Shown here in pieces: positions 1 through 64,000 of a DNA stretch of 64,000 bases. The translations under genes were made by a program, and so were the position numbers. The notes under the pieces are model-generated. The model was not told the origin of the DNA. It saw only the letters and a list, made by a program, of their open reading frames with translations, and searched no databases. Numbering within the stretch: the stretch's first letter is position 1; each line of letters opens with the position of its first letter. Origin of the DNA: Candidatus Manganitrophaceae bacterium (GTDB taxonomy: Bacteria; Nitrospirota; Nitrospiria; SBBL01; Manganitrophaceae); assembly GCA_016200325.1 (NCBI GenBank), contig JACQEZ010000014.1:124001-188000 (forward strand). The letters are read 5' to 3'.

Positions 1-1230
1 CTCCTTTATGATTCAAAGCGGGAAGTCCGCCGGGCGGCGGCACAGGGGCTGACGAAAGGCCTTCAAGGGAATGCGCCGCTTCTGACGTTCATCTTCAACC
101 AAATTGTCGCCGATCATGCCATCGACGATCGGCTTCGTCGATTTTCAGATCCAATGGCATCGCGGAACCTTTCGAACGAGATCGATCCCGCTGCAGTGGA
201 TGCACTTCTCGCCTCCTGTGAATCCGAGTATGCTTTGGTGGCGCGCTACTATCGTCTAAAGAAGCGACAGCTGGGGTTGGACACCCTTTATGATTATGAC
301 CGATATGCTCCATTAACCTCGGTTTCCGAGGCGGTTTCTTTTGAGGAGGCCCAAGCGCGCGTTCTCTCTTCATTCAACGATTTCTCCCCGCAGGCGGCGG
401 AGATCGCCTCACGCTTCTTTGAGGGCCATTGGATCGATGCCGCCGTCCGCCCCGGCAAGCGAGGCGGGGCATTCAGTTCGGGGACCGTTCCAAGCGTGCA
501 TCCCTATGTCTTTGTCAATTATCTCGGCACACCCCGCGATGTGATGACCCTGGCGCATGAGTTGGGCCATGGCATCCACCAATGGCTCTCGCGACGGCAG
601 AACTATTTCAACTTTGATACCCCCCTTACCACGGCGGAAACCGCCAGTGTCTTTGCCGAAATGCTTGTTTTTCATCGGCTCCAAAATGAAGAGAAGGATC
701 CGAAAAAACGGCTGGCGCTTTTGATGGAAAAGCTCGAAGAGAGTTTTGCCACCGTCTTTCGGCAGGTTGTCCTCTGTCGCTTTGAGCAAAAGGCGCATGC
801 AGCGAGACGAAGCGAAGGAGAGTTAAGTCCAGACAGAATCAATGCGCTTTGGATGGAAGAGAACCGAGTGATGTTTGGTGATTCAGTCGTTCTGACCGAT
901 GATTACCAATGGTGGTGGAGCTATATTTCCCATTTTATCCACTCTCCGTTTTATACTTATGCCTATGCCTTCGGGCATCTTCTGGTCTTGGCGCTTTATG
1001 AGAAGTATCTGGAGGACAAGCGGTCCTTTGTCCCAAAATATCTGGATCTTCTGTCGGCCGGCGGATCGGATCGCCCCGACCGACTGATTTTGGAAAAGAT
1101 GGGGCTCGACATTACACAGCGCGATTTTTGGCAGGGAGGGCTGCGCTTTCTCAGACGGATGGTGGAAGATGCGGAGCAGCTCGCCGCAGATAGCTCTTCC
1201 GGTCCGGTCGGCCCGGCTCTCAGCAAATGA
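1..1230 (+). CDS. pepF: Oligoendopeptidase F-type M3 metallopeptidase (5' end outside window)
   Basis: This is the C-terminal 409 residues of an M3-family zinc oligopeptidase, which cleaves short peptides in the cytoplasm. The frame is open from base 1, so the start lies upstream; the ATG at 154 is internal because the sequence before it (LTFIFNQIVADHAIDD) is already typical of the family. The zinc motif HELGH is visible in LAHELGHGIHQWL (about base 555), with a downstream glutamate region TTAETASVFAEML that fits the third ligand. Full-length homologues are about 600 residues, so roughly the first third is missing. A sigma-70-like promoter for the next gene begins 22 bases after the stop, so this gene is probably the end of its own unit. 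The family is clear; the peptide substrate is unknown. Confidence 0.93.
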   Translation, partial: LLYDSKREVRRAAAQGLTKGLQGNAPLLTFIFNQIVADHAIDDRLRRFSDPMASRNLSNEIDPAAVDALLASCESEYALVARYYRLKKRQLGLDTLYDYDRYAPLTSVSEAVSFEEAQARVLSSFNDFSPQAAEIASRFFEGHWIDAAVRPGKRGGAFSSGTVPSVHPYVFVNYLGTPRDVMTLAHELGHGIHQWLSRRQNYFNFDTPLTTAETASVFAEMLVFHRLQNEEKDPKKRLALLMEKLEESFATVFRQVVLCRFEQKAHAARRSEGELSPDRINALWMEENRVMFGDSVVLTDDYQWWWSYISHFIHSPFYTYAYAFGHLLVLALYEKYLEDKRSFVPKYLDLLSAGGSDRPDRLILEKMGLDITQRDFWQGGLRFLRRMVEDAEQLAADSSSGPVGPALSK

Positions 1231-1251
1231 CTTTCCAATCCGCTCTATCTT

Positions 1252-1281
1252 TTGGACAACGCTTCGAAACTTTGGTACACT
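1252..1281 (+). promoter_or_regulatory. Predicted sigma-70 promoter of the nucleotide-sugar operon
   Basis: TTGGAC (1252-1257) and TACACT (1276-1281) are separated by 18 bp. The predicted transcription start is near 1288, just before the GGGGAG ribosome-binding site and the ATG at 1303. This supports the 1303 start over the TTG at 1252, which would lie inside the promoter. Confidence 0.5.
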
Positions 1282-1302
1282 CTCCAAAACTGGGGGAGAA
1301 CC

Positions 1303-2589
1303 ATGACAGAGATTAAATTAGAAGATCAAATCAAAATCGCAATCATTGGATTGGGATATGTCGGCCTTCCACTTGCGGTTGAATTCGGAAAAAAATTTAA
1401 CACGGTTGGATTTGATATTCATGCGAAACGCGTTGACTCGCTCCGAAAGGGGCAAGACAGCACACTAGAGGTCTCGGAAGAGGCGCTTCACGCTGCGAAA
1501 AAGCTCACCTACACGACCGACCGCCAAGGAATTAAGGAGTGCAATTTTTTCATCGTCACCGTCCCAACACCGATCGATGCACACAAACGCCCCGATCTCA
1601 CCCCGGTTGTCAAAGCTACCGAGAGTATCGGAGCGGTCTTAAAAAAAGGGGATATCGTCGTCTACGAATCGACGGTTTATCCCGGAGTGACGGAAGAAAT
1701 CTGTGTGCCTATTTTAGAAGAAAAATCCGGTTTAAAATTTAATCACGACTTCTTTGCCGGCTATTCTCCGGAGCGGATTAATCCAGGAGACAAAGAACAT
1801 ACCGTCACGAAGATCCTGAAGGTCGTTTCCGGTTCGACACCAGAGACCTTGAATACGATTGATGCCGTCTACCGATCGATCATCGTCGCCGGCACCCACC
1901 GCGCGGAATCGATCCGGGTCGCCGAGGCGGCGAAGGTGATTGAGAACACGCAGCGGGATGTGAATATTGCCTTGATCAACGAACTGGCGCTTCTCTTCAA
2001 CCGCCTGGGGATCGATACAGAAGCAGTATTGAGGGCCGCCGGCACGAAATGGAATTTTCTCAAATTCTCTCCCGGTCTGGTCGGAGGGCATTGTATCGGT
2101 GTCGATCCCTATTATCTGACCCACAAGGCGCAGGAGGTCGGCTATCATCCGGAGGTGATCTTGGCCGGAAGGCGGATCAACGACGGGATGGGGAGTCATG
2201 TCGCAGGACAGGTTATAAAATTAATGACCAAAAAAGGAATTCCGGTACTCGGAAGCAACATCCTGATCCTCGGCCTCACCTTTAAGGAGAATTGTCCCGA
2301 TATCCGGAATACCCGGGTGGTCGATATCATCCAAGAATTAAAGCAGTACAATGCAGATGTTCATATTTATGACCCCTGGGCCGACGTTCAGGAAGTAGAG
2401 CATGAATATGGCCTCAAAATGGATGAGACCCTCTACGAGAAGTATTATGATGCGATTATCCTGGCGGTCTCTCACCAGCAATTTAGGAAGTGGACGGCCG
2501 ACGATCTCGGCCGATATGCCAAGGAGCGCCGCGTAATCTATGACGTGAAACATATGTGGGATCGGACCTGGGTCGATGGAAGATTATAA
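1303..2589 (+). CDS. tviB: Nucleotide-sugar dehydrogenase, TviB/VipA type
   Basis: The 428-residue product belongs to the UDP-glucose/UDP-N-acetylhexosamine dehydrogenase superfamily, which oxidises the C6 hydroxyl of a UDP-sugar to a carboxylate with two NAD+. The N-terminal Rossmann motif GLGYVGLP is at residues 16-23 and the catalytic cysteine is C264 in [11 protein letters not shown]. The PYYLTHKA signature and overall sequence resemble the TviB/WbpA branch, which acts on UDP-GlcNAc or UDP-GalNAc, more than UDP-glucose dehydrogenases. The start at ATG 1303 is chosen because GGGGAG lies six bases upstream. The next gene, a UDP-sugar epimerase, follows after 12 bases, giving the TviB-TviC-like pair that makes an acidic UDP-sugar for capsule, exopolysaccharide or O-antigen. 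The exact substrate cannot be decided from sequence alone. Confidence 0.93.
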
Positions 2590-2601
2590 AGGGGATCGAT
2601 T

Positions 2602-3612
2602 TTGAAGGTTTTGGTCACCGGCGCGGCTGGATTCATCGGATTTCATCTCTCGCAACGGCTTCTTGCTCAGGGACATGCGGTCGTCGGTCTCGACAACCTA
2701 AACGACTATTATGATGTCGGACTGAAACAAGACCGTCTCAAGCAGCTTCAAGGGAATCCGGCGGTTCGGTTTGTGAAGGCCGATTTATCCGACCGACGGG
2801 CGATCAACGACCTGTTCCAAAGCGAGCGATTCGAGCGGGTCTTCCACCTCGCTGCACAGGCGGGGGTCCGGTACTCTCTGACCAACCCACACGTTTATAT
2901 CGAAAGCAACCTGGTGGGATTTCTCCATATTTTAGAAGGTTGCCGGCAGACTCAAGTCCCCCATCTTATTTACGCCTCCTCGAGTTCGGTTTACGGCGCG
3001 AATACGCAGATGCCCTTCTCTGTCCACGACCGGGTCGATCATCCGGTGTCGCTTTATGCCGCCACCAAGAAGTCCAACGAGTTGATGGCCCATACCTATT
3101 CCCATCTTTATCGGATTCCGACGACCGGCCTCCGGTTCTTTACCGTCTATGGCCCCTGGGGACGGCCCGATATGGCGCTTTTCCTCTTTACCCGGGCGAT
3201 CCTCGATGGAAAGCCGATCGAGCTCTACAACTTCGGCCGGATGGAGCGCGATTTTACCTACATCGACGACATTGTCGAAGGGGTGGTCCGTGTCGGCGAG
3301 AAAATTCCAGGCCCCGATCCGAATTGGGACAGCCGAAAGCCCGACCCGGCCACCAGCAACGCCCCCTATCGGATCTTCAATATCGGAAACAATTCCCCCG
3401 TGGCCCTTCTGACCCTCCTCGACACCCTCGAGAAATCGCTCGGCAAAAAAGGGGAGCGGCGGTTGGTGGCCATCCAGCCGGGTGACGTCCCGGCAACCTA
3501 CGCCGATGTCGATGATCTGATGAAAGAGGTCGGTTTTAAGCCGGCGACGCCGATTGAAACAGGGGTCCAACGTTTTGTCGACTGGTATCGCAGTTATTAT
3601 CATCTCTCGTGA
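2602..3612 (+). CDS. NAD-dependent UDP-sugar 4-epimerase (UDP-glucuronate 4-epimerase-like)
   Basis: This 336-residue extended short-chain dehydrogenase carries the NAD motif GAAGFIG (residues 7-13), the catalytic Ser region ASSSSVYG and the YxxxK pair Y152/K156. The phrase [14 protein letters not shown] and the segment [12 protein letters not shown] are typical of the CapI/LspL UDP-glucuronate 4-epimerase group; TviC-like epimerases of UDP-acidic sugars are related. The start is a TTG, 12 bases after the dehydrogenase stop, preceded by AAGGGG. Together the pair would oxidise and then epimerise a UDP-sugar in the cytoplasm to supply a charged building block for a surface polysaccharide. No glycosyltransferase or flippase follows, so the user pathway must be elsewhere. 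Confidence 0.9.
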
Positions 3613-3723
3613 TAAGCCTACCGCATTTCTACGTCTGATTTCTTTCAAATCTACTCTCCTTTCCCAATCGCTCCCTTGATCTGAATCGGGTAGGCTTGTC
3701 CCGCTTTAGAGAAAGGGGGATGC

Positions 3724-5148
3724 ATGTTTCAATTTCAACGTAACATCAAATTAATCGGCGCCGCTGGGGTGCTTCTGTTCTGTATGAGCTGTAGCGGAGG
3801 GGGCGGCGCTTCTCCCTCGGGAGCGGTCGGCTCTCCGGTAGACGGAACCCCGGTTTCGGTGGGGGTCGCTCAGATCGATCAGGCCCCTCCCCAAACCTCC
3901 CCGCCTGCCCCTTCCACGCCCGCTGTTTCTCCTGTCCCGATTTCACTGCCGCCCGATCAGCCTGCTGCGGTGGATGGATGGGTTCTCAAGCATAAGGAAA
4001 CATTTGACCAGCCGCTGCCGGCGAATCTCCCCTGGGAGCGCGATTACTACGGACAACCTGAAGACCCGTGGGATGAAGATGGTCCGTTCTTCTTCAAAAA
4101 ATATCAACTCCTGGGACATGATTTTTCTGAAGCGCTCGGAAAATTCCTCTCCTTTCGAAAATCATTTACCTATGGAGAAGGGGGATGGCTGACCTTTGAG
4201 CTCTATGGGCGAGACGCCAATCGAGACGGCATCCTCGATGTGGCGAAAGAGCATGGCGGCGAATTTCTCATCACCGAGATGCTCGATGGAAATCATCTCC
4301 TTCAACTAAACGATCAAGTTCATTACGATGGCGCCGAGGTGCGGAGCACCGAGCCGCTTCCTTCTGAGTATCGGATTCGACTGAAGGTGACGCCGATTTC
4401 TGCCGGCGGGCGCGATAATGACGGCGTCTGGCGGAAAAACGGCTATTCCGACGGGACGGAGACGGCCGATCCCTGGCGCTTTACCGACAGCGCGATCACG
4501 CCGATGGAAGCATGGCGTGAGAATGGTTTTTATTTTCTCACGATCGTGGACACCCGGCCGATGCCGCACAACAACGTCTGGATTCATCACCATCGCAAAG
4601 TGGTGATCGACTCCGACAACAATATTTATCCGGACGGCTCCTGGTCGACGATCTGGACGCCCAAGGGTCGGATCAGCGAGGGGTCTCATCCGGTCTCGAT
4701 GCTCGCCCTCGACGGCAACCGGTTCGGCAGCGTCTGGACCGGGAATCCGTTTCACTGCTTTTATAATGGCGCTTTTCATGCCGACTGCGGGCCGACCGGG
4801 CATACGGCGGCCGACGCCTACCTCAATGGCGAGACCTACACGGTGACGATCGAGCGAAATGCGACACACTATATTTTAGAGGTCTCCGGGCGGTTCCAGT
4901 ATAGCGGACAGACAACGTATCGAGGCGAGATCGATTTTCGAAAGACGCCGATCTGGCACTACAACAACACCGCTCAAGATGCCCCACATGATAAAGACAG
5001 CCAACCGTTGAAAAACATCGGGATCGACTGGCATGCATGGCCGGCCGATTCCGCCTACCCCGATTACTTCATGTTCGGGGATCCTCACATCACCCATTAT
5101 GAGGGGACCGTCCTCTATGACGAGGTCGAACTCTGGGTGAGACCCTAA
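3724..5148 (+). CDS. Secreted lipoprotein with predicted concanavalin A/glucanase-like fold
   Basis: The 474-residue product starts with a lipoprotein signal peptide (LLFCMSC, then SGGGGAS) and a Pro/Ser/Val-rich linker to about residue 80. The remaining 390 residues contain many aromatic residues and a jelly-roll-like pattern (HYDGAEVRS, NNVWIHHHRKVV, ending YDEVELWVRP), which resembles GH16 or polysaccharide-lyase-type concanavalin A folds. I do not see a clear GH16 catalytic ExDxxE motif, so enzymatic activity is uncertain; carbohydrate binding is equally possible. It sits alone between the UDP-sugar pair and ligD, with 111 bases upstream. A role in binding or trimming an envelope or extracellular polysaccharide is inference from fold and location only. 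Confidence 0.6.
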   Translation: MFQFQRNIKLIGAAGVLLFCMSCSGGGGASPSGAVGSPVDGTPVSVGVAQIDQAPPQTSPPAPSTPAVSPVPISLPPDQPAAVDGWVLKHKETFDQPLPANLPWERDYYGQPEDPWDEDGPFFFKKYQLLGHDFSEALGKFLSFRKSFTYGEGGWLTFELYGRDANRDGILDVAKEHGGEFLITEMLDGNHLLQLNDQVHYDGAEVRSTEPLPSEYRIRLKVTPISAGGRDNDGVWRKNGYSDGTETADPWRFTDSAITPMEAWRENGFYFLTIVDTRPMPHNNVWIHHHRKVVIDSDNNIYPDGSWSTIWTPKGRISEGSHPVSMLALDGNRFGSVWTGNPFHCFYNGAFHADCGPTGHTAADAYLNGETYTVTIERNATHYILEVSGRFQYSGQTTYRGEIDFRKTPIWHYNNTAQDAPHDKDSQPLKNIGIDWHAWPADSAYPDYFMFGDPHITHYEGTVLYDEVELWVRP

Positions 5149-5291
5149 CCCCGTTTTAAGGTCCATCTGACCGATCTCTAATGGGCCGGGGCATGTCGCG
5201 CCATGTCCCGGCCCCGCCGTCCGACCTCTTGCCCCACGATCTCTCTTTGGTCTATTCTGGATATAAGGAAGAGAATCAGGAATGGGTATCG

Positions 5292-6842
5292 ATGGGGCTC
5301 AAACGTTATCGAGAAAAGCGAGATTTTAAAAAGACCTCCGAACCGTCCGGTCGGGGGAGGCCGACGGCCGCAGAACGCTTCGTCGTCCAGGAGCATCATG
5401 CGAGCCGTCTTCACTGGGATTTTCGGCTCCAGATCGAGGGGGTACTGAAAAGCTGGTCGGTGCCGAAGGGCCCCTCCCTCGATCCTGCCGCCAAGCGGCT
5501 GGCCGTGGAGGTTGAAGACCACCCGGTCGATTATCTCACCTTCACCGGAGAGATTCCCAAGGGAAGCTACGGCGGCGGGGTCGTTTATCGGTGGGATATC
5601 GGGACCTATGAAATGATCGATGGCGATCCGCTCGAAGCCTGGAAGAAAGGCGCGCTGAAGTTTCGCCTTCATGGCGAGCGTCTTCAAGGGGAGTGGCGAC
5701 TCTTTAAAATGAAAGGGCGGAAGCAGGGGGGAAAGCCGCTCTGGCTCCTTCAGAAAATCGCCGATGAGTTTGCCCGGCCGGGCGACGCAGCGGAGCCGAA
5801 AGGGGCCGAAAAACAGGTCGAAGGAAAGGTCAAACCGATCTCCCGGATCAAGCCGGCTCGAATCAAACGAACCGCCGCTCCGGAAGGGGAGCCGCTTTCG
5901 GTTGAAGCGTTCCTCGGTCTAACGCATCCGACCGGTGACGTCACGGTCGAGATCGACGGCACGCACGTCGCGCTCAGCCACCTCGATCGGATCTATTGGC
6001 CGAAAGAAAAAATCACCAAGTTCGATCTCTTGACCTACTATATTCGGATCTTCCCCTATCTTGGTCCTTTTTTGCAGGACCGTCCTGCGATCCTGCAGCG
6101 CTGGCCGCGGGGGATCGGGGCGCCTAAATTTTTCCAACATGACCTGCAGAGCGCTCCCGAGTATTTACGGACCGCTCGGATGCAAAATGAGGAGGGGAGA
6201 GAGATTGACTATGCCGTCTATACCGGCCTTCCCTCGCTTCTCCATCTGGTCAATCTTGGGACGATTGAGCATCACCCGTGGCATTCGACCCTCGATCGGA
6301 TCGACCGGCCCGACTGGCTCGTCATCGACCTCGACCCGCGGGGCGCTCTTTGGGAGCATGTGTTAAAGGCGGCAGAAGTGACGCGCGAGGTCTTCGCATC
6401 TCGGGGGCTCACCGTCTATCCGAAGACGTCCGGCTCCTCGGGAATCCATATTTATCTCCCCCTGGAGCCAATCTATGAATATGAAGCGGTCGCTGCCTTC
6501 GCTGAGGCGATCGCATGCGAGGTCGCCTCGCGAATACCGGAGATGGCGACGGTCGAGCGAAAACCGGAAGAGCGCAAGGAGGGACAGGTCTACATCGATT
6601 GGCTTCAGAACGCGCGGGGAAAGTCGATGGTCGCTCCCTACAGTGTCCGGGCCAAGCCCGGCGCGACGGTCTCAATGCCGCTCACCTGGAAAGAGATCGG
6701 CCGTGGGGTGGAGATCGCCGATTTCACCATCCGGAACGTGCTGGACCTCGTAAAAAAGAAAAAAGGCCTTTGGGAACGATTTTTCGAGGAGCGTCAGCGG
6801 CTCCCGGGTCCGGGAGAGAAGCGCCGACGCCCGGCCGCATGA
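5292..6842 (+). CDS. ligD: LigD-type NHEJ protein: 3'-phosphoesterase plus polymerase domains, no ligase
   Basis: The 516-residue product has the LigD phosphoesterase domain first (about residues 10-125: HHASRLHWDFRL, then GEIPKGSYGGG) and the primase-like polymerase domain second (about 215-490). The polymerase metal ligands D346 and D348 are in VIDLDPRG, and the KTSGSSGIHIYLPL and WLQNARGKSMVAPYS motifs are present. In bacterial non-homologous end joining these domains trim 3' ends and fill gaps at double-strand breaks. The ATP-dependent ligase domain of classical LigD is absent, so a separate ligase would have to seal the break. No Ku gene is in the window. The start at 5292 matches the usual MxLKRYREKRDFKKT opening and has AGGA ten bases upstream; in-frame ATG codons at 5181 and 5193 are less likely. 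Confidence 0.9.
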   Translation: MGLKRYREKRDFKKTSEPSGRGRPTAAERFVVQEHHASRLHWDFRLQIEGVLKSWSVPKGPSLDPAAKRLAVEVEDHPVDYLTFTGEIPKGSYGGGVVYRWDIGTYEMIDGDPLEAWKKGALKFRLHGERLQGEWRLFKMKGRKQGGKPLWLLQKIADEFARPGDAAEPKGAEKQVEGKVKPISRIKPARIKRTAAPEGEPLSVEAFLGLTHPTGDVTVEIDGTHVALSHLDRIYWPKEKITKFDLLTYYIRIFPYLGPFLQDRPAILQRWPRGIGAPKFFQHDLQSAPEYLRTARMQNEEGREIDYAVYTGLPSLLHLVNLGTIEHHPWHSTLDRIDRPDWLVIDLDPRGALWEHVLKAAEVTREVFASRGLTVYPKTSGSSGIHIYLPLEPIYEYEAVAAFAEAIACEVASRIPEMATVERKPEERKEGQVYIDWLQNARGKSMVAPYSVRAKPGATVSMPLTWKEIGRGVEIADFTIRNVLDLVKKKKGLWERFFEERQRLPGPGEKRRRPAA

Positions 6843-6867
6843 AGCCTTATGGGTAAGGAGTGAAGGG

Positions 6868-7737
6868 ATGGCAGAGGAAGAAAAAAGACAGCAACGTCCC
6901 CCGCAGCGCCAGGAGCGTCAGCCGGGGATTGAAGCAAAGATGACGCCGCCGCCTCAATCGAAAGAGCGCCATTATCGAGGAAGCGGAAAACTGTTGGGAA
7001 AGGCGGCGCTGATCACCGGCGGCGACAGCGGAATCGGACGGGCGGTGGCGATCGCCTTTGCCAAAGAGGGAGCCGATGTCGCCATCGGCTATCTCTCCGA
7101 ACATCAGGATGCGGAGGAGACGCGGCGTTTGATCGAAAAAGAGGGACGCCGCTGCATCACGATCGCGGGGGATATCGGTGAGGAGAGTTTTTGTCGCCAA
7201 ATGGTCGGTCAGACGATCGAGGCTTTTGGGCAACTGGATATCGTTGTGAATAATGCGGCCGAACAGCATCCCCAAGAGGGATTAGAGCAGATCAGCGCCG
7301 AGCAGCTTGAACGGACGTTTCGGACCAATGTTTTTTCTTTTTTTTATGTCACCAAAGCCGCCCTGCCGCATTTGCGGGAGGGGAGCGCCGTCATCAATAC
7401 CGCTTCGGTGACCGCTTACAAGGGAAGCCCCCATCTGCTTGATTATTCCGCGACCAAAGGGGCGATTGTCGCTTTTACCCGTTCTTTGTCGCAGTCGCTC
7501 ATCGAGCGGGGGATTCGTGTTAACGGTGTGGCCCCCGGTCCGATCTGGACGCCGCTGATCCCGGCCGAGGCAAAATCAGCGGAACAGGTTGCCGAGTTTG
7601 GAGGCAATGTTCCGATGGGGCGGGCGGGGGAGCCGGATGAAGTCGCGCCGACCTATGTTTTCCTTGCCTCGGAGGATGCATCCTATTATGCCGGCCAGGT
7701 GCTTCATCCGAATGGAGGGGTTGTCGTAAACGGCTAA
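6868..7737 (+). CDS. SDR-family oxidoreductase, YghA/general-stress-protein-39 type
   Basis: This 289-residue protein is a classical short-chain dehydrogenase with a hydrophilic, Gln/Arg/Pro-rich N-terminal extension of about 45 residues. It shows the cofactor motif ITGGDSGIGRA (TGxxxGIG), VNNAAEQ, the catalytic Ser in NTASVTAYKG, and Tyr/Lys in DYSATKGA. The extension and the sequence around GDSGIG are typical of the YghA/YdaD/GSP39 subgroup, whose members are often stress-induced; the physiological substrate of most is unknown. It begins 25 bases after ligD and is followed after 57 bases by an SRPBCC protein, so ligD and the next three genes could form a stress-related run. Confidence 0.9.
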   Translation: MAEEEKRQQRPPQRQERQPGIEAKMTPPPQSKERHYRGSGKLLGKAALITGGDSGIGRAVAIAFAKEGADVAIGYLSEHQDAEETRRLIEKEGRRCITIAGDIGEESFCRQMVGQTIEAFGQLDIVVNNAAEQHPQEGLEQISAEQLERTFRTNVFSFFYVTKAALPHLREGSAVINTASVTAYKGSPHLLDYSATKGAIVAFTRSLSQSLIERGIRVNGVAPGPIWTPLIPAEAKSAEQVAEFGGNVPMGRAGEPDEVAPTYVFLASEDASYYAGQVLHPNGGVVVNG

Positions 7738-7794
7738 TTTAAATTTTAGAGAAGGACTCATATCGATATTCAACCGTTAACAGGAGGAGATCGC

Positions 7795-8526
7795 ATGTTC
7801 CAGGAACAGAGCAGCAAGATCAATGTTGGAAAAATAGAGCGGTGGCTCTCAGCGATCGGCGGCGGAGGTCTTGTTGTCTATGGCTTAAAGCGCCGCTCCT
7901 GGTCGGGTCTGGCCTTGGCGCTCATTGGCGGTGCGTTGGTACACCGCGGGGTGACAGGGCGCTGTTACGGCTACCAAGCGTTGGGGTTCAACACGGCTCG
8001 GGACGAGGATACGTCCGACCGGTTGGAGGGGGAACCGACAGGGAGCGAGACAGTTAACGAATCGGAGCGACCCAAGCAGGGTGTGGTTGAGGTGGAGCGG
8101 GTCCTCACGATCAGCCAACCGCCGGAAGCGATCTATGCATTCTGGAAGAAGCTCGAGAATCTTCCCCGCATTTTTGACGCCCTCGAAACGATTCGCGAGG
8201 AGAGCGCCGGCCGTTCCTTCTGGGTGGCCGGCTCTGGAAACGGCACCCAATTGGAGTGGGAGGCTCAATTGATCGAAGACCGCCCGAACGAGGCACTTGT
8301 CTGGGGTGCGGGTGAAGAGGGAAGCGCAGAGGTCATTTCGGTCCGATTCGAAGGAGATCCGGCGGGGACGCGCGTTCGTCTTTTTCTCAAATATGATCCG
8401 ACGCACAGTCTCTTGGGTGTGGCGTTTGCGCGAATTTTCGGTAAGGTGCCGGAGCAGGCGCTTGAGAAGAGCCTGAATCAGTTGAAGCAGCTCGTCGAGA
8501 CCGGAGGGGTTTCAGAAGCGGCCTGA
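7795..8526 (+). CDS. DUF2892-like membrane segment plus SRPBCC (polyketide-cyclase-fold) domain
   Basis: The 243-residue product has two parts. Residues 15-60 form a Gly/Leu-rich hydrophobic pair (IGGGGLVVYGLKRRSW, ALALIGGALVHRG) followed by GRCYGYQALG, the DUF2892-like inner-membrane arrangement. From about residue 95 a START/SRPBCC-like domain begins (VERVLTISQPPEAIYAFWKKLENLP), a hydrophobic-ligand-binding helix-grip fold. Proteins with this layout are often found near stress genes, and their ligand is generally unknown. AGGAGG lies eight bases before the ATG. The domain assignments are by pattern; the function is not known. Confidence 0.75.
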   Translation: MFQEQSSKINVGKIERWLSAIGGGGLVVYGLKRRSWSGLALALIGGALVHRGVTGRCYGYQALGFNTARDEDTSDRLEGEPTGSETVNESERPKQGVVEVERVLTISQPPEAIYAFWKKLENLPRIFDALETIREESAGRSFWVAGSGNGTQLEWEAQLIEDRPNEALVWGAGEEGSAEVISVRFEGDPAGTRVRLFLKYDPTHSLLGVAFARIFGKVPEQALEKSLNQLKQLVETGGVSEAA

Positions 8527-8586
8527 TGAGCGAATCTAAAATGTGGGGAGAGAAGAGAGGATGCTAAACCCTTTGGAGGTTTCCCC

Positions 8587-9060
8587 ATGCAACAAAAGAA
8601 GGAGCAATGTGCGCTGGCGGACGAGACATTCGCTGAGAAGAAGGCGGGATTTACCTGTAGAGATCTCTTTCGAAAGTTCTCAAACAAAACGTCGCAGGCG
8701 GTCGGCTCGCCCGCTTCGTTCATTGCCGCCGTTGTCGTCCTCATTTTCTGGGCGGTCTCTGGACCCTACTTTCATTTTTCCGATACATGGCAGCTGATCA
8801 TCAACACCGGGACGACGATTATTACATTTCTCATGGTCTTCGTCATTCAAAACACGCAGAACCGGGATGCACGTGCGATTCATTTAAAGCTCGATGAATT
8901 GATCCGAAGCATCGATGGCGCGCGAAATTGGATGATTGATTTAGAAGAGATGTCGGATGAAGAGATTGAAGTGTTCCGGAAAGAGTTCCAGCGCTTCACC
9001 CGGCAATCGCGCCGAAAAAAGGTCGGAGCGATAGGGGAGCGGATCGGACCGAAATCTTAA
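8587..9060 (+). CDS. Low-affinity iron permease family protein (PF04120-like)
   Basis: This 157-residue membrane protein has two transmembrane segments (FIAAVVVLIFWAVSG and IINTGTTIITFLMVFVIQ) followed by the highly characteristic NTQNRDARAIHLKLDELI motif and an acidic helix (EEMSDEEIEVF). That signature defines the low-affinity iron permease family, named after yeast Fet4. Bacterial members are much shorter than Fet4 and iron transport by them has not been firmly shown, so the name should be read as a family label. The ATG is preceded by GGAGG at 8574. The stop codon overlaps the stop of the convergent GGDEF gene. Confidence 0.85.
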   Translation: MQQKKEQCALADETFAEKKAGFTCRDLFRKFSNKTSQAVGSPASFIAAVVVLIFWAVSGPYFHFSDTWQLIINTGTTIITFLMVFVIQNTQNRDARAIHLKLDELIRSIDGARNWMIDLEEMSDEEIEVFRKEFQRFTRQSRRKKVGAIGERIGPKS

Positions 9061-9821
9061 GCGGTTTTATCGTAGTGGGAATGGCTCCATCCCGCCTCCG
9101 ATTCGATCCGGTTCCCTCCCTTCCGCTTCGCACGATACATCGCTTCGTCCGCTCGCTTGAGGAGCCGGTCGGATGAATCGCCACGTTTAAAAGCCGCCGC
9201 ACCCATGCTCAAGGAGCTGAGATATTTCTGGCTCTGATGGAAGGCAAGACGGATCCGCTCGCCGACTTCCAGCCCCGCCGCCAGATCGGTATCGATCAAA
9301 ATCACCGAAAATTCATCCCCCCCGTAACGTGCCCCGCAATCGACCCCCTCCCGAATCATTTCCGAGATAATCCGTCCCATGTCCTTTAAAAGAGCATCGC
9401 CGGCGGTGTGTCCGTAGGAATCGTTGTAGCGCTTAAACCCGTCGATATCAAAGAAGAGAAGGGAGAAGACCTCTCGTTGCCGGCTCGCCCGTTCCACTTC
9501 TTTTTCAAGCCGTTGATGGAAAAAGCGTGCGTTGTGAATTTGTGTCAAATGGTCGGTGATCGCCAGCCGTTGCAGTTCTAAATTTCGAGACTGCTGACGC
9601 TGCGCCCGCTGTGAAAAAAAGTAAATCAAAGAGAGCACCATGATGAGATTGAGAGAGGTGCTGGTGAGATTGGCGAAGAGATCTCGTTCGGTCCGGAAGA
9701 AAGAGCCGGTCTCATAATAATCGACCCACCAGGGTGCTATGCCGATCAGGGTGATTAAAAGGACGCTGACCGTCGCGAAGAGGATCTCTTGATAGTCGAA
9801 GTTCGGTTCATTCGGTTGCAT
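9057..9821 (-). CDS. Membrane-anchored GGDEF diguanylate cyclase
   Basis: From ATG 9821 the product is 254 residues: two N-terminal transmembrane helices (about residues 12-35 and 58-78) and one GGDEF domain (about 95-245). The active-site loop ARYGGDEFSVIL is intact, as are DIDGFKRYND and YRAKRKGGNR, so it should make cyclic di-GMP from GTP. The RxxD product-inhibition site normally found five residues before the loop is not visible (the sequence there is REGVDCGA). The 15-25 residues between the helices may face the periplasm. A GTG at 9917 would add 32 residues, but the ATG gives a cleaner membrane topology. It is convergent with the iron-permease-like gene. Confidence 0.88.
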   Translation of the reverse strand: MQPNEPNFDYQEILFATVSVLLITLIGIAPWWVDYYETGSFFRTERDLFANLTSTSLNLIMVLSLIYFFSQRAQRQQSRNLELQRLAITDHLTQIHNARFFHQRLEKEVERASRQREVFSLLFFDIDGFKRYNDSYGHTAGDALLKDMGRIISEMIREGVDCGARYGGDEFSVILIDTDLAAGLEVGERIRLAFHQSQKYLSSLSMGAAAFKRGDSSDRLLKRADEAMYRAKRKGGNRIESEAGWSHSHYDKTA

Positions 9822-10089
9822 TACAGACAATATCGATTGCCTTGGACAAGCTGAAGCGGTGATCCGTTGAGATGAACTTACGAGGAAGTCTAAGGGGACA
9901 AACAAAAAGCAGATCACACGAAATATTTTCTAAATTCGAATCGATCGTAGCATGGAGGTTTTTTTAAATCAATCCCTCGCCGCAAGGGCTCAGAGGCCTG
10001 AGGGTGGGTCCGCTTACTGCACCGATCGATCTTGTGCGTGTAGGCTGAAGAGATTCACCCTCAGGGTGTGTTCATCGAAGAGGTAGAGG

Positions 10090-10731
10090 ATGGAGTATCT
10101 GATCTTATTCCTGATGAGCCTCGCCGCTTCCCTTCACTGTGTCGGGATGTGCGGCGGGATTGCTGCAATGCACGACCGATGGACCGTCTCCAATCATCGG
10201 AAAAGGTTTTACCGCTTCCTCTACCATGGCGGCCGGATCGGAACCTATCTCTGCTTGGGGGGTTTCTTCGGTGCCCTGGGAGCCCTCTCGCAGGGCGCGC
10301 AGCGCGGGCTGGCGCTCATTACCGGGACCTTCATCGTCTGGACGGCCGTTCAAGCGCTGTCGCCTTCTCCCTCGGGCGGACTTGCTCTGCCGGGGACGTT
10401 TTTCGGATCGCTCTTTGCTGCGATCCGAAGCCGTCCCGGGGGGATCGGCTCCCTCTGTTTCGGGATCTTTCACGGTCTCCTTCCCTGTTCCTTGGTGTAT
10501 GCGTTTGCAGCCAAGGCGGCGAGCAGCGGATCGATCCCCTCGGCCCTTCTCACGATGATCGCCTTCGGATTGGGAACAGTGCCGGCCCTTCTTTTCTCGT
10601 CGAGCATGATCCAACGGCTCTCTCCCCGGCTTCGCTTATATGCTGTTTCAGCAGGGAGCCTCTCCATTTTGTTCCTCGGCGTGGTGACGCTCCTGCGCGG
10701 CTTTTCCCCTCTACATGCAGGCCATGGATGA
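10090..10731 (+). CDS. SafE/TauE-related (UreH-like) membrane protein, likely copper handling
   Basis: This 213-residue polytopic protein has about six transmembrane helices and belongs to the DsbD/UreH-like transmembrane group annotated as sulfite exporter TauE/SafE family. Helix 1 carries HCVGMCGG and helix 4 carries the related half-motif HGLLPCSLVYAF, an internal repeat typical of these proteins. The gene is followed after nine bases by a CcoI/CopA-type copper ATPase; this pairing recurs in cbb3-oxidase assembly loci, where the small protein is linked to copper delivery. Conserved Cys and Met residues in the membrane fit copper binding better than sulfite export. A 10-bp inverted repeat lies upstream (9997-10006 and 10056-10065). 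Confidence 0.8.
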   Translation: MEYLILFLMSLAASLHCVGMCGGIAAMHDRWTVSNHRKRFYRFLYHGGRIGTYLCLGGFFGALGALSQGAQRGLALITGTFIVWTAVQALSPSPSGGLALPGTFFGSLFAAIRSRPGGIGSLCFGIFHGLLPCSLVYAFAAKAASSGSIPSALLTMIAFGLGTVPALLFSSSMIQRLSPRLRLYAVSAGSLSILFLGVVTLLRGFSPLHAGHG

Positions 10732-10740
10732 GGTCGATCA

Positions 10741-12873
10741 GTGAAGACCCTCCTTCTCTGCCGGCATTGCCGGCTGCCGATCCGATTTCCGGCTCGATCC
10801 GAAACCGATCCTTTTTGCTGCTACGGCTGCAGGATCGCGTTCCACATTGTCGGAGAACAGGGAGAGGGGGGAGAAGCCGCCTTTCAACTCGCCTGGTTGG
10901 CGCTTGGTGCCCTTCTTTCGATGAACATCATGACCTTCAGCCTCTTGCTCTATTCTGGAGCGGTCCCACCCGGAATGGTCCCTTCTTTCCACTTCATCCT
11001 CTTCCTCCTTTCGACGCCGCTCTTTCTATTGCTCGGCGCCCCCTTTTTCAATGGGCTCGTTCGTGAGCTACAGACCGGCTCCTTCGGGATGGAGAGCTTA
11101 ATCGCCTCGGGCGCCGGTGCGGCCTACCTCTACTCCACATTCGCTTGGATCACCGGTCGGGAAGAGGTTTACTTCGATACCGGAACAATGATTTTGGTTC
11201 TGGTGACGCTCGGGCGTCTGCTTGAAGCGGTTGCGCGCGCCCATGCGGCGGATGGCATCAAGCGTCTCCTCTCCCTTACCCCGCTGCTTGCAACGGTGCG
11301 CGCGGGATCCACGCAGATTGAAAAACCGGCCGAGAAGATTCAGGTGGGAGAAGAAATTTTGATACGGCCCGGCGGGCAGATTCCGGTCGATGGATCGGTG
11401 CTGGAGGCGGGAGAAGGGAGAGCGACCGTCGATGAGTCGATGTTGACCGGCGAGGCGCGGCCGGTCGAGAAGGGGATGGGGGATGCGGTCTATGCGGCGA
11501 CGGTCAACGGCGAGAGCCCCTTATGGATTCGCGCGACCGCCCCGCTGGCCGACTCCCTCTTCAGTCAGATGGTGCGGCTGATGGAGCGGGCGATGATGGA
11601 GCGGGGTCAGATGGCGCGGCTCGCCGACCGTGTCTCGGGACAGTTTGTTCCCTTGATTTTTGCGATCGCCGGCGCGGTCGGTCTTTTTTGGTGGCGACGG
11701 GCCGGTGGAACGACGGCTTTCTTTCATCTCTTGGCGGTATTGCTGGTCGCCTGTCCCTGCGCGCTGGGGCTGGCGGTCCCGATGGCCATCTCCGTGGCGG
11801 TCGGTCGCGCCGCGCGGGAAGGGGTGTTGGTCCGGTCGGCAAAGGCGTTCGAGCTGCTCCCGAAGATCCGGTCGATCTTCTTCGATAAGACCGGGACGTT
11901 GACCGAGGGGAGACCGGCATTCTTGGCGGTGCTCCTCGCGGAAAATTCCACTACGGGATCAGAACGGCTCTTTTCGATCAGTGCCCCTCTTGCCTTTTTC
12001 TCGGAACATCTCCTCGCAAAGGCGCTGTGCGCGGAAGCGGCCGCACGGGATCTCCGCCGCGTCTCGGTCGCCTCTTTCGAAAATCGCCCCGGCCTCGGCG
12101 TCTGCGGGGAGATCGAGGTCGAAGGGATCGATCAGAGGGTTTGGATGGGGAGCCGGCGATGGATGGAAGAAAATGGCCTGACGTTAGACGCCGGCCTTAA
12201 TCGAGAGAGCAGCCGCGCGGCGTCGGAGGGAAAGAGCCTCGTCTTTTGCGGATGGAAGGGGAGGGTCCAAGGCGCTTTTCTCTTCTCGGATCGGCTCCGA
12301 CCCGAGACGACGGAGGCGCTCTCGCTTCTACAGGCCGAACCGCTCTCCCTTCACCTTTTGAGCGGTGACCAGAGAGCCGTCGCCGAAGAGATCGGACGGC
12401 TTCTGCCGAGCCTCTCGATTTGCGCCGAGCGGCTTCCGGCGGAGAAGCGGGACGAGATCCGCCGTGCAAAGGGCGGGGGAGAGATCGTCGCGATGGTCGG
12501 CGATGGGATCAACGACGCGGCCGCCCTCGCCGAAGCCGATGTCGGCATCGCCGTCGGCTCCGGAAGCGATGTCGCCAAGGAGACGGCCGATGTCAGCTTG
12601 GTCCATACCGATCTTCGGAAGATCGCTTGGTTGATCTCCTTCTCGAAGCGGGCGTCCCGGATCATGCATCAAAACCTCTTCTGGGCCTTCTTCTACAACG
12701 GCATCGGCGTCGCCCTGGCGGCAATGGGCCTGCTCCGCCCCCTCCTCGCCGCCCTTGCCATGGTCTTCAGCAGTCTTCTGGTCATCGGCAACAGCCTCCG
12801 TTTGAAATCGTTTCCGCCGGCGCCTGAGACCTTGGAAGTGAAACGACCCGGTGCGTGCCCTCCTTTGGATTGA
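10741..12873 (+). CDS. Heavy-metal P1B-type ATPase, CcoI/CopA2-like copper exporter
   Basis: The 710-residue product has all the P-type ATPase signatures: actuator motif TGEA, membrane copper site ACPCAL, phosphorylation site DKTGT and hinge [18 protein letters not shown]. Instead of an HMA domain, the N-terminus carries a short Cys-rich segment (LCRHCRLP, then FCCYGC), as in CcoI/FixI proteins that load copper into cbb3-type oxidases. The nucleotide-domain motif usually written SEHPLA reads SEHLLA here, so the conserved proline is replaced although the ATP-binding histidine remains. It starts with GTG nine bases after the SafE-like gene. It likely moves Cu(I) out of the cytoplasm for cuproenzyme maturation; no cbb3 subunit lies in this window. 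Confidence 0.92.
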
Positions 12874-13627
12874 GTTCAAGGGATCCATCCTGTACAATGA
12901 TCCGATCGACCCGGTTTTTTTGATGCGGTCCGCCGGAGGCCCCTTGCCGAGAACCCATTCCGAGAAGATTGTTTTCTTTCTCGTCTATTTCATCGCCCGC
13001 ACCTTTATCCAACTCTATCGCTGGACCTGTCGCGTCAAAGTGAACGGACCGCTTCTTGATTGTCTGAAAGAAGAGCAGCCGGTGCTCCTGACCTGGTGGC
13101 ATCAAGACATGCTCTTTAATTTTTACTTTCTCCTCTCATTTGCAAAGCGCCGGAAGGTCGTGACCATTGTGAGCCAAAGCAAAGATGGGGCGCTCGCAAC
13201 CTATTTGATCGAGCGGTGCGGTTTTACCGTCGTGCGGGGGTCGAGTTCGAAGGGGGGAAAAGCGGCGCTCGATCGTCTGACCGAGCAGGTGGTGAAGGAG
13301 AAGGCGATCGGGGTGATCGTATGCGATGGACCCCGTCCGCCGGAGCGTGTCGCCAAGCCGGGCATCGTTCTGCTCGCATGGAAGAGCGGTGCTCCGATCA
13401 TCAAGATCCGGTCCTGGGGGACGCGGCAATATCTCTTTCGGAAGAGCTGGTGCAAATTGGCTTTGGTCCTGCCGTTCTCACGCGTAACAGTGTGGTCGGA
13501 TCTGCCCCTCTTTATCCCGCAGGGGTCGAGGGGAGAGGCGCTGGAGCGATACCGGTGTGAAGTCGAACAGCGGCTCAACGAGATGGCGGAAATTTCGGAA
13601 CATCAGAACGGGGATCCCTCTCTCTGA
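12851..13627 (+). CDS. DUF374-family lysophospholipid acyltransferase-like protein
   Basis: The 258-residue protein belongs to DUF374 (PF04028), related to the lauroyl/lysophospholipid acyltransferases. The LTWWHQDML segment carries the family histidine, followed by [34 protein letters not shown] and [26 protein letters not shown], all typical. It is probably peripheral to the inner membrane and involved in lipid A or phospholipid acylation, although no DUF374 substrate can be assigned from sequence. The frame opens with GTG 12851, which overlaps the ATPase gene by 23 bases; an alternative ATG is at 12923 and neither has a strong ribosome-binding site. Overlap suggests translational coupling to the copper genes. 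Confidence 0.82.
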
Positions 13628-13651
13628 AACCGGCTCGGCCGTAAAAAGAAA

Positions 13652-13681
13652 TTGACTCCGTTGCGCCGAATTTGCTAACCT
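13652..13681 (+). promoter_or_regulatory. Candidate sigma-70 promoter
   Basis: TTGACT (13652-13657) and TAACCT (13676-13681) are 18 bp apart, just upstream of the ATG at 13688. If used, the transcript would have almost no leader, so the site could also be coincidental. Confidence 0.3.
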
Positions 13682-13687
13682 CCCGAC

Positions 13688-14029
13688 ATGTCAGAAAAAA
13701 CCTTTCTCAAATCGCTTCAAGGCGCCCTTCCAGGAATGGCGGTCACCGGCGTGACCGGTGGAATGATCGGATCGTTCATCGGCGGATTGTTCTGGATTCT
13801 TCTGACCGCCACGGTCGGCGCGCTGATCGGAATGGTCGTCTGGCGGCTTGGCGGTCAGCGCTTCTTTCTTTTTGTGGTAATCGGTGCGCTGCTCGGCGGT
13901 GTTGCTGCTATTTTGCTCAACGGCACCGAGTCCGGGCTGATCGGCGCGGGCGCCGGTGGCGCAATGGGCGGGTTCATCGCTGTTAATCTCACCATGCTTC
14001 ATCCGCGTCATCCCCGACGACCCTCCTGA
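13688..14029 (+). CDS. Small glycine-zipper-like membrane protein, function unknown
   Basis: This 113-residue protein is almost entirely hydrophobic and Gly/Ala-rich, with four predicted membrane segments (GMAVTGVTGGMIGSFIGG, LLTATVGALIGMVVW, FFLFVVIGALLGGVAAILL, GLIGAGAGGAMGGFIAVNL). The repeated GxxxG spacing suggests tight helix packing, as in glycine-zipper proteins. It ends with a short basic tail (HPRHPRRPS). It stands alone with 60 bases on its 5' side. I do not recognise a family and propose no function. Confidence 0.6.
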   Translation: MSEKTFLKSLQGALPGMAVTGVTGGMIGSFIGGLFWILLTATVGALIGMVVWRLGGQRFFLFVVIGALLGGVAAILLNGTESGLIGAGAGGAMGGFIAVNLTMLHPRHPRRPS

Positions 14030-14169
14030 TTGGGAAAAGACCTTAAACGCCTCCTCTCTATTTCTTAATTTTCGGATATAATTCTCCAGGGGGATCATTT
14101 TGCATTGCAAAATTGCCCCTCTTCGTCTTTAATTTCTTCTGGAAAACCTATTTTAAGAAGGAGCATCGG

Positions 14170-14796
14170 ATGATGAAGCGGTTGGTCTTGGTCTTCTCTA
14201 TGTTGGCGTTCGGGATGGCGGGTCTTCCACTTAAGGTGGAAAGCGCGGAGGTCGGCTCTTGCGGGATGGTCCTGGCGACCTTCGCGGGAGTTCCTGCCCA
14301 GTCAAACCTCGTTGATCCTGACGAGAGCTGCGGTGGACGGGCGACATATGGGTTGCAATACCAGTGCGTTGAGTATGTGCGCCGCTTTTATCACCTGGTG
14401 ATGGGAATCGAGACACGGGAAGGAATGATGGAAAAGCGGTGGAACGGGAATGCCAATACCTATTTTAAAACCGCCGCGCAGAAGGGACTAGACGCCTTCG
14501 AAAACGGCGGCCCTATTCCCCCCAAACCAAATGATATTCTCACCTTCCAGGGGGGGCCCTATGGCCACGTCGCCATTATCACCGTGGTGGCCGACGACCA
14601 TATTGAATTCGTCGAGCAAAACTTCTCTCCGACCGGCACCGGCCGCCTTGCTTATAATCCATTGACCAATCGGGCGGAAAACCGTCGGATCGGCGGCGAG
14701 CTGTTTACCGTCGACGGATGGCTCCGACCTCACTCCGACCAGCCGGTGCTGCCCCCTCAAGGGTCCGCGGAAGCGGTCTCCAATCATCCTCGATGA
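14170..14796 (+). CDS. Secreted CHAP-domain amidase/peptidase
   Basis: From ATG 14170 the product is 208 residues with a signal peptide (LVLVFSMLAFGMAGLPLKVESA, in two parts: hydrophobic core then a cut near ESA). The mature part is a CHAP domain of the NlpC/P60-like papain fold: catalytic Cys in YQCVEYVRRFY and catalytic His in YGHVAIITVV, with a following acidic residue in HIEFVEQN. Such enzymes cut peptidoglycan stem peptides or glutathionylspermidine-type amides; the secretion signal favours a cell-wall substrate. An AGAAGGAG ribosome-binding site lies six bases before 14170, so the upstream ATG at 14113 is rejected. Confidence 0.85.
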   Translation: MMKRLVLVFSMLAFGMAGLPLKVESAEVGSCGMVLATFAGVPAQSNLVDPDESCGGRATYGLQYQCVEYVRRFYHLVMGIETREGMMEKRWNGNANTYFKTAAQKGLDAFENGGPIPPKPNDILTFQGGPYGHVAIITVVADDHIEFVEQNFSPTGTGRLAYNPLTNRAENRRIGGELFTVDGWLRPHSDQPVLPPQGSAEAVSNHPR

Positions 14797-14853
14797 AATA
14801 AAAAGGATCGGCGCCTCTCGGTTCCCAAGAGGGAGCTGATATCTGACCGCTGT

Positions 14854-15402
14854 CTAACCGCCTGACGGCGGAAGAAGCGGGGGCGGGGTCGATCGATTCG
14901 ACCCGGGTAGATCTTGTCCCGATCGATTGCTTAACCCACCCCGATCGGTGCCTGAGGGAGCGCAGTTGGTCATTCCCAATTGGTCGCCCGGTTGTGTCGC
15001 TCCTCCTTGATCTCCCAGCGTGCCGCCCGGCATGCTCGGAACACTTCCCGGCGGATTTGACGGAATTCCCTGTGGATTCGGCGGAATGCTCCCTTGTGGG
15101 TTGGGAGGGACCGCTCCCGGAGGGGGAAGGGTGTTCGATCCTCCCGGTGTCCCACCCCCCGAGCCTGGGCTCTGCAACCCTCCACGATCTCCTTGGTTTA
15201 AATCAGGAGCAGCGGTGCCGGGAGGGCATGGAACAGGCCCACCGAGATTGGGATTTCGAGGTTCGCTTCCGGGAAGGTCTGAATTGGGTCCTCCGGGTGT
15301 GCCAAAAGCGCCTGAGCCGCCCTGCTCGGGAGTCATCTGGGCCAGCAAGGGGGCTGCGCTGAGTAGAATTGCCGCAAACGAAAATAAGATCTGCTTTTTC
15401 AT
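14854..15402 (-). CDS. Secreted Pro/Gly/Asn-rich low-complexity protein
   Basis: The 182-residue product has a signal peptide (KKQILFSFAAILLSAAPLLA, cut near LLA) and a mature part dominated by Pro, Gly, Ser, Gln and Asn. Short repeats such as PPNPQGSIPPNPQGIPSNPPG are visible; only two Cys residues are present. It is probably disordered and exported to the periplasm or outside. No family is recognised. The ATG at 15402 has GGTGGAG a few bases upstream and is preferred to the GTG at 15411. It is convergent with the CHAP gene. Confidence 0.65.
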   Translation of the reverse strand: MKKQILFSFAAILLSAAPLLAQMTPEQGGSGAFGTPGGPNSDLPGSEPRNPNLGGPVPCPPGTAAPDLNQGDRGGLQSPGSGGGTPGGSNTLPPPGAVPPNPQGSIPPNPQGIPSNPPGSVPSMPGGTLGDQGGATQPGDQLGMTNCAPSGTDRGGLSNRSGQDLPGSNRSTPPPLLPPSGG

Positions 15403-15619
15403 TCTCTCCACCTTCCTTTCGTTGTGAACTCATGAATACCGAAGTATAAGAGCAAGAAGAAGGCCATAATAAGGCGTTTGATTTTATTGCATTTAATAAG
15501 GCGGAGTTAGAGATAAATGTAAGACCGCCGACTTTCTGCGCAGTGATCTTCCAACTCCACAGAAGGGCGCGCAAAAATTACCCGTCCTTCTCTCTATCTG
15601 CTCTTAAAGATATTAATCG

Positions 15620-15648
15620 TTGACAAAAGAGAGGGATTTCGCTAGAGT
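15620..15648 (+). promoter_or_regulatory. Predicted sigma-70 promoter
   Basis: A perfect TTGACA (15620-15625) and TAGAGT (15643-15648) are separated by 17 bp, upstream of the ATG at 15681. Predicted transcription starts near 15655. Confidence 0.6.
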
Positions 15649-15680
15649 ACCGATCAATGAACCGTTTTATTAGGTAACTC

Positions 15681-15992
15681 ATGGCCCAGCAGATCCAGCA
15701 CGAGCTAAAAAAAATTCAGGTCAAAGTCGGGGAGCCGTTTAAGGTCCGATTCTGGGAAGACCGGACGCGGGGAAGCCGGTATGTGCCGACATATGATACC
15801 GCCGCGCTGAAGGCTCTCAGCGATGAATATGAGCGAACCCGTCATGTCCGGACAAACGACATCGGAATGCATTCTTTCGAGTTCGTCGCGACCCAGCCCG
15901 GGAATCATATCATTGAATTTGAGTGTCGGTACGGTTGGAAGTTCTCTGCGGAGGACCGCCTGGTATATGAGATCGAGGTTAAAGCGCCCTGA
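15681..15992 (+). CDS. Small beta-rich protein, possibly chagasin (I42)-like
   Basis: This 103-residue protein has no signal peptide and an all-beta pattern. The segment HSFEFVATQPGNHIIEFECRYGW resembles in layout the chagasin consensus in which a Phe-x-Phe strand and a Pro-Gly turn precede the RPW loop; here the loop reads CRYGWKF. The other chagasin loops (NPTTG and GxGG) are not clearly present: the first could be RGSRYVPTYD. A cysteine-protease-inhibitor fold is therefore only a tentative idea. It has its own predicted promoter and lies just before tRNA-Glu. Confidence 0.5.
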   Translation: MAQQIQHELKKIQVKVGEPFKVRFWEDRTRGSRYVPTYDTAALKALSDEYERTRHVRTNDIGMHSFEFVATQPGNHIIEFECRYGWKFSAEDRLVYEIEVKAP

Positions 15993-16038
15993 TCACTGGG
16001 GCCGTGCTTAACCAACCTCACCTATTAACTCCATTTTT

Positions 16039-16114
16039 GGTCCCATCGTCTAGCGGCCCAGGACGCTGGCCTCTCACGCCGGAAACACGGGTTCGAACCC
16101 CGTTGGGACCACCA
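16039..16114 (+). tRNA. tRNA-Glu (anticodon CTC)
   Basis: The 76-base gene folds into a complete cloverleaf. The acceptor stem is GGTCCCA (16039-16045) with TGGGACC (16104-16110), then discriminator A and an encoded CCA (16112-16114). The anticodon stem CTGGC/GCCGG encloses the loop CTCTCAC with anticodon CTC, which reads GAG (Glu). The T arm contains GTTCGAA. The variable loop is short. No other RNA gene is adjacent. Confidence 0.95.
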
Positions 16115-16187
16115 GCCTTTCTTCCACCCAAAAAGAATCAATTCGGCGGCCGTTTCTCAGCCCTTTTGTCCGGCCGCCTTCCGTCAA

Positions 16188-16216
16188 TTGACAGACCTCA
16201 CTCACACTTTTATAAT
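16188..16216 (+). promoter_or_regulatory. Consensus sigma-70 promoter of the TolC-MacAB operon
   Basis: TTGACA (16188-16193) and TATAAT (16211-16216) match both consensus hexamers exactly, with the ideal 17-bp spacer. Transcription should start near 16223, only about nine bases before the ATG at 16232, so the first mRNA is nearly leaderless unless translation begins at the GTG at 16244. Confidence 0.85.
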
Positions 16217-16231
16217 GAACTGATTTAAACA

Positions 16232-17578
16232 ATGAGGCGGTGCGTGTGCCGTAATCGGTGGCGTCTCCATGGAAGATGGTTCGGCGTCCTTCTTTTTCTC
16301 TTTCTTTCAGCAACGGTTCTTTTTGCCGAAGCGCCTCCTTCGAATCGATTGACACTCGACCAAGCGATCGACCTGGCGCTCCGCTTTCATCCCACTCTCC
16401 GAACGGCCCGAGCGACCACCCAGGTCCAAGAGGCACGCTTGGGGGAAGCCCGCTCTGATTTTTATCCGAAGGTGGACCTGACCGCCGATTATCGACGCAG
16501 CACCGCCAACTTTGCACCGAGCTCTCAGACCGGCAGCAGCCTCAACCGGCTCGCCGGATTGGGAACCTCGAATAGCTCCTTTGATAATTACTCCTCCGTA
16601 TTGTCGCTTCAGCAGCGGATCTTCGATTTCGGCAAGACCGGTGCGACGGTGGAGTCGGCGAGGGAAGAGGTTCAGGCGAGCCGTTGGACGGAGGAGGCGA
16701 CCCGCGAAGATGTCGTCGTCAACGTCAAAGTCGCCTACTTCGCCCTCCTTGGGACCCGATATCTGGTTCGTGTGAATGAAGAGACGGTTCAGCAGTTCGA
16801 GCAACACCTGGAGCAGGCGCAAGGTTTTTTTTCGATCGGAACCCGGCCGAAGTTCGACGTGACGAAGGCGGAGGTCGATCTGACCAATGCGCGCTTGAAC
16901 CTGATTCGGGCAAAGAACAATGCCGAGGTGGCCCGGGTGACCCTTGCGAACGCGATCGGACTTCCAAACCAGTCGATCGGGGAGCTGGAGGATATATTGA
17001 ATTTTAAAAAGTTCGAGGTCACGGAAAAGGAAGCGCTCGAAGAAGCAATGAGCCAGCGCCCGGAGCTTCGGTCTATTCTGGCGACGAAGCGGGCGGCGGA
17101 AGCGTCGGTCCGCGCCACCCAACGGGCTTTCTTCCCGGTGCTCTCCGGCACGGCCGATTATACCTACCGGGGACAAGATTTCCCGCTGATTTGGAATTGG
17201 GATGTCGGTTTGAACCTGACCTTTCCGATCTTCTCCGGGTTCCTACAAAAGTCGCAGGTGGCGGAGGCCCGCGCCAACCTGGGGACCGTTTTTGGAAACG
17301 AAGAGCTGCTTCGTCAGAATATCTTTTTAGAAGTTCGACAGACCTATCTCAACCTTCTGGAGGCGGAAGAGCGGGTTCTCACGTCCAATATTGTGGTGCG
17401 TCAGGCGGAGGAAAATCTGGAGCTGGCTAATGGACGCTTTCAAGCCGGCGTCGGCACCTCGGTCGAACGGACCGATGCCCAGGTGTTGCTCACCAATGCG
17501 AAAACCACCCAGATCCAGTCGCTTTATGATTACAAGGTGGCGGTGGCTCACCTTGAAAAGGCGATGGGAAGGCCGTGA
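16232..17578 (+). CDS. TolC-family outer-membrane efflux protein
   Basis: The 448-residue product is a TolC-type outer-membrane channel subunit. A signal peptide (hydrophobic core VLLFLFLSATVLFA) is followed by the two OEP repeats; recognisable pieces are LTLDQAIDLALRFHPTLR, GTRPKFDVTKAEVDLTNARLNL, MSQRPELRSI and VGTSVERTDAQVLLTNAK. It should form a trimeric beta-barrel and alpha-tunnel that links to the adaptor encoded next. No good ribosome-binding site precedes ATG 16232, whereas GAGG precedes GTG 16244, so the true start may be four codons later. It is first in a four-gene operon with a MacA-like adaptor and a split MacB. Confidence 0.92.
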   Translation: MRRCVCRNRWRLHGRWFGVLLFLFLSATVLFAEAPPSNRLTLDQAIDLALRFHPTLRTARATTQVQEARLGEARSDFYPKVDLTADYRRSTANFAPSSQTGSSLNRLAGLGTSNSSFDNYSSVLSLQQRIFDFGKTGATVESAREEVQASRWTEEATREDVVVNVKVAYFALLGTRYLVRVNEETVQQFEQHLEQAQGFFSIGTRPKFDVTKAEVDLTNARLNLIRAKNNAEVARVTLANAIGLPNQSIGELEDILNFKKFEVTEKEALEEAMSQRPELRSILATKRAAEASVRATQRAFFPVLSGTADYTYRGQDFPLIWNWDVGLNLTFPIFSGFLQKSQVAEARANLGTVFGNEELLRQNIFLEVRQTYLNLLEAEERVLTSNIVVRQAEENLELANGRFQAGVGTSVERTDAQVLLTNAKTTQIQSLYDYKVAVAHLEKAMGRP

Positions 17579-17606
17579 GGTGAATTGCGGAACGCGGGAA
17601 TGAGGA

Positions 17607-18824
17607 ATGCGGAGTAAGAACAGAGAGATGACACCTTTGCAAGGTTGGAAAAAAGGGTTTCTGCTGCTCGGTCTTCTCCTCGTTGTGGGCGGCGGGTTTG
17701 CCTTCTTCCGGGATGGAAAAAAAGAGCCGGAGTATCGGACGGTGAAAGTCGAGCGCGGCGGGATTACCGCCACCGTCTCGGCCACCGGGAAGGTGAATGC
17801 GGTGGTGACGGTTCAGGTCGGAAGCCAAGTCTCCGGAAGGATTCAAACGCTCTCCGCCGACTTTAACTCCCGCGTCAAAAAAGGCCAGGTCATCGCCCAG
17901 ATCGACCCGGCCCTCTTCAACGCGCAGGTCGAGCAGGCGAAGGCGAAGCTCGCCAACGACGAAGCGAACGTGGAGAAAGCCGGGGTGGTTCTGGCCGATG
18001 CGAAGCGAAGCCTGCTGCGGATGGAGACCCTCCTCTCCCGCAACCTGATCTCCCAGAGTGACAAGGATACGGCCCAGACCGCCGCCGATTCGGCGGCGGC
18101 GAGCCTGAAGGCGGCCGAAACACAGGTTCAACAGGACCGCGCGTCGCTGCAACTCGCCGATGCGAATCTTCGCTATACCACCATCGCATCCCCGGTCGAT
18201 GGGATCGTCATCTCCCGCAACGTCGACGTCGGCCAGACGGTCGCCGCGTCGCTCCAGGCGCCGACCCTCTTCACCATCGCCCAGGATCTCACCGAGATGC
18301 AGGTCGATACCAGCGTCGATGAGGCCGACATCGGCCGGGTGCAGATCGGCCAAGAGGCGGAGTTCACCGTCGATGCCTATCCTGACACCCCCTTTCGCGG
18401 GACGGTGCATGATATTTATAATCAGCCGCTCATCGTCCAAAATGTCGTTACTTACGATGCGATTATTCGGGTGAAGAATCCCGATCTAAAGTTAAAGCCG
18501 GGGATGACCGCGAACGTCGTGGTCCGCGTCGGATACAAGGAGGATGTCTTGAAGTTGCCGAATGCCGCCCTGCGTTACCGGCCGGAGAAGGCGTCGGGTC
18601 CCTCTGTTCCGGTGAAGGGAGACAAATCGAAACCGACCGAGGTCTGGGTGCTGAAAGAAGGGAAAGAGGTGGCGGTGCCGATCAGCCTGGGGCTCAGCGA
18701 CGGCGCCTCGACCGAACTCCTCTCCGGCGATCTCAAGCCGGGCGATTTGTTGGTAACCGAGAAGATCCGGAAGGGCGGCGGCTCCTCCGGAGGGGGGCGG
18801 CCCCCCTCGATGAGAGGATTCTAG
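17607..18824 (+). CDS. MacA/HlyD-type periplasmic adaptor subunit
   Basis: This 405-residue membrane-fusion protein has an N-terminal membrane anchor (about residues 14-30: GFLLLGLLLVVGGGFAFF), a lipoyl/barrel-sandwich half (VSATGKVNAVVTVQVGSQVSGRI), a long alpha-hairpin (about 85-165) and the returning lipoyl half (ASPVDGIVISRNVDVGQTVAA). The C-terminal beta-barrel and membrane-proximal parts follow, ending in a Gly/Ser-rich tail. The sequence is closest in character to MacA-type adaptors that work with MacB ABC transporters. An alternative start is ATG 17628. The 28-base spacer before it contains a degenerate GCGGAATG-type repeat. Confidence 0.9.
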   Translation: MRSKNREMTPLQGWKKGFLLLGLLLVVGGGFAFFRDGKKEPEYRTVKVERGGITATVSATGKVNAVVTVQVGSQVSGRIQTLSADFNSRVKKGQVIAQIDPALFNAQVEQAKAKLANDEANVEKAGVVLADAKRSLLRMETLLSRNLISQSDKDTAQTAADSAAASLKAAETQVQQDRASLQLADANLRYTTIASPVDGIVISRNVDVGQTVAASLQAPTLFTIAQDLTEMQVDTSVDEADIGRVQIGQEAEFTVDAYPDTPFRGTVHDIYNQPLIVQNVVTYDAIIRVKNPDLKLKPGMTANVVVRVGYKEDVLKLPNAALRYRPEKASGPSVPVKGDKSKPTEVWVLKEGKEVAVPISLGLSDGASTELLSGDLKPGDLLVTEKIRKGGGSSGGGRPPSMRGF

Positions 18825-18914
18825 GGTCACACTCGATTTTTGATGAGGGCAGCGCCTTTCGAGCTGAAGGCGCAAGATGACCAAAAGATGCCCAAGCGAT
18901 AAGAAAGAGGCAAG

Positions 18915-19655
18915 ATGAACCGGCTGATTCAGGTCGAGACACTCTGGAAGGTTTATAAAGCCGGAGAGGTGGAGCTTCCTGCGCTGAGGGGGGTTTCCTT
19001 TTCGGTGGCCCGAGGGGAATTTGTTGCGTTGATGGGACCGTCCGGTTCGGGGAAATCGACGTTGATGCACCTCTTAGGTTGTCTCGATCGCCCGACCCGC
19101 GGGCGCTATCTTTTGGATGGGGTCGATATCGGCGGGCTGAAGCCGAATGATCTCGCCCGGATCCGAAATCAAAAAATCGGTTTTGTCTTCCAGGGATTCA
19201 ATCTCCTCTCCCGAACGACTGCCCTTGAGAATGTCGAGCTCCCGATGATTTATACCGGCGATTCGGCCGCTCCCCACGCGCGCGCGCAAGCGGCGCTGGA
19301 GCGGGTTGGATTGGGAGACCGGCTCTATCATTATCCGAACCAGCTCTCGGGAGGGCAGCAGCAGCGGGTGGCGATCGCCCGGGCGTTGGTGATGCACTCT
19401 CCGCTCATTTTGGCCGATGAGCCGACCGGAAACCTCGACACCCGCACGTCGGTCGAGATCATGGCGCTCTTTCAAGAACTGAATGAGGGGGGGATGACCC
19501 TCATTCTGGTGACGCATGAGCCCGACATCGCGCAGTACGCCTCCCGGATCATCCGCTTCCGGGATGGAGAGATCCAGAGCGATCTGCCGGTGGAAGGGCG
19601 GGCGATCGCGAAAGAGGCCTTGAAGTTGATTGTGGCGGAGGCCGGCTCGGTTTGA
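18915..19655 (+). CDS. MacB/LolD-type ABC transporter ATP-binding protein
   Basis: The 246-residue protein has a full ABC ATPase: Walker [10 protein letters not shown] (about residues 40-48), Q-loop [24 protein letters not shown], signature [15 protein letters not shown], Walker [13 protein letters not shown] and switch His in VTHEPDIA. The [14 protein letters not shown] and TGNLD sequences place it in the MacB/LolD/FtsE group that powers mechanotransmission rather than solute passage. In E. coli MacB the ATPase is fused to the permease; here it is a separate gene 38 bases before the permease. GAGGCAAG lies before the ATG. It should energise export of a periplasmic or membrane-derived substrate through TolC. 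Confidence 0.94.
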
Positions 19656-19693
19656 GCCTCCAGGCGGCTTATCGCTTATCATAGAGAAGATGA

Positions 19694-20911
19694 ATGAGTC
19701 CGATCACTGCGCTAAAAATTGCCGGGCGCGCCCTCTCCCGAAATGCGATGCGGTCAATTCTGACGATGCTTGGGATGATCATCGGGGTGGGCGCCGTGAT
19801 CACGATGGTTTCTGTCGGACAGGGGGCGAAAGAGCAGGTGGAAGCTCAAATTGCGACGATCGGGTCGAACATGCTGTTGGTTTTTCCAGGCAGTACGACG
19901 CAGGCCGGCGTCCGTTCCGGTGCGGGCGCGATGACAACCTTAACGGAAGAAGACTCGGCGGCGATTGAGAAGGAGCTCTCCGCCGTCCGCGCCTCGGCCC
20001 CCTCGCTTCGAACGACCGCGCAGGTGATCAGCGCCAACCAGAACTGGTCGACCCAGGTCAGCGGAAGCACCCCGAATTTTTTTCTCATCCGGGATTGGCA
20101 CTTCGAGTCGGGCAGCCCGTTTACACCATCCGACGTTACCGGAGCGAACAAAGTCGCGGTGATCGGAAAGACGGTCGCCACCAGCCTCTTCGGCGCGCAA
20201 GATCCGATTGGACAGATCATCCGAATCCGAAATGTCCCATTTAAGGTGGCCGGGGTCCTCGCGCCAAAGGGGCAGTCGGCCCAGGGACAGGATCAGGACG
20301 ATACGATCATCATCCCGATCACCACGTTGCAGAAGCGGATCATGGGGGTGAACTATATCGGGATTATTCTGGTCTCGGCGAACGCTCCGGAGGAAACGGC
20401 GGTGGCGCAAGAGCAGATTCGTCAACTCCTTCGGCAGCGCCACCGTCTTCAGGCCGGACAAGAAGAAGACTTCTCCGTTCGAAACATGGCCGATATCGCC
20501 AGCGCCGCGGAGTCGGCTTCAAAAATTATGGCGCTGCTGTTGGGGAGCATCGCTTCGGTCTCATTGATCGTTGGCGGGATCGGAATCATGAACATCATGC
20601 TCGTCTCCGTTACGGAACGGACGCGCGAGATCGGCATCCGGATGGCGGTCGGCGCGCGCGGCCGCGACATCCTCCTTCAATTCTTGATGGAGGCGATCGT
20701 TCTCTCCTTCATCGGCGGCCTCCTCGGGATCGGGCTGGGGATCGGCAGCTCGAAGCTCATCTCCAGCCTCGTCCAGTGGCCGACGATCGTCTCTCCCCAG
20801 TCGATTCTTCTCGCCTCCGCGGTCTCGATCGCCATCGGCGTCTTCTTCGGACTCTACCCCGCTCGCCGCGCCGCCTCCCTCGATCCGATCGAAGCGCTTC
20901 GTTACGAATAA
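19694..20911 (+). CDS. MacB-type FtsX-family ABC permease
   Basis: The 405-residue protein has the MacB permease topology: one transmembrane helix near the N-terminus (ILTMLGMIIGVGAVITMVSVG), a periplasmic MacB_PCD domain (about residues 45-245), then three helices from about 275 with the cytoplasmic coupling segment TERTREIGIRMAVGAR. The protein ends ARRAASLDPIEALRYE, the usual FtsX-family ending. With the ATPase, adaptor and TolC protein it completes a tripartite exporter. Substrates of MacB systems include macrolides, lipopeptides and siderophores; nothing here identifies the substrate. Confidence 0.94.
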   Translation: MSPITALKIAGRALSRNAMRSILTMLGMIIGVGAVITMVSVGQGAKEQVEAQIATIGSNMLLVFPGSTTQAGVRSGAGAMTTLTEEDSAAIEKELSAVRASAPSLRTTAQVISANQNWSTQVSGSTPNFFLIRDWHFESGSPFTPSDVTGANKVAVIGKTVATSLFGAQDPIGQIIRIRNVPFKVAGVLAPKGQSAQGQDQDDTIIIPITTLQKRIMGVNYIGIILVSANAPEETAVAQEQIRQLLRQRHRLQAGQEEDFSVRNMADIASAAESASKIMALLLGSIASVSLIVGGIGIMNIMLVSVTERTREIGIRMAVGARGRDILLQFLMEAIVLSFIGGLLGIGLGIGSSKLISSLVQWPTIVSPQSILLASAVSIAIGVFFGLYPARRAASLDPIEALRYE

Positions 20912-20958
20912 CCATTTGGCTCCTCCGGATTGGCCATAAAAACGCCTGCTTGTTCTTA

Positions 20959-20988
20959 TTGAAGAACCGATAAGGGATAAGTTAAGAT
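20959..20988 (+). promoter_or_regulatory. Predicted sigma-70 promoter
   Basis: TTGAAG (20959-20964) and TAAGAT (20983-20988) are 18 bp apart, upstream of the lipoprotein gene at 21060. The -10 element matches four of six consensus bases. Confidence 0.4.
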
Positions 20989-21059
20989 AGGGATGTCCCC
21001 CCGGATGGTCTGGGAGGAGCACTGTATCCAAGCATCCGAGAAAGGAGTATCAGAAATAA

Positions 21060-22487
21060 ATGTTCGATATGCCTCTACGTTTCCGTTTGCTCTTGTGTCT
21101 ACTTGTTCTCAGTTTATTGACTGTTTCCTGCAACGGCGGGGGAGGCACCTCAGGGAGCGCGGCCGATCCCGGCACTGGCCGCGCCGCCATTCTCCTGACC
21201 GATCGTTACGAAGAGAAGATTACCGATCATCAAGGCCAAGTCATCACCTCCGCCAAGGAGATCTGGGTCACCTTCAGCAAATTGTCCTTAAAACCGGAGG
21301 AGGGGGACTGGATGACCCTCTTCGACGGACCCAAAAACAAATCGGTCGATCTCTTGTCTCTCCATGGCAAGACCGATCTGGTGGCCCTGGCCGATCTGCC
21401 TCCCGGCAGGTACGACAAAGCGCGCCTTCAAATTGAAGAGGCCTGGTTTATCGACAGCGACGGGACGCGGCACGATGTCATTGTCCCTTCCCATCGGGTC
21501 ACCATTCAGTTCAAGCACGATCTGGTCATCCACGCCGGCGACGATACCGAGATTCTCTTCGACTTTGTCCCAGGAAAATCGATTCATCTGATCGAGACCG
21601 GAAGTGGAAAGTTTATCCTTCGGCCGGTGGTCCGCGTCCGACTCAAAGGCGAGGAGGAGGTAACCGAAGTTGTGAAGGTCGAAGGGAAAATCTCTTCGAT
21701 CGACTGTGACGCGCATACATTGACACTGGCCCGGGGTCAGGGCGATCCGATTACCGTCCACTTGGAAGAGGCACTCTTTATTCTAAAGGGGGGCGCCTTC
21801 CACCTGGAGGATGATGATCATAATGAGGCGGAAAAAGAGGCGGCACAGGTTGCCTCGTGTAAACAGCTCCAGGAAGGAGAGACGGTCGAAATTCTCGGTA
21901 CGGCCGATGACCAGGGGGTCCTTCATGCCTCTTTGGTCCGGTTCGAGGAGGAGGCGGAGGTCACCCATCGAATTGAATTCGCCGGGACCCTTCTGAAGGT
22001 CGGCTGCGACAGTCAGACGGTCCGCGTTACTTTTAGCGGAGGGGAAATCGACGTCAGCTTGGGTGTAACGACGAAGGTCTTTACGGACGATGACAAGGAG
22101 ATCGCCGCCGAAGAGCGCTGTGATGCATTGAAGAAGGCGCTTCAAAAGCAAATCGGGGTTGAAGGAACGGTCGAAGCAAATCAGGTCATTGCCACGGAGA
22201 TCACCCTCCCGGCGGCGGCGCCGACGGTCCGGCCGACCCGTCTCGAAGGGATCGTTCAGTCGATCACGGTGAACGGGACTGCAGCAACCGGATTCATTCT
22301 CAAAGATGCATCGGGGAAGTCATATACCGTAACGACTGGAAACCAGACCGAGATCAAAGACCAAAATGGGAATACCCTTGCGGTCAACCAGCTTCTCAAT
22401 CATCAGGTCCGGGTAGAGGGACCGCTCGATACGCAGACCCTCCCTAACCCGACAATCGCGGCTACCCTGGTGAGAGTCCTCTCGTAG
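21060..22487 (+). CDS. DUF4382/DUF5666-type lipoprotein
   Basis: The 475-residue product has a lipoprotein signal (LLTVSC, then NGGGG). Residues about 35-190 resemble DUF4382: GRAAILLTD, IWVTFSKLSLKP and DLPPGRYDKARLQIEEAWF, a transthyretin-like domain. After it come three copies of a DUF5666-like OB/beta unit, each with V(E)G.I..I.....T and V.LEE/VSLGVTTKV patterns (about 200-290, 300-370, 390-475); each of the first two contains CD or CDS near its start. Family members are common exported proteins of unknown function. AAAGGAG precedes the ATG by about 12 bases. A strong terminator follows at 22502. Confidence 0.75.
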   Translation: MFDMPLRFRLLLCLLVLSLLTVSCNGGGGTSGSAADPGTGRAAILLTDRYEEKITDHQGQVITSAKEIWVTFSKLSLKPEEGDWMTLFDGPKNKSVDLLSLHGKTDLVALADLPPGRYDKARLQIEEAWFIDSDGTRHDVIVPSHRVTIQFKHDLVIHAGDDTEILFDFVPGKSIHLIETGSGKFILRPVVRVRLKGEEEVTEVVKVEGKISSIDCDAHTLTLARGQGDPITVHLEEALFILKGGAFHLEDDDHNEAEKEAAQVASCKQLQEGETVEILGTADDQGVLHASLVRFEEEAEVTHRIEFAGTLLKVGCDSQTVRVTFSGGEIDVSLGVTTKVFTDDDKEIAAEERCDALKKALQKQIGVEGTVEANQVIATEITLPAAAPTVRPTRLEGIVQSITVNGTAATGFILKDASGKSYTVTTGNQTEIKDQNGNTLAVNQLLNHQVRVEGPLDTQTLPNPTIAATLVRVLS

Positions 22488-22501
22488 TCCCTGCCACATT
22501 G

Positions 22502-22540
22502 GGTGCACCGGCGTCATCCAATGCCGGTGCACCTCTCTTT
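22502..22540 (+). terminator. Rho-independent terminator
   Basis: An 11-bp perfect stem, GGTGCACCGGC (22502-22512) with GCCGGTGCACC (22523-22533), has a 10-base loop and is followed by TCTCTTT. It lies 15 bases after the lipoprotein stop and before the convergent gene, so it may isolate both transcripts. Confidence 0.85.
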
Positions 22541-22565
22541 AAAAATATAAAAGGCATCGGCGATT

Positions 22566-23159
22566 TTACCGGTCGGATTTCTGAAGCTGTCCCAACACCC
22601 GCTCCAATTTACGCCTTCGGGCCGGGGAGTGGGGGGCGGCCGGATCGCCGTAGAGCCAGTCGGCATACGATCGGCTCTCGGTGTCTTGAATGCTGAACCA
22701 GTGGCGTCCTTCTACAGTGGTCTCAATCGGTTCGCTGGCATGATGCCTTTGGATCTCGTCGCGGAGGGCAGCTAGCCATTCCCGGTCGGCAGCGGTGAAG
22801 CTGATCCCGATTCCGCGGGTCGATTTTTTGTAGCAGAGGGTTCCGCATCCTTCGAGGATCCCCCGCTCCAGATCGGACTGCCGGAGGCGGTATTTTTTAA
22901 AGAGGGCGGGGAGGGTGATTTCGATTTCCGAGGCGAGCGGATCGGGAAGGGTCAAGCGCGTTTCGGTTTTTGTGCCATGGAGCGGACGCTCCGGGTGGTG
23001 GAGCTGCCGATGCGGGATCTTCCGGGATTCGCATGCAAGCGCGAGCAGCCGGGCCGCTTCCTCCAGGACCTCTTTATCCCGGTGGCGGATCGTCTGCTCT
23101 CCGGGGAGGCGCGCGGCGTGCAGAAAGCCGAACAGGTATGCTTCTTGTGCCTCGGTCAT
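22566..23159 (-). CDS. LAGLIDADG-fold protein lacking catalytic acids
   Basis: The 197-residue protein resembles a two-repeat LAGLIDADG homing endonuclease in layout. Repeat 1 begins AYLFGFLHAARLPG (residues 7-20) and repeat 2 begins LERGILEGCGTL (97-108), followed by GIGISFTAADREWLAALRDEI and the closing SYADWLYGDP with RRRKLERVL, which correspond to typical strands and the WLY-KRK ending. At the metal-binding positions of the motif, repeat 1 has His/Ala instead of Asp/Asp and repeat 2 has Glu/Cys. The fold may therefore be used for DNA binding without cleavage, as in WhiA. The start at 23159 has AGAAGGAG upstream; an earlier ATG at 23213 is less likely. The family call is by pattern only. 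Confidence 0.6.
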   Translation of the reverse strand: MTEAQEAYLFGFLHAARLPGEQTIRHRDKEVLEEAARLLALACESRKIPHRQLHHPERPLHGTKTETRLTLPDPLASEIEITLPALFKKYRLRQSDLERGILEGCGTLCYKKSTRGIGISFTAADREWLAALRDEIQRHHASEPIETTVEGRHWFSIQDTESRSYADWLYGDPAAPHSPARRRKLERVLGQLQKSDR

Positions 23160-23358
23160 CCGACTCCTTCTCTTCCCCCTTCCAATACTAATCGATCTTT
23201 CTTCCGTGATCAATCGCTCTTCTTTTTAGACAGAGGTGTGCTGCCGTCCCCGACCGGTTCCGACCTTCATTGACATTTCTCTTTCACAATTGGTATTTTC
23301 GTGCCGTGAGCAGGAACCGCGGAGAAGATAGGATGACGATGGACGAGAGGGGTTTATC

Positions 23359-24672
23359 GTGACACCGGCGGGAGAGGTCCGTCATCCGACCTGGGGGGAG
23401 GCGGTTCGGTTTTGGATTCAATTGGGGTTCATCAACTTCGGCGGGCCGACGGGGCAGATTGCGATCATGCATCGGGAGCTCGTTGAGCGACGGGGATGGA
23501 TCGCCGAGGATCGTTTTCTTCATGCGTTGAATTACTGCATGCTCCTGCCGGGACCGGAGGCCCAGCAGCTGGCGATCTATCTCGGCTGGCTTTTCCATCG
23601 AACCTGGGGCGGAATCATCGCCGGAACCTTTTTTGTTCTCCCCTCGATCTTCATCCTCCTTGGACTCAGCTGGGTTTATGTCTCCTTCGGCGCCCTCCCG
23701 GCGGTGGCCGCCCTCTTCTATGGTCTCAAGGCGGCCGTGTTGGCGATCGTCGCCGCCGCCGTCCTCCGGATCAGCCGAAAGGTGTTAAAGAACTGGGTCA
23801 TGATCCTGTTGGCAGCGTTCGCGTTTATCGGGCTTGCTCTCCTGAACGTCCCCTTCCCCGCCATCGTCCTGGCGGCGGGGCTGATCGGCCTGATCGGGGG
23901 ACGGTCCTGGCCGGCAGCCTTTACTGTGATCCGAGGAAAAGAGATCGCCAAGACCGTCGGCGCGCCAACCCCTTTTGAAAGCGATCAGATCCGTCCTTCG
24001 CTCTTGGGTGTCCTTCAGGTTGTCCTGATCGGTCTCCTCCTCTGGATCGTACCGCTGGCGCTGCTTGCCTTTTGGCGGGGAGCCGCCGACCTTTTTTTTC
24101 AGCAAGGCCTCTTTTTCTCGAAGGCGGCGATGGTGACATTCGGCGGCGCTTACGCCGTCTTGCCATACATCGCCCAGGCGGCGGTCGAGAACTATCATTG
24201 GCTTCGGCCGGGAGAGATGATGGATGGGTTAGGGCTGGCGGAGACGACCCCCGGCCCGCTGATCATGGTGGTCGCCTTTGTCGGTTATGTCGGCGCCTGG
24301 TCAAACGCCACCGGCCTCTCTCCAGTCAAAGCGGGTCTGTTGGGCGGATTGATTGCGACCTACTTTACCTTTCTTCCTTCGTTCATCTGGATTTTTCTCG
24401 GGGCCCCTTTTATTGAGCAGACGCGGGGGAACGTCTCCCTCTCCGCCGCCCTCTCTGCGATCACCGCGGCGGTCGTCGGCGTTATTTTAAATTTGGCGCT
24501 CCTCTTCGGCAGACACACCCTCTTTTCGTCGACGGGAGGGGTCGACCTCTTTGCCTCGATCCTTGCCGGGGTCGCCTTTGTTGGACTCTGGAAGGGGGAT
24601 TGGGATATCCTGTATGTGATTCCGGGAAGCGCCATGGCCGGATTGATCTACAAATTGTGGATGGTCCCCTGA
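23359..24672 (+). CDS. chrA: Chromate transporter ChrA
   Basis: The 437-residue membrane protein is a long-chain CHR-family transporter with two homologous halves. Half 1 shows FINFGGPTGQIAIMHRELVERRGW and LPGPEAQQLAIYLGW; half 2 shows FFSKAAMVTFGGAYAVLPYIAQ and LAETTPGPLIMVVAFVGYVG, both hallmark pieces. ChrA exports chromate by proton-coupled efflux and is often carried with metal or sulfate genes. It starts with GTG 23359. The following mscS-like gene is 45 bases downstream and could be cotranscribed. Whether this copy transports chromate or another oxyanion is not shown by the sequence. Confidence 0.94.
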   Translation: MTPAGEVRHPTWGEAVRFWIQLGFINFGGPTGQIAIMHRELVERRGWIAEDRFLHALNYCMLLPGPEAQQLAIYLGWLFHRTWGGIIAGTFFVLPSIFILLGLSWVYVSFGALPAVAALFYGLKAAVLAIVAAAVLRISRKVLKNWVMILLAAFAFIGLALLNVPFPAIVLAAGLIGLIGGRSWPAAFTVIRGKEIAKTVGAPTPFESDQIRPSLLGVLQVVLIGLLLWIVPLALLAFWRGAADLFFQQGLFFSKAAMVTFGGAYAVLPYIAQAAVENYHWLRPGEMMDGLGLAETTPGPLIMVVAFVGYVGAWSNATGLSPVKAGLLGGLIATYFTFLPSFIWIFLGAPFIEQTRGNVSLSAALSAITAAVVGVILNLALLFGRHTLFSSTGGVDLFASILAGVAFVGLWKGDWDILYVIPGSAMAGLIYKLWMVP

Positions 24673-24717
24673 GCCGTCCGAGATGGGTCCAGGGGAGAGG
24701 AAGTCCGGAGGATTGGG

Positions 24718-25257
24718 ATGTTGAGTGAAATGTTGGGGGAGCTGGCGCACCAGATTGCCCAGTTTGCGCCGAAGGCGGGGGTGGCGCTCCTGGTCTTTAT
24801 CTTTTTTTGGGTGGTGAGTCTTCTGGTTGAGAAGATGGCGCGCCAGATCGGCCGGCGCTCGCATCTCAGCGCCGAACTTTTGACGTTGATCGGACGGACC
24901 ACCTCTCTCTCATTGGTTGTGCTCGGAGCGATTACGGCGCTGGGGACGGCGGGGATCAATGTCTCCGCATTGGTTGCCGGCTTGGGGCTGACCGGATTCG
25001 CCCTCGGCTTCGCTTTGAAAGATGCCCTCGCAAATCTTTTAGCAGGTCTATTAATTCTAATCTACCGGCCGTTCAAACGGCACGACCGGATCTCCGTTGC
25101 AGGCTTCGAGGGTGTGGTCGTCGAGACCGATCTCCGTTATACCACCCTGCAGGACGAGACGAAGACGATCCTCATCCCCAATTCGACCCTTTTCACCAAC
25201 TCGATCGTTCTCTTGGATCAAAAGAATGGAACCTATCGGCCCGAGAGCTCTCCTTGA
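24718..25257 (+). CDS. Short MscS-family mechanosensitive channel
   Basis: The 179-residue protein has three transmembrane helices and the MscS pore helix with alternating Gly and Ala (VAGLGLTGFALGFALKDALANLLAGLLIL), followed by the beta domain (DRISVAGFEGVVVETDLRYTTL, ILIPNSTLFTNSIV). It stops right after this domain, lacking most of the roughly 90-residue C-terminal alpha/beta cage of E. coli MscS (286 residues). Short MscS proteins of this kind exist, so it may still gate. AGGAAG lies upstream. Its last 25 bases overlap the end of a convergent gene. Confidence 0.88.
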   Translation: MLSEMLGELAHQIAQFAPKAGVALLVFIFFWVVSLLVEKMARQIGRRSHLSAELLTLIGRTTSLSLVVLGAITALGTAGINVSALVAGLGLTGFALGFALKDALANLLAGLLILIYRPFKRHDRISVAGFEGVVVETDLRYTTLQDETKTILIPNSTLFTNSIVLLDQKNGTYRPESSP

Positions 25258-25529
25258 CGCCGCTTGAGGTGCCCATTCCAGGCGGCCATGGCGAATGCGG
25301 CATCGGCGGAAGCGCTTCGTCGCCGCGGTTCGTCGATGATATCGAGATCGACGGAGCGGATCCCTTCGGAGCCTTTCAGCCGCTCGACCATCCCGGCCGG
25401 AATTTTCGCGATGATCGTTCCGGACGGGTAGGTATAAAGGGGAGCGCCGCCAAACGCTTCAATCCGCTTGAGCATCTCTTTTCTCAGCCTCTCGCTGGAA
25501 TGCCGCAATAAAATAAATGCCTCGACCAT
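25233..25529 (-). CDS. Small protein with possible I9/propeptide-like fold
   Basis: The 98-residue protein starts at ATG 25529, with GGAGG five bases upstream; an ATG at 25559 is less likely. The sequence VEAFILLRHSSERLRKEMLKRIEAFGG, APLYTYPSGTIIAKIPAGMVERLKGSEGIRSVDLD suggests a beta-alpha-beta-beta-alpha-beta ferredoxin-like fold as in the I9 inhibitors that form subtilase propeptides. No subtilase is encoded nearby. There is no signal peptide, so it would act in the cytoplasm. The function is unknown. Confidence 0.55.
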   Translation of the reverse strand: MVEAFILLRHSSERLRKEMLKRIEAFGGAPLYTYPSGTIIAKIPAGMVERLKGSEGIRSVDLDIIDEPRRRSASADAAFAMAAWNGHLKRRQGELSGR

Positions 25530-25870
25530 CTTCTCCTCCGGACCTTCTTTCGGCATCATCCCCTCTTCAGCGCATCTGAGTGGAAATGGGCACGTTGATT
25601 TTGATGGTCATTCTTCATTGCAATGAAAATGCCGGAGGGGTATTGCCTTCGCCCCAGGGCGGCGCAGGGGGAAAGGCCGATTTGAATCGCCCTTTCCTTC
25701 AATCGAACGTCTGATTTGCCCGCATTTACAGGATAAAACGGAGAGATGGAAGGATACAGTGTATCCAAAGTGGAATCGAAAAGTATCGAGGGAAAGGGGT
25801 GAGACTTCACGATTGTCGTGACGGAACGGCTGTGTTAAGATACTCCGGTTTTTAAGATAGAGGAGGGGAG
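25530..25870. other. Intergenic region, 341 bases
   Basis: I see no convincing gene. Short open frames on the minus strand (25556-25810) have no family resemblance and no ribosome-binding site. Near the right end, TTGTCG (25813-25818) and TAAGAT (25836-25841), 17 bp apart, could be the promoter of the lipoprotein gene at 25871. Confidence 0.5.
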
Positions 25871-26722
25871 ATGCTCATCGAGAAGCGAAAATTACGTTCG
25901 ATCGCCCTGTTTTTTGGAGCAATCGGTTGTCTCCTCGCCGGCTGCGCGCATCTAGAGCAAAAAGAGACGTCCGATCCTCCCGACCTCTTAATGGAGGGGA
26001 GCGAGAAGAAGTTGGCAACGCTCGATCCCGCGTTGTCGCTCCCGCGCTCGCTTTTCTTCAGCCCCGACGGACGGCATGCCGTCTGGGTCAATCGGGCGGG
26101 CGAGCAGGTTCAGGTGGTGGTGGACGGCGTCGCCGGTCCTCCGTTCGATTCGATCGGCCGAGGGCCGGTGACCCTCAGCCCGGACGGTCGGCGCGTGGCT
26201 TATGTCGTTGAGAATAAGACAAACCAGCACCTCTCGGTCGTCGTTGATGGAAAAGCGGGTCCCGAATATGAAAAGATCCTCTCGGGCACCCCGCTCTTCA
26301 GTCCCGACGGAAGGCATGTCGCCTATGCCGCGGTGAGGGAAGGAAAATATTACGTCATCCTTGATGCCGCGGTGGGGCCTGACTATGAGCTGGTCGGCCA
26401 TCTGACCTTCAGCCCCGACGGCGGCCGCTTCGCTTATGCGGCGCAAAAAGACAAAAAGCGTTTTATTGTCGCCGATGGGGTTCCGGGCGCTCCCTTTGAA
26501 GATGTCTTCATCGCCGGCTTCAGTCCCGACGGACGGCATCTGGTCTACTATGCGACCGAAGAGAAGCAGCGGCGGGTCATCATCGACGATCAGCCCGGTC
26601 CGCTGTTCGAAGCGGTCGGGCCGGTTCAGTTTTATCCGGCCGCCGGAAAAGGGGCCTCTTTTCTCTCCTATGTCGGTTTGCGGGGATCGGAGCTGATTCA
26701 GCTTACCCAGCCGCTTCGGTAG
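25871..26722 (+). CDS. TolB/WD40-like beta-propeller lipoprotein
   Basis: The 283-residue product has a lipoprotein signal (GCLLAGC, then AHLEQKE) and then about six repeats of a propeller blade marked by FSPDGRHxVxxA and VVVDGxAGPxF. The SPDGR motif is typical of TolB-type and WD40-like PD40 repeats. Each blade has an unusual second element, (V/I)DG.xGP.(F/Y), where proteins of this kind appear to be self-similar without enzymatic residues. Six blades could close one propeller in the periplasm, suggesting a binding or scaffold role. AGGAGGGGAG precedes the ATG. Confidence 0.8.
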   Translation: MLIEKRKLRSIALFFGAIGCLLAGCAHLEQKETSDPPDLLMEGSEKKLATLDPALSLPRSLFFSPDGRHAVWVNRAGEQVQVVVDGVAGPPFDSIGRGPVTLSPDGRRVAYVVENKTNQHLSVVVDGKAGPEYEKILSGTPLFSPDGRHVAYAAVREGKYYVILDAAVGPDYELVGHLTFSPDGGRFAYAAQKDKKRFIVADGVPGAPFEDVFIAGFSPDGRHLVYYATEEKQRRVIIDDQPGPLFEAVGPVQFYPAAGKGASFLSYVGLRGSELIQLTQPLR

Positions 26723-26776
26723 AAACGGGCGCTTTTAACCCGCCGTTCAGGTCGAATAAAAGGAACCGGTCCCCCT

Positions 26777-27979
26777 TTAGGCCGTCCGACCCGGTCCCCC
26801 CATGAGCTTTGCGACAAGGCCGGCCCGTGTGCTGGACTGGACTTTTTTTAGGATATTTTTGATGTGGTCTTTTACTGTATAGACCCCGATGCCGAGTTCC
26901 GACGCGATCTCTTTGTTGGTCAGCCCCTGACCGATTAATCTCGAGATCGACTCCTCGCGCTCGGTCAGCCCGAAATCGGGCCGGCCCGATCCGGTCGACC
27001 CGCTTTTCTCTTCGACCGGCTCGATGAGAATCATCACCGTCATCTGCTTCCGGCCCCCTCCTTCCAAGGCGATTCCCCGCAGGGAGAAGCGTTTTCCCCG
27101 AAGCGAGAGGAGATCGCAGATCGGCAGGGTGCCGATCTGCGCCGGCTTCTCCGAGACGGCACGAAAGACCCGCCGCTTCAACTGCTGAAGCTGCCTCAGC
27201 ACCCGTCCCTCTTCCAACCGGGGGACATTCCCTGTTCCACCCCGGAGGCCGTTCAAGAGTGCGGCCGCCGATTCATTCATAAAGAGAAACTCCCCTTCTT
27301 CTCCGAGCACGAGAACGCCGGGCGCGTCGTGTCGGCCGATTCCGGCCATCCAGGCCGGGATCTCCGGCTCGGGTGACGAGGACCGGGCATATCGGAAGAG
27401 TGCGCCGAGCAGGGTGGAAGCCCTTTCCAGAAAGTGGGACTCGCGCGGCGAGAAATCGGACCGTCCTTTCGATCTCCAGAGGGTCAACATACCGACCTCT
27501 CCCCCCGCCTCGTCGATGCAAAGGCTTGCCAAAGGATAAATCAGGCCGAGCGGCACGATCTTCTCCAGATAAAACGAACCGTTGAGCCAATACTCCGTTT
27601 CGTTTAGATCGGATCCGCGCAGAGCGATCGATCCCTGCTCATGAAAAGGCTGAAGCAGCGGCGCGGACGGGGTCAGAAGCGGGGCGAGAAGCCCCTCGGG
27701 AAGCTGATGAAGATAGCCGTCGACCGTTACGTGCGTGTCGGGCGCGCATCGAACCACCCAGGCGGCGTCGAAGGGGATCGCTTCCAGAACGACCCGAAGG
27801 GCGTTCCGCGCCGCCGAGGGAAAGGGATCTTGGGGATCGGCCGCCAGCGCATGAAGCGCTTTCAGCGCCGTCTCCTGCGGTCCGCTCAAGGGTGCGAGCG
27901 CACAGCTCCCTTTGGTTTTATTTGCGCGGTCCCACGGCCCGACCGGTATTCTCCATCCCTGATACGCCTCGCGCGCCAT
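26777..27979 (-). CDS. GAF-like sensor with LuxR-type HTH (transcription regulator)
   Basis: The 400-residue product ends in a clear LuxR/FixJ helix-turn-helix (about residues 335-395: LTEREESISRLIGQGLTNKEIASELGIGVYTVKDHIKNILKKV). The first 200 residues look like a GAF domain (FDAAWVVRCAPDTHVTVDGYLH, ASLCIDEAGGEVGMLTLWRS), followed by a PAS-like segment (GVLVLGEEGEFLFMNESAAALL). It has no receiver domain, so it is probably a one-component regulator that senses a small ligand or redox signal. ATG 27979 is chosen because AGGAGG lies nine bases upstream, whereas it abuts ATG 27988. Its targets are unknown; no neighbour is divergently coupled. Confidence 0.85.
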   Translation of the reverse strand: MAREAYQGWRIPVGPWDRANKTKGSCALAPLSGPQETALKALHALAADPQDPFPSAARNALRVVLEAIPFDAAWVVRCAPDTHVTVDGYLHQLPEGLLAPLLTPSAPLLQPFHEQGSIALRGSDLNETEYWLNGSFYLEKIVPLGLIYPLASLCIDEAGGEVGMLTLWRSKGRSDFSPRESHFLERASTLLGALFRYARSSSPEPEIPAWMAGIGRHDAPGVLVLGEEGEFLFMNESAAALLNGLRGGTGNVPRLEEGRVLRQLQQLKRRVFRAVSEKPAQIGTLPICDLLSLRGKRFSLRGIALEGGGRKQMTVMILIEPVEEKSGSTGSGRPDFGLTEREESISRLIGQGLTNKEIASELGIGVYTVKDHIKNILKKVQSSTRAGLVAKLMGGPGRTA

Positions 27980-28461
27980 CCCTACCATCCTCCTCTACTG
28001 AAACACCATCGCGCCTTGCTCGGACATCTATGCCGCTCTGGCTTTAAATGTTTTTATGCTTGTTTATTCTCGCGTTGCCGGTGCGCCATCCCCACCGTCT
28101 GATTCTTTATAACAAAGCAAAGGGTGTGCCGATGTCTATTTGGGATGAGCGATCCCTCTTTATACGATCAGACGTAATTTTCCTTACCAAAGAGGAGATG
28201 GCGCGCCGCCCCTTTTCCGAATCTCGGAAAGTGCGATTCCGATTTCCGGAAGGGATGTTCTGATAAGTTGGCGTCAAGAAGCACTGCAAGAAACACGGGA
28301 GGAAGAGGAACTTCAACCGAGGAAGAACGCCGAGGCATTTGCACATTGCATCTTTTCTCATTTCCCATTAAACTACCCGCCGGAGAGACATTTTTGAAAA
28401 AGCGTCTTCGTCGCATCCGACCCCGTTTTATCGGAGACCCCGCGCCGTCGGGGAGTCTGTT
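27980..28461. other. Intergenic region between the LuxR-type regulator and the FHA activator, 482 bases
   Basis: The two regulator genes are divergent across this region. I find no gene with a credible ribosome-binding site or family resemblance, and no clear sigma-54 or consensus sigma-70 promoter. Confidence 0.5.
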
Positions 28462-30078
28462 ATGCCGAGTCTTCGAATCTATCTGAAAGATCAATTTCGC
28501 TGGAACTTCACCCTCCTGGAGAAGGAGGTTCGGATCGGCCGCGGTCAGGAGAACCATATCGTCCTTCCGCAGCCGGAGATCTCGCGCAACCATGCCCTCC
28601 TGCGCCGCGATGGAAAGCGGTTCATCCTGGAGGACAGGAGCGGCCGGGGGATCGATCTGAACCATCAGACCGTTTCGGAGGCCCCTTTGCGGCAGGGTGA
28701 CGTCCTCCAGATCGGCGCCTATCGCCTCGTCTTCGAGCTGAAGGAGACCGAAGAGCCGTTTACGGAGACGATCACCCGGGAGCCGACCCTCGACCTTCCG
28801 GGGGGCGGGGTGCCGAAGCAAAAGGCGATCATCCGCTCCCGCATCGCGGTTGCGGCCGGACCCGACCAGGGGAAGGTGCTTCCTTTGAAAGAGGGGGTCA
28901 CCCGGATCGGGCGGGGAGGGAGAAATGACCTGGTGCTCTCGGACCCGGCGGTCTCGAGTGTCCATCTGGAGATGGAAGTAAGCCCCGCGGCGATCTTGGT
29001 CCGCGACCTCGGAAGCACCAACGGAACGCGGATCAACGGTCAGCGGATCCAGAGCTCGACGGCGGAGATCGGCGCGGAAATTCAGATCGGCCAGACCAAG
29101 CTCAAACTCCAGCTCGAAGAGCCGACCGAGCCGCTGGCTCCTCCCGCCTTGGGCCGCCTCATCGGCCAGAGCGTGAAGATGCAGGAGGTCTTCCGGATGA
29201 TCGAGCGGGGAGCGCGCGGAGAGGTCGCGGTGTTGGTCCAAGCCGAGACCGGATGCGGCAAAGAGCTGGTGGCGCAGGAGGTGCATCGATTGAGCCCCCG
29301 GGCGGAGGGGCCGTTCATCACCCTCGACTGCAGCGCCATCCCGAAGGAGCTGATCGAATCGGAGCTCTTCGGACACGAGAAGGGGGCCTTTACGACCGCC
29401 GTCTCCCAACGGAAGGGGGCGTTCGAGCTGGCCCGCGGCGGCACGGTCTTCCTCGATGAGATCGGAGAGCTCCCGATCGAGATGCAGCCGAAGCTGCTCC
29501 GGGTATTGGAGGAGCGGACCTTCAAGCGGGTCGGCGGCAATGAGATGCTCCGCTCCGACTTCCGGATTATCGCCGCGACCAACCGATGGCTCGATCAAGA
29601 GGTGCTGGCGGGACGCTTCCGCCAAGATCTCTATTTTCGACTCTATGTCTTGCCGATTTTTCTCCCGCCGCTTCGAGAGCGCAAGGAGGACATTCCCCTT
29701 TTGGTCGATCATTTCCTCAAGGGGAAGTCGATTCAGGTTTTGCCCGAGGCGATGGAGAAGCTGACGGCGCATGGCTGGCCCGGCAACGTTCGGGAATTGA
29801 GAAATGTCATCGAGCGGGCCGTGGTGATGATGGAGGGGAGCACCCTCCGGCCGGAAGACCTGCTCTTCCTCCGGCCGCCCGATCGGGAGGGCCCGCCGAT
29901 GTCGTGGGAAGAACAGAAAGGGGCGCTCCCCACCGGATCTCTGGAGGAGATTGAAAAGCAGGTGATCCAACGCGCGCTGAAGTCCCATCAAGGGGATAAG
30001 AAAGCGGTGGCCCAGAGCTTGGGAATCGCCCTCTCGACGCTGTATGAAAAACTGAAACGCTATCATCTGGCCGACTGA
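28462..30078 (+). CDS. Sigma-54-type AAA+ activator with two FHA domains and altered GAFTGA loop
   Basis: The 538-residue protein begins with two forkhead-associated domains (about 1-95 and 130-220). Both keep the phosphothreonine-binding residues: GRGQ...SRNH in the first, GRGG...SSVH and STNGT in the second. An AAA+ domain follows (about 235-470) with Walker A ETGCGKE, Walker B TVFLDEIGE and sensor/arginine region DLYFRLYVLPIFLPPLRER, then a Fis-type HTH (about 485-535: KKAVAQSLGIALSTLYEKLKR). The sigma-54 contact loop reads GAFTTA (308-313) rather than GAFTGA, so sigma-54 remodelling may be impaired or modified. FHA domains imply control by a Ser/Thr kinase; one is encoded at 41.9-43.2 kb. 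The gene is convergent with the last gene of the envelope cluster. Confidence 0.9.
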   Translation: MPSLRIYLKDQFRWNFTLLEKEVRIGRGQENHIVLPQPEISRNHALLRRDGKRFILEDRSGRGIDLNHQTVSEAPLRQGDVLQIGAYRLVFELKETEEPFTETITREPTLDLPGGGVPKQKAIIRSRIAVAAGPDQGKVLPLKEGVTRIGRGGRNDLVLSDPAVSSVHLEMEVSPAAILVRDLGSTNGTRINGQRIQSSTAEIGAEIQIGQTKLKLQLEEPTEPLAPPALGRLIGQSVKMQEVFRMIERGARGEVAVLVQAETGCGKELVAQEVHRLSPRAEGPFITLDCSAIPKELIESELFGHEKGAFTTAVSQRKGAFELARGGTVFLDEIGELPIEMQPKLLRVLEERTFKRVGGNEMLRSDFRIIAATNRWLDQEVLAGRFRQDLYFRLYVLPIFLPPLRERKEDIPLLVDHFLKGKSIQVLPEAMEKLTAHGWPGNVRELRNVIERAVVMMEGSTLRPEDLLFLRPPDREGPPMSWEEQKGALPTGSLEEIEKQVIQRALKSHQGDKKAVAQSLGIALSTLYEKLKRYHLAD

Positions 30079-30197
30079 GCACCCTGAACAAGACATTCCA
30101 CGAGACCCTCCGCTCTATCGCTTGTATCATAGATCGAAAGGTCGCCGAATTTCCCCATCCATGGGTGCGCACGGTTTGGCGCGGCTGTTTCTTCCCG

Positions 30198-31742
30198 TTA
30201 AAACCGAGCCGTCACGATCCCGCCGTAAATGCCTCGATGGTATTGATACAGCGGGATGTTCGAATTGTTCCGCTCGTAATAATATTGAAGCGCCAGATCG
30301 ATATGCCGCGTCAGCTCCCGAGAAAGGGTGGCGATGGCGAGCCCGTCGTTGTCCTTCCGCCTCACCCCCGGAGGCTGCTCGTTCGGATGGGCGAAGCGGC
30401 GCAAAATATATTCGACATCGACCGACAGCGTCAGGCGATGCCACGGCGGCAGAAGGATGCCGGCGACCAACCGGTTGCCGTTGAAGGTCCAATCATCTTT
30501 CGCCGGTGTCTCGCCCCCCTTCTCCCGTTCGAAGGAGTAGCCGGCATGCACGTTTCCCCTCACCCCGAAGAGGAAGTAGTGGGTGAATCCCGCCCGGTTC
30601 GTATGGACGTCGCGGTCGGAGTTGGTCGGAAAGAGCGGCTGAATATTGGAAAAGTCCCTGGCGCCGTATTGATAGATCAATTCGGTGAGGTTCCGCGGGG
30701 TCTCTTCGATAATCAGACGCGGGCCGACCCCCTGCCGCAGCAGATAGCGGTCCCCTCCGAGTGTCGCGAACTGCAGCTCGTATTGTAAAAGCAACTCCGC
30801 ACGGCTGAATCGCCTTCCGCCATTGAAGACGACATTGTGGCTCTGAATGTCGAAATCCCTTAGCGCGCTGTCCCGGTGCAGATTCTGATAAAAGCTATAC
30901 TCGGCCTGACCGGTCCAATTGGGAGTGTTCAACCACCGGTAGCGTCCCCGGAGGAAGAGGAGTCCGACCAGATCGCTTTTGTCGGTGATCGCCTGCGCCG
31001 AGGGGATGGTCCGGTTCGGTTCTAAGATGACATTCGTATCATACTGTACGCCCGCGGAGAAAAGAAGATCCCATCGCTTTCTCCGCTGGGCCTGCTCGTT
31101 GATCCGCTCCAGGTATTCGCCGGCCGACTGGGCCGTCTCTCCCTCAGGGAGGAGCATCACGACATTCTGAAACGATTTTCGCGCAGAATCCAGATCTCCC
31201 GCCTCGTAATAGGCCGAGCCGGCATGGTAATTTGCCTGAAGCGCCAGCTCGGGGTCAAGCGCGGCGGCCTTCTCCATTTTTGCCGCCGCTTCTTTTGACT
31301 TTCCCTCCCGACGCAAAATCAATCCTTGATAATAGTAAACGCGCGCCCGGTCGGGATCGGCCCGTTGGACGACGTCGAGCTCTTTTAGGGCCGCCTCGTC
31401 TTGATCGAGCTGATAATAGAGAATCCCCAGGTCAAGGTGGGCGGGAAGAAAGGTGGCATCGCGCGAGAGCGCCTCTTTAAACGCTTTTTCGGCCTCCTCC
31501 CACTGTCCGGCCCGAGCCTGCGCCACGCCGATGTAATAGAACGCCTCGACCCCCTGCGGATTCTCCGCCAACGCCTCCCGAAACTGCTGCATCGCGCCGC
31601 CGAGGTCATTCTGATTGAGCCGAACGATCCCGGCCGAAAGATGGCCGTGATACCCGAGCGGCGGCTCCTCCGCCGACAGACAGGGACGCGCTCCGACCGA
31701 TAGAACGAAGAAGAATAGCATGAGAAGGAACGGCTTTTTCAA
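30198..31742 (-). CDS. TPR protein with predicted C-terminal outer-membrane beta-barrel
   Basis: The 514-residue product has a signal peptide (cut near CLSA), about five or six TPR repeats in residues 30-215 (GHLSAGIVRLNQNDLGGAMQQF, AFYYIGVAQARAGQWEEAEKAF and similar), and from about 220 a series of alternating amphipathic strands that ends GIYGGIVTARF. A terminal Phe after a beta strand is the usual outer-membrane-protein signal. The layout resembles surface lipoprotein assembly modifier-type proteins, with periplasmic TPRs on a barrel. It is the last gene in the minus-strand cluster and could help assemble or export the secreted or lipid-anchored proteins. The barrel is inferred from composition. 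Confidence 0.75.
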   Translation of the reverse strand: MKKPFLLMLFFFVLSVGARPCLSAEEPPLGYHGHLSAGIVRLNQNDLGGAMQQFREALAENPQGVEAFYYIGVAQARAGQWEEAEKAFKEALSRDATFLPAHLDLGILYYQLDQDEAALKELDVVQRADPDRARVYYYQGLILRREGKSKEAAAKMEKAAALDPELALQANYHAGSAYYEAGDLDSARKSFQNVVMLLPEGETAQSAGEYLERINEQAQRRKRWDLLFSAGVQYDTNVILEPNRTIPSAQAITDKSDLVGLLFLRGRYRWLNTPNWTGQAEYSFYQNLHRDSALRDFDIQSHNVVFNGGRRFSRAELLLQYELQFATLGGDRYLLRQGVGPRLIIEETPRNLTELIYQYGARDFSNIQPLFPTNSDRDVHTNRAGFTHYFLFGVRGNVHAGYSFEREKGGETPAKDDWTFNGNRLVAGILLPPWHRLTLSVDVEYILRRFAHPNEQPPGVRRKDNDGLAIATLSRELTRHIDLALQYYYERNNSNIPLYQYHRGIYGGIVTARF

Positions 31743-31832
31743 CGGAATCTCCTATCCGCAGGTGAGGGCCATAAATGCATGGCCCGGGGTTCAGTTAAAT
31801 GAAGTGGATCAAGGGAATCAATCCTGAGTAAA

Positions 31833-34800
31833 TTACTCTCCGTTTGCAAAGAAAACCTCTTCTCCCTGATTCGATCTTCCATCCGTCCAGAGGACAAAAG
31901 CCCGGCCGGCGGTGTCGACGGCGAGTGACGGGTTCGACTTGTTTGGAACCTGGTTGGGGTCATCATCAATTCTGGAGAACTGAAATGTCTTTCCGGCATC
32001 GGAGCTCTTCGCGAGAAGGATGTCACCGAAGTCGGATGCGTTAAAGACCTCATTAAGTGCGATATATATGCCACCGAAATTATCAGATGCGATGCTGGGC
32101 CGACTCTGCTGAACCGTAAGCGATGGAGGTGAAAAGGTCCCCACCGGCTGGTCCTTGCCGAATTGGAAGTTCCCTAAAGCGGCCTTCAGCGCGGCGTCGA
32201 AGAAGATGAACGGTGGTTGGTCGACGTTTGCACGCGCTTCCCAAGCGACGACGACGTTGTTATCGGAATCGGCGGCGAGCGTCGGGGCCGCGACCGGTCC
32301 GAGCCCATCGGTCACCGGCATTTCATCGACGAAGCTCCCCCCGTTATCGAAAGAGGCGGTCGCCTTGATGCTTTGCTGTCTCGCTTGTCCGACCCAGGCG
32401 AGGAAAACCGTCTCCGATTTTCCGACCGCCATCGTCGGCTGGGTCTGTTGAGAGTCGGTCGACTTTTCGGTCAGGTTTCGAGGGGAGAGGTCGATCGGTT
32501 TCCCCCCCTTGTCGATCCGCTGGAACCAGAGGTCGAATCCGGTTTGTCCCAAGATGTCGGCCCAGGCGAGGAAGACGGTCCCACTTTCCGGAGAAACGGC
32601 GATCGTCGGATCTTGCGCCGAAGAGGAGTTGGGCGAACTAAAAAGCGATGTGAATGTTCCTGCCGGCCGACGAACCGCCAGTTGGACGGTATGGATCGGC
32701 GCAGGACCGGTGACAAACGTCAGTTGATAGGCGACATAAACACTCCCATCCGGTCCGACGGCGAGTGCCGGTTGCGCCACATCCCCGGAGGCGACCGGAA
32801 TCGGTTCGGACCAGGTTCTGCCATCTTTGCTCTCCGAAAAGAAGATGCCACCCCCGTCGGCCCAGACCGCCTCGACCGTTCCTTTAAAGAAGGCGATGCT
32901 TCTCTGGCCGGAGGAGGCGGTTGAGCTTTTACCCGGCTGATTGACCGGGACATTTGGATTAAACTTTAATACCGGTCCGGTGATCACCGTCACCGAGGCG
33001 GTATCTCGGACTCCGCTGTTAGTCCGGCTGACCGCTGCGATAGTGACTGGTATAGGTACTCCGGCTGCGTTGGTCGGAATTTTCGCGGGTGGGGTATAGA
33101 CTCCTCCTGCCGTGATGGTTCCATCTAAATTATTTCCATTGGGTCCGTTGACGCTCCAGAAAACATCACTGTTCGTGGCGCCGGTGAGGGTAAATGATTG
33201 TGTTTGGTCTTGGCCTTTGGCAACAACGGCCGTTGAGGGGGAGACCTGCAGGGTCGTGACGCACGAGACCCGGACGGTAACCCCGGGCGATCGGTTGCTA
33301 CTATTTCCAGCCCGGTCGGTCGCCGCGGCGGTGAGGGTGTAGCTTCCATTCGGTCCGGGGGTCCAGCTCCGGGTAAAGGTGCCGCCGGCGCCGGCGGTCC
33401 CGACCCCGATCGATTGATCGGTCGTCCCATTCGAGACGAAGAACTCGACCTGACCGATGCCATTCGTATCCGCCGCCGAAGCGATCACCGTCACCGGGCC
33501 GCATCCGAGCAGGGTGCCCGCCGCCGGAGAGGTGATCCGGACCGACGGCGGGGTGTTGTCGATCGTGATCCGGATCGAATCAAAATCGCTCGTCGACCGG
33601 GCATTGTTGACCGACGTGGCGTTGAGGGTGTGGGCCCCCTCCGAAAATTGGGAGGAGGTGGTATTAAATTGGAGGCCGAAGCCGCCCGGCGGGCCACTCC
33701 CGATCGACGTTCCATCGAGGTCATAATCGACCTGACCGATGCCGACCGGGTCTGATGCGGTCACCCCGATCGAAACGGTTCCCCGGACGATCGCTCCATT
33801 CGCCGGCGCGGTGATCTTCAGGGCGCAGGGGGGCGTCGCAAGAGTGGCATTGGCGGTATTGACCGTCGCGTCGTTTAGTGAAACAAGATCGATTCCGTTC
33901 CCGGAGGTTCCCGCTTTGGGCGGGACGTGATCCCAAGCGTTGCGCTGCGCGGACAGATTTCCGGAGGTGATCAGGTCGGCGTTGGTGTTGCAGCTGAGGA
34001 TATTCCCGCCGGCGCTGCTTTTTGTCCCGCCGCCGAGATCTGGCTTTGACGTGTTCTCCGCCGAGAGGCCGACCCCGTTTCCGACGATTGTATTCCCCTC
34101 GATTTTGGGCGCAGCGTTTAAGAGGGTTCGGATCGCCGTGTTGTTTCCGATGAAATTATTATTGTTTGAGACGACGGGAGCGGCGGTGTCGGTCACCAAA
34201 AGGGCGACGGCGAATCCGCCATTCAAGTTCTCGCCGAATTTATTGTTAGTGAGGGTCGGCGCGCCGGTCCCGCGCACCCGAACGGCGGTGGATCCGCATG
34301 GGCCGTCGCAATTTCCGCTAAAAAGGTTGTCGCTGATCGTCGAAGCGACGCTGGTGATGCTGATGTCAAATCGCAGGTTGTCATTGTCCTGAATCGTAAA
34401 TCCCGAGAGGGTCGCGTTGTCGGCGCCGAGAATGCCGGCGCCGTCCGGGTCGTTCGTCCCGGAGAAGCTGAGGACCGTCGTCGCAGCCCCGGCCCCTTGA
34501 ATGTTGATCCCCCGTTTCATCGTCAGCGGCGCCCTCTCCGCGCCGGTGGTGGTGAAATTGTAAGTTCCGGCGCCGACCAAGAGGGTCTGGCCGGCTTGGG
34601 CGTTCCTCAACGCTACCGTAATCGTTTTGCAGGGATGATCCTGCGTTCCGCAGTCGGCTTGATCGGCCCCGTTCTGTCCGTCGATAAAGAGGGTCGTCTG
34701 GGGGGTGATGATCGTCACGCGGGCGGTGGCGGAGAGGGTTCGATCGGCCGTACTGGTCGCTGTGACGGTGACCGGGTTCGGATTGGGAACCGTCGCCGGG

Positions 34801-35999
34801 GCGGTGTAGGTGGCCGGGTTCGTCTGGGTGATCGTTCCGGAAGCGGCTCCCCCGGAGACCGACCAGGTGACCGACGCATCTGAGAGGCCGACGACGGTTG
34901 CGGTGAAGGTCTGCGTCTGGCCGGTCACGACGGACGGGGCGGTCGGCGTGAGGGTGATCGTCGGCGATGTGAGAACGGTGACCGTCGCCGTTGCGAAGAG
35001 GGTCGGATCAGCGGCGCTGGTTGCCCGAATCGTGACCGGGTTTTGGCTCGGAGGGGTGGCCGGGGCGGTATAGGTTGCGGAGGCCGGTCCGGTAGAGGTG
35101 ATCGCTCCGAGCGAGCCGGTTCCAACCAGGCTCCACTTGACGGTGTGATCTGAAAGACCACTCACCGTGGCGTTAAAGGGGGTGCTCTTTCCGGCGAAAA
35201 CGCGGGCCGATTCCGGGCTGATCAGAATCGTCTGCGCGGGGAGGAGGGTCACGGTGGCGGTGGCGGAGAGGGTCGGATTGGCGGCGCTGGCGACCTTGAT
35301 TGTTACAGACCCGCCGTCCGGGGGAGCGCTCGGCGCGGTGTAGGTGGCCGGGTTTGTCTGGGTGATCGTTCCGACGGCCGCATTCCCATTCGGAATGTCG
35401 TTCACGCTCCAGATCAGCGTCGGGTCGCCCGGTCCGGTCAGGGTCGCAGTGAACGGCTGTGTTTTTCCGGGGAGGAGCGACTGCGCGGTCGGGCTGATCG
35501 AGAGGGTCACGGTCACAGGGAGATCGACCGGCGCCATCTGAATGGCGATCGAAGAGGAGACGCCGGCGGTCAGATCGGCGCTCGCCTGTCCTTCAAAGAG
35601 AACCGTACCCTCTCCATCGAACGCCTGAACGGTAAAGGTCCGGCCCTGTCCGGCGGGAACGTCGAGGGTGATCGTCACCTCTTCGCCGGGAGAGACCGAG
35701 ACTTTCTGCGAGATCAGCGACACTCCCTGCGCATCGGCGACGCCGACGCCGATCGAAGCGATCGGCGCGGGAGCCGGTGCGAATGATTTATTCTGATACG
35801 ACAGCGACGCTTTTTCAACGGAGGGGACTTTAATCGTCAATCCGACGCGCGCCGTTCCCGACGATTCGCTTCCCCCTCCCCCGCCGCTGCATGCCGCCAG
35901 GAGGAGCACCCAAGATAAGAAAGACAAGAAAGATAAGAAAGATAAGAAAGAGAGGACGACCCGCCCGAGCGAGATCCCGTTGGCTCTTATTTTTTTCAT
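31833..35999 (-). CDS. Giant lipoprotein with Ig-like domains, beta-helix and sialidase-like propeller
   Basis: The 1388-residue product starts with an unusual signal peptide made of repeated Leu-Ser-Phe followed by a lipobox (LLLAAC, then SGGGGG). In order: a transthyretin-like segment (about 45-140), three Big-type Ig-like domains each ending T.TATVT (about 145-420), a right-handed parallel beta-helix (about 425-680: TLFIDGQNGADQADCGTQDHPCKTI, TLTNNKFGEN), two further Ig-like domains (about 680-850), another Big domain (about 860-960), and a six-bladed sialidase/BNR-type region (about 965-1388: FFSESKDGRTWSEP, VGPDGSVYVAYQ). It looks like an adhesin or carbohydrate-binding surface protein. 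Start ATG 35999 is preceded by AGAGGA. A paralogue of its C-terminal half is immediately upstream. Confidence 0.85.
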   Translation of the reverse strand: MKKIRANGISLGRVVLSFLSFLSFLSFLSWVLLLAACSGGGGGSESSGTARVGLTIKVPSVEKASLSYQNKSFAPAPAPIASIGVGVADAQGVSLISQKVSVSPGEEVTITLDVPAGQGRTFTVQAFDGEGTVLFEGQASADLTAGVSSSIAIQMAPVDLPVTVTLSISPTAQSLLPGKTQPFTATLTGPGDPTLIWSVNDIPNGNAAVGTITQTNPATYTAPSAPPDGGSVTIKVASAANPTLSATATVTLLPAQTILISPESARVFAGKSTPFNATVSGLSDHTVKWSLVGTGSLGAITSTGPASATYTAPATPPSQNPVTIRATSAADPTLFATATVTVLTSPTITLTPTAPSVVTGQTQTFTATVVGLSDASVTWSVSGGAASGTITQTNPATYTAPATVPNPNPVTVTATSTADRTLSATARVTIITPQTTLFIDGQNGADQADCGTQDHPCKTITVALRNAQAGQTLLVGAGTYNFTTTGAERAPLTMKRGINIQGAGAATTVLSFSGTNDPDGAGILGADNATLSGFTIQDNDNLRFDISITSVASTISDNLFSGNCDGPCGSTAVRVRGTGAPTLTNNKFGENLNGGFAVALLVTDTAAPVVSNNNNFIGNNTAIRTLLNAAPKIEGNTIVGNGVGLSAENTSKPDLGGGTKSSAGGNILSCNTNADLITSGNLSAQRNAWDHVPPKAGTSGNGIDLVSLNDATVNTANATLATPPCALKITAPANGAIVRGTVSIGVTASDPVGIGQVDYDLDGTSIGSGPPGGFGLQFNTTSSQFSEGAHTLNATSVNNARSTSDFDSIRITIDNTPPSVRITSPAAGTLLGCGPVTVIASAADTNGIGQVEFFVSNGTTDQSIGVGTAGAGGTFTRSWTPGPNGSYTLTAAATDRAGNSSNRSPGVTVRVSCVTTLQVSPSTAVVAKGQDQTQSFTLTGATNSDVFWSVNGPNGNNLDGTITAGGVYTPPAKIPTNAAGVPIPVTIAAVSRTNSGVRDTASVTVITGPVLKFNPNVPVNQPGKSSTASSGQRSIAFFKGTVEAVWADGGGIFFSESKDGRTWSEPIPVASGDVAQPALAVGPDGSVYVAYQLTFVTGPAPIHTVQLAVRRPAGTFTSLFSSPNSSSAQDPTIAVSPESGTVFLAWADILGQTGFDLWFQRIDKGGKPIDLSPRNLTEKSTDSQQTQPTMAVGKSETVFLAWVGQARQQSIKATASFDNGGSFVDEMPVTDGLGPVAAPTLAADSDNNVVVAWEARANVDQPPFIFFDAALKAALGNFQFGKDQPVGTFSPPSLTVQQSRPSIASDNFGGIYIALNEVFNASDFGDILLAKSSDAGKTFQFSRIDDDPNQVPNKSNPSLAVDTAGRAFVLWTDGRSNQGEEVFFANGE
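35911..35952. repeat. 9-bp tandem repeat inside a signal peptide
   Basis: About four and a half copies of a 9-bp unit close to AAGATAAGA occur in tandem, with single-base differences. In the minus-strand lipoprotein gene each copy encodes Leu-Ser-Phe, so they form the hydrophobic core of the signal peptide. Copy-number change would keep the reading frame and alter the core length by three residues. Confidence 0.85.
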
Positions 36000-36028
36000 A
36001 TGAATCGACGTCCTCTCGCGGTGCACGG

Positions 36029-37948
36029 TTACTCTCCCTTGGAAAATAAAATGTCGATGCTGCCCTGGGTGCTGGTCGGAAAATGGCTCCAGATGGCGAA
36101 GAGCCGGCCGGCGCTGTCGACGATGACCGAGGGAAACGGTCGTGCCGGGGTCTCGGCCGGAGCGGTGTTGATTTGGGAAGGGGGGGCAAAGTTGGCGGCG
36201 CCGTCGGTGCTTTTGACCAGAAAAATCCCATTCGTATTTTGCCCCCGGAGCGTTTCTGCAAAAACGAAATAGAGACCCCCCGCCCCGTCGGAGGAGACGC
36301 TCGGGTTATTTTGTTGTGTCGAGCCGGTGACGGCAAAGCCGACCGGCTTTTCCCCTTGAAATTCGAGAACCGGCCCGGCGATCTTCACCACGTTATAAAA
36401 AGCGGCGGTGCATCCATCTCCGCCGCAAGTGTCTTTTTCCCAGACGACATAGGCGGTCTGTCCGGCGGCGACGGCGATGCTGGGGTGGGACACGGCGGCG
36501 GTTGGATCGGTGGTGTCGTTGATCCGGACCTCCGGCAAAAAGGTGTCCCCCCGGTTCACCGACGCGGCGACCGCGATTTCGGTCGAATTGGCCGAGACCT
36601 GCCAGGTCAGGAAGAGGGTGTCGTCCGGGCCGAGGGCGAGCACCGGCTGCATTTCATTGAAGGCGCCGTTGGCCGACGTCAGATCTTTCGGCGCGTCGTC
36701 GAGGGGGGCGCCGGTTCGGTCAAACCGCTGAAATAAAATATCGAAAAAGCTCGTCGATCCTTGATCGGCCGACCAGGCGAGATAGACCGTTCCTTCAGAA
36801 GAGACGACGACGGCCGGATCTTGTGCGGCGCCGCCGACCAAGGTCAGCGGAATCGAAGTAAAAATCGGGTTATTCGGTCGACGGACCAGCAAGCGAACAA
36901 TCGGGGTCGGATTGCTGCTGCAGCTGGCGGGACATTCGACGAAGGCGACATAGAGCGAGCCGTCCGGCCCGACCGCGCTGACCGCTCCTTTTTGTTCCAC
37001 CGTTCCCGCGGCGACGGCAATCGGGTCGGTCCATTTGATTCCGTCGGCGCTTTCAGAAAAAAGGACTTTAGGGGGTTGCTGCAGATCCAAAATTTGCGAC
37101 CAGACGACATAGACATGGCCTTTATAAAACGCGATCCCCCGCCCGCCGCTCGATTCAGTCGAAACCGATCTGGAGGGGGGAATGACCGATCGGTTTGGAT
37201 CAAAAGCCAAGCGCGCTCCGGTGGTGAGGCGGACCGTGGCGGGGTAGCCGACGGCCGGCGCGTTTTTGTCAAAGCCGGTCACCGTGACCGGGACCGGGGT
37301 GCCGAACGGCGCCGAGGCGCTCCCATCGGTCAAGATGGTCGGCGGAGGGATATATTTCCCGTCCGGCGTGATCGTCCCTGCTTTGTCGGAGACGTTTCCG
37401 ATGGGGCTCGAGACCTTCCATTCAACCTGCAATGGGTCGATCCCGGTCAGTGTAAAGGGCTGCGAGGTCCCCTTCGGGACGATCGCCGTGACCGGGGAGA
37501 TTTGAATCGAGGTGGCGGGGGGCGCCGGGAGGTCGAGCGCCGCCATTGAGATGATCAGATCGGGCGCGGTCGAAGGGGCCAAATCGGCGGTCGTTTCGCC
37601 GCGGTACCGGGCGACGCCGTCGCTGTCAAAGGCGGTGACGACAAAGTGCCGTGCCGGCCCCGCCGCAACTTGGACAATCAAGGAGGCGGTTCCGTCGGGG
37701 TTGACCGGAGCCGATGTGGAGAGAGGGGAGATATCGGGGCCGGTGACCTCCAGCTGAAAGGAGTGGATAAAAAGCGGGGCGGGGGCAAACGCCGCTTTGG
37801 ACCCGCTCGTCGCATTCGGGAGGGCGAGGGTGAGATGAACCGACGCAGGTCCCTCTTTCCCGCTTCCTTGGCAGCTGCCGAGGAGGGTCAGGAGCGCCAG
37901 GGAGAGAGAGAGCCAACCGATCTTTTTTGCGGTGATTGCGTTTCTCAT
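36029..37948 (-). CDS. Lipoprotein with sialidase/BNR-like propeller, paralogue of the next gene
   Basis: The 639-residue product has a lipoprotein signal (LTLLGSC, then QGSGKEG), an N-terminal transthyretin-like domain (about 30-150: VHLTLALPNATSG, RHFVVTAFDSDGVARYRGETTADL), one Big-like domain (about 155-245: IQISPVTAIVPKGTSQPFTLTG), and a sialidase-like repeat region (about 250-639) with FSESADGIKWTDPI, VGPDGSLYVAFVE and EGTVYLAWSADQG. The same order and phrases occur at both ends of the giant lipoprotein that follows after 29 bases; the giant one has gained extra Ig-like and beta-helix domains in between. No sialidase catalytic set is evident, so a binding role is likelier than hydrolysis. 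Start ATG 37948 is chosen over TTG 37969. Confidence 0.83.
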   Translation of the reverse strand: MRNAITAKKIGWLSLSLALLTLLGSCQGSGKEGPASVHLTLALPNATSGSKAAFAPAPLFIHSFQLEVTGPDISPLSTSAPVNPDGTASLIVQVAAGPARHFVVTAFDSDGVARYRGETTADLAPSTAPDLIISMAALDLPAPPATSIQISPVTAIVPKGTSQPFTLTGIDPLQVEWKVSSPIGNVSDKAGTITPDGKYIPPPTILTDGSASAPFGTPVPVTVTGFDKNAPAVGYPATVRLTTGARLAFDPNRSVIPPSRSVSTESSGGRGIAFYKGHVYVVWSQILDLQQPPKVLFSESADGIKWTDPIAVAAGTVEQKGAVSAVGPDGSLYVAFVECPASCSSNPTPIVRLLVRRPNNPIFTSIPLTLVGGAAQDPAVVVSSEGTVYLAWSADQGSTSFFDILFQRFDRTGAPLDDAPKDLTSANGAFNEMQPVLALGPDDTLFLTWQVSANSTEIAVAASVNRGDTFLPEVRINDTTDPTAAVSHPSIAVAAGQTAYVVWEKDTCGGDGCTAAFYNVVKIAGPVLEFQGEKPVGFAVTGSTQQNNPSVSSDGAGGLYFVFAETLRGQNTNGIFLVKSTDGAANFAPPSQINTAPAETPARPFPSVIVDSAGRLFAIWSHFPTSTQGSIDILFSKGE

Positions 37949-37979
37949 TGATATGGATTCCTGCCCCAAAAGGTTGCCC

Positions 37980-37999
37980 GAAAGAGAATGTTCTCTTTC
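37980..37999. promoter_or_regulatory. 20-bp palindrome upstream of the lipoprotein pair
   Basis: GAAAGAGAA and TTCTCTTTC form a perfect inverted repeat around a central TG. The centre lies about 40 bases upstream of the ATG at 37948, inside the 112-base gap after the FlgO-type gene. The two-base loop makes a protein-binding operator likelier than an RNA hairpin. No regulator is assigned. Confidence 0.5.
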
Positions 38000-38060
38000 A
38001 GCCTTTGAATTCCGTCACTGTTTTAGCTGCGTCGAAATCTTCCTAAAACCAGTCAATTTT

Positions 38061-39311
38061 CTAAAACTGCACGTGGACCTGTACCGGGACCGTATTCGAA
38101 GGGACCGTCGGCGGCGTCAGCACGCCGAGGCCGGGAGAGAGCGCCTGATGAGCGGGCGGCGTCAACATCCCGAGCCCGGGAGCCATCACCCGGTTTCCGG
38201 ACAACGGCTCGGGAACCTGGGGGGCATAGAGCGTTCCGGCCGCGAGGAGCCGTCCGCCGTCGCCGATCGACTCGGCCCCCGAGATCATCGCCTGCAGATC
38301 GAGCGGGAAGAGGGGGGTGTCGAGGAGCGCCTTTCGGGCGAGCTCGAACTCGGGATCTTCCTCGACCGCCAAGAAGAAAGAGCGCGAGGCTTCGCGATAT
38401 TTTACTTGATCGAGGTATTCGAGCCCTTGCGAGTAGAGACGGAACGCCTTGAAGTTTCGGGTGTGGATCGCTCCGACCGCCGCACGCGTCTGGCTGTCGA
38501 GGCTCTCCGGACAGCTCCCGATCCCGCAGAGGATTTTAAAGACCATCTCTTTTTCCATCTGATAGAAGCTCGGCAGCGCGCCGTGGACCTCGGGGTTGGT
38601 GATCAGCTTTCCGTTTTCGGTCTGGGTGACCGAGGCATCGAGCCGGAGCTTTTCTTGTTCCAGATCAAGAAAGCTGCCGGTGGTGATCTTTCCGGCGCCG
38701 AGCAGTTTTCCGACCCGGGGGGCGCTCTGGGTGTCGACCAATCCCGATTGCGACAGCTTCAGCTCATCCAACAGCGCCTTGAGCTGAATCCGCTCGACCA
38801 CCTTGAGGGTTTTGACCTTGGAGAGGTCGGTGATGATCATCTCCGCCAGCCCTTTCGAGAGGGGGGTGTAGGTCTGCTGTCCCAAATTCTGGAAGGGGGA
38901 GACGGCAATCGCCTTGGAGTCGATCTTCCCGGTGAGCTGTTTTTCCTGCTGAAGAATCTCCCGGGCGGTCCGCTTCGCCTCTTCCTGAAGGAGGAGGGTG
39001 AGGTATTTCGACACCTCTCGGCTCCCCTCATTTCCCGGATTGGCCTGGACATACTGCTGCCATGCAATGATCGCCCGCTTCTGATCCCCCATTCTCAGAT
39101 AGCTCAGTCCCAGGTAGAGCGACTCGCGCGGATCGGGCGTTTCCTTCCCCTCGACCGTCTGAATGATCTCTTCATAGCGCTCTTCCTGGTAGAGGTGTTT
39201 CACGTCGGGTTCTGATCGTGTGTTTTCCGCCGACCTTCCCGGCGTCGGGGAGAGGAGGAGGCTGACGAGGGCGGTTATGAAAAGGGCAGTCGAGTAAAGT
39301 TGTTTTTTCAT
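38061..39311 (-). CDS. TPR and CsgG/FlgO-type secreted protein
   Basis: The 416-residue product has a signal peptide (cut near GRSA), a short TPR region (about 35-105: YQEERYEEIIQTVEGK, SLYLGLSYLRMGDQKRAIIAW) and a CsgG/FlgO-like domain (about 130-250: IAVSPFQNLGQQTYTPLSKGLAEMIITDLSKVKTLKVVERIQLKALLDELKL, then VGKLLGAGKITTGSF). The rest is predicted helical and ends in a Pro-rich tail with LGMLTPP and LGVLTPP repeats. CsgG-type domains form the curli secretion pore; FlgO relatives bind the outer membrane. The lack of a lipobox makes a canonical CsgG pore unlikely. Its start overlaps the stop of the upstream gene by four bases (ATGA). Confidence 0.8.
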   Translation of the reverse strand: MKKQLYSTALFITALVSLLLSPTPGRSAENTRSEPDVKHLYQEERYEEIIQTVEGKETPDPRESLYLGLSYLRMGDQKRAIIAWQQYVQANPGNEGSREVSKYLTLLLQEEAKRTAREILQQEKQLTGKIDSKAIAVSPFQNLGQQTYTPLSKGLAEMIITDLSKVKTLKVVERIQLKALLDELKLSQSGLVDTQSAPRVGKLLGAGKITTGSFLDLEQEKLRLDASVTQTENGKLITNPEVHGALPSFYQMEKEMVFKILCGIGSCPESLDSQTRAAVGAIHTRNFKAFRLYSQGLEYLDQVKYREASRSFFLAVEEDPEFELARKALLDTPLFPLDLQAMISGAESIGDGGRLLAAGTLYAPQVPEPLSGNRVMAPGLGMLTPPAHQALSPGLGVLTPPTVPSNTVPVQVHVQF

Positions 39312-40012
39312 TGGGCTTCCTTTAAGAGGAGGTTCTCCATCCGCTCCCGCGCTTCTATTTGATTGGGATCGATGGCGAGGGCCTTTTGGTACAGCTCCAA
39401 GGCCTTCTGGGTGTGGTTCGATTGTTCCAGGGCGATTCCCTGAAGAAAATAGTCGTGTCCCGTCTTCGGCGTCCCCTTCGGAAGGCCGACCTTGGCGATC
39501 AGCTGATCGGCCATCTGTCTGGAAAAGTCCTTTTCAATCAGCGCCCGCTCGGCGGCGCGCCCTTCCAGCGCGCTCCCTTCGGCGATTCCCTTTTCAACTT
39601 CGACGATCCGTCCGTCGATCCGAAGCCCTCCTCCCAAAGCGGTATATCCTCCCATGATGAGATACTGCGCTCCGAGGAGCTTTCCAAGGCGGAGCTGCCC
39701 TTCCCGGTCGGCGAGGTCGAGCGACGCGAGCGAGAGCTCCTGGAGAATCTTCTGAAGCGACTCTCGATCGATCAGCCGGAGATCCTGCCGGCCGGCGAGC
39801 TGCTCGGAGATCCGGTCGGCGAGGGTGCGGCCCAATCCCTGGGTCGCGACGGTTTGAGCGATCCCATGGTCTTCGAATTCAAGCACCGCCACGGTCAACA
39901 CCCGCGGCTCGGGCGCCGGGGAGAGGGGCGCTTTTGGCGAAGCGACCGGCGCTGCGGCGCAGGCGGCGAGAAGGGGAAGGAGTATCAAGAGAGCGCTAAA
40001 AGGCCGCATCAT
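39308..40012 (-). CDS. CsgG/FlgO-type lipoprotein with TPR tail
   Basis: This 234-residue lipoprotein (LPLLAACAAAP signal) has a compact CsgG/FlgO-like domain (about 38-165: VLTVAVLEFEDHGIAQTVATQGLGRTLADRISEQLAG, LRLIDRESLQKILQELSLASLDLADREGQLRLGKLLGAQYLIMGGY) and one or two TPR repeats at the end (DYFLQGIALEQSNHTQKALELYQKALAIDPN). The pattern hydrophobic strand, RESL-LEL, then LGKLLGAxYLxxG is shared with the other three CsgG-type proteins of the cluster. It overlaps the gene before it by 17 bases and the gene after it by four, which indicates translational coupling. The lipid anchor would place it at the inner face of the outer membrane. Confidence 0.82.
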   Translation of the reverse strand: MMRPFSALLILLPLLAACAAAPVASPKAPLSPAPEPRVLTVAVLEFEDHGIAQTVATQGLGRTLADRISEQLAGRQDLRLIDRESLQKILQELSLASLDLADREGQLRLGKLLGAQYLIMGGYTALGGGLRIDGRIVEVEKGIAEGSALEGRAAERALIEKDFSRQMADQLIAKVGLPKGTPKTGHDYFLQGIALEQSNHTQKALELYQKALAIDPNQIEARERMENLLLKEAQ

Positions 40013-41930
40013 TCCCCCCGATTTCTTCCAATACCTTCTGGTCTTTCTGGACAGCCGTTTTGTGCTCGGTCAGCTTGCCGTAGGACATTCCTTCTTCCAC
40101 CTCGACGATCTCGAGAAGGCCGACCCTGGTTTTTTTGAAGCCGATCGTCTTTCCGTCGACAACGATCGCTTCCCCCTCGTCGATGATCTTCAGCTTCGTT
40201 CCCGGCTTGATTCCGTGACGGGTGCCGAGGTTGACGATCACCTGCTCTCCCGCTTCCACCGAGGCGATCTTCCCCTTGAGCGGATATTGCTCTTTGAGTT
40301 TTTTGCCGATCGCCTGCGCCGTCTGGTCGGCCAGCGTCATCAGGTTCTTCTGAGTGTTCATCTCGTCGGCGTAGGTGATCTTGATCGCCGAGGTCTCCGG
40401 GTCGATCAGCCGGAGGCTCAATCGGACCCCCTCCGGAATTTGAACGAGGCTCCCGGTGACGATCAGCCGGGCGGAGAGGAGCTTGCCGAGTTTCAACGCC
40501 GTTTCCGGATCGGCCAGTTCGGACGAGCCGAGTTTCAGTTCGGCCAGCAGCTTGTCGAGCATCTCCCGCTCCACCACCGCCACCCGGCCGCCGGCGGAGA
40601 GCCGCTGGGTCATCTCGGCCTGGAGCACCTCCGACATCCCCTCGCGCAACAACCCGCCCCCCATCAGCTTTAAACCGAGGAAGGCGACCGTCATCGGCTT
40701 GGACGACCAGGGGTCGGCCGCCGGCAGGTCGGCGACCTTGCCGGTTTTGAACCGCTCGGTGAGATCGGCGACGAGGGTGTCGATCCGTTTCTGCCGCTCT
40801 AGATCCTCCTTGAAGGCGAGGTGCTGCTCCATCCGCTTCATCAGGTGCTTGGCGACCTCGTCTTCCGGATCGGCGGAGAGCGCCTCTTGGTAGAGGGCGA
40901 GCGCCTTCTGCGGCTGTCCCTGCCGCTCATAGAGGACGCCGCGGTTGGAGAGAATCTCGGAAGAGTAGGGGTTGTGGATCACCGCCTCCTGATACATCTT
41001 TTCGGCCAGGGGATACTGTCCCTGTTCGGAGTAGATCCGGCCGGCATTGTTGTAGGCGGTCGCCCGTTGCCAATCGGTGGAGAGCTTCCCCTCAGCGGCC
41101 CGGGTAAACTCCGCCAGCGCCTCCGGCTGCTTCCCTTGGCCGGCCAAGACATTCCCCTTCACCAGATGAACCAGACCGTTGTTCGGCTCCTCCTTCTCCA
41201 CCTCCTCCGCCACGGCGAGCGCCTTGTCGGTCTCCCCCTTCTGGAGATGAACTTCGGCGAGCCCCTCTTTCCCGAGGATCGCTTCCGGAGATTTCAATTG
41301 AGCCAGCTTGGAGAACTCGCTTTCGGCCCGGTCGAGCTTTCCCTCTTTGAGGAAGACGTGTCCCAGTCCGGCGGCGGCCTGGGTGTCTTTCGGATTCGAT
41401 TTCAGCGCCGTCTCGAAGAGTCCCTTCGCCAACGTCGTCTTCTTCAACTGCAGCCCCCGCTGTGCCACCGTGGTGATAAAGCGGGTCGAAGAAGGGCCGC
41501 CCCCTTCCAGGGTGTCGGTGATCCGGTTGCCCGGCCCGAGGATATAGGTCGTCGGAAGGATGACCTTCACCTGATAGGCGCTGAAGATCTTTCCGTCGTC
41601 TCTCACCACCGGGAAGGGGAGGGGATGCTCTTTCAGATAGGGATCGAGCAGCTTCGCGCCATCTTGCGTCACGGCGAGGATGGTCATCCCGTCTTTTTCA
41701 TACTGCTCAGAGAGGCCCTTGAGGTAATCGAGCCCCTCGCGCGCCGGCTTGGAGTCGAGCTTGAAGAAGTAGACCAAGACCATCGGCTTTTTCTTCACCG
41801 CGTCGAGCGCGGCGAAGGTCGGGGCGACCTCCCCTTTTTTAAGCGCCGCCTCGGCGGTCTCCTGCATTCCAAAGAGGGAAAGAAGAAGCGCGGCAACCCC
41901 CCATAAGACGATCAGGTTGATTTTCTTCAT
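39996..41930 (-). CDS. Redoxin-like, TPR, CsgG/FlgO and FlgT-like fusion protein
   Basis: The 644-residue secreted protein joins four modules. Residues about 30-165 look like an AhpC/TlpA-type thioredoxin fold (EVAPTFAALDAVKKKPMVLVYFF, TTYILGPGNRITDTLEG), but the active-site CxxC is replaced by KLDSKPA, with no cysteine in the domain. Residues about 170-370 hold five or six TPRs, including LSNRGVLYERQGQPQKALALYQEAL. Residues about 400-550 form a CsgG/FlgO-like domain (VAFLGLKLMGGGLLREGMSEVLQAEMTQRL, LGKLLSARLIVTGSL). The C-terminus has a FlgT-like piece (VNLGTRHGIKPGTKLKI). The signal peptide is cut near AEA. Its ATG overlaps the kinase stop by four bases, so kinase and fusion protein are coupled. 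Confidence 0.85.
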   Translation of the reverse strand: MKKINLIVLWGVAALLLSLFGMQETAEAALKKGEVAPTFAALDAVKKKPMVLVYFFKLDSKPAREGLDYLKGLSEQYEKDGMTILAVTQDGAKLLDPYLKEHPLPFPVVRDDGKIFSAYQVKVILPTTYILGPGNRITDTLEGGGPSSTRFITTVAQRGLQLKKTTLAKGLFETALKSNPKDTQAAAGLGHVFLKEGKLDRAESEFSKLAQLKSPEAILGKEGLAEVHLQKGETDKALAVAEEVEKEEPNNGLVHLVKGNVLAGQGKQPEALAEFTRAAEGKLSTDWQRATAYNNAGRIYSEQGQYPLAEKMYQEAVIHNPYSSEILSNRGVLYERQGQPQKALALYQEALSADPEDEVAKHLMKRMEQHLAFKEDLERQKRIDTLVADLTERFKTGKVADLPAADPWSSKPMTVAFLGLKLMGGGLLREGMSEVLQAEMTQRLSAGGRVAVVEREMLDKLLAELKLGSSELADPETALKLGKLLSARLIVTGSLVQIPEGVRLSLRLIDPETSAIKITYADEMNTQKNLMTLADQTAQAIGKKLKEQYPLKGKIASVEAGEQVIVNLGTRHGIKPGTKLKIIDEGEAIVVDGKTIGFKKTRVGLLEIVEVEEGMSYGKLTEHKTAVQKDQKVLEEIGGNDAAF

Positions 41931-43192
41931 CGCGCTCCCTCCTCTTCCGTCAGTTTTAAATCGACCGGGACCCGCTCGCCGGCGGCGACGGTGAGGGTCG
42001 CCTCCAACGGGTGATACCCCTTTTTCTTGGCGGTCAGTTCATGCGAGCCGGCGGGAAGGTCGAGCGCCAGCGGCGCGACCCCTTTCGGCTCGCCGTCGAT
42101 CACAATCTCTGCGCCGGCCGGGGAGCTGGTTAATTCGACCTTCCCCGGTTGCCCCTGTTGCGCCGTCGTGACCGCCGTCGGCTCGGGAGCGGACATGGTT
42201 TTCGATTCGCGCAGTGCGTTGAGGTTTCCCCCCAGCAACCAGAGGCCGAGAAGCGTGGCCATCCCGGCGAGGGTCATCGGAACCCACACCGGACGTCGGC
42301 CCGCCGGCGTCGGCCGGATTCCCTCTTGGCTGGCGGAGAGGGCCATGGTCCGGCTCTCGGCGGCTGCAGCCGGGCGGGGATGGAGCGCCGCTTCGAGCGC
42401 GTCCGCCATCTCCGTGCCGGATGAAAACCGCTTTCCAGGCTCTTTTTCCAACGCTTTCATCACAGCATGGCTCAAGAGGCTTGGAATCTTGGGCGAGACG
42501 AATTCCGGCGCCATCGGGGTCTTCGTGAGGACCTGGTGCATGATCGCCGGGATCGTCTCGCCCGGAAACGGTTTCTGAAAGAGGAGGAGCTCATAGAGGA
42601 GGGCGCCGACCGAGAAAAGGTCGGATCGGCCGTCGATCTGCTCCCCTCGGCATTGCTCCGGAGACATATACTGAGGGGTTCCAAGGAGATGGTCGGTCTG
42701 GGTCTGGCCGACCCCGTCGAGCCGGGCGATCCCGAAATCGGTGACCTTGACCGTCTTTAAATCGTCGGTCAGCAAGATATTTCCCGGTTTGATATCCCGA
42801 TGGATCACCCCTTTTTGATGCGCAAAATCGAGGGCGCGGCAGACCTGAATCGCCACGTGAACGACCTGATCGATTGAGAAGGACGCTCCCTTTTTCAGAA
42901 GCTGGGCGAGGGAGGTTCCCTCGACATATTCCATGACGATGTAAGCGGTTCCGGTCGCCGGATCTTCTCCCGCATCGAAGATGGTGACGATGTTCGGGTG
43001 GATCAGCCGTCCGAGCGCCAGGATCTCCTTCTGAAATCGCTTCCGGTTCGCCTCCGAGGCTTCAAACAGCTCGGGCCGGAGGCATTTCAGGGCGACCTGC
43101 CGATCGATCTTGGCATCGCTTCCGAGATAGACGATCCCCATCGCCCCCCGGCCGATCTCCGCTAAAATTTCATATCGTCCCAACGATTTCAT
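41927..43192 (-). CDS. Membrane Ser/Thr protein kinase with PEGA domain
   Basis: The 421-residue protein has a complete Hanks-type kinase domain (about 1-275): glycine loop GRGAMGIVYLG, ATP lysine K36, catalytic HRDIKPGN with D133, metal-binding DFG with D152, and SPEQ. The RD motif suggests activation-loop autophosphorylation; Thr residues occur in GQTQTDHLLGTPQY. A linker leads to one transmembrane helix (about 303-322) and a periplasmic PEGA domain (about 350-418: VELTSSPAGAEIVIDGEPKGVAP). PEGA domains bind surface-layer or wall material, so the kinase may sense the envelope. ATG 43192 has AAGGGA upstream; the frame extends further but less plausibly. A likely effector is the two-FHA regulator at 28.5 kb. 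Confidence 0.93.
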   Translation of the reverse strand: MKSLGRYEILAEIGRGAMGIVYLGSDAKIDRQVALKCLRPELFEASEANRKRFQKEILALGRLIHPNIVTIFDAGEDPATGTAYIVMEYVEGTSLAQLLKKGASFSIDQVVHVAIQVCRALDFAHQKGVIHRDIKPGNILLTDDLKTVKVTDFGIARLDGVGQTQTDHLLGTPQYMSPEQCRGEQIDGRSDLFSVGALLYELLLFQKPFPGETIPAIMHQVLTKTPMAPEFVSPKIPSLLSHAVMKALEKEPGKRFSSGTEMADALEAALHPRPAAAAESRTMALSASQEGIRPTPAGRRPVWVPMTLAGMATLLGLWLLGGNLNALRESKTMSAPEPTAVTTAQQGQPGKVELTSSPAGAEIVIDGEPKGVAPLALDLPAGSHELTAKKKGYHPLEATLTVAAGERVPVDLKLTEEEGAR

Positions 43193-43365
43193 CACGCGTT
43201 CCCTTAAAATACTTCGGATTTGAATCTCGGAAGATCCATTATTCTTACTCGGGTAAAAGAGGGAGTTGGAATCCGTATTTGTACCCCATCCGTCCCCTAA
43301 ATCGCAACTAAAACCGACATCATTTTTAATATCCACTTTAAGAGTTCTGCGCTCCTTTTTACAAT

Positions 43366-44877
43366 CTATTTTTTAGCCTCAATCGCGGCGAGCCATTGGC
43401 CGACCTGCACCGCCTCCGGCGAGGTCGGTTTTAGCTCGATATATCGGCGGTAGTGAAATGCCGCCTTCTGCGGATTGCGCAGGATGCTGTCGTAAAAGGT
43501 CCCGATGTTATAGTGTGCGTCGGCATACTTCGGATTGATTTCCAGCGCCTTTGCATAGGCCTGTTCGGCCTTCTTGGTCTCTTTCATCCTCCGGTAGACT
43601 TCGCCGAGGTTGTTGTAGGCTTTCGCCGACGGCGGCCAGGTTCGGGTGCTCTGAATGAGGAGGTCGGACGCTTCGGGATACCGCTTTGCCTCCGCCAAGA
43701 GGGTTCCCATCTGGAAGAAGGTCTCGCCGAGAAAGCGCCGAACCTCCCGGCTCGGAACGGCAAAGGCGATCCCGCGCGCCTCAGGGAGCATCCCGAGGAC
43801 CACTCCGACGACCTCTCCCTGCCGGTTCAGCAGCGGCCCGCCGCTGTTGCCTGGATTGATCGCGACATCGGTTTGCAGGACCGGCCGGTCGCCCATCGTC
43901 CGCTCCGGCGCGCTGATGATCCCCTGCGAGGCGGAGTGATTCAGGCCGAACGGGCAGCCGACCGCCATCACCGGCTCGCCCGTCTTGGCGGTGTTGGCCG
44001 AGACGAATGAAAGCGGCTCCGCTCCCTGATACGAAATTTGAAGGAGCGCGAGGTCGAGTGCCGCGCTGACCGACAAAACCGATGCGGCGTAGACCGATCC
44101 GTCCTGGAACTGCACTTCGAGACGGTTCGCCTGGTTCGCCTGATGCCCGCTCGCCAGAATATAGCCGGGGCCGACGACGAAGCCGCTCCCCTCGTTCTTT
44201 CCCTGGGGGGTGTCGCCATGGACGCAGACGACCTGGGGGAAGGAGACGGCCGGCGCCTCCGGGGAGGCGTTCCCGGGCGTCGGAATGGGCGGTGCAACCG
44301 GAAGGACGGGGGCCGCCGGCGGGACGGCCGGAACCATCATCTCCCCGGTCAAATGGATGTCTCCCTGTCCCTCCTCTTCCGAGGTTCCCTTTCCCTGGGC
44401 CAGCTTGTCGCCGGGAACCTCGGTCAGCTCGGCGAGACGGGTCTGTGCCTTTCCGGCGAGCGGATGGGCCGGGGCGAGGCTCAAAAAGCGGCGGTAATGG
44501 AAGATCGCTTGAACGTTGTTTGCCTTTTCATAGGAGTAGAGGTTCGCGAGGTTATAGTGGGCTTTGAAGTGATTCGGATCGATCCGGACGACTTCTCGGT
44601 AGGCGGCGATCGCCTCATCGGTTTTATTCTGCTTCTGATAAATCGCCCCTTTCCGGAAAAGCGCCTCCGTGTTTTGCGGATCGAGCTTCAATGCCGCGTC
44701 GAGGTGTTTGATCGCCTCGTCATACTGGTTTTGGTCATAGGCGATCAGCCCCTCTTCCAGATGGGTCGGTCCGACGGAATCGGGCCGGATCTGGCGGCTG
44801 CACGCCGGCAGGAGCGCCAGGAGGATGAATGGGAAGAGCAACCGGCTGAGAATGGTTTTTTTCGAGAATGGCTTCAT
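43366..44877 (-). CDS. Lipoprotein with trypsin-like protease between TPR blocks
   Basis: The 503-residue protein has a lipobox (LPAC26), three TPRs (about 38-135), a Pro-rich linker (about 180-212), an HtrA-like S1C protease domain (about 215-385) and two or three more TPRs (about 390-500). The triad is visible: H244 in SGHQAN, D274 in ALDLALLQI and S344 in NPGNSGGPLL. There is no PDZ domain. HtrA-like proteases act on misfolded or exported envelope proteins; the TPRs could present substrates. It lies directly after the CsgG-type gene (11 bases) in the secreted-protein cluster, which suggests a quality-control or processing role for the Asn-rich proteins. That role is inference. Confidence 0.9.
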   Translation of the reverse strand: MKPFSKKTILSRLLFPFILLALLPACSRQIRPDSVGPTHLEEGLIAYDQNQYDEAIKHLDAALKLDPQNTEALFRKGAIYQKQNKTDEAIAAYREVVRIDPNHFKAHYNLANLYSYEKANNVQAIFHYRRFLSLAPAHPLAGKAQTRLAELTEVPGDKLAQGKGTSEEEGQGDIHLTGEMMVPAVPPAAPVLPVAPPIPTPGNASPEAPAVSFPQVVCVHGDTPQGKNEGSGFVVGPGYILASGHQANQANRLEVQFQDGSVYAASVLSVSAALDLALLQISYQGAEPLSFVSANTAKTGEPVMAVGCPFGLNHSASQGIISAPERTMGDRPVLQTDVAINPGNSGGPLLNRQGEVVGVVLGMLPEARGIAFAVPSREVRRFLGETFFQMGTLLAEAKRYPEASDLLIQSTRTWPPSAKAYNNLGEVYRRMKETKKAEQAYAKALEINPKYADAHYNIGTFYDSILRNPQKAAFHYRRYIELKPTSPEAVQVGQWLAAIEAKK

Positions 44878-44888
44878 TGTCGTTTACC

Positions 44889-45947
44889 TTAGTCGAGAAT
44901 GGGATAACCTGATTTTGCGATTGTCAATCCGCTGATATCGCCGTAAGGGGCCGCCTCCTCGCCATTGATCCCGGTCCGGCCTTTCTGCGAGAAGCGGACA
45001 ATGTCCCCTTTCTTCGGCATTGCGCTTCCGACGATGCGGGCCTTTGAGAACTTCTCCGAGACGAAGACCACGGTCAGCTCTCCGATCGGACTTTCGATGA
45101 CCCCGACGACCTGGTTGGTTTCCGGATCCGTCAGCACCTTCTTGACCGAGAAAACCGAGAGCCGATCTCCCACATGGACCTGGGTGTTGGCCCCTGCATT
45201 GACATAGACGAGATTGTCTTCCATATGGATCACCTTGCCCAATCCGCTGGAGTAGGTCCGGAGCCGCTCCTGAACCGCGCCGAGGACGAAACCGATGGCG
45301 TCCTGGATCGTCTGCCGGGTTGCTTTGCCGAGCGGCGTTTTATGGAAGGCATCTCCGCCGAAGGTGAGCGTCGGCAGGCTCATATCGATAGCGGCCGCCT
45401 TCTCCCAGGCGCGCCCCTCCGAGCGATGGGAGTGAATAATCTCTCCGGTAGAGGTATCGATGATCCTCAGATCGATTCCAACATGCGCGGCGGAGAACTC
45501 CACCGTCGCCTTCGGAAGCAGCCAGGTCAGCAGTCCCACCTTTCCGCCGGCCCCCACCGCCTTCTGCTCAAACTCGGTGACCTCGCCGACGATCAGATAG
45601 TCGACCCCGAGCAGCTGTCCAACCTGCGCCGCCGTTTCTTTCGTCACGAGCTTGGAGGCGGAGAGCTCCTGCTCCCGCATGATCTGGGAGAGGATGGCCC
45701 GCTCGACCACCACGACCTTTCCGGTGTTGATCAGCTCGGTGACCACCTGCGCGGCGAGCCCGCCGCCGATATCCCAGCCACCATACACTTGCGCAAACCG
45801 GTCGGTGGCGCCGAACCGGGCGACGGCGACGCGGACCTTGGCGGAAGCGCCCGGGGCACCCGGTTCGGCACCCCACGTTTGCAGCTGCAGGCAGAGGGAG
45901 AGCATCATTCCCAGAAGGCCCATCTTAAGAATTTTTTCCCTTCTCAC
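44889..45947 (-). CDS. CsgG-family protein with FlgT-like C-terminal domain
   Basis: The 352-residue product starts at GTG 45947, with GGGAGG eight bases upstream, and has a signal peptide cut near TWGA. Residues about 40-235 form the CsgG domain: VRVAVARFG, GGGLAAQVVTELINTGKVVVVERAILSQIMREQELSAS, VGQLLGVDYLIVGEVTEFE, DLRIIDTSTGEIIHSHRSEG. The C-terminal 110 residues resemble FlgT (VNAGANTQVHVGDRLSVFSV, then KARIVGSAMPKKGD). CsgG is the nonameric outer-membrane pore of curli export; unlike CsgG there is no lipidated cysteine at the cleavage site. It follows three small secreted-protein genes, as expected for a dedicated exporter, but pore formation needs proof. Confidence 0.87.
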   Translation of the reverse strand: MRREKILKMGLLGMMLSLCLQLQTWGAEPGAPGASAKVRVAVARFGATDRFAQVYGGWDIGGGLAAQVVTELINTGKVVVVERAILSQIMREQELSASKLVTKETAAQVGQLLGVDYLIVGEVTEFEQKAVGAGGKVGLLTWLLPKATVEFSAAHVGIDLRIIDTSTGEIIHSHRSEGRAWEKAAAIDMSLPTLTFGGDAFHKTPLGKATRQTIQDAIGFVLGAVQERLRTYSSGLGKVIHMEDNLVYVNAGANTQVHVGDRLSVFSVKKVLTDPETNQVVGVIESPIGELTVVFVSEKFSKARIVGSAMPKKGDIVRFSQKGRTGINGEEAAPYGDISGLTIAKSGYPILD

Positions 45948-45971
45948 AACCTTTCCTCCCACCTTTCGCGC

Positions 45972-46445
45972 TTAGCAACGTTTGTTGTTGGTATTTGTAA
46001 TATTGACGTTGACCTGGCTGTTGATCGCCCCTTTGTTTTTGTCGACATTGGTCTCGTTGGTCGAGTCGATAATTACATCTCCCATCCGGAGGCTCCCGTC
46101 GCCGGTTACCTCATCGAGTCGGGCGCGCGCTCGGTCGGCCGCGGTGCACTGGGCCTCCGGCGAATCTGCCGGGAAGATGTTGGCCCGGACGCGGACCGAT
46201 TTCTCGTCATTCTCCTGGCGTCTTCGGATATCCTTGACGTTGGCTTTCACCTCGTCGTCTTCTTTTTCTTTTTTCTTTTCCTCAGGCGTCTTCTCTCGCT
46301 GCTTGTCCTTCTCTTCTTGGGTCTCCTTCTGGGCGGCCTCTTCGCTCTGAATGGGCGGGGCTCCGTAGATTTCCCCTGTCGACCATCCCAATTGAAAGAG
46401 GACCACGATCAGCCTGATTGGCGTCCCTATTTTGTTAATCTTCAT
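45972..46445 (-). CDS. Small secreted protein, charged middle and Asn-rich tail
   Basis: The 157-residue product has an N-terminal hydrophobic signal (IRLIVVLFQLGWSTGEIYG) and then a highly charged Glu/Lys coiled-coil-like region (about 35-75). After a segment with one Cys (EAQCTAADRARARLDEVTGDG) it ends in an Asn-rich beta-like tail, GDVIIDSTNETNVDKNKG and INSQVNVNITNTNNKRC, with a terminal Cys. The tail resembles the ends of the two proteins encoded upstream. It lies 25 bases before the CsgG-family gene. GGAAGG precedes the ATG. No known family; a fibre subunit, nucleator or chaperone role is possible but unproven. Confidence 0.7.
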   Translation of the reverse strand: MKINKIGTPIRLIVVLFQLGWSTGEIYGAPPIQSEEAAQKETQEEKDKQREKTPEEKKKEKEDDEVKANVKDIRRRQENDEKSVRVRANIFPADSPEAQCTAADRARARLDEVTGDGSLRMGDVIIDSTNETNVDKNKGAINSQVNVNITNTNNKRC

Positions 46446-46485
46446 GGTTCATTCCTTCCCCAACGTGGGTCCTCATCTTCATTTT

Positions 46486-46851
46486 TTATCTTTTCTGAGT
46501 TGTGGTGTTTGTGTTGGTCGAGTTATGGTTGCTTTGATCAACGCCCATGATCACCGCATTAGACGTCGTATTGACCTCTCCTGTATTGCCGCCGCCGATG
46601 CTGACGTTGTTTTCGGAATGCATCTGGACGCCATTCAGAACGACACCATTGGTGATGTTGCCGGTGGCGAGGTTCCCTTTGCCGGCTGCTTGGTTCCCTC
46701 CGATTTTATTTTCATTCCCGTTGTTCTCTTTTTCGGCGGGCCGGGAATGTTCCGGCCCGCAGTCCATGAGGCAGACGGCCTTGCTTGAAATTGCGCTTCC
46801 GAGGACCGCTGCGATCCCGAGGAGCATGGCGATCGATAATTTTGTCGGCAT
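46486..46851 (-). CDS. Asn-rich secreted protein, paralogue of the 46960-47340 product
   Basis: The 121-residue product has a signal peptide cut near SKA and begins VCLMDCG, giving two close cysteines. The mature part is rich in Asn, Gly, Thr and Ser: GNQAAGKGNLATGNITNGVVLN and a C-terminal motif GEVNTTSNAVIMGVDQSN. These align with GQSAKGSGNQAMHDVKDAVVKN and GQINANTMAVTGGLDQSH in the neighbouring gene product. The Gln/Asn/Gly spacing recalls the beta-strand repeats of curlins, but the curlin consensus is not matched. AAGGAG precedes the ATG. It is the second gene of the sigma-54-controlled run. Confidence 0.75.
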   Translation of the reverse strand: MPTKLSIAMLLGIAAVLGSAISSKAVCLMDCGPEHSRPAEKENNGNENKIGGNQAAGKGNLATGNITNGVVLNGVQMHSENNVSIGGGNTGEVNTTSNAVIMGVDQSNHNSTNTNTTTQKR

Positions 46852-46900
46852 TTGACCTCTCCTTACTTACAACGGTGTGATTGAAGTTTGCGGCTGCTTC

Positions 46901-46933
46901 GAGAAGGGGTGGAGTTTCGATCCACCCCTTCTC
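46901..46933 (-). terminator. Intercistronic hairpin, possible partial terminator or mRNA stabiliser
   Basis: A 13-bp perfect stem, GAGAAGGGGTGGA (46901-46913) with TCCACCCCTTCTC (46921-46933), encloses a seven-base loop. It lies 27 bases after the stop of the first secreted-protein gene and before the second. No U-tract follows on the minus strand, so it probably stabilises the upstream message or only attenuates, favouring high expression of the first gene. Confidence 0.75.
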
Positions 46934-46959
46934 CCGCACAGTATATTGATTGTTGCGAG

Positions 46960-47340
46960 TTACTTTCCGTAGTTGTTGGTGCTCTTGTTGACGTTGAGGT
47001 TGTCGTGGCTCTGATCGAGTCCGCCGGTCACCGCCATGGTATTCGCGTTGATCTGGCCGCGAATGTCGCCGTTGGCGTCGTGCATGCCGCCGGTCGCGGT
47101 GGCGGAGTCGTTGTTCTTCACCACGGCGTCTTTCACATCATGCATCGCCTGATTCCCAGATCCTTTGGCCGATTGCCCGGAGACGTTGTCGCTGTTCTCA
47201 CGGATGTCGCGGCCGGCAGCCTTTTGGTCGACCGAGGTGCTGTCATCGCAACCGAGCAAGCAGAACGCTTCACTCTTCATTGCGGTTCCAAATACCAGGG
47301 CCAATCCCATCGCGGTTGCAATCAAAGTTGTCTTTTTCAT
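46960..47340 (-). CDS. Asn-rich secreted protein, first gene of the sigma-54-controlled cluster
   Basis: The 126-residue product has a signal peptide (LIATAMGLALVFGTAMKSEA, cut after SEA) and begins FCLLGCDDS, matching the VCLMDCG start of its paralogue. The mature part is polar and rich in Asn, Asp, Gly, Ser and Ala, with no long hydrophobic stretch, and ends LDQSHDNLNVNKSTNNYGK. It is encoded directly downstream of a sigma-54 promoter (47416-47431), and a stable hairpin follows its stop, so it is probably the most strongly expressed protein of the cluster. GGAG lies nine bases before the ATG. No known family is recognised; a secreted structural subunit is the working idea. Confidence 0.78.
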   Translation of the reverse strand: MKKTTLIATAMGLALVFGTAMKSEAFCLLGCDDSTSVDQKAAGRDIRENSDNVSGQSAKGSGNQAMHDVKDAVVKNNDSATATGGMHDANGDIRGQINANTMAVTGGLDQSHDNLNVNKSTNNYGK

Positions 47341-47415
47341 TTTTTATTCTCCTTTAGGTTTGAGAGCCGAGGCCCCCGGGTTTAAGATCCGATTGTGTTG
47401 ACGCAAGGGGGTAAG

Positions 47416-47431
47416 AGCAAAGGGCGTGCCA
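47416..47431 (-). promoter_or_regulatory. Sigma-54 (RpoN) promoter
   Basis: On the minus strand the sequence TGGCACG-CCCT-TTGCT matches the -24/-12 consensus TGGCACG-N4-TTGCW at every position. The GG and GC doublets have the required spacing. Transcription should start near 47405, giving a leader of about 65 bases before the ATG at 47340. Confidence 0.93.
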
Positions 47432-47527
47432 TGAGAAAAAATAAATGCGGAAGAGGAAAAGAGGGCCTAAAAAGGGGAGGAATCGGGTTGTGAGCATCTG
47501 CGATGAGGGGTGAAGGAAAGATGTTTT

Positions 47528-47563
47528 TTCGGAATCCGGAAAATAAAATTTCGGATTCCGGAA
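47528..47563. promoter_or_regulatory. Two enhancer-like sites for a sigma-54 activator
   Basis: TTCGGAATCCGGAA (47528-47541) and TTCGGATTCCGGAA (47550-47563) differ at one base and share the dyad core CGGA-N-TCCG. They are 22 bp apart, two helical turns, and centred about 129 and 151 bp upstream of the predicted start. This is the usual geometry of upstream activating sequences; the activator is probably encoded by the adjacent gene (47951-49999). Confidence 0.75.
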
Positions 47564-47950
47564 GGAAAAAAACGAAAAACAAAAGAAATAAGAGGCTATT
47601 TCGGGTTGTCGTTCAACAGGAGGCCCGCGCGACAGACCCTTTCGGGCTGAGGGCGCCGCTGCTTTCCCGATCGTTGAGTTAATCGATTGATCCGGGCTCC
47701 AGTGGAGCGAGATAGATACGATGGGTGTATCCGTATAGATAAGATTGCGCCGTCCCTTTCTCGGCCTGTCCCTTCTTGTTAAGGGGAGGGGAGTGCGGAG
47801 ACCGATCCATACCGCTCTCTTTATCGATCAATGCAGACCCACCGGCTTGCTCGCACGGGTGACAACAGGCCGAGCGTCGGGAAGAACGTTCCTTTGGGAC
47901 GGGGAGTCGCGAAAAAAGATCGACCGAATGAAGGGGGACCGATTTACTCT

Positions 47951-49999
47951 TTAGCTTGAAATTCGGAAAGTCCGGATCAAGCGGGCGAGGTAGGTCCGTT
48001 GAAGCCCGAGGAGGGCGGCCGCTTTGGTCTGATTCCCGCCGGTTTTCTGAAGCGCCTCTTCGATCACGGAGCGCTTATACTGCTCCAGCGCTTCATGGAA
48101 CGGCTGCGGCACCCCGACCCCTTTCTGGGGGGCCTCTCCTTCCGGCAGGATGATGTCGTCGGGATTAATCACCTGATCTCGATCGAGCACCACCGCCCGT
48201 TCGATGACATTCTTCAGCTGCCGGATGTTCCCCGGCCAGGCATAGCGGGTCAGAAAGGTGACCGTTTCCCGCGTCATCGCCGGCTTCGGCTTTTTACATT
48301 TCTTGCTGAAGAATTCGAGGAAGTGATCGACCAGCAAGGGAAGGTCATCGAGGCGCTCGCGCAGCGGTGGGATGACGAGCGAGATCACATGGAGGCGATA
48401 GTAGAGATCGCTTCTGAACTTTTCGGCATGCACCTGCCGTTGAAGGTCGCGGTTGGTCGCGGAGATGACCCGGACATCGATCGGGATCGTATCCCGGCCG
48501 CCGACCCGCTGAATCTCGCGCTCTTCCAGAACCCGGAGGAGCTTTGCCTGAAGGGTGGGAGAGATCTCTCCTACCTCATCCAAGAAAAGGGTCCCGCCGC
48601 TCGCCGTCTCGAAGATTCCTTTCTTCAGCGAGAGGGCGCCGGTAAAGGCCCCTTTCTCATGGCCGAAGAGCTCCGCCTCCAGGAGGCTCTCGGAGAGCGC
48701 CGCGCAATTGAGGGCGTAGAAGCGCTGGTCGCGCCGAAGGCTGCATTGGTGGATCGCCTTGGCGAGCGCCTCCTTTCCGGTGCCGGTCTCTCCCAAAACA
48801 AGGATGGTCGAGTCGACCGGCGCGATCAGCTCGACCTGCTCGAACAGCTTCAGCATCTTCGGGCTCTTTCCGATGATGCCGTGGAAATCGTACTCTCTTC
48901 GGATCTCCCCCTTGAGCTCTTCGTTCGCCTGTGCCAGCGCCTTGTTCTCCATCGTATAATGCAGGAGCTGACGATGGGTCTCTCTGAGCTCCCGGACGTG
49001 ATTAAAGAGGAGGGGGATGATCTCGGAGCAGTCGGTGATCGTCTCGCTGGCATTTTTCCGGCCTGATCTCGATTTCCAGGTGAACCGGTAGCGGGAGTAG
49101 GGGGCGTTGAAGTAGGCCCCCTCGCGCAGGGTGAAGGTCTGTTTGCCCGCCTGCAGCATCCCGCCATGGACGATTTGATACGCGCTGTGCTCTTTTCTCC
49201 ATCGTTCCGGATCGTCTTCAATCTGCGGCAGCAGGAGTCGGACCTCTCCCCCTCTCGGAGGAAGAATCAGCCCTTCGATCTGCCGCGGGTCGTCGGCGAG
49301 CGCAGGGAGCAATTCGGTTTTGAGGAAAACCTGACGGGCGGCGGCGACCTCTTTCTGGGTGGTGGTATCGACAATGGAAAGGCGCGCGTCCTGCCGCTCG
49401 ATCCGGTATTTGCTGAACTCGCGACAGAGGGTTTCCAGCTTTAACTGAGAGAGCTCTTCGATACATTGGGCTTCGGCGATGTCGTCGAAAAGGGTCGTCA
49501 TCCCTTCATAGTTTCCACGGATAAATCCATAGTTGCCGACGATCGGCTCCACATAAGGGGCGAATTGAGAGAGGAGCGTCGCCCCCGCGCCGACGCCGGA
49601 GGGGGGAAGACATTGCAGTTTAAAATAGTTGGCGAAGCCGGTTGCCCAGAGGTTGGAACAGTTGAGCGCCTGTTCCATATTATTCTGTTGAAGCTTGGCG
49701 ATGATCTCCAGAAGCGAGGGGCCGGGACCCGATTGGTAATAGCTTTTGGCGGCGAGATAGGTGATCTCTTTGGTGCCGGTTGCGTTTTCAGCGGTGATGA
49801 TCAGGTTTTTGAGGACGTGATGCGGAACCCAATTGGTGTGTTTGAGGAGAAAAGCGCGGGGGTCGGCGATCCGGTTGAGCTGATTGTCTCCCGCTAAGAT
49901 CTCCTGGTAGTCGAGACCGTCCGCTTTGCCGATCCGCTCCAGATGGAGGATCAACATCCGCGTTAAAAGGCAGGTGGTCCAGGGACTTTGCTGTTCCAT
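47951..49999 (-). CDS. Sigma-54-dependent transcriptional activator with novel sensory N-terminus
   Basis: The 682-residue protein has an AAA+ central domain (about 385-620) with Walker A GETGTGKE, intact GAFTGA loop in [12 protein letters not shown], Walker [12 protein letters not shown], and arginine region [21 protein letters not shown] Fis-type HTH ends the protein ([22 protein letters not shown]). The first 350 residues are not a receiver domain; they contain [47 protein letters not shown] and [17 protein letters not shown]-like pieces that I cannot place confidently. A short coiled coil links them to AAA+. The gene is next to the only clear sigma-54 promoter seen here, so it likely activates the secreted-protein cluster in response to a ligand. 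Confidence 0.93.
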
Positions 50000-50129
50000 T
50001 GCGTCACCGGGAATTCAATCGGGGAAATACCACTAAAACACCCTAGGTGCTTGGCGTGAACCTACCCCAAAATCAGATCATTGTCAAACAAAATAAAAGG
50101 GAAGAGGTTTAAAACCGATCTCTCGGGCT

Positions 50130-50489
50130 TTATCGAATCTGCTCGTCGAAAGTCGATTGGTCGTCGGAGGTCTCTCCTCCGCTTAACCGCTCGAGCCGGG
50201 TGAGGGCATCTTTCATCTTGACGCACCATGCCTCCTCCGAATGGCCCGACCGGCATCGGCTCCACTTCTCCTGGCTCTTCTCCGCCAGAACGACCAAGGT
50301 CTGCATCCCGGTCGCAATCGCGTCGAGCGCGGAATCGAGCGCGCGCTCGATCCGCTCGGCATCGGACGCCGGGGGGGCCGGCTCCTCTGCTGCGACCGTG
50401 GGGGCGGCGCCGAAAGAAAAGAGGCCGAGGAGAAGAAGCGCCGCCAGCGTCCGGATCGCTCGGGCGGTCAAAAACAGACAAGCATTCAT
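50130..50489 (-). CDS. Small secreted protein, function unknown
   Basis: The 119-residue product has a signal peptide (ALLLLGLFSFGAAPTVAA, cut near VAA) and a short mature domain with two cysteines in SRCRSGHSEEAWCVKMKDAL, which may form a disulfide in the periplasm. The rest is acidic and helical (DAERIERALDSALDAIATGMQTLVVLAEKSQ). GGAG precedes the ATG. It is divergent from the histidine kinase gene and 130 bases from the sigma-54 activator gene. No family is recognised. Confidence 0.65.
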   Translation of the reverse strand: MNACLFLTARAIRTLAALLLLGLFSFGAAPTVAAEEPAPPASDAERIERALDSALDAIATGMQTLVVLAEKSQEKWSRCRSGHSEEAWCVKMKDALTRLERLSGGETSDDQSTFDEQIR

Positions 50490-50686
50490 CGGGGGTTCTC
50501 CGAGTCGAATTCGCTCTCAATGAATATACTCTTTTTGAAAAAAGGGGACAAGGGGAGGCCGCTTGCCGGAAGGGGTTCGGAGAGGAAATGAGACCGATCT
50601 CAACGGATCGAAAGGGGGCGGGCGTTCCCTTGTTATTCCTAAAAAGATGTGCTAAAGTCGGCCCGTCTTTTAGAATTGCGTTCATC

Positions 50687-52894
50687 ATGAAGAAATCCGC
50701 GATAAATAAGCCGCCCCCTTCCGATCTCCTTTACAACATTCCTCCCCTGCGCACGGCTCATTCCGAGAAGGAGATTCTGGAGAATACGGTGGGACTCGCT
50801 CGGGCGCTCTGGGGGATGGAGACCGGACTCCTCGTGATCGTCCGTCCCGGAGCGGCGCCGCAGAGGGTCGCCTTTGACTTCGGCGCCAAATTAAAAAAAA
50901 CGGCGCGTCGACTTCTTGCACAGACGGCGTTGTTGGATCGGCTCCGGCGAAGGAAACAGCAGTTCTTTTGGGCCGATCCGGCGACCCCCGCCTTGCTCAT
51001 TCCCATTCCGCTGCAAAAGCCTCTTCCGTTCAGTTTCATTTGCCTTCTTCCCAGTCCCCGCTCACGAATGCCCGATCCGCTCAACACGGCGCCGCTCGCG
51101 GCGTCGGTTGCAACCGCCTTGGAAAGCCTCTGGAGCGCCCGGGAGAGTGAGCGCGCGCTCCTCCGCCTCGATCATCTCTTCCGGATCGTCGCGGAGATTT
51201 CGGCGGAGCGGGAGCTGCCGGTGCTTCTGCGCAAGATTGTTCAGGGCGGGATGACGCTGCTGGGGCTCGATGCGGGAGGGCTCTCTCTCTGGGACGCCGC
51301 ACGACAGGAGTTTGTCGTCCGGACGGCGATGAATATGCCGACCGGTTTCGAAGGATCGGTCTTTCGCATGGGGGAAGGGATCGGCGGCATGGCGGCCCGA
51401 ATGGGGAAGACGATCGCCCTCAATCCCGAACGGGCCTCTGCCGCGAGACGGATCAAGTGGGGTTCTTATCCTGTGATGGTCGGGGTTCCCCTTCGACGGG
51501 AAGAGCGGCTGATCGGCGCGGTCAACTTTCAGTCGAAGTTTCCGGACAGGAATATTTCAGACCGGGATTGTCTCCTTTTGGAGGCGTTTGCCCGCCACGC
51601 CGCGATCGCCATCGAAAACGTCCAGTCGTTGGACGCCGTCCGGAGAGATCTGGCCGAGGCGGATGCGCTTCGGAGGGTCGGCATGGAGCTCGGCGCCGAG
51701 ACCGACCGCGCCCGGCTCTCCGCAACGCTCTTGCAGCACGGGCTCGCTCTCTCCCGCCTGGAGGCCGGCTGGATCGCCCTCTGGGACGCCGCGACGGGAT
51801 CTCTGCGGGTGGAGGGCGAAGTCGATCTTCCCGCCGGCTGGATCGGCAAAAAAATCAAGCCGGGAGAGGGAATCCTCGGACGGGCGGTTCAGCAGAGAAA
51901 GGTGCTCTGGGTCGGCCGGCGGCGCGAAGGGGATCCTCTTCCCGCCGATCTTCGACCATGCGCATTCGAGGCGGCGATCGCCGTCCCATTGATTTGGCAG
52001 GAGAAGGTCCTCGGGGGGTTCTGTCTTGGAAGCCGCGCGTTGAATCGGCAGATCTCAGCCCGGGAGCGAAAGATATTGGAAGGTTTTTCCGAGCATGCGG
52101 CCGCAGCCCTCGCCAATGCCGAACGCCATGGATCGCTGCAACGGGAGCAGACAGAAGGCCGCAAGGCACTCGAGGCACGCACTGAGGAGCTCCATCACCT
52201 CCGCGAGGAAAACAGTCGAAAAGAAAAGTTGGCCGCGCTCGGGCAGATCGTCGGGAGCGTCAATCACGAACTTCGGCAGCCGTTGGAGGTGATCACCAAT
52301 GCGGTCTACTACCTTCAATTGCAAATGGAGCGGGAGGAGACCGGGCCGATCAGGCAGGAATTCGGGCGTTTTCTTTCGATCATCAACGACGAGTGCCGAT
52401 CGGCGACCGATCTGGTCAACGAGCTGCTCGACTTCACCCGAAAAAAACAGGCGGTGTCGATCCGAGTCGATCTGAATCAATTGTTAGAAGAGCTGCTCGG
52501 CCGGATTCAGGTTCCGGAGAAGGTCCGGATCAAGACCGATTTCAGCCGAAGACGCCCTCTCGTTTTCATCGATCCGGTTCAGGTCTCCCGCGCCCTGACC
52601 AATTTTGTGGTCAACGGGATTCAGGCGATGACGCAGGGGGGAATCCTCCGCGTCGTCACCCGGGTGAGCCGCCAGTCGGCCCAGGTCGCGGTCCGGGATA
52701 CCGGAGAGGGGATTGCGCCGGAGAATATGGAGCGGCTCTTCCAGCCGCTCTTCACGACGAAGGCGCGCGGCGTCGGGCTCGGCCTCCCCTTGGCCAAACA
52801 ATATATCGAAGCCAATCAAGGCCGCATCGAGGTCGAGAGCGAGCTCGGCGTCGGGACCGCCTTCCGCGTCTCTTTTCCCCTCGTTCAATCCTAA
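50687..52894 (+). CDS. Cytoplasmic sensor histidine kinase with two GAF domains
   Basis: The 735-residue product has an N-terminal region of about 140 residues, then two GAF domains (about 160-310: LPVLLRKIVQGGMTLLGLDAGGLSLWD; and about 330-480: LEAGWIALWDAATGSLRVEGEVDLPAGW). A coiled coil with Glu/Arg (about 485-520) leads to a HisKA dimerisation helix with the phosphoacceptor in SVNHELRQPLEVI, and an HATPase domain with VVNGIQAM, DTGEGIAPENMERLFQPLFTT and GVGLGLPLAKQYIE. No transmembrane segment is present. No response regulator gene is adjacent, so it is an orphan kinase. The start at ATG 50687 is chosen as the first after the upstream noncoding-looking stretch; the frame is open further upstream. 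Confidence 0.88.
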   Translation: MKKSAINKPPPSDLLYNIPPLRTAHSEKEILENTVGLARALWGMETGLLVIVRPGAAPQRVAFDFGAKLKKTARRLLAQTALLDRLRRRKQQFFWADPATPALLIPIPLQKPLPFSFICLLPSPRSRMPDPLNTAPLAASVATALESLWSARESERALLRLDHLFRIVAEISAERELPVLLRKIVQGGMTLLGLDAGGLSLWDAARQEFVVRTAMNMPTGFEGSVFRMGEGIGGMAARMGKTIALNPERASAARRIKWGSYPVMVGVPLRREERLIGAVNFQSKFPDRNISDRDCLLLEAFARHAAIAIENVQSLDAVRRDLAEADALRRVGMELGAETDRARLSATLLQHGLALSRLEAGWIALWDAATGSLRVEGEVDLPAGWIGKKIKPGEGILGRAVQQRKVLWVGRRREGDPLPADLRPCAFEAAIAVPLIWQEKVLGGFCLGSRALNRQISARERKILEGFSEHAAAALANAERHGSLQREQTEGRKALEARTEELHHLREENSRKEKLAALGQIVGSVNHELRQPLEVITNAVYYLQLQMEREETGPIRQEFGRFLSIINDECRSATDLVNELLDFTRKKQAVSIRVDLNQLLEELLGRIQVPEKVRIKTDFSRRRPLVFIDPVQVSRALTNFVVNGIQAMTQGGILRVVTRVSRQSAQVAVRDTGEGIAPENMERLFQPLFTTKARGVGLGLPLAKQYIEANQGRIEVESELGVGTAFRVSFPLVQS

Positions 52895-53333
52895 TTCTCC
52901 ATTCCAAAATTTTGTTATTGAACAAAGTCGGGCGAGTGAGAAAGCGAACCGTCCCGAAACCTTCCCGCTGCACCTTATCGAATGAGATGAACCCCTCCTC
53001 CTGTCCATTAAACCGGGTAAACCGGGCAAACCGGGCAAACCGGGTAGGGATGAAGATCGGTTCATGTATGAACCCTTACTAATCCATTGGATATCCTCCC
53101 TTCGGTTGAATTGCGACTCCTTCTTTTGACTTCTTACAATAAGACTTAAAAATGATCGCGGCCCGTCCGACGCTCAAGGTGCGGCCGGAGGTTCTTCTTG
53201 ACCCGCATGCTCGGAGAAAGGACCCCATCATCATACATTTTACTTTTCGCGAGCGAAACGGCCCAATTCCAATCACCGCACGAGACCGCATGTATCTCCC
53301 CTTCAATCTGGTAGAGAGAGCGACGCCCTCAAT
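52895..53333. other. Intergenic region, 439 bases
   Basis: No gene is supported. The region contains a 9-bp tandem repeat (53010-53045). The rest shows no regulator gene, although RND operons often have one here; it may have been lost. Confidence 0.5.
53010..53045. repeat. 9-bp tandem repeat, four copies
   Basis: Four consecutive copies of AAACCGGGY, where Y is T, C, C, T, occupy 36 bases in noncoding DNA between the histidine kinase gene and the damaged efflux genes. There are no spacers, so it is a minisatellite, not a CRISPR. Confidence 0.9.
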
Positions 53334-54070
53334 ATGCGCGCAGTGGCAGCTTATAGATCAATAAAACGGGCGATTAGACTCTTCGCAGCCACACAGGGGA
53401 TGATTGCGGCTGTTCTTCTGGGATGCTCCAATCAGGGTGCGAAGGGGACACAGGGGCGAGGGCCCGCCGGTCCGCCGCCGGTCGTGATTGTTTCCCCGGC
53501 CGCCCAGAGATCGATTCCTATTTATGGTGAATTTGTCGGCCAGACCGAAGCGGTAAATACCGTCGAAATCCGCTCGCAGGTGACGGGGTTCCTTCGACGG
53601 GTCGCCTTTGTTGAAGGGGCGCTTGTCCACACCGGCGACCTTCTTTTTGTCATCGACCCCCGTCCCTATCAAGCGGCCTTAGACCAAGCAAAAGCGAATC
53701 TGGCCCCGCATGAGGCGGCGCTGAATATCGCCCGGCAGAATGTCGCTCGGTATCGTCCTCTGGTCGAAAAACATGCCATCAGCCAACAGCAGCTCGATAC
53801 GGCAATCGCCCAGGCTGAACAAGAAGCAGCGAATGTGGAGGCGCGCGGGCGCAGGTGGCGCAGGCGCAGCTGAGCCTAGACTATACGAAAATTACAGCTC
53901 CCCTGACCGGTTGGATCGGTCCCGCACAGGCGAAGATCGGCGCGCTGGTCCAGCAAGGAAATACATTGCTCGACACGGTTTATAGCATTGATCCGATTTA
54001 TGTCACCTTCAGTGTGAGCGAGCAGAGCTACCTTCAATACCGCCAGAGAACGAAGGCGCGTCCATCCGTT
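53334..54070 (+). pseudogene. Truncated and frameshifted RND periplasmic adaptor (MexA/AcrA type)
   Basis: The first frame (53334-53873) encodes a lipoprotein-type adaptor start (VLLGCSNQ) and the family segments PAAQRSIPIYGEFVGQTEAVNTVEIRSQVTGFLRRV and DLLFVIDPRPYQAAL. After an apparent single-base deletion in the G/C run at 53841-53850 the frame shifts, and the adaptor continues in the next frame (QVAQAQLSLDYTKITAPLTGWIG, VQQGNTLLDTVYSIDPIYVTFSVSEQSYLQY) to about 54060. There the sequence changes abruptly to RND pump sequence. About 170 C-terminal residues of a normal adaptor of around 390 are missing. The frameshift alone could be a sequencing error; the truncation is not. Confidence 0.88.
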
Positions 54071-54917
54071 TCGTGCCCGGCCGGAGGATATCGGGCGTTT
54101 TTACGTCCGGAGCACAAAGGGGAATATGGTTCCCCTCAGCACGGTGACCCAACCCCGCGCGGCGCGGGGACCCGACGTAGTGACCCGATACAATCTCCAT
54201 CGGTCGGTGGAGGTCAACGGGGCGGCGGCCCCCGGCTTCAGCTCTGGAGATGCCATCATAACCATGGAGCAGGTCGCCGGAACACTGCCGGCGGGATATG
54301 GCTATGAGTGGACCGGTCTCTCGTATCAGGAGGTTACCACCCGGGGGCGGGCGGGCCTGATTCTGCTCCTGGCAATCGTCTTCGTTTTTCTCGTCTTGGC
54401 GGCGCAATATGAGAGCTGGACCGTTCCTTTCGCTGTGATCCTTGTCGTGCCGATCGGAATCTTCGGCGCGTTCCTCGCCCAATGGATCCGAGGTCTCGAC
54501 AACAACGTTTATGCCCAGATCGGCTTGGTGATGTTGGTGGGACTTTCCGCCAAAAATGCCATCCTCATCGTGGAGTATGCGAAGGTTCGTTACGATCGCG
54601 GGCTCCGTCTAAACGAAGCGGCCGCCGAGGGGTCGCGCATCCGGCTCCGTCCGATCCTCATGACGTCGTTCGCCTTTATTTTCGGCGTCCTCCCCTTGAT
54701 GATCGCCACCGGCGCCGGATCGGCCGCCCGACATGCGCTCGGGACCTCCGTTTTCGGGGGGATGATTGCGGCGACAGTGCTGGGGGTCTTGTTCATCCCG
54801 GTGTTATTTGTTGTCAGTGAAGCGATCACCGAGCGCCGCAAGAGGGCAGAGGCCGCGCGCGCGACCGTCGGGGTGGGTCGCGGCGCAAGCGATCGGCTGG
54901 GAGGTTCGATCAAATGA
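54066..54917 (+). pseudogene. C-terminal remnant of an RND multidrug pump (AcrB/MexB type)
   Basis: The frame from about 54066 encodes RARPEDIGRFYVRSTKGNMVPLSTV, which matches AcrB around the porter domain (residue ~760 of 1,040), and continues through LPAGYGYEWTGLSYQE, membrane helices LILLLAIVFVFLVLAAQYESWTVPFAVILVV, and LVGLSAKNAILIVEYAK to the normal C-terminus. About the first 760 residues, including the proton-relay helix 4, are missing, so the product cannot pump. Translation from ATG 54126 would give a 263-residue fragment. The stop overlaps the start of the outer-membrane factor by four bases, as in intact MexAB-OprM-type operons. Confidence 0.9.
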
Positions 54918-56428
54918 AGCGGCTGGTCATGACCCTCCGTCTGGTTGTTTTCTGGACGGGATGCACCGTCGGCCCCCGCTACCATCGGCCGACGGTCCCG
55001 GTGCCGCCGCAGTGGCGAACCGAGTCGGAAACGGCCGAGTCGCTGGCCGATCTAAAGTGGTGGGATCTTTTTACCGACCCTCAGTTGCAAACATTGATTC
55101 GTGTCGCGCTCGATCAAAATAAAAACCTCCGGTCGGCCGCGGCGCGCGTGGCGCAGTTCCGCGCCAATGTGACGGTCGCCCGTTCCAATCAATTTCCCCA
55201 GGTTCAGATCCATGCCAGCGCGACGCGCCAACGGAGCTCGAAGGCGGGTCCCCTCCCCCTTTTTCCAGGGGTGAAGCCGGAAGTCAGCGACTTTCAGCTG
55301 AATGGCGAGGTGAGCTATCAAGCCGATTTTTGGGGGCAGTACCGGCGCTTCACCGAGGAGGCGCGGGCCAATTTACTCGCCACCGAGGAGGCACGCCGAA
55401 ATGTCATCCTCTCGGTGGTCAGCGGGGTGGCGCAGAGCTATTTTCAACTCCGCGAGCTCGATCTTGAGCTGGAAGTTACCCGCAGGACGATCGCTTCCTT
55501 CCAGGATTCGCTGCAATTGACGCAGATCCGATTTCAGGGGGGGGTCGCCTCCGAGCTCGATGTGCGTCAGGCGGAAACGGCGCTCTATACGGCCACCTCG
55601 CAGATCCCGCTGATCGAGGAGCAGATCGCGCAGCAGGAGAATGCGCTGAGCCTCCTCCTGGGGCAGAACCCCGCGCCCATTGCACGCGGCCTGAGATTGA
55701 CCGAACAGAAACTCCCCCCGAGGATTCCGGCGGGATTGCCGTCCCAGTTATTGGAACGCCGCCCCGATATCCGGCAATCGGAGCAACAGCTGGTCGCGGT
55801 CTATGCCGCCGTCGGCGTGGCGAAGGCGCAGCTCTTTCCCCAGATTCCGCTGACCGGCATGGGAGGGTATGAGAGCGCGCAACTTTCCGATCTGCTGAAT
55901 GCGCCGGCCCTGACGTGGCAGTTGGTGCTGGGGCTGACGGCGCCGCTCTTCAACGGCGGAAGGCTGCGCGGAAACCTGGCCGCGGCAAAAGCGAGCCAGC
56001 AAGAGGCGCAAATTGCATATGAGGCAGCGGTGCAACAAGCGTTTGCCGACGTGGAGAATGCGTTGATCGCTTATCGCAAATCGACCGAGCAGCTGCGCGC
56101 CCAGGAATTGCTGGTCTCCTCATCGGACGCGGCGCTTCGACTGGCCACGTTGCAATACACGAACGGTGTATCGGACTATCTCACCGTGCTCGATTCTCAG
56201 CGGCAGCTTTTTAATGCCCAGATCTCCCAAGCCCAAACACAAGGGGTCGTCCTGACCTCCTTGGTACAGCTCTATGCCGCGCTGGGCGGGGGATGGGCGT
56301 TCCTGATTGATGTTTTTTATCCCAATCCATTGCGTCCTCGACCCCGATTTTGGGGATACTCCGATTGGATAGGTGGCGTACTCTCCAAGTGGAGGATTGC
56401 AGCGGGCGGAGCCAACATCGTATCGTAA
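54914..56428 (+). CDS. OprM/NodT-family outer-membrane efflux lipoprotein
   Basis: The 504-residue product is a NodT/OprM-type outer-membrane factor. It has a lipobox-like FWTGC with CTVGPRYHRP, the opening WWDLFTDPQLQTLI, two OEP repeats with SYQADFWGQYRR, RFQGGVASELDVRQAETAL, RRPDIRQSEQQL and LFPQIPLTG, and the closing LTSLVQLYAALGGGW. Homologues normally end within a few residues of GGGW, whereas this one runs on about 50 residues (LIDVFYPNPLRPRPRF and on), which suggests that the original stop has been lost. The gene is still open although its pump and adaptor are broken; it might serve another transporter. Confidence 0.9.
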   Translation: MKRLVMTLRLVVFWTGCTVGPRYHRPTVPVPPQWRTESETAESLADLKWWDLFTDPQLQTLIRVALDQNKNLRSAAARVAQFRANVTVARSNQFPQVQIHASATRQRSSKAGPLPLFPGVKPEVSDFQLNGEVSYQADFWGQYRRFTEEARANLLATEEARRNVILSVVSGVAQSYFQLRELDLELEVTRRTIASFQDSLQLTQIRFQGGVASELDVRQAETALYTATSQIPLIEEQIAQQENALSLLLGQNPAPIARGLRLTEQKLPPRIPAGLPSQLLERRPDIRQSEQQLVAVYAAVGVAKAQLFPQIPLTGMGGYESAQLSDLLNAPALTWQLVLGLTAPLFNGGRLRGNLAAAKASQQEAQIAYEAAVQQAFADVENALIAYRKSTEQLRAQELLVSSSDAALRLATLQYTNGVSDYLTVLDSQRQLFNAQISQAQTQGVVLTSLVQLYAALGGGWAFLIDVFYPNPLRPRPRFWGYSDWIGGVLSKWRIAAGGANIVS

Positions 56429-56536
56429 AAAGTAATCCCTCCGCGTCTCTTTTTCGAAGATCTATACGTCGGGGGGATTACATTCAGATCCGAGTGGCGT
56501 CTCTGGGGGCCGTTAGATGAAAGGATTGTATTGTTC

Positions 56537-57049
56537 ATGCGGAAGTGGACGGGAGCACTCATAGCCCTGGTCGTCATTATCACCGCGTTGATTATCGGGT
56601 TTTTTTACTCTCAAGGGAGCGCCGATCTCAGAGGACAAGACCGGCAGCCGCTTGCCTTCAGCCATCAGCGGCATGCGGGACAATTGCAAATCAACTGTCT
56701 TTTTTGCCACCGCGGTGCCAATGTTTCTACGGCCGCATCGGTCCCCCCCGTTTACATCTGCATGACCTGCCATCGCGCTTTAAAAGAGCAGACGCCGGAG
56801 ACGCAAAAGCTCCTCACCTATTGGAATAATAAGGAGCCGATCCCGTGGATTCGGCTGCAGCGGCTCCCCGATTTTGTCCGCTTTACCCACGAGATGCATC
56901 TGGCAGCCGGATTTAAATGCACCGAATGCCACGGCCAGGTGGCCCAGATGACCAGCACACCCCGCGCGGCGACCTTCGAGATGGGGTGGTGCATCAGCTG
57001 TCACCAACGGAACGGGGCGTCGAAAGATTGTTTTACGTGTCACTATTAA
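56537..57049 (+). CDS. actA: ACIII subunit ActA, membrane-anchored pentaheme cytochrome c
   Basis: The 170-residue protein has an N-terminal membrane anchor (ALIALVVIITALIIGFFYS) and five CxxCH haem motifs: CLFCH, CMTCH, CTECH, CISCH and CFTCH. Surrounding segments such as QPLAFSHQRHAGQLQINCLFCHRG and VPPVYICMTCHR are typical of ActA, the pentaheme subunit of alternative complex III. In the complex it passes electrons between quinol-derived centres and the monoheme subunit on the periplasmic side. TTG 56531, five bases after AAAGGA, is an alternative start that would add two residues. The next gene is 107 bases away, across a repeat element. Confidence 0.93.
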   Translation: MRKWTGALIALVVIITALIIGFFYSQGSADLRGQDRQPLAFSHQRHAGQLQINCLFCHRGANVSTAASVPPVYICMTCHRALKEQTPETQKLLTYWNNKEPIPWIRLQRLPDFVRFTHEMHLAAGFKCTECHGQVAQMTSTPRAATFEMGWCISCHQRNGASKDCFTCHY

Positions 57050-57066
57050 AAGGTTCGGAATGGAGA

Positions 57067-57139
57067 AGACAGAATCCAGAAGTCAGAATAAAAGCAGTCC
57101 TTCTGAATTCTGACTCCTGACTTCTGGCTTCTGAATTCT
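57067..57139. repeat. Dispersed intergenic repeat with inverted arms (TCAGAAGTCAG type)
   Basis: The gap between actA and actB1 is almost filled by variants of AGAATCCAGAAGTCAG. CCAGAAGTCAG (57076-57086) and CTGACTTCTGG (57117-57127) form an 11-bp perfect inverted repeat. Related sequence recurs at 62497-62580, at the end of actE. Confidence 0.8.
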
Positions 57140-57156
57140 CATCTTTTGAGGACCCC

Positions 57157-59346
57157 ATGGATTTAAAACGACGCGATTTCTTGAAGGTACTCGGGGTGAC
57201 CGCCGCCGGCTCCCTGCTTCCCGGCTGCGCCGGCGAGACGAAGAAGCTGATTCCCTATGTCATCCCCGATGAGGAGATCATACCGGGGGTGGCCGATTGG
57301 TATGCCTCGGTCTGTCGCGAGTGCGACGCCGGCTGCGGCATCCTCGTCCGGGTGATGGAGGGGCGGGCGAAGAAGGTCGAGGGAAATCCGGCTCATCCGG
57401 TGAACCGAGGAAAGCTCTGCGCGAAGGGACAGGCGAGCCTCCAGGGACTCTACAACCCGGATCGGATTCAGGAGCCGCTCCAGCGCGAGGGAGCGCGGGG
57501 AGAGGGACGGTTTAGACCGATCAGTTGGGAGGATGGCATCTCGCGGTGGGTGTCGACGCTCGAAAAATATCCGGGCGGCGCGGTGATGATCAGCCGACCG
57601 GTCCCGGGGACCTTGTCCCGCCTTTTTTCGACCTTCATGAAAGAGATTTCAGGAAGGCTCCTTTTTTATGACCCGTCGGGGGAGGGGACGCTGCAGGCGG
57701 CGAATCGCCGGAGTTTCGGCGTCGACCGTTTCCCCGAGTATGATATTGCGAACGCAACCTATCTTCTCTCCTTCGGAACTCCTTTTCTCTCCGACTGGCT
57801 CTCGCCGGTCCACTACGGTCTCGCTTATGGTGAAATGCGTCAGGGGCGTCCCGCCGTGCGGGGTCGGTTCGTTCAAATAGAGCCGCGGCTTTCAATGACC
57901 GCCGCCAGCGCCGACCGTTGGGTGCCGCTCCGCCCCGGAACCGAGGGGCTTTTGGCGCTGGGGATCGGACAGGTGATTCTTAAAGAGGGGCGCGTTCGGC
58001 TCGCTCAGGGAGATCGAAGCCGGTTCGAGAAACTCTATGGCACCGTCTCACTCGACCAGATCGCGGCGAAAACAGAAGTGCCGCGTGAAGAGATCATCCG
58101 ATTGGCGCGGGAATTCTCCGAAGCGGCCGCCCCGCTCGCGATCGGCGGCGGGACCGCCTCGTCGCAGACCAACGGTACGAATACGTTGATGGCGGTGAAT
58201 GCCCTGAACCTCTTGGTCGGGAATCTCGGTGAGTCGGGCGGCATTCGGTTTATCGAGCCGCTTCAAGGTTTTCCGGCCGCTGCGGCGACTCCTGTCTCGG
58301 ATCAGGCGCTTCTGAATCTGAAAGATTCGTTTAAAAACAAAAAGCGGTCACTCCTGATGCTCTATCAGTCGAACCCACTTTACACCCTTCCTCCTTCGAC
58401 CCACTTCGGAGAGGTGTTCGATCAAGCGGCCTTCACCGTGAGCTTCAGCTCTTTCATGGATGAGTCGACCGCCATGGCCGATCTGATCCTTCCCGACCAT
58501 TTCTTCTTGGAGGCATGGGGAGATTTCCTGAGCGACGGAGGGACGCCCGCCGCGGGGCTCGGACAGCCGGTGGTCATTCCCCGTAACAATACCCGACCGG
58601 TCGGCGATCTGTTCTTGAGCGCCGCGAAGCGAATCGGAGGGAACATTGAGAAGCAGCTTCCCTGGACCGATTTCCGGACGATGCTCGAAGACCAGTGGAA
58701 AACGTTTCTCGCCCGTGAGGTGCCCGGCCAACCTTTTGAGATCGCCTGGATCGAACGGCTTCAACAGGGAGGGTGGTGGAAACCGGAGCAAAGGCTCATC
58801 TCGGTTTCGCGCAGACCGCTTCCGGAGTCCATCGAGTCAGCCCAATTCGAAGGGGATGAAAAACAATTTCCGTTTTATCTGACCCTCTTCGAATCGATGG
58901 GATTGCAACGTGGAGAAGGGGCGAACCGTCCCTGGCTTCAGGAGCTTCCCGACCCGGCGACCACCGTGGTTTGGGGAAGCTGGGTCGAGATCAATCCGAG
59001 GACGGCGCGGCAATATGGAATTCAGGAGCGAGAGATCGTCCGGGTGATCTCTCCCTATGGCGAGGTGGAAGCGCCGGTGATCTTTTTCCCCGGAAATCGC
59101 CCCGATCTAATCAGCATGCCGCTTGGACAGGGGCACACCGCTTATGGCCGCTACGCAAAGGGACGGGGGGTGAACCCGGTGATATTGCTGGCGCCGCTGG
59201 TCGACCGCGATTCCGGGACGTTGGCGATGGGAGCGACCCGGGTCCGGATTGAGCGGACCGGCCGTCGTGGAAAGCCGGTCTTGGTCGACCAGACCGGGGA
59301 AGGAACGAGAAGAAGTCCGGAGGGAAGAAGACGAAGCGAGACCTGA
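57157..59346 (+). CDS. actB1: ACIII subunit ActB1, molybdopterin-oxidoreductase-like
   Basis: The 729-residue protein starts with a twin-arginine signal (RRDFLK) and a lipoprotein-like LLPGC. It has the fold of molybdopterin oxidoreductase large subunits. Residues C53, C56, C60 and C88 (SVCRECDAGCG, KLCAKGQ) form a standard N-terminal [4Fe-4S] motif. The Rossmann-like domains follow (SFGTPFLSDWLSPV, GGGTASSQTNGTNTLMAVNAL) and the molybdopterin-dinucleotide-type end (GSWVEINPRTARQYGIQERE). ACIII ActB1 subunits are thought not to bind molybdenum, so it is a scaffold or electron-transfer subunit here. In Rhodothermus ActB1 and ActB2 are fused; in this window they are separate genes 26 bases apart. 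Confidence 0.92.
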   Translation: MDLKRRDFLKVLGVTAAGSLLPGCAGETKKLIPYVIPDEEIIPGVADWYASVCRECDAGCGILVRVMEGRAKKVEGNPAHPVNRGKLCAKGQASLQGLYNPDRIQEPLQREGARGEGRFRPISWEDGISRWVSTLEKYPGGAVMISRPVPGTLSRLFSTFMKEISGRLLFYDPSGEGTLQAANRRSFGVDRFPEYDIANATYLLSFGTPFLSDWLSPVHYGLAYGEMRQGRPAVRGRFVQIEPRLSMTAASADRWVPLRPGTEGLLALGIGQVILKEGRVRLAQGDRSRFEKLYGTVSLDQIAAKTEVPREEIIRLAREFSEAAAPLAIGGGTASSQTNGTNTLMAVNALNLLVGNLGESGGIRFIEPLQGFPAAAATPVSDQALLNLKDSFKNKKRSLLMLYQSNPLYTLPPSTHFGEVFDQAAFTVSFSSFMDESTAMADLILPDHFFLEAWGDFLSDGGTPAAGLGQPVVIPRNNTRPVGDLFLSAAKRIGGNIEKQLPWTDFRTMLEDQWKTFLAREVPGQPFEIAWIERLQQGGWWKPEQRLISVSRRPLPESIESAQFEGDEKQFPFYLTLFESMGLQRGEGANRPWLQELPDPATTVVWGSWVEINPRTARQYGIQEREIVRVISPYGEVEAPVIFFPGNRPDLISMPLGQGHTAYGRYAKGRGVNPVILLAPLVDRDSGTLAMGATRVRIERTGRRGKPVLVDQTGEGTRRSPEGRRRSET

Positions 59347-59372
59347 GGAACGATGGATGAGGAGAGACTGAG

Positions 59373-60095
59373 ATGGTGGACTATCGGGATCAGAATGCGC
59401 CGCCGGGAGGACCGTATCAATGGGGAATGGTGATCGACCTCGATCGCTGCACCGGCTGCGAGGCGTGCGTGGTTGCCTGCCGGGCTGAAAACAACGTCCG
59501 GATTTCCGGGGAAGAGGAGGCGTCGAAGGGGCGGGCGAACTATTGGATTCGCATCGAGCGCTACTGGGAAGGGGAATATCCGAACGCGCAGCTGAAGTTC
59601 ATGCCGGTCCTCTGCCAGCACTGCGGCAGCGCCCCCTGTGAGCCGGTCTGCCCGGTTTATGCGGCCTATCATACCCCGGATGGGTTGAATGCGCAGGTTT
59701 ATAACCGCTGTGTCGGCGTCCGCTACTGCGGCAACAACTGTCCCTATACCGTCCGCTACTTCAATTGGTTCGATCCGCATTGGGATGAGCCGCTCAACGA
59801 GCAGCTCAACCCCGATGTCACGGTGCGGTCGGGCGGGGTGATGGAGAAGTGCACCTTCTGCGTCCAGCGGATTCGGGGAGCGCAGCGGACGGCGCAAAAA
59901 GAAGGGCGGCGGGTCAAAGACGGCGAGATCACCCCGGCCTGCGTCCAGAGCTGCCCGACCGAGGCGCTGGTCTTCGGTGATCGAAATGACCCGAACAGCC
60001 GGGTCTCCAAGCTGAAGGAGAGCCGGCGCGGCTTCAGGCTGTTGGAAGAGCTCGGAACGGAGCCGGCGATTACCTATCTAAAAAAGGCGGAGTAG
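59373..60095 (+). CDS. actB2: ACIII subunit ActB2, four-cluster ferredoxin-like protein
   Basis: The 240-residue protein has four iron-sulfur cluster motifs in the NrfC/ActB2 order: CTGCEACVVAC, CQHCGSAPCEPVC, CVGVRYCGNNC and CTFC with ACVQSC. In the third motif the usual second cysteine is Val (CVGV rather than CVGC), leaving three cysteines, which predicts three [4Fe-4S] clusters and one [3Fe-4S] cluster. This is the cofactor set described for ACIII. It would carry electrons from the quinol site in ActC to ActA/ActE. It has no signal peptide and is presumably exported with the Tat-tagged ActB1. AGGAGAGA lies before the ATG. Confidence 0.93.
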   Translation: MVDYRDQNAPPGGPYQWGMVIDLDRCTGCEACVVACRAENNVRISGEEEASKGRANYWIRIERYWEGEYPNAQLKFMPVLCQHCGSAPCEPVCPVYAAYHTPDGLNAQVYNRCVGVRYCGNNCPYTVRYFNWFDPHWDEPLNEQLNPDVTVRSGGVMEKCTFCVQRIRGAQRTAQKEGRRVKDGEITPACVQSCPTEALVFGDRNDPNSRVSKLKESRRGFRLLEELGTEPAITYLKKAE

Positions 60096-60134
60096 CTTAA
60101 AGCCTGCGAGGCGCCCAAGGGAAAGGCAAAAGCA

Positions 60135-61508
60135 ATGGAAGCACGGAAAGAATTTTTCCCGTCGCATCAGAAACGGGTCGGCGAGAAGGAGCATCTCGAT
60201 CAAATTCAGAAGATCAACCAAGATCTTTTGCGTCCGCTCAGCCAGACCCGCTGGCCCTATTTTTTGATCCTATTGCTCCTCTTTGTCCTCGCCTTTGCCG
60301 GCGGGGCGGCTTGGGATTATCAACTTGAGACCGGCATCGGACAGACCGGGCTTCATCCCCCGATCTTCTGGGGGATCTATATCGCCTCCTTTGTTTTCTG
60401 GGTCGGCGTCAGTCACTCGGGAACCTTCATCTCCGGCGCCTTAAGGCTTTCCAATGCGGAGTGGCGGCGGCCGATCACCCGGATTGCCGAGCTGATGACC
60501 CTCTTCTCGGTCATCGTCGCCGCGCTGTTTATCTTTATCCATCTTGGCCGGGCGTGGCGGTTTTATTACCTGATTCCGTATCCCAACCAGCGACAGATCT
60601 GGCCGAACTTCCGCTCGCCGTTGATGTGGGACGCGACGGCGATTTTCACCTATGCGACCTCCAGCCTCATTTATCTCTATCTTCCTTTGATCCCCGATTT
60701 CGCCTTGATGCGGGATCGCGTTCAGGGGTGGCGGCGGATTTTCTATCGCGTCCTCTCCCTCGGTTGGCGGGGGACCCAGACCGAGTGGCGCTGGCTCGGG
60801 ATGGCAATCCGGATCATTACGATTCTCATCGTTCTGGTGATGGTCTCCGTGCACTCCATCGTCGGCCTTGATTTCGCCGCCGCGTTGGTGCCCGGCTGGC
60901 ATTCTTCGATTATTCCCCCCTATTTCGTCATCGGCGCCATCCACTCCGGAATGGCCACCGTGGTCATGGGGCTCTATCTGGTCCGGAAGTTCTACCGGCT
61001 TCAGGATTACATTCGGCTGGAACATTTCGACAAGATGGGAAAGCTGATGATCGTGATCACCCTCTCCTGGGGCTACTTCTATTTTATGGATCGTTTCGTC
61101 GCTTGGTATGGAAAGATTCCGGACGAGATGGCGGTGATCGACGCGGTCATGTATGGACCGTATGCGTTTCAGCAGTGGTTGATGGTCGTCTTCAACTTCG
61201 TCATTCCGATCATTGCGCTCACGATTCCTACGTTTCGGCGGTGGCCGCTGGGGGTGATGATCATCGGCATTTTGATTAACATCGGGATGTATATCGAGCG
61301 GGTGTTGATCATCGTTCCCTCTTTAGGGCACCCCCGACTGCCGTATGCCTGGGGACGGTATTTCCCCACGATCGTGGAGCTGACCATTCTGCTCGGATCA
61401 TTTTCTCTTTTCTTGCTCCTGTATGTGTTGGCGATCAAATTTGTCCCGGTGATTTCGATCTGGGAAGAGAAAGAAGGGATCATGCATGGCAGACGGGACG
61501 AGCGCTAA
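60135..61508 (+). CDS. actC: ACIII subunit ActC, NrfD-family quinol-binding membrane protein
   Basis: The 457-residue protein has about ten transmembrane helices and belongs to the NrfD/PsrC family. Typical pieces are FWGIYIASFVFWVGVSHSGTFISGALRL, LMTLFSVIVAALFIFIHLGRAWRFYY, PYPNQRQIWPNFRSPLMWD and VMVSVHSIVGLDFA. In ACIII this subunit oxidises menaquinol or ubiquinol at the periplasmic side and hands electrons to the iron-sulfur clusters of ActB2. Its 3' end overlaps the next gene by 23 bases, indicating coupling. Confidence 0.93.
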   Translation: MEARKEFFPSHQKRVGEKEHLDQIQKINQDLLRPLSQTRWPYFLILLLLFVLAFAGGAAWDYQLETGIGQTGLHPPIFWGIYIASFVFWVGVSHSGTFISGALRLSNAEWRRPITRIAELMTLFSVIVAALFIFIHLGRAWRFYYLIPYPNQRQIWPNFRSPLMWDATAIFTYATSSLIYLYLPLIPDFALMRDRVQGWRRIFYRVLSLGWRGTQTEWRWLGMAIRIITILIVLVMVSVHSIVGLDFAAALVPGWHSSIIPPYFVIGAIHSGMATVVMGLYLVRKFYRLQDYIRLEHFDKMGKLMIVITLSWGYFYFMDRFVAWYGKIPDEMAVIDAVMYGPYAFQQWLMVVFNFVIPIIALTIPTFRRWPLGVMIIGILINIGMYIERVLIIVPSLGHPRLPYAWGRYFPTIVELTILLGSFSLFLLLYVLAIKFVPVISIWEEKEGIMHGRRDER

Positions 61509-62025
61509 ATCCAAGGCAAAGTCGATCATCTTCGGTCTTTTCCAGCCGGCGACGCCGCTGGAGCCGATTCTCGATCGGCTGAGAAAGATGGACCTTCCGG
61601 AGCGGGAGGTCGAGCTCTCATCGACCTTCCCGATGAAGGCGCTTCCGGTCGGGGTTGGATGGCGGCGGGTTCAGCTTTATCATGTGACCCTGATCGCCGG
61701 CGCGATCGGGATTCTCTTCGGTTTTTTGCTGGCCGGGGGAAGCATGGCGATCTATCCGCTCCGGACCGGCGGCAAGCCGATCGTTCCGATGCCGATCGTC
61801 GGAATCGTCTCTTACGAAACGATGATGCTCTTTGCGATTGTCACCACGTTTCTGACCACGGCGATCAAAATTATTCGAAGTCACCGCGGGAAGGTCGAAT
61901 ATGATAACCGGATCGACGAGGGATTCTTCGGGATTTCCGTCTGGGTCGATCGGGACGATCCGAGGACCGGGACGATCCAGACCCTTTTCCAGGAATTCGG
62001 GGCGGTGGAGGTAGAGGTTCGATGA
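61486..62025 (+). CDS. actD: ACIII subunit ActD (DUF3341 protein)
   Basis: The 179-residue protein is a DUF3341 member with two transmembrane helices (LIAGAIGILFGFLLAGGSMAIYPL and ETMMLFAIVTTFLTTAIKII) and soluble ends. The opening FGLFQPATPLEPILDRL and closing FFGISVWVDRDDPRTGTIQTLFQEFGAVEVEV are typical. It packs against ActC in the membrane arm and binds no cofactor. It overlaps actC by 23 bases and actE by four (ATGA). Confidence 0.9.
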   Translation: MADGTSAKSKAKSIIFGLFQPATPLEPILDRLRKMDLPEREVELSSTFPMKALPVGVGWRRVQLYHVTLIAGAIGILFGFLLAGGSMAIYPLRTGGKPIVPMPIVGIVSYETMMLFAIVTTFLTTAIKIIRSHRGKVEYDNRIDEGFFGISVWVDRDDPRTGTIQTLFQEFGAVEVEVR

Positions 62026-62549
62026 AAGGGCCTTGGCGCCGAATCGTGTTGTCACTCCTCTATGGGATTACTTTCGCGGGGATCGCTTTCGGGGCCGCCG
62101 GGTGTTCGCGCGACATGGCCGAGCAGCCGTCGTTCCAGCCGCAGGAGGCGCCCCGTCTGCACTCTCCGGAGGGGAGCATCCCGCAGAAGAGCCGGGCCGT
62201 GCTCACCTCTCCTCCCGGGTCGACGCCCGAAACGGTCGGCCGCGGCGCCGCGCTTTTTGAAATCAACTGCGCTCACTGTCATGGAAAAATCGGATTGGGA
62301 GACGGGCCGGCCGGCTCGCACCTGGTCCTCCAGCCGTTTAATCTCCATGCGCCCCAAACGCAGCAGCGCTCGGCGGAGGAGATTTTTGAAATCATCACCC
62401 ACGGCCGGGTGGTGATGCCGTCGTTCAACGGGGTCCTCTCGGTTGAGGAGCGATGGGATTTAGCTTACTTCGTGAAGTCGTTTGGAAAGCAAAACGGAAG
62501 TCAGAAGACAGAAGTCAGGAGTCAGAAGAAGGCAGAGACCCAAGGGTGA
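62022..62549 (+). CDS. actE: ACIII subunit ActE, monoheme cytochrome c lipoprotein
   Basis: The 175-residue product has a lipoprotein signal (FGAAGC, then SRDMAEQ) and one class-I cytochrome c domain: haem site CAHCHG and axial methionine in GRVVMPSFNG. In ACIII this subunit takes electrons from ActA and gives them to a soluble carrier or directly to the oxidase. The last 18 residues (SQKTEVRSQKKAETQG) are encoded by a dispersed repeat element, so the natural C-terminus has probably been replaced or extended. It overlaps actD by four bases. Confidence 0.9.
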   Translation: MKGPWRRIVLSLLYGITFAGIAFGAAGCSRDMAEQPSFQPQEAPRLHSPEGSIPQKSRAVLTSPPGSTPETVGRGAALFEINCAHCHGKIGLGDGPAGSHLVLQPFNLHAPQTQQRSAEEIFEIITHGRVVMPSFNGVLSVEERWDLAYFVKSFGKQNGSQKTEVRSQKKAETQG

Positions 62550-62580
62550 TCCTTTTTTCTGATTCTGACTTCTGAATTTT
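62497..62580. repeat. Second copy of the TCAGAAGTCAG-type dispersed repeat
   Basis: Copies of AGAAGTCAG and its reverse complement CTGACTTCT (62510-62518 and 62565-62573) form an inverted repeat that overlaps the 3' end of actE and the gap before the oxidase gene. It is the same repeat family as 57067-57139. Confidence 0.8.
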
Positions 62581-62593
62581 TTTGGAGTTTTTG

Positions 62594-63862
62594 ATGTCCG
62601 ATATTTTAGAAAAACTCGGCCCCGTCCATCTTCCCCTCCTGGGGAACAGCGTCGCCGTGGGAATTTTCAGCCTGCTTCATATCGCCCTCGCGAGCCTCGC
62701 GGTCGCCTTCGTCGTCATCGCGCCGGTTTTTGAATCGATGGAGCGGGAGAACCGATTTCACGCCGACGTCGCCCTGGGGCTGACCCGCTTTACGCTGATC
62801 ACCTTTACCGTCAGCACCGTATTGGCGGTGATCATGCTGGAGCTCTTTGTGGGACTCTTCCCGTTGACCAACAGCTGGGTGTTCAACCGGTTTCGGCATC
62901 CGATTTACTTCGGTGTCGCCGCCTTCTTTCTGCTGCTCTTTACCCTATACCCCTACTATCACTACTGGGAGCCGATCCGGCGGCGAAGTCGATCGCTTCA
63001 TCTCACCCTCGGCTTTCTGGCGGCATTTTTCGCGTTGATCTGGGTGGCCATTTTGGACGGGATCGGCTCGTACATGCTGACGCCGGGCGGAAGGGGCCTT
63101 TTTAACCCCACTTGGATTCCGCTGATGATCCATCGGTTCTTCGGGAATTTCGTCTTCGGCGGGTTTGCCATCGCCGCCTATGCCGCCTGGATGCTCGGAA
63201 GAAAAAAAGGGACCCCTGACGAGCCGTATTATCTCCATCTCTTGAAGACCGGCTTCCTGATCGGACTCGGAGCGCTCCTGATCCAGCCCTTTACCGGACT
63301 CTTCTATGCGACCCAGATCCATCAGGCCGACCCCGCCGCTTACCAGCAGACAATCCAGGGCCGATATCAGGGATGGGTCTATCTCCAATTTGCTTTAATT
63401 GCGCTCCTCTTCGTCGGTAGCCATTTTTTATTGCGGACGTCGCGCTCAACGCGGAAAGGGACATTCCTCTCGGAAGGAATCGTCTTGTTAATCGCCCTCC
63501 TGATGGTTGTCTTCGTGGAGCTTCCGATGGTCCGTCGTCTCTTTACCTTTGCGCTCGTTGCATTGACCTTTTTTTATCTCTACAGCGGTTGGCGGGGATG
63601 GAGGGCGGCAGGAGGAGAGCAACTCAACCGAACCGGGGTTCGCCGGCTGACGATGACATTGGGGATCGTCGCTCTCTTCACCTACTGGACGATGGGAACG
63701 ATCCGTGAGACGGCGCGGCGGCCTGACACCGTCCGGGGGATGATCTCATTGCAAGATGAGTCGCAGACACCGAAATTCTTTACCCGCGGCGAGACCCCGG
63801 CCTCGACCGGAACCCCCCCTCAAAAGGGAGGGACGTCGGAGAACCCGGAGCCGAGGGGATAG
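62594..63862 (+). CDS. Cytochrome bd-like oxidase subunit (CydA-related)
   Basis: The 422-residue protein has about nine transmembrane helices and resembles the N-terminal part of CydA. A candidate haem ligand is His in FSLLHIALASLAV (helix 1), another is in MIHRFFGNFVFGGFAIAAYAAW, and the segments LTRFTLITFTVSTVLAVIMLELFVGLFP and WVAILDGIGSYMLTP are family-like. The classical CydA quinol-binding Q-loop is not visible, so it belongs to the divergent bd-like oxidases seen in Nitrospirota. Lying right after actE, with GGAG six bases before ATG 62594, it could receive electrons from ACIII instead of quinol. It ends in a Pro/Thr-rich tail. Confidence 0.78.
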   Translation: MSDILEKLGPVHLPLLGNSVAVGIFSLLHIALASLAVAFVVIAPVFESMERENRFHADVALGLTRFTLITFTVSTVLAVIMLELFVGLFPLTNSWVFNRFRHPIYFGVAAFFLLLFTLYPYYHYWEPIRRRSRSLHLTLGFLAAFFALIWVAILDGIGSYMLTPGGRGLFNPTWIPLMIHRFFGNFVFGGFAIAAYAAWMLGRKKGTPDEPYYLHLLKTGFLIGLGALLIQPFTGLFYATQIHQADPAAYQQTIQGRYQGWVYLQFALIALLFVGSHFLLRTSRSTRKGTFLSEGIVLLIALLMVVFVELPMVRRLFTFALVALTFFYLYSGWRGWRAAGGEQLNRTGVRRLTMTLGIVALFTYWTMGTIRETARRPDTVRGMISLQDESQTPKFFTRGETPASTGTPPQKGGTSENPEPRG

Positions 63863-63920
63863 ATGTCACCAGAGAGCCGAAGGTGCCTCTGTGTGAATTA
63901 GAATAAGAAGGAGGAAGCGG

Positions 63921-64000
63921 ATGCCGATAGAGCCGCTGCATATTTCGATGTTTTGGGGGCGGATTGCCATTGCGGTCGCGGCGCTCTCCCATGCCCTCTT
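63921..64000 (+). CDS. Start of a membrane protein, possibly a second bd-like subunit (cut by window end)
   Basis: Only the first 26 residues are present (MPIEPLHISMFWGRIAIAVA and on). AGAAGGAGGAAG lies just before the ATG. The segment WGRIAIAVAALSHALF resembles the first helix of the preceding protein in placing a His after a small-residue helix, so a second bd-like oxidase subunit is plausible. The rest lies outside the window. Confidence 0.6.
   Translation, partial: MPIEPLHISMFWGRIAIAVAALSHAL

Follow-up and report, generated by a model that had tools for sequence, protein, structure and literature searches.

Two questions are raised by the minus-strand sequence at 47416-47431: whether it is a working sigma-54 promoter of the gene for a small Asn-rich secreted protein, and which activator switches it on. 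The sequence lies in a 64 000-nucleotide stretch of DNA (the window, on which all coordinates are given) from the 4.21-Mb genome of a Candidatus Manganitrophaceae bacterium, a relative of manganese-oxidising bacteria. The reading preferred here, with a probability of about 0.75, is a working sigma-54 promoter of an Asn-rich/CsgG/kinase operon, activated through a tandem UAS and likeliest by an FHA-domain protein encoded elsewhere in the window. The features concerned are collected in Table 1.

Table 1. Features of the window that bear on the sigma-54 promoter, its candidate activators and the downstream genes
Feature	Position	Strand	Remarks
-24/-12 element of the sigma-54 promoter	47416..47431	minus	TGGCACGCCCTTTGCT; exact match, conservation
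Tandem UAS	47525..47564	minus	Half-sites TTCCGGAATCCGAAA (47563-47549) and TTCCGGATTCCGAAA (47541-47527), starts 22 bp apart
Sigma-54 activator named in the first-pass annotation (adjacent activator)	47951..49999	minus	Genus-restricted
First Asn-rich secreted protein	46960..47340	minus	126 aa, with signal peptide and C-x3-C; 13% Asn beyond the signal peptide
Second Asn-rich secreted protein	46486..46851	minus	121 aa
157-aa partner protein (p157)	45972..46445	minus	Conserved with the Asn-rich genes
CsgG-family protein, possible outer-membrane pore	44889..45962	minus	PF03783, 1e-26
TPR/trypsin-like protein	43366..44877	minus	
Ser/Thr kinase	41927..43336	minus	Intact HRDIKPGN and DFG motifs, hydrophobic stretch, PEGA domain
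Three further CsgG-like/TPR proteins	39996-41930, 39308-40012, 38061-39311	minus	
Probable operon tail: two large surface-type proteins and a TPR protein	36029-37969, 31833-36026, 30198-31742	minus	
FHA-FHA-AAA+-HTH_8 sigma-54 activator (FHA activator)	28462..30078	plus	Best candidate UAS-binding regulator; domains, orthologues
Second UAS copy, beside the FHA activator gene	28213..28251	minus	UAS profile
Second sigma-54 site	28116..28131	minus	CGGCACACCCTTTGCT; belongs to the second UAS
LuxR-type (GerE) regulator gene, downstream of the second promoter	26777..27988	minus	

The first-pass annotation had described a near-perfect TGGCACG-N4-TTGCT on the minus strand with correct spacing. The element was read as TGGCACGCCCTTTGCT from 47431 to 47416, exactly so, with zero mismatches to TGGCACG-N4-TTGCW and the correct spacing. 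As also described, it stands in noncoding DNA just downstream of a sigma-54 activator gene, in a 610-bp gap between the stop of the activator ORF (47951) and the ATG of the first Asn-rich gene. The position given for this ATG (47340) stood, but its distance from the site is 75 nt instead of 76. AAAGGAG is found upstream of the ATG, and the predicted +1 falls at about 47405, 12 nt past the C of the -12 GC. An rpoN homologue, the presence of which had been proposed as a check, was found in the genome (E 1.4e-57).

The same annotation had held a site of such quality to be rare by chance in one particular 600-base gap and had proposed a genome-wide ranking. Allowing up to two mismatches to the consensus, seven matches were counted in the window against 6.3 expected; weak consensus matches thus carry no meaning. 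By pattern search, the perfect match is the sole one in the window and the sole one in the genome. With up to one mismatch, 19 matches were found genome-wide against 22 for a reversed-pattern control (no excess), and simple counting (~23 bits, both strands) gives a chance expectation of about one exact match per genome. The consensus match alone is therefore only suggestive. Judged from the sequence, the evidential weight rests on the position of the site before an operon and on its conservation at 15 of 15 promoters.

The Asn-rich gene was sought by protein search over 58 genomes, the window's own included. It was found in 12, all belonging to the window's genus or to a second family (f5) of the same order, and a broader but sparser sampling of the phylum (396 genomes) likewise yielded it only in the genus and f5. 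The two families carrying it are Manganitrophus-type Nitrospirota. Sites were scored with a sigma-54 weight matrix (maximum 18.9) based on the published consensus; its weights are approximate, and the conclusions are independent of their exact values because the sites are near-identical by eye. A near-maximal -24/-12 site precedes the Asn-rich ATG in all 12 genomes. These hold 15 promoters in total, including three sites with three Asn-rich gene copies in G013 and two with two copies in G017, and the site is kept at every one, 75-108 nt upstream of the ATG and with scores of 16.3-18.5. No further site of at least 15.5 bits was found on either strand of the loci (~4.5-20 kb each). Within the genus, the intergenic DNA around the site aligns poorly and the site itself is retained. 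In G009 (L090, G009:C60, ~7700-10600), the Asn-rich genes, p157, csgG and the sigma-54 site have been jointly lost, and a UAS-like remnant and the remainder of the cluster are retained; this joint loss suggests that the promoter works as a unit with the lost genes. The reading as a sigma-54 promoter of the first Asn-rich gene is thus supported by rpoN and by conservation in 12 genomes, and promoter function at 47416-47431 can be taken as very nearly certain. Sigma-54 promoters depend on an ATP-driven activator, and the strict switching that had been ascribed to the cluster would follow from this promoter class. In G013 (L048, G013:C42, 4121-7239), each of the three Asn-rich copies has its own UAS and sigma-54 site, and aquaporin-like (MIP) and arsenate-reductase-like genes lie between two of the copies.

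The genes downstream of the promoter are co-directional, with gaps of -17 to 108 nt, and the order of the first nine is kept in the genus and in f5, where contigs allow. In more distant Nitrospirota, a kinase/TPR/CsgG-like core is kept, but the Asn-rich genes and a comparable sigma-54 site are both missing. At one such locus (L136, G170:C8), where the Asn-rich genes are absent, a PP2C-like phosphatase gene lies by the trypsin-like/kinase/TPR/CsgG-like core. A strong hairpin rich in G+C stands after most Asn-rich genes (46905-46935 in the window and the equivalent gaps in relatives); its sequence differs in each genome, and it usually lacks a T run. Such a hairpin would suit a more abundant first product. 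Curlin repeats were absent from the 26 Asn-rich proteins scanned, and a scan of the cluster proteins revealed neither CsgE nor CsgF. The term 'curli-type' is used only in the sense that small secreted proteins are encoded next to a member of the CsgG family. The AlphaFold model of an Asn-rich protein had a mean pLDDT of 41.5 and gave no usable fold; low-confidence models are common for disordered chains. Comparison of the CsgG-type and Asn-rich proteins with solved structures returned nothing useful.

The first-pass annotation had missed the tandem UAS, a putative activator-binding site farther upstream. It consists of approximately TTCCGGAATCCGAAA twice, with starts 20-23 bp apart, and it is present at all 15 promoters, 65-132 bp upstream of the -24 element. 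The first half-site starts 130-132 bp upstream of -24 in the genus and 87-108 bp upstream in f5. For a cross-family test, a half-site matrix was trained on one family and run on the other, with 2000 shuffles. The matrix trained on f5 recovered the UAS in six of six genus members, and 0/2000 shuffles reached the score. When the matrix trained on the genus was run on the nine f5 promoters, the count was 0/2000 at eight and 1/2000 at the ninth. A profile built from both families placed the Asn-rich promoter top in the window's genome (E 1.9e-8), a rank obtained partly by construction since this promoter belonged to the training set; it marked one other notable place in the window, at 28213-28251. 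With an f5-only profile, the two half-sites came just 5th and 9th genome-wide. The UAS therefore appears convincing in context and poor as a blind genome-wide predictor.

The place at 28213-28251 is a second UAS. A sigma-54 site, CGGCACACCCTTTGCT (28131-28116), lies 81 nt downstream of it, ahead of the LuxR-type ORF (26777-27988), and the FHA activator gene is divergent, on the other side of this UAS. The same arrangement of UAS, sigma-54 site and divergent FHA activator gene was found in G002, G003, G004 and G005; in each of the five genus members that show it, the FHA activator gene is thus accompanied by a second UAS with its sigma-54 site. Beside the f5 FHA activators, a second UAS was not found.

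The FHA activator gene (28462-30078), about 18 kb from the Asn-rich promoter, encodes a sigma-54 AAA+ domain (4.2e-66), an HTH_8 domain (1.3e-13) and two FHA domains. Of the 12 genomes with the Asn-rich gene, 11 have a full-length orthologue (61-84% identity); the protein was not found in the twelfth, G001, a 72% complete genome. An orthologue also occurs in G006 and G009, both without the Asn-rich gene, and G007, G008, G010 and G014 gave only partial matches to the AAA+ domain. The recognition helix LGIALSTLYEK is shared by both families. A census was made of the 26 activators of the window's genome against G011 and G013, where the Asn-rich gene and UAS are present, and G014, where they are absent. 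The FHA activator was present in G011 and G013 and absent from G014, which is the pattern of the Asn-rich gene; the activator adjacent to the promoter was absent from all three. One other activator (L140) had the pattern of the FHA activator, but with a 64% non-reciprocal match in G014. Orthologue distribution, helix and census together favour the FHA activator over the adjacent one, and on these sequence comparisons it is probably the regulator of the Asn-rich promoter. A point against it is its sigma-54 loop, which reads GAFTTA in the genus, not GAFTGA; it is GSFTGA or GAFTSA in f5 and GAFTNA in G006. At that position of GAFTGA, a survey records D as functional and lists N and S with the putative substitutions, but not T (PMC3162934); NorR with D or N at the same position still activates (PMC2941729).

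The gene of the neighbouring activator (47951-49999), pointed out in the first-pass annotation, does adjoin the promoter in the genus, but the reading of this protein as the switch is not supported. It might drive a real promoter there, alone or with the FHA activator, if the regulator had been exchanged or added and the DNA site kept. The gene is directly upstream and is kept beside the promoter within the genus; it is also present in the public relatives Candidatus Manganitrophus sp. GAC4 and one Candidatus Manganitrophaceae MAG. Its loop is the canonical GAFTGA, whereas that of the FHA activator in the genus is GAFTTA, and a 15-bp palindrome, AGATACACTGTATCT, is a possible operator for it; the palindrome stands in G001, G002, G004 and G005, with a close variant in G003, at ~200-215 bp from the -24 element on its upstream side (L041-L045). 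However, the palindrome is spaced differently in the window, which has only a wider-spaced GATAC...GTATC, and the HTH of the adjacent activator is unlike the recognition helix of the FHA activator. In f5, moreover, the protein has no reciprocal best hit and no orthologue, and its N-terminal half is without match, yet f5 shares the site and the UAS. The missing f5 orthologue rules it out as the conserved regulator, and its acting in the genus is considered unlikely; an activator gene next door need not be the acting one. The AlphaFold model of its N-terminal half had a mean pLDDT of 33.9 and gave no usable fold. In G004 (L044), matches to the adjacent activator and to some genes of the cluster are split over two frames, through either frameshifts or errors of assembly.

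The half-sites in the window also form a 9-bp inverted repeat, and the stretch ~47530-47560 could accordingly be read as the terminator of the adjacent activator gene and not as a UAS. This is very improbable, and the terminator was rejected: no T run follows the repeat on that strand, and the conserved feature is a tandem direct repeat at fixed spacing, kept even in f5 where the upstream activator gene is missing. A copy of the UAS, in addition, stands beside the FHA activator gene. Least credible of all is a chance consensus match with the Asn-rich gene transcribed from another promoter, which the genome-wide counts given above would allow but which is effectively excluded by conservation at orthologous promoters of two families, always before the Asn-rich gene and with the UAS co-conserved; a sigma-70 promoter was rejected as well, the sole sigma-70-like match in the 610-bp gap being on the opposite strand.

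For the preferred reading, a sigma-54 promoter under the FHA activator, the following mechanism is proposed. The activator would bind the tandem UAS at 47525-47564 and, by looping, contact RpoN-RNA polymerase at 47416-47431; its ATP hydrolysis would then open the DNA, with transcription from about 47405. Its input would be a phosphothreonine signal, for which the operon's own transmembrane Ser/Thr kinase is a possible source, and it would also act at the second UAS and promoter before the LuxR-type gene. The Asn-rich proteins would be exported through the CsgG-type pore. We infer, as a plausible circuit, that the signal would pass from the kinase to the FHA activator and from there to sigma-54. 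A more speculative extension, which is doubtful, combines feedback with a new cargo: the kinase would sense the envelope or secreted Asn-rich material and, through phosphothreonine and the double-FHA activator, control the operon, and the Asn-rich proteins would represent a class of CsgG-exported cargo that is new and restricted to these Nitrospirota, and that perhaps belongs to the matrix where manganese oxide nodules form.

The promoter resembles those of the NtrC/NorR class with tandem UAS in its consensus and spacing, a UAS within ~130 bp, an HTH_8 activator and rpoN; it differs in that start and binding are here predicted from sequence and the half-site is unmatched to a described activator. 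In Myxococcus xanthus, sigma-54 activators with an FHA domain were reportedly described by Jelsbak in 2005 (cited in PMC4320627). They are alike in combining FHA, sigma-54 AAA+ and HTH domains in genomes with Ser/Thr kinases, whereas the present protein has two FHA domains, belongs to a different phylum and would have a secretion operon as target, its phospho-dependence being putative. In the Caulobacter HfaA/HfaB holdfast anchor and in curli CsgA/CsgG, a CsgG-family protein is likewise encoded beside small secreted proteins (PMC6707917). Here, in contrast, the Asn-rich proteins are without curlin repeats, and the operon adds a kinase, a protease-like protein and extra CsgG-like/TPR proteins. 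HfaA/HfaB may be the nearest layout that can be named, the HfaB match being weak. Sigma-54 has been presented as a controller of the bacterial exterior, in a survey covering polysaccharide, flagella, lipoprotein and wall genes (PMC3162934); a surface/secretion operon under sigma-54 would fit this theme, with a CsgG-type cargo outside that survey. In the library searched, no paper brings together Nitrospirota, sigma54 and enhancer binding, and curli, CsgG and sigma all go unmentioned in the genome paper on the Manganitrophaceae.

A motif seen by eye has in this way become a testable regulon whose promoter, UAS and activator are named, in relatives of the cultured manganese-oxidising chemolithoautotrophs. 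If the link from kinase through FHA activator to sigma-54 is true, these bacteria would offer a concrete example of sigma-54 output being steered by Ser/Thr phosphorylation, in a phylum without such studies.
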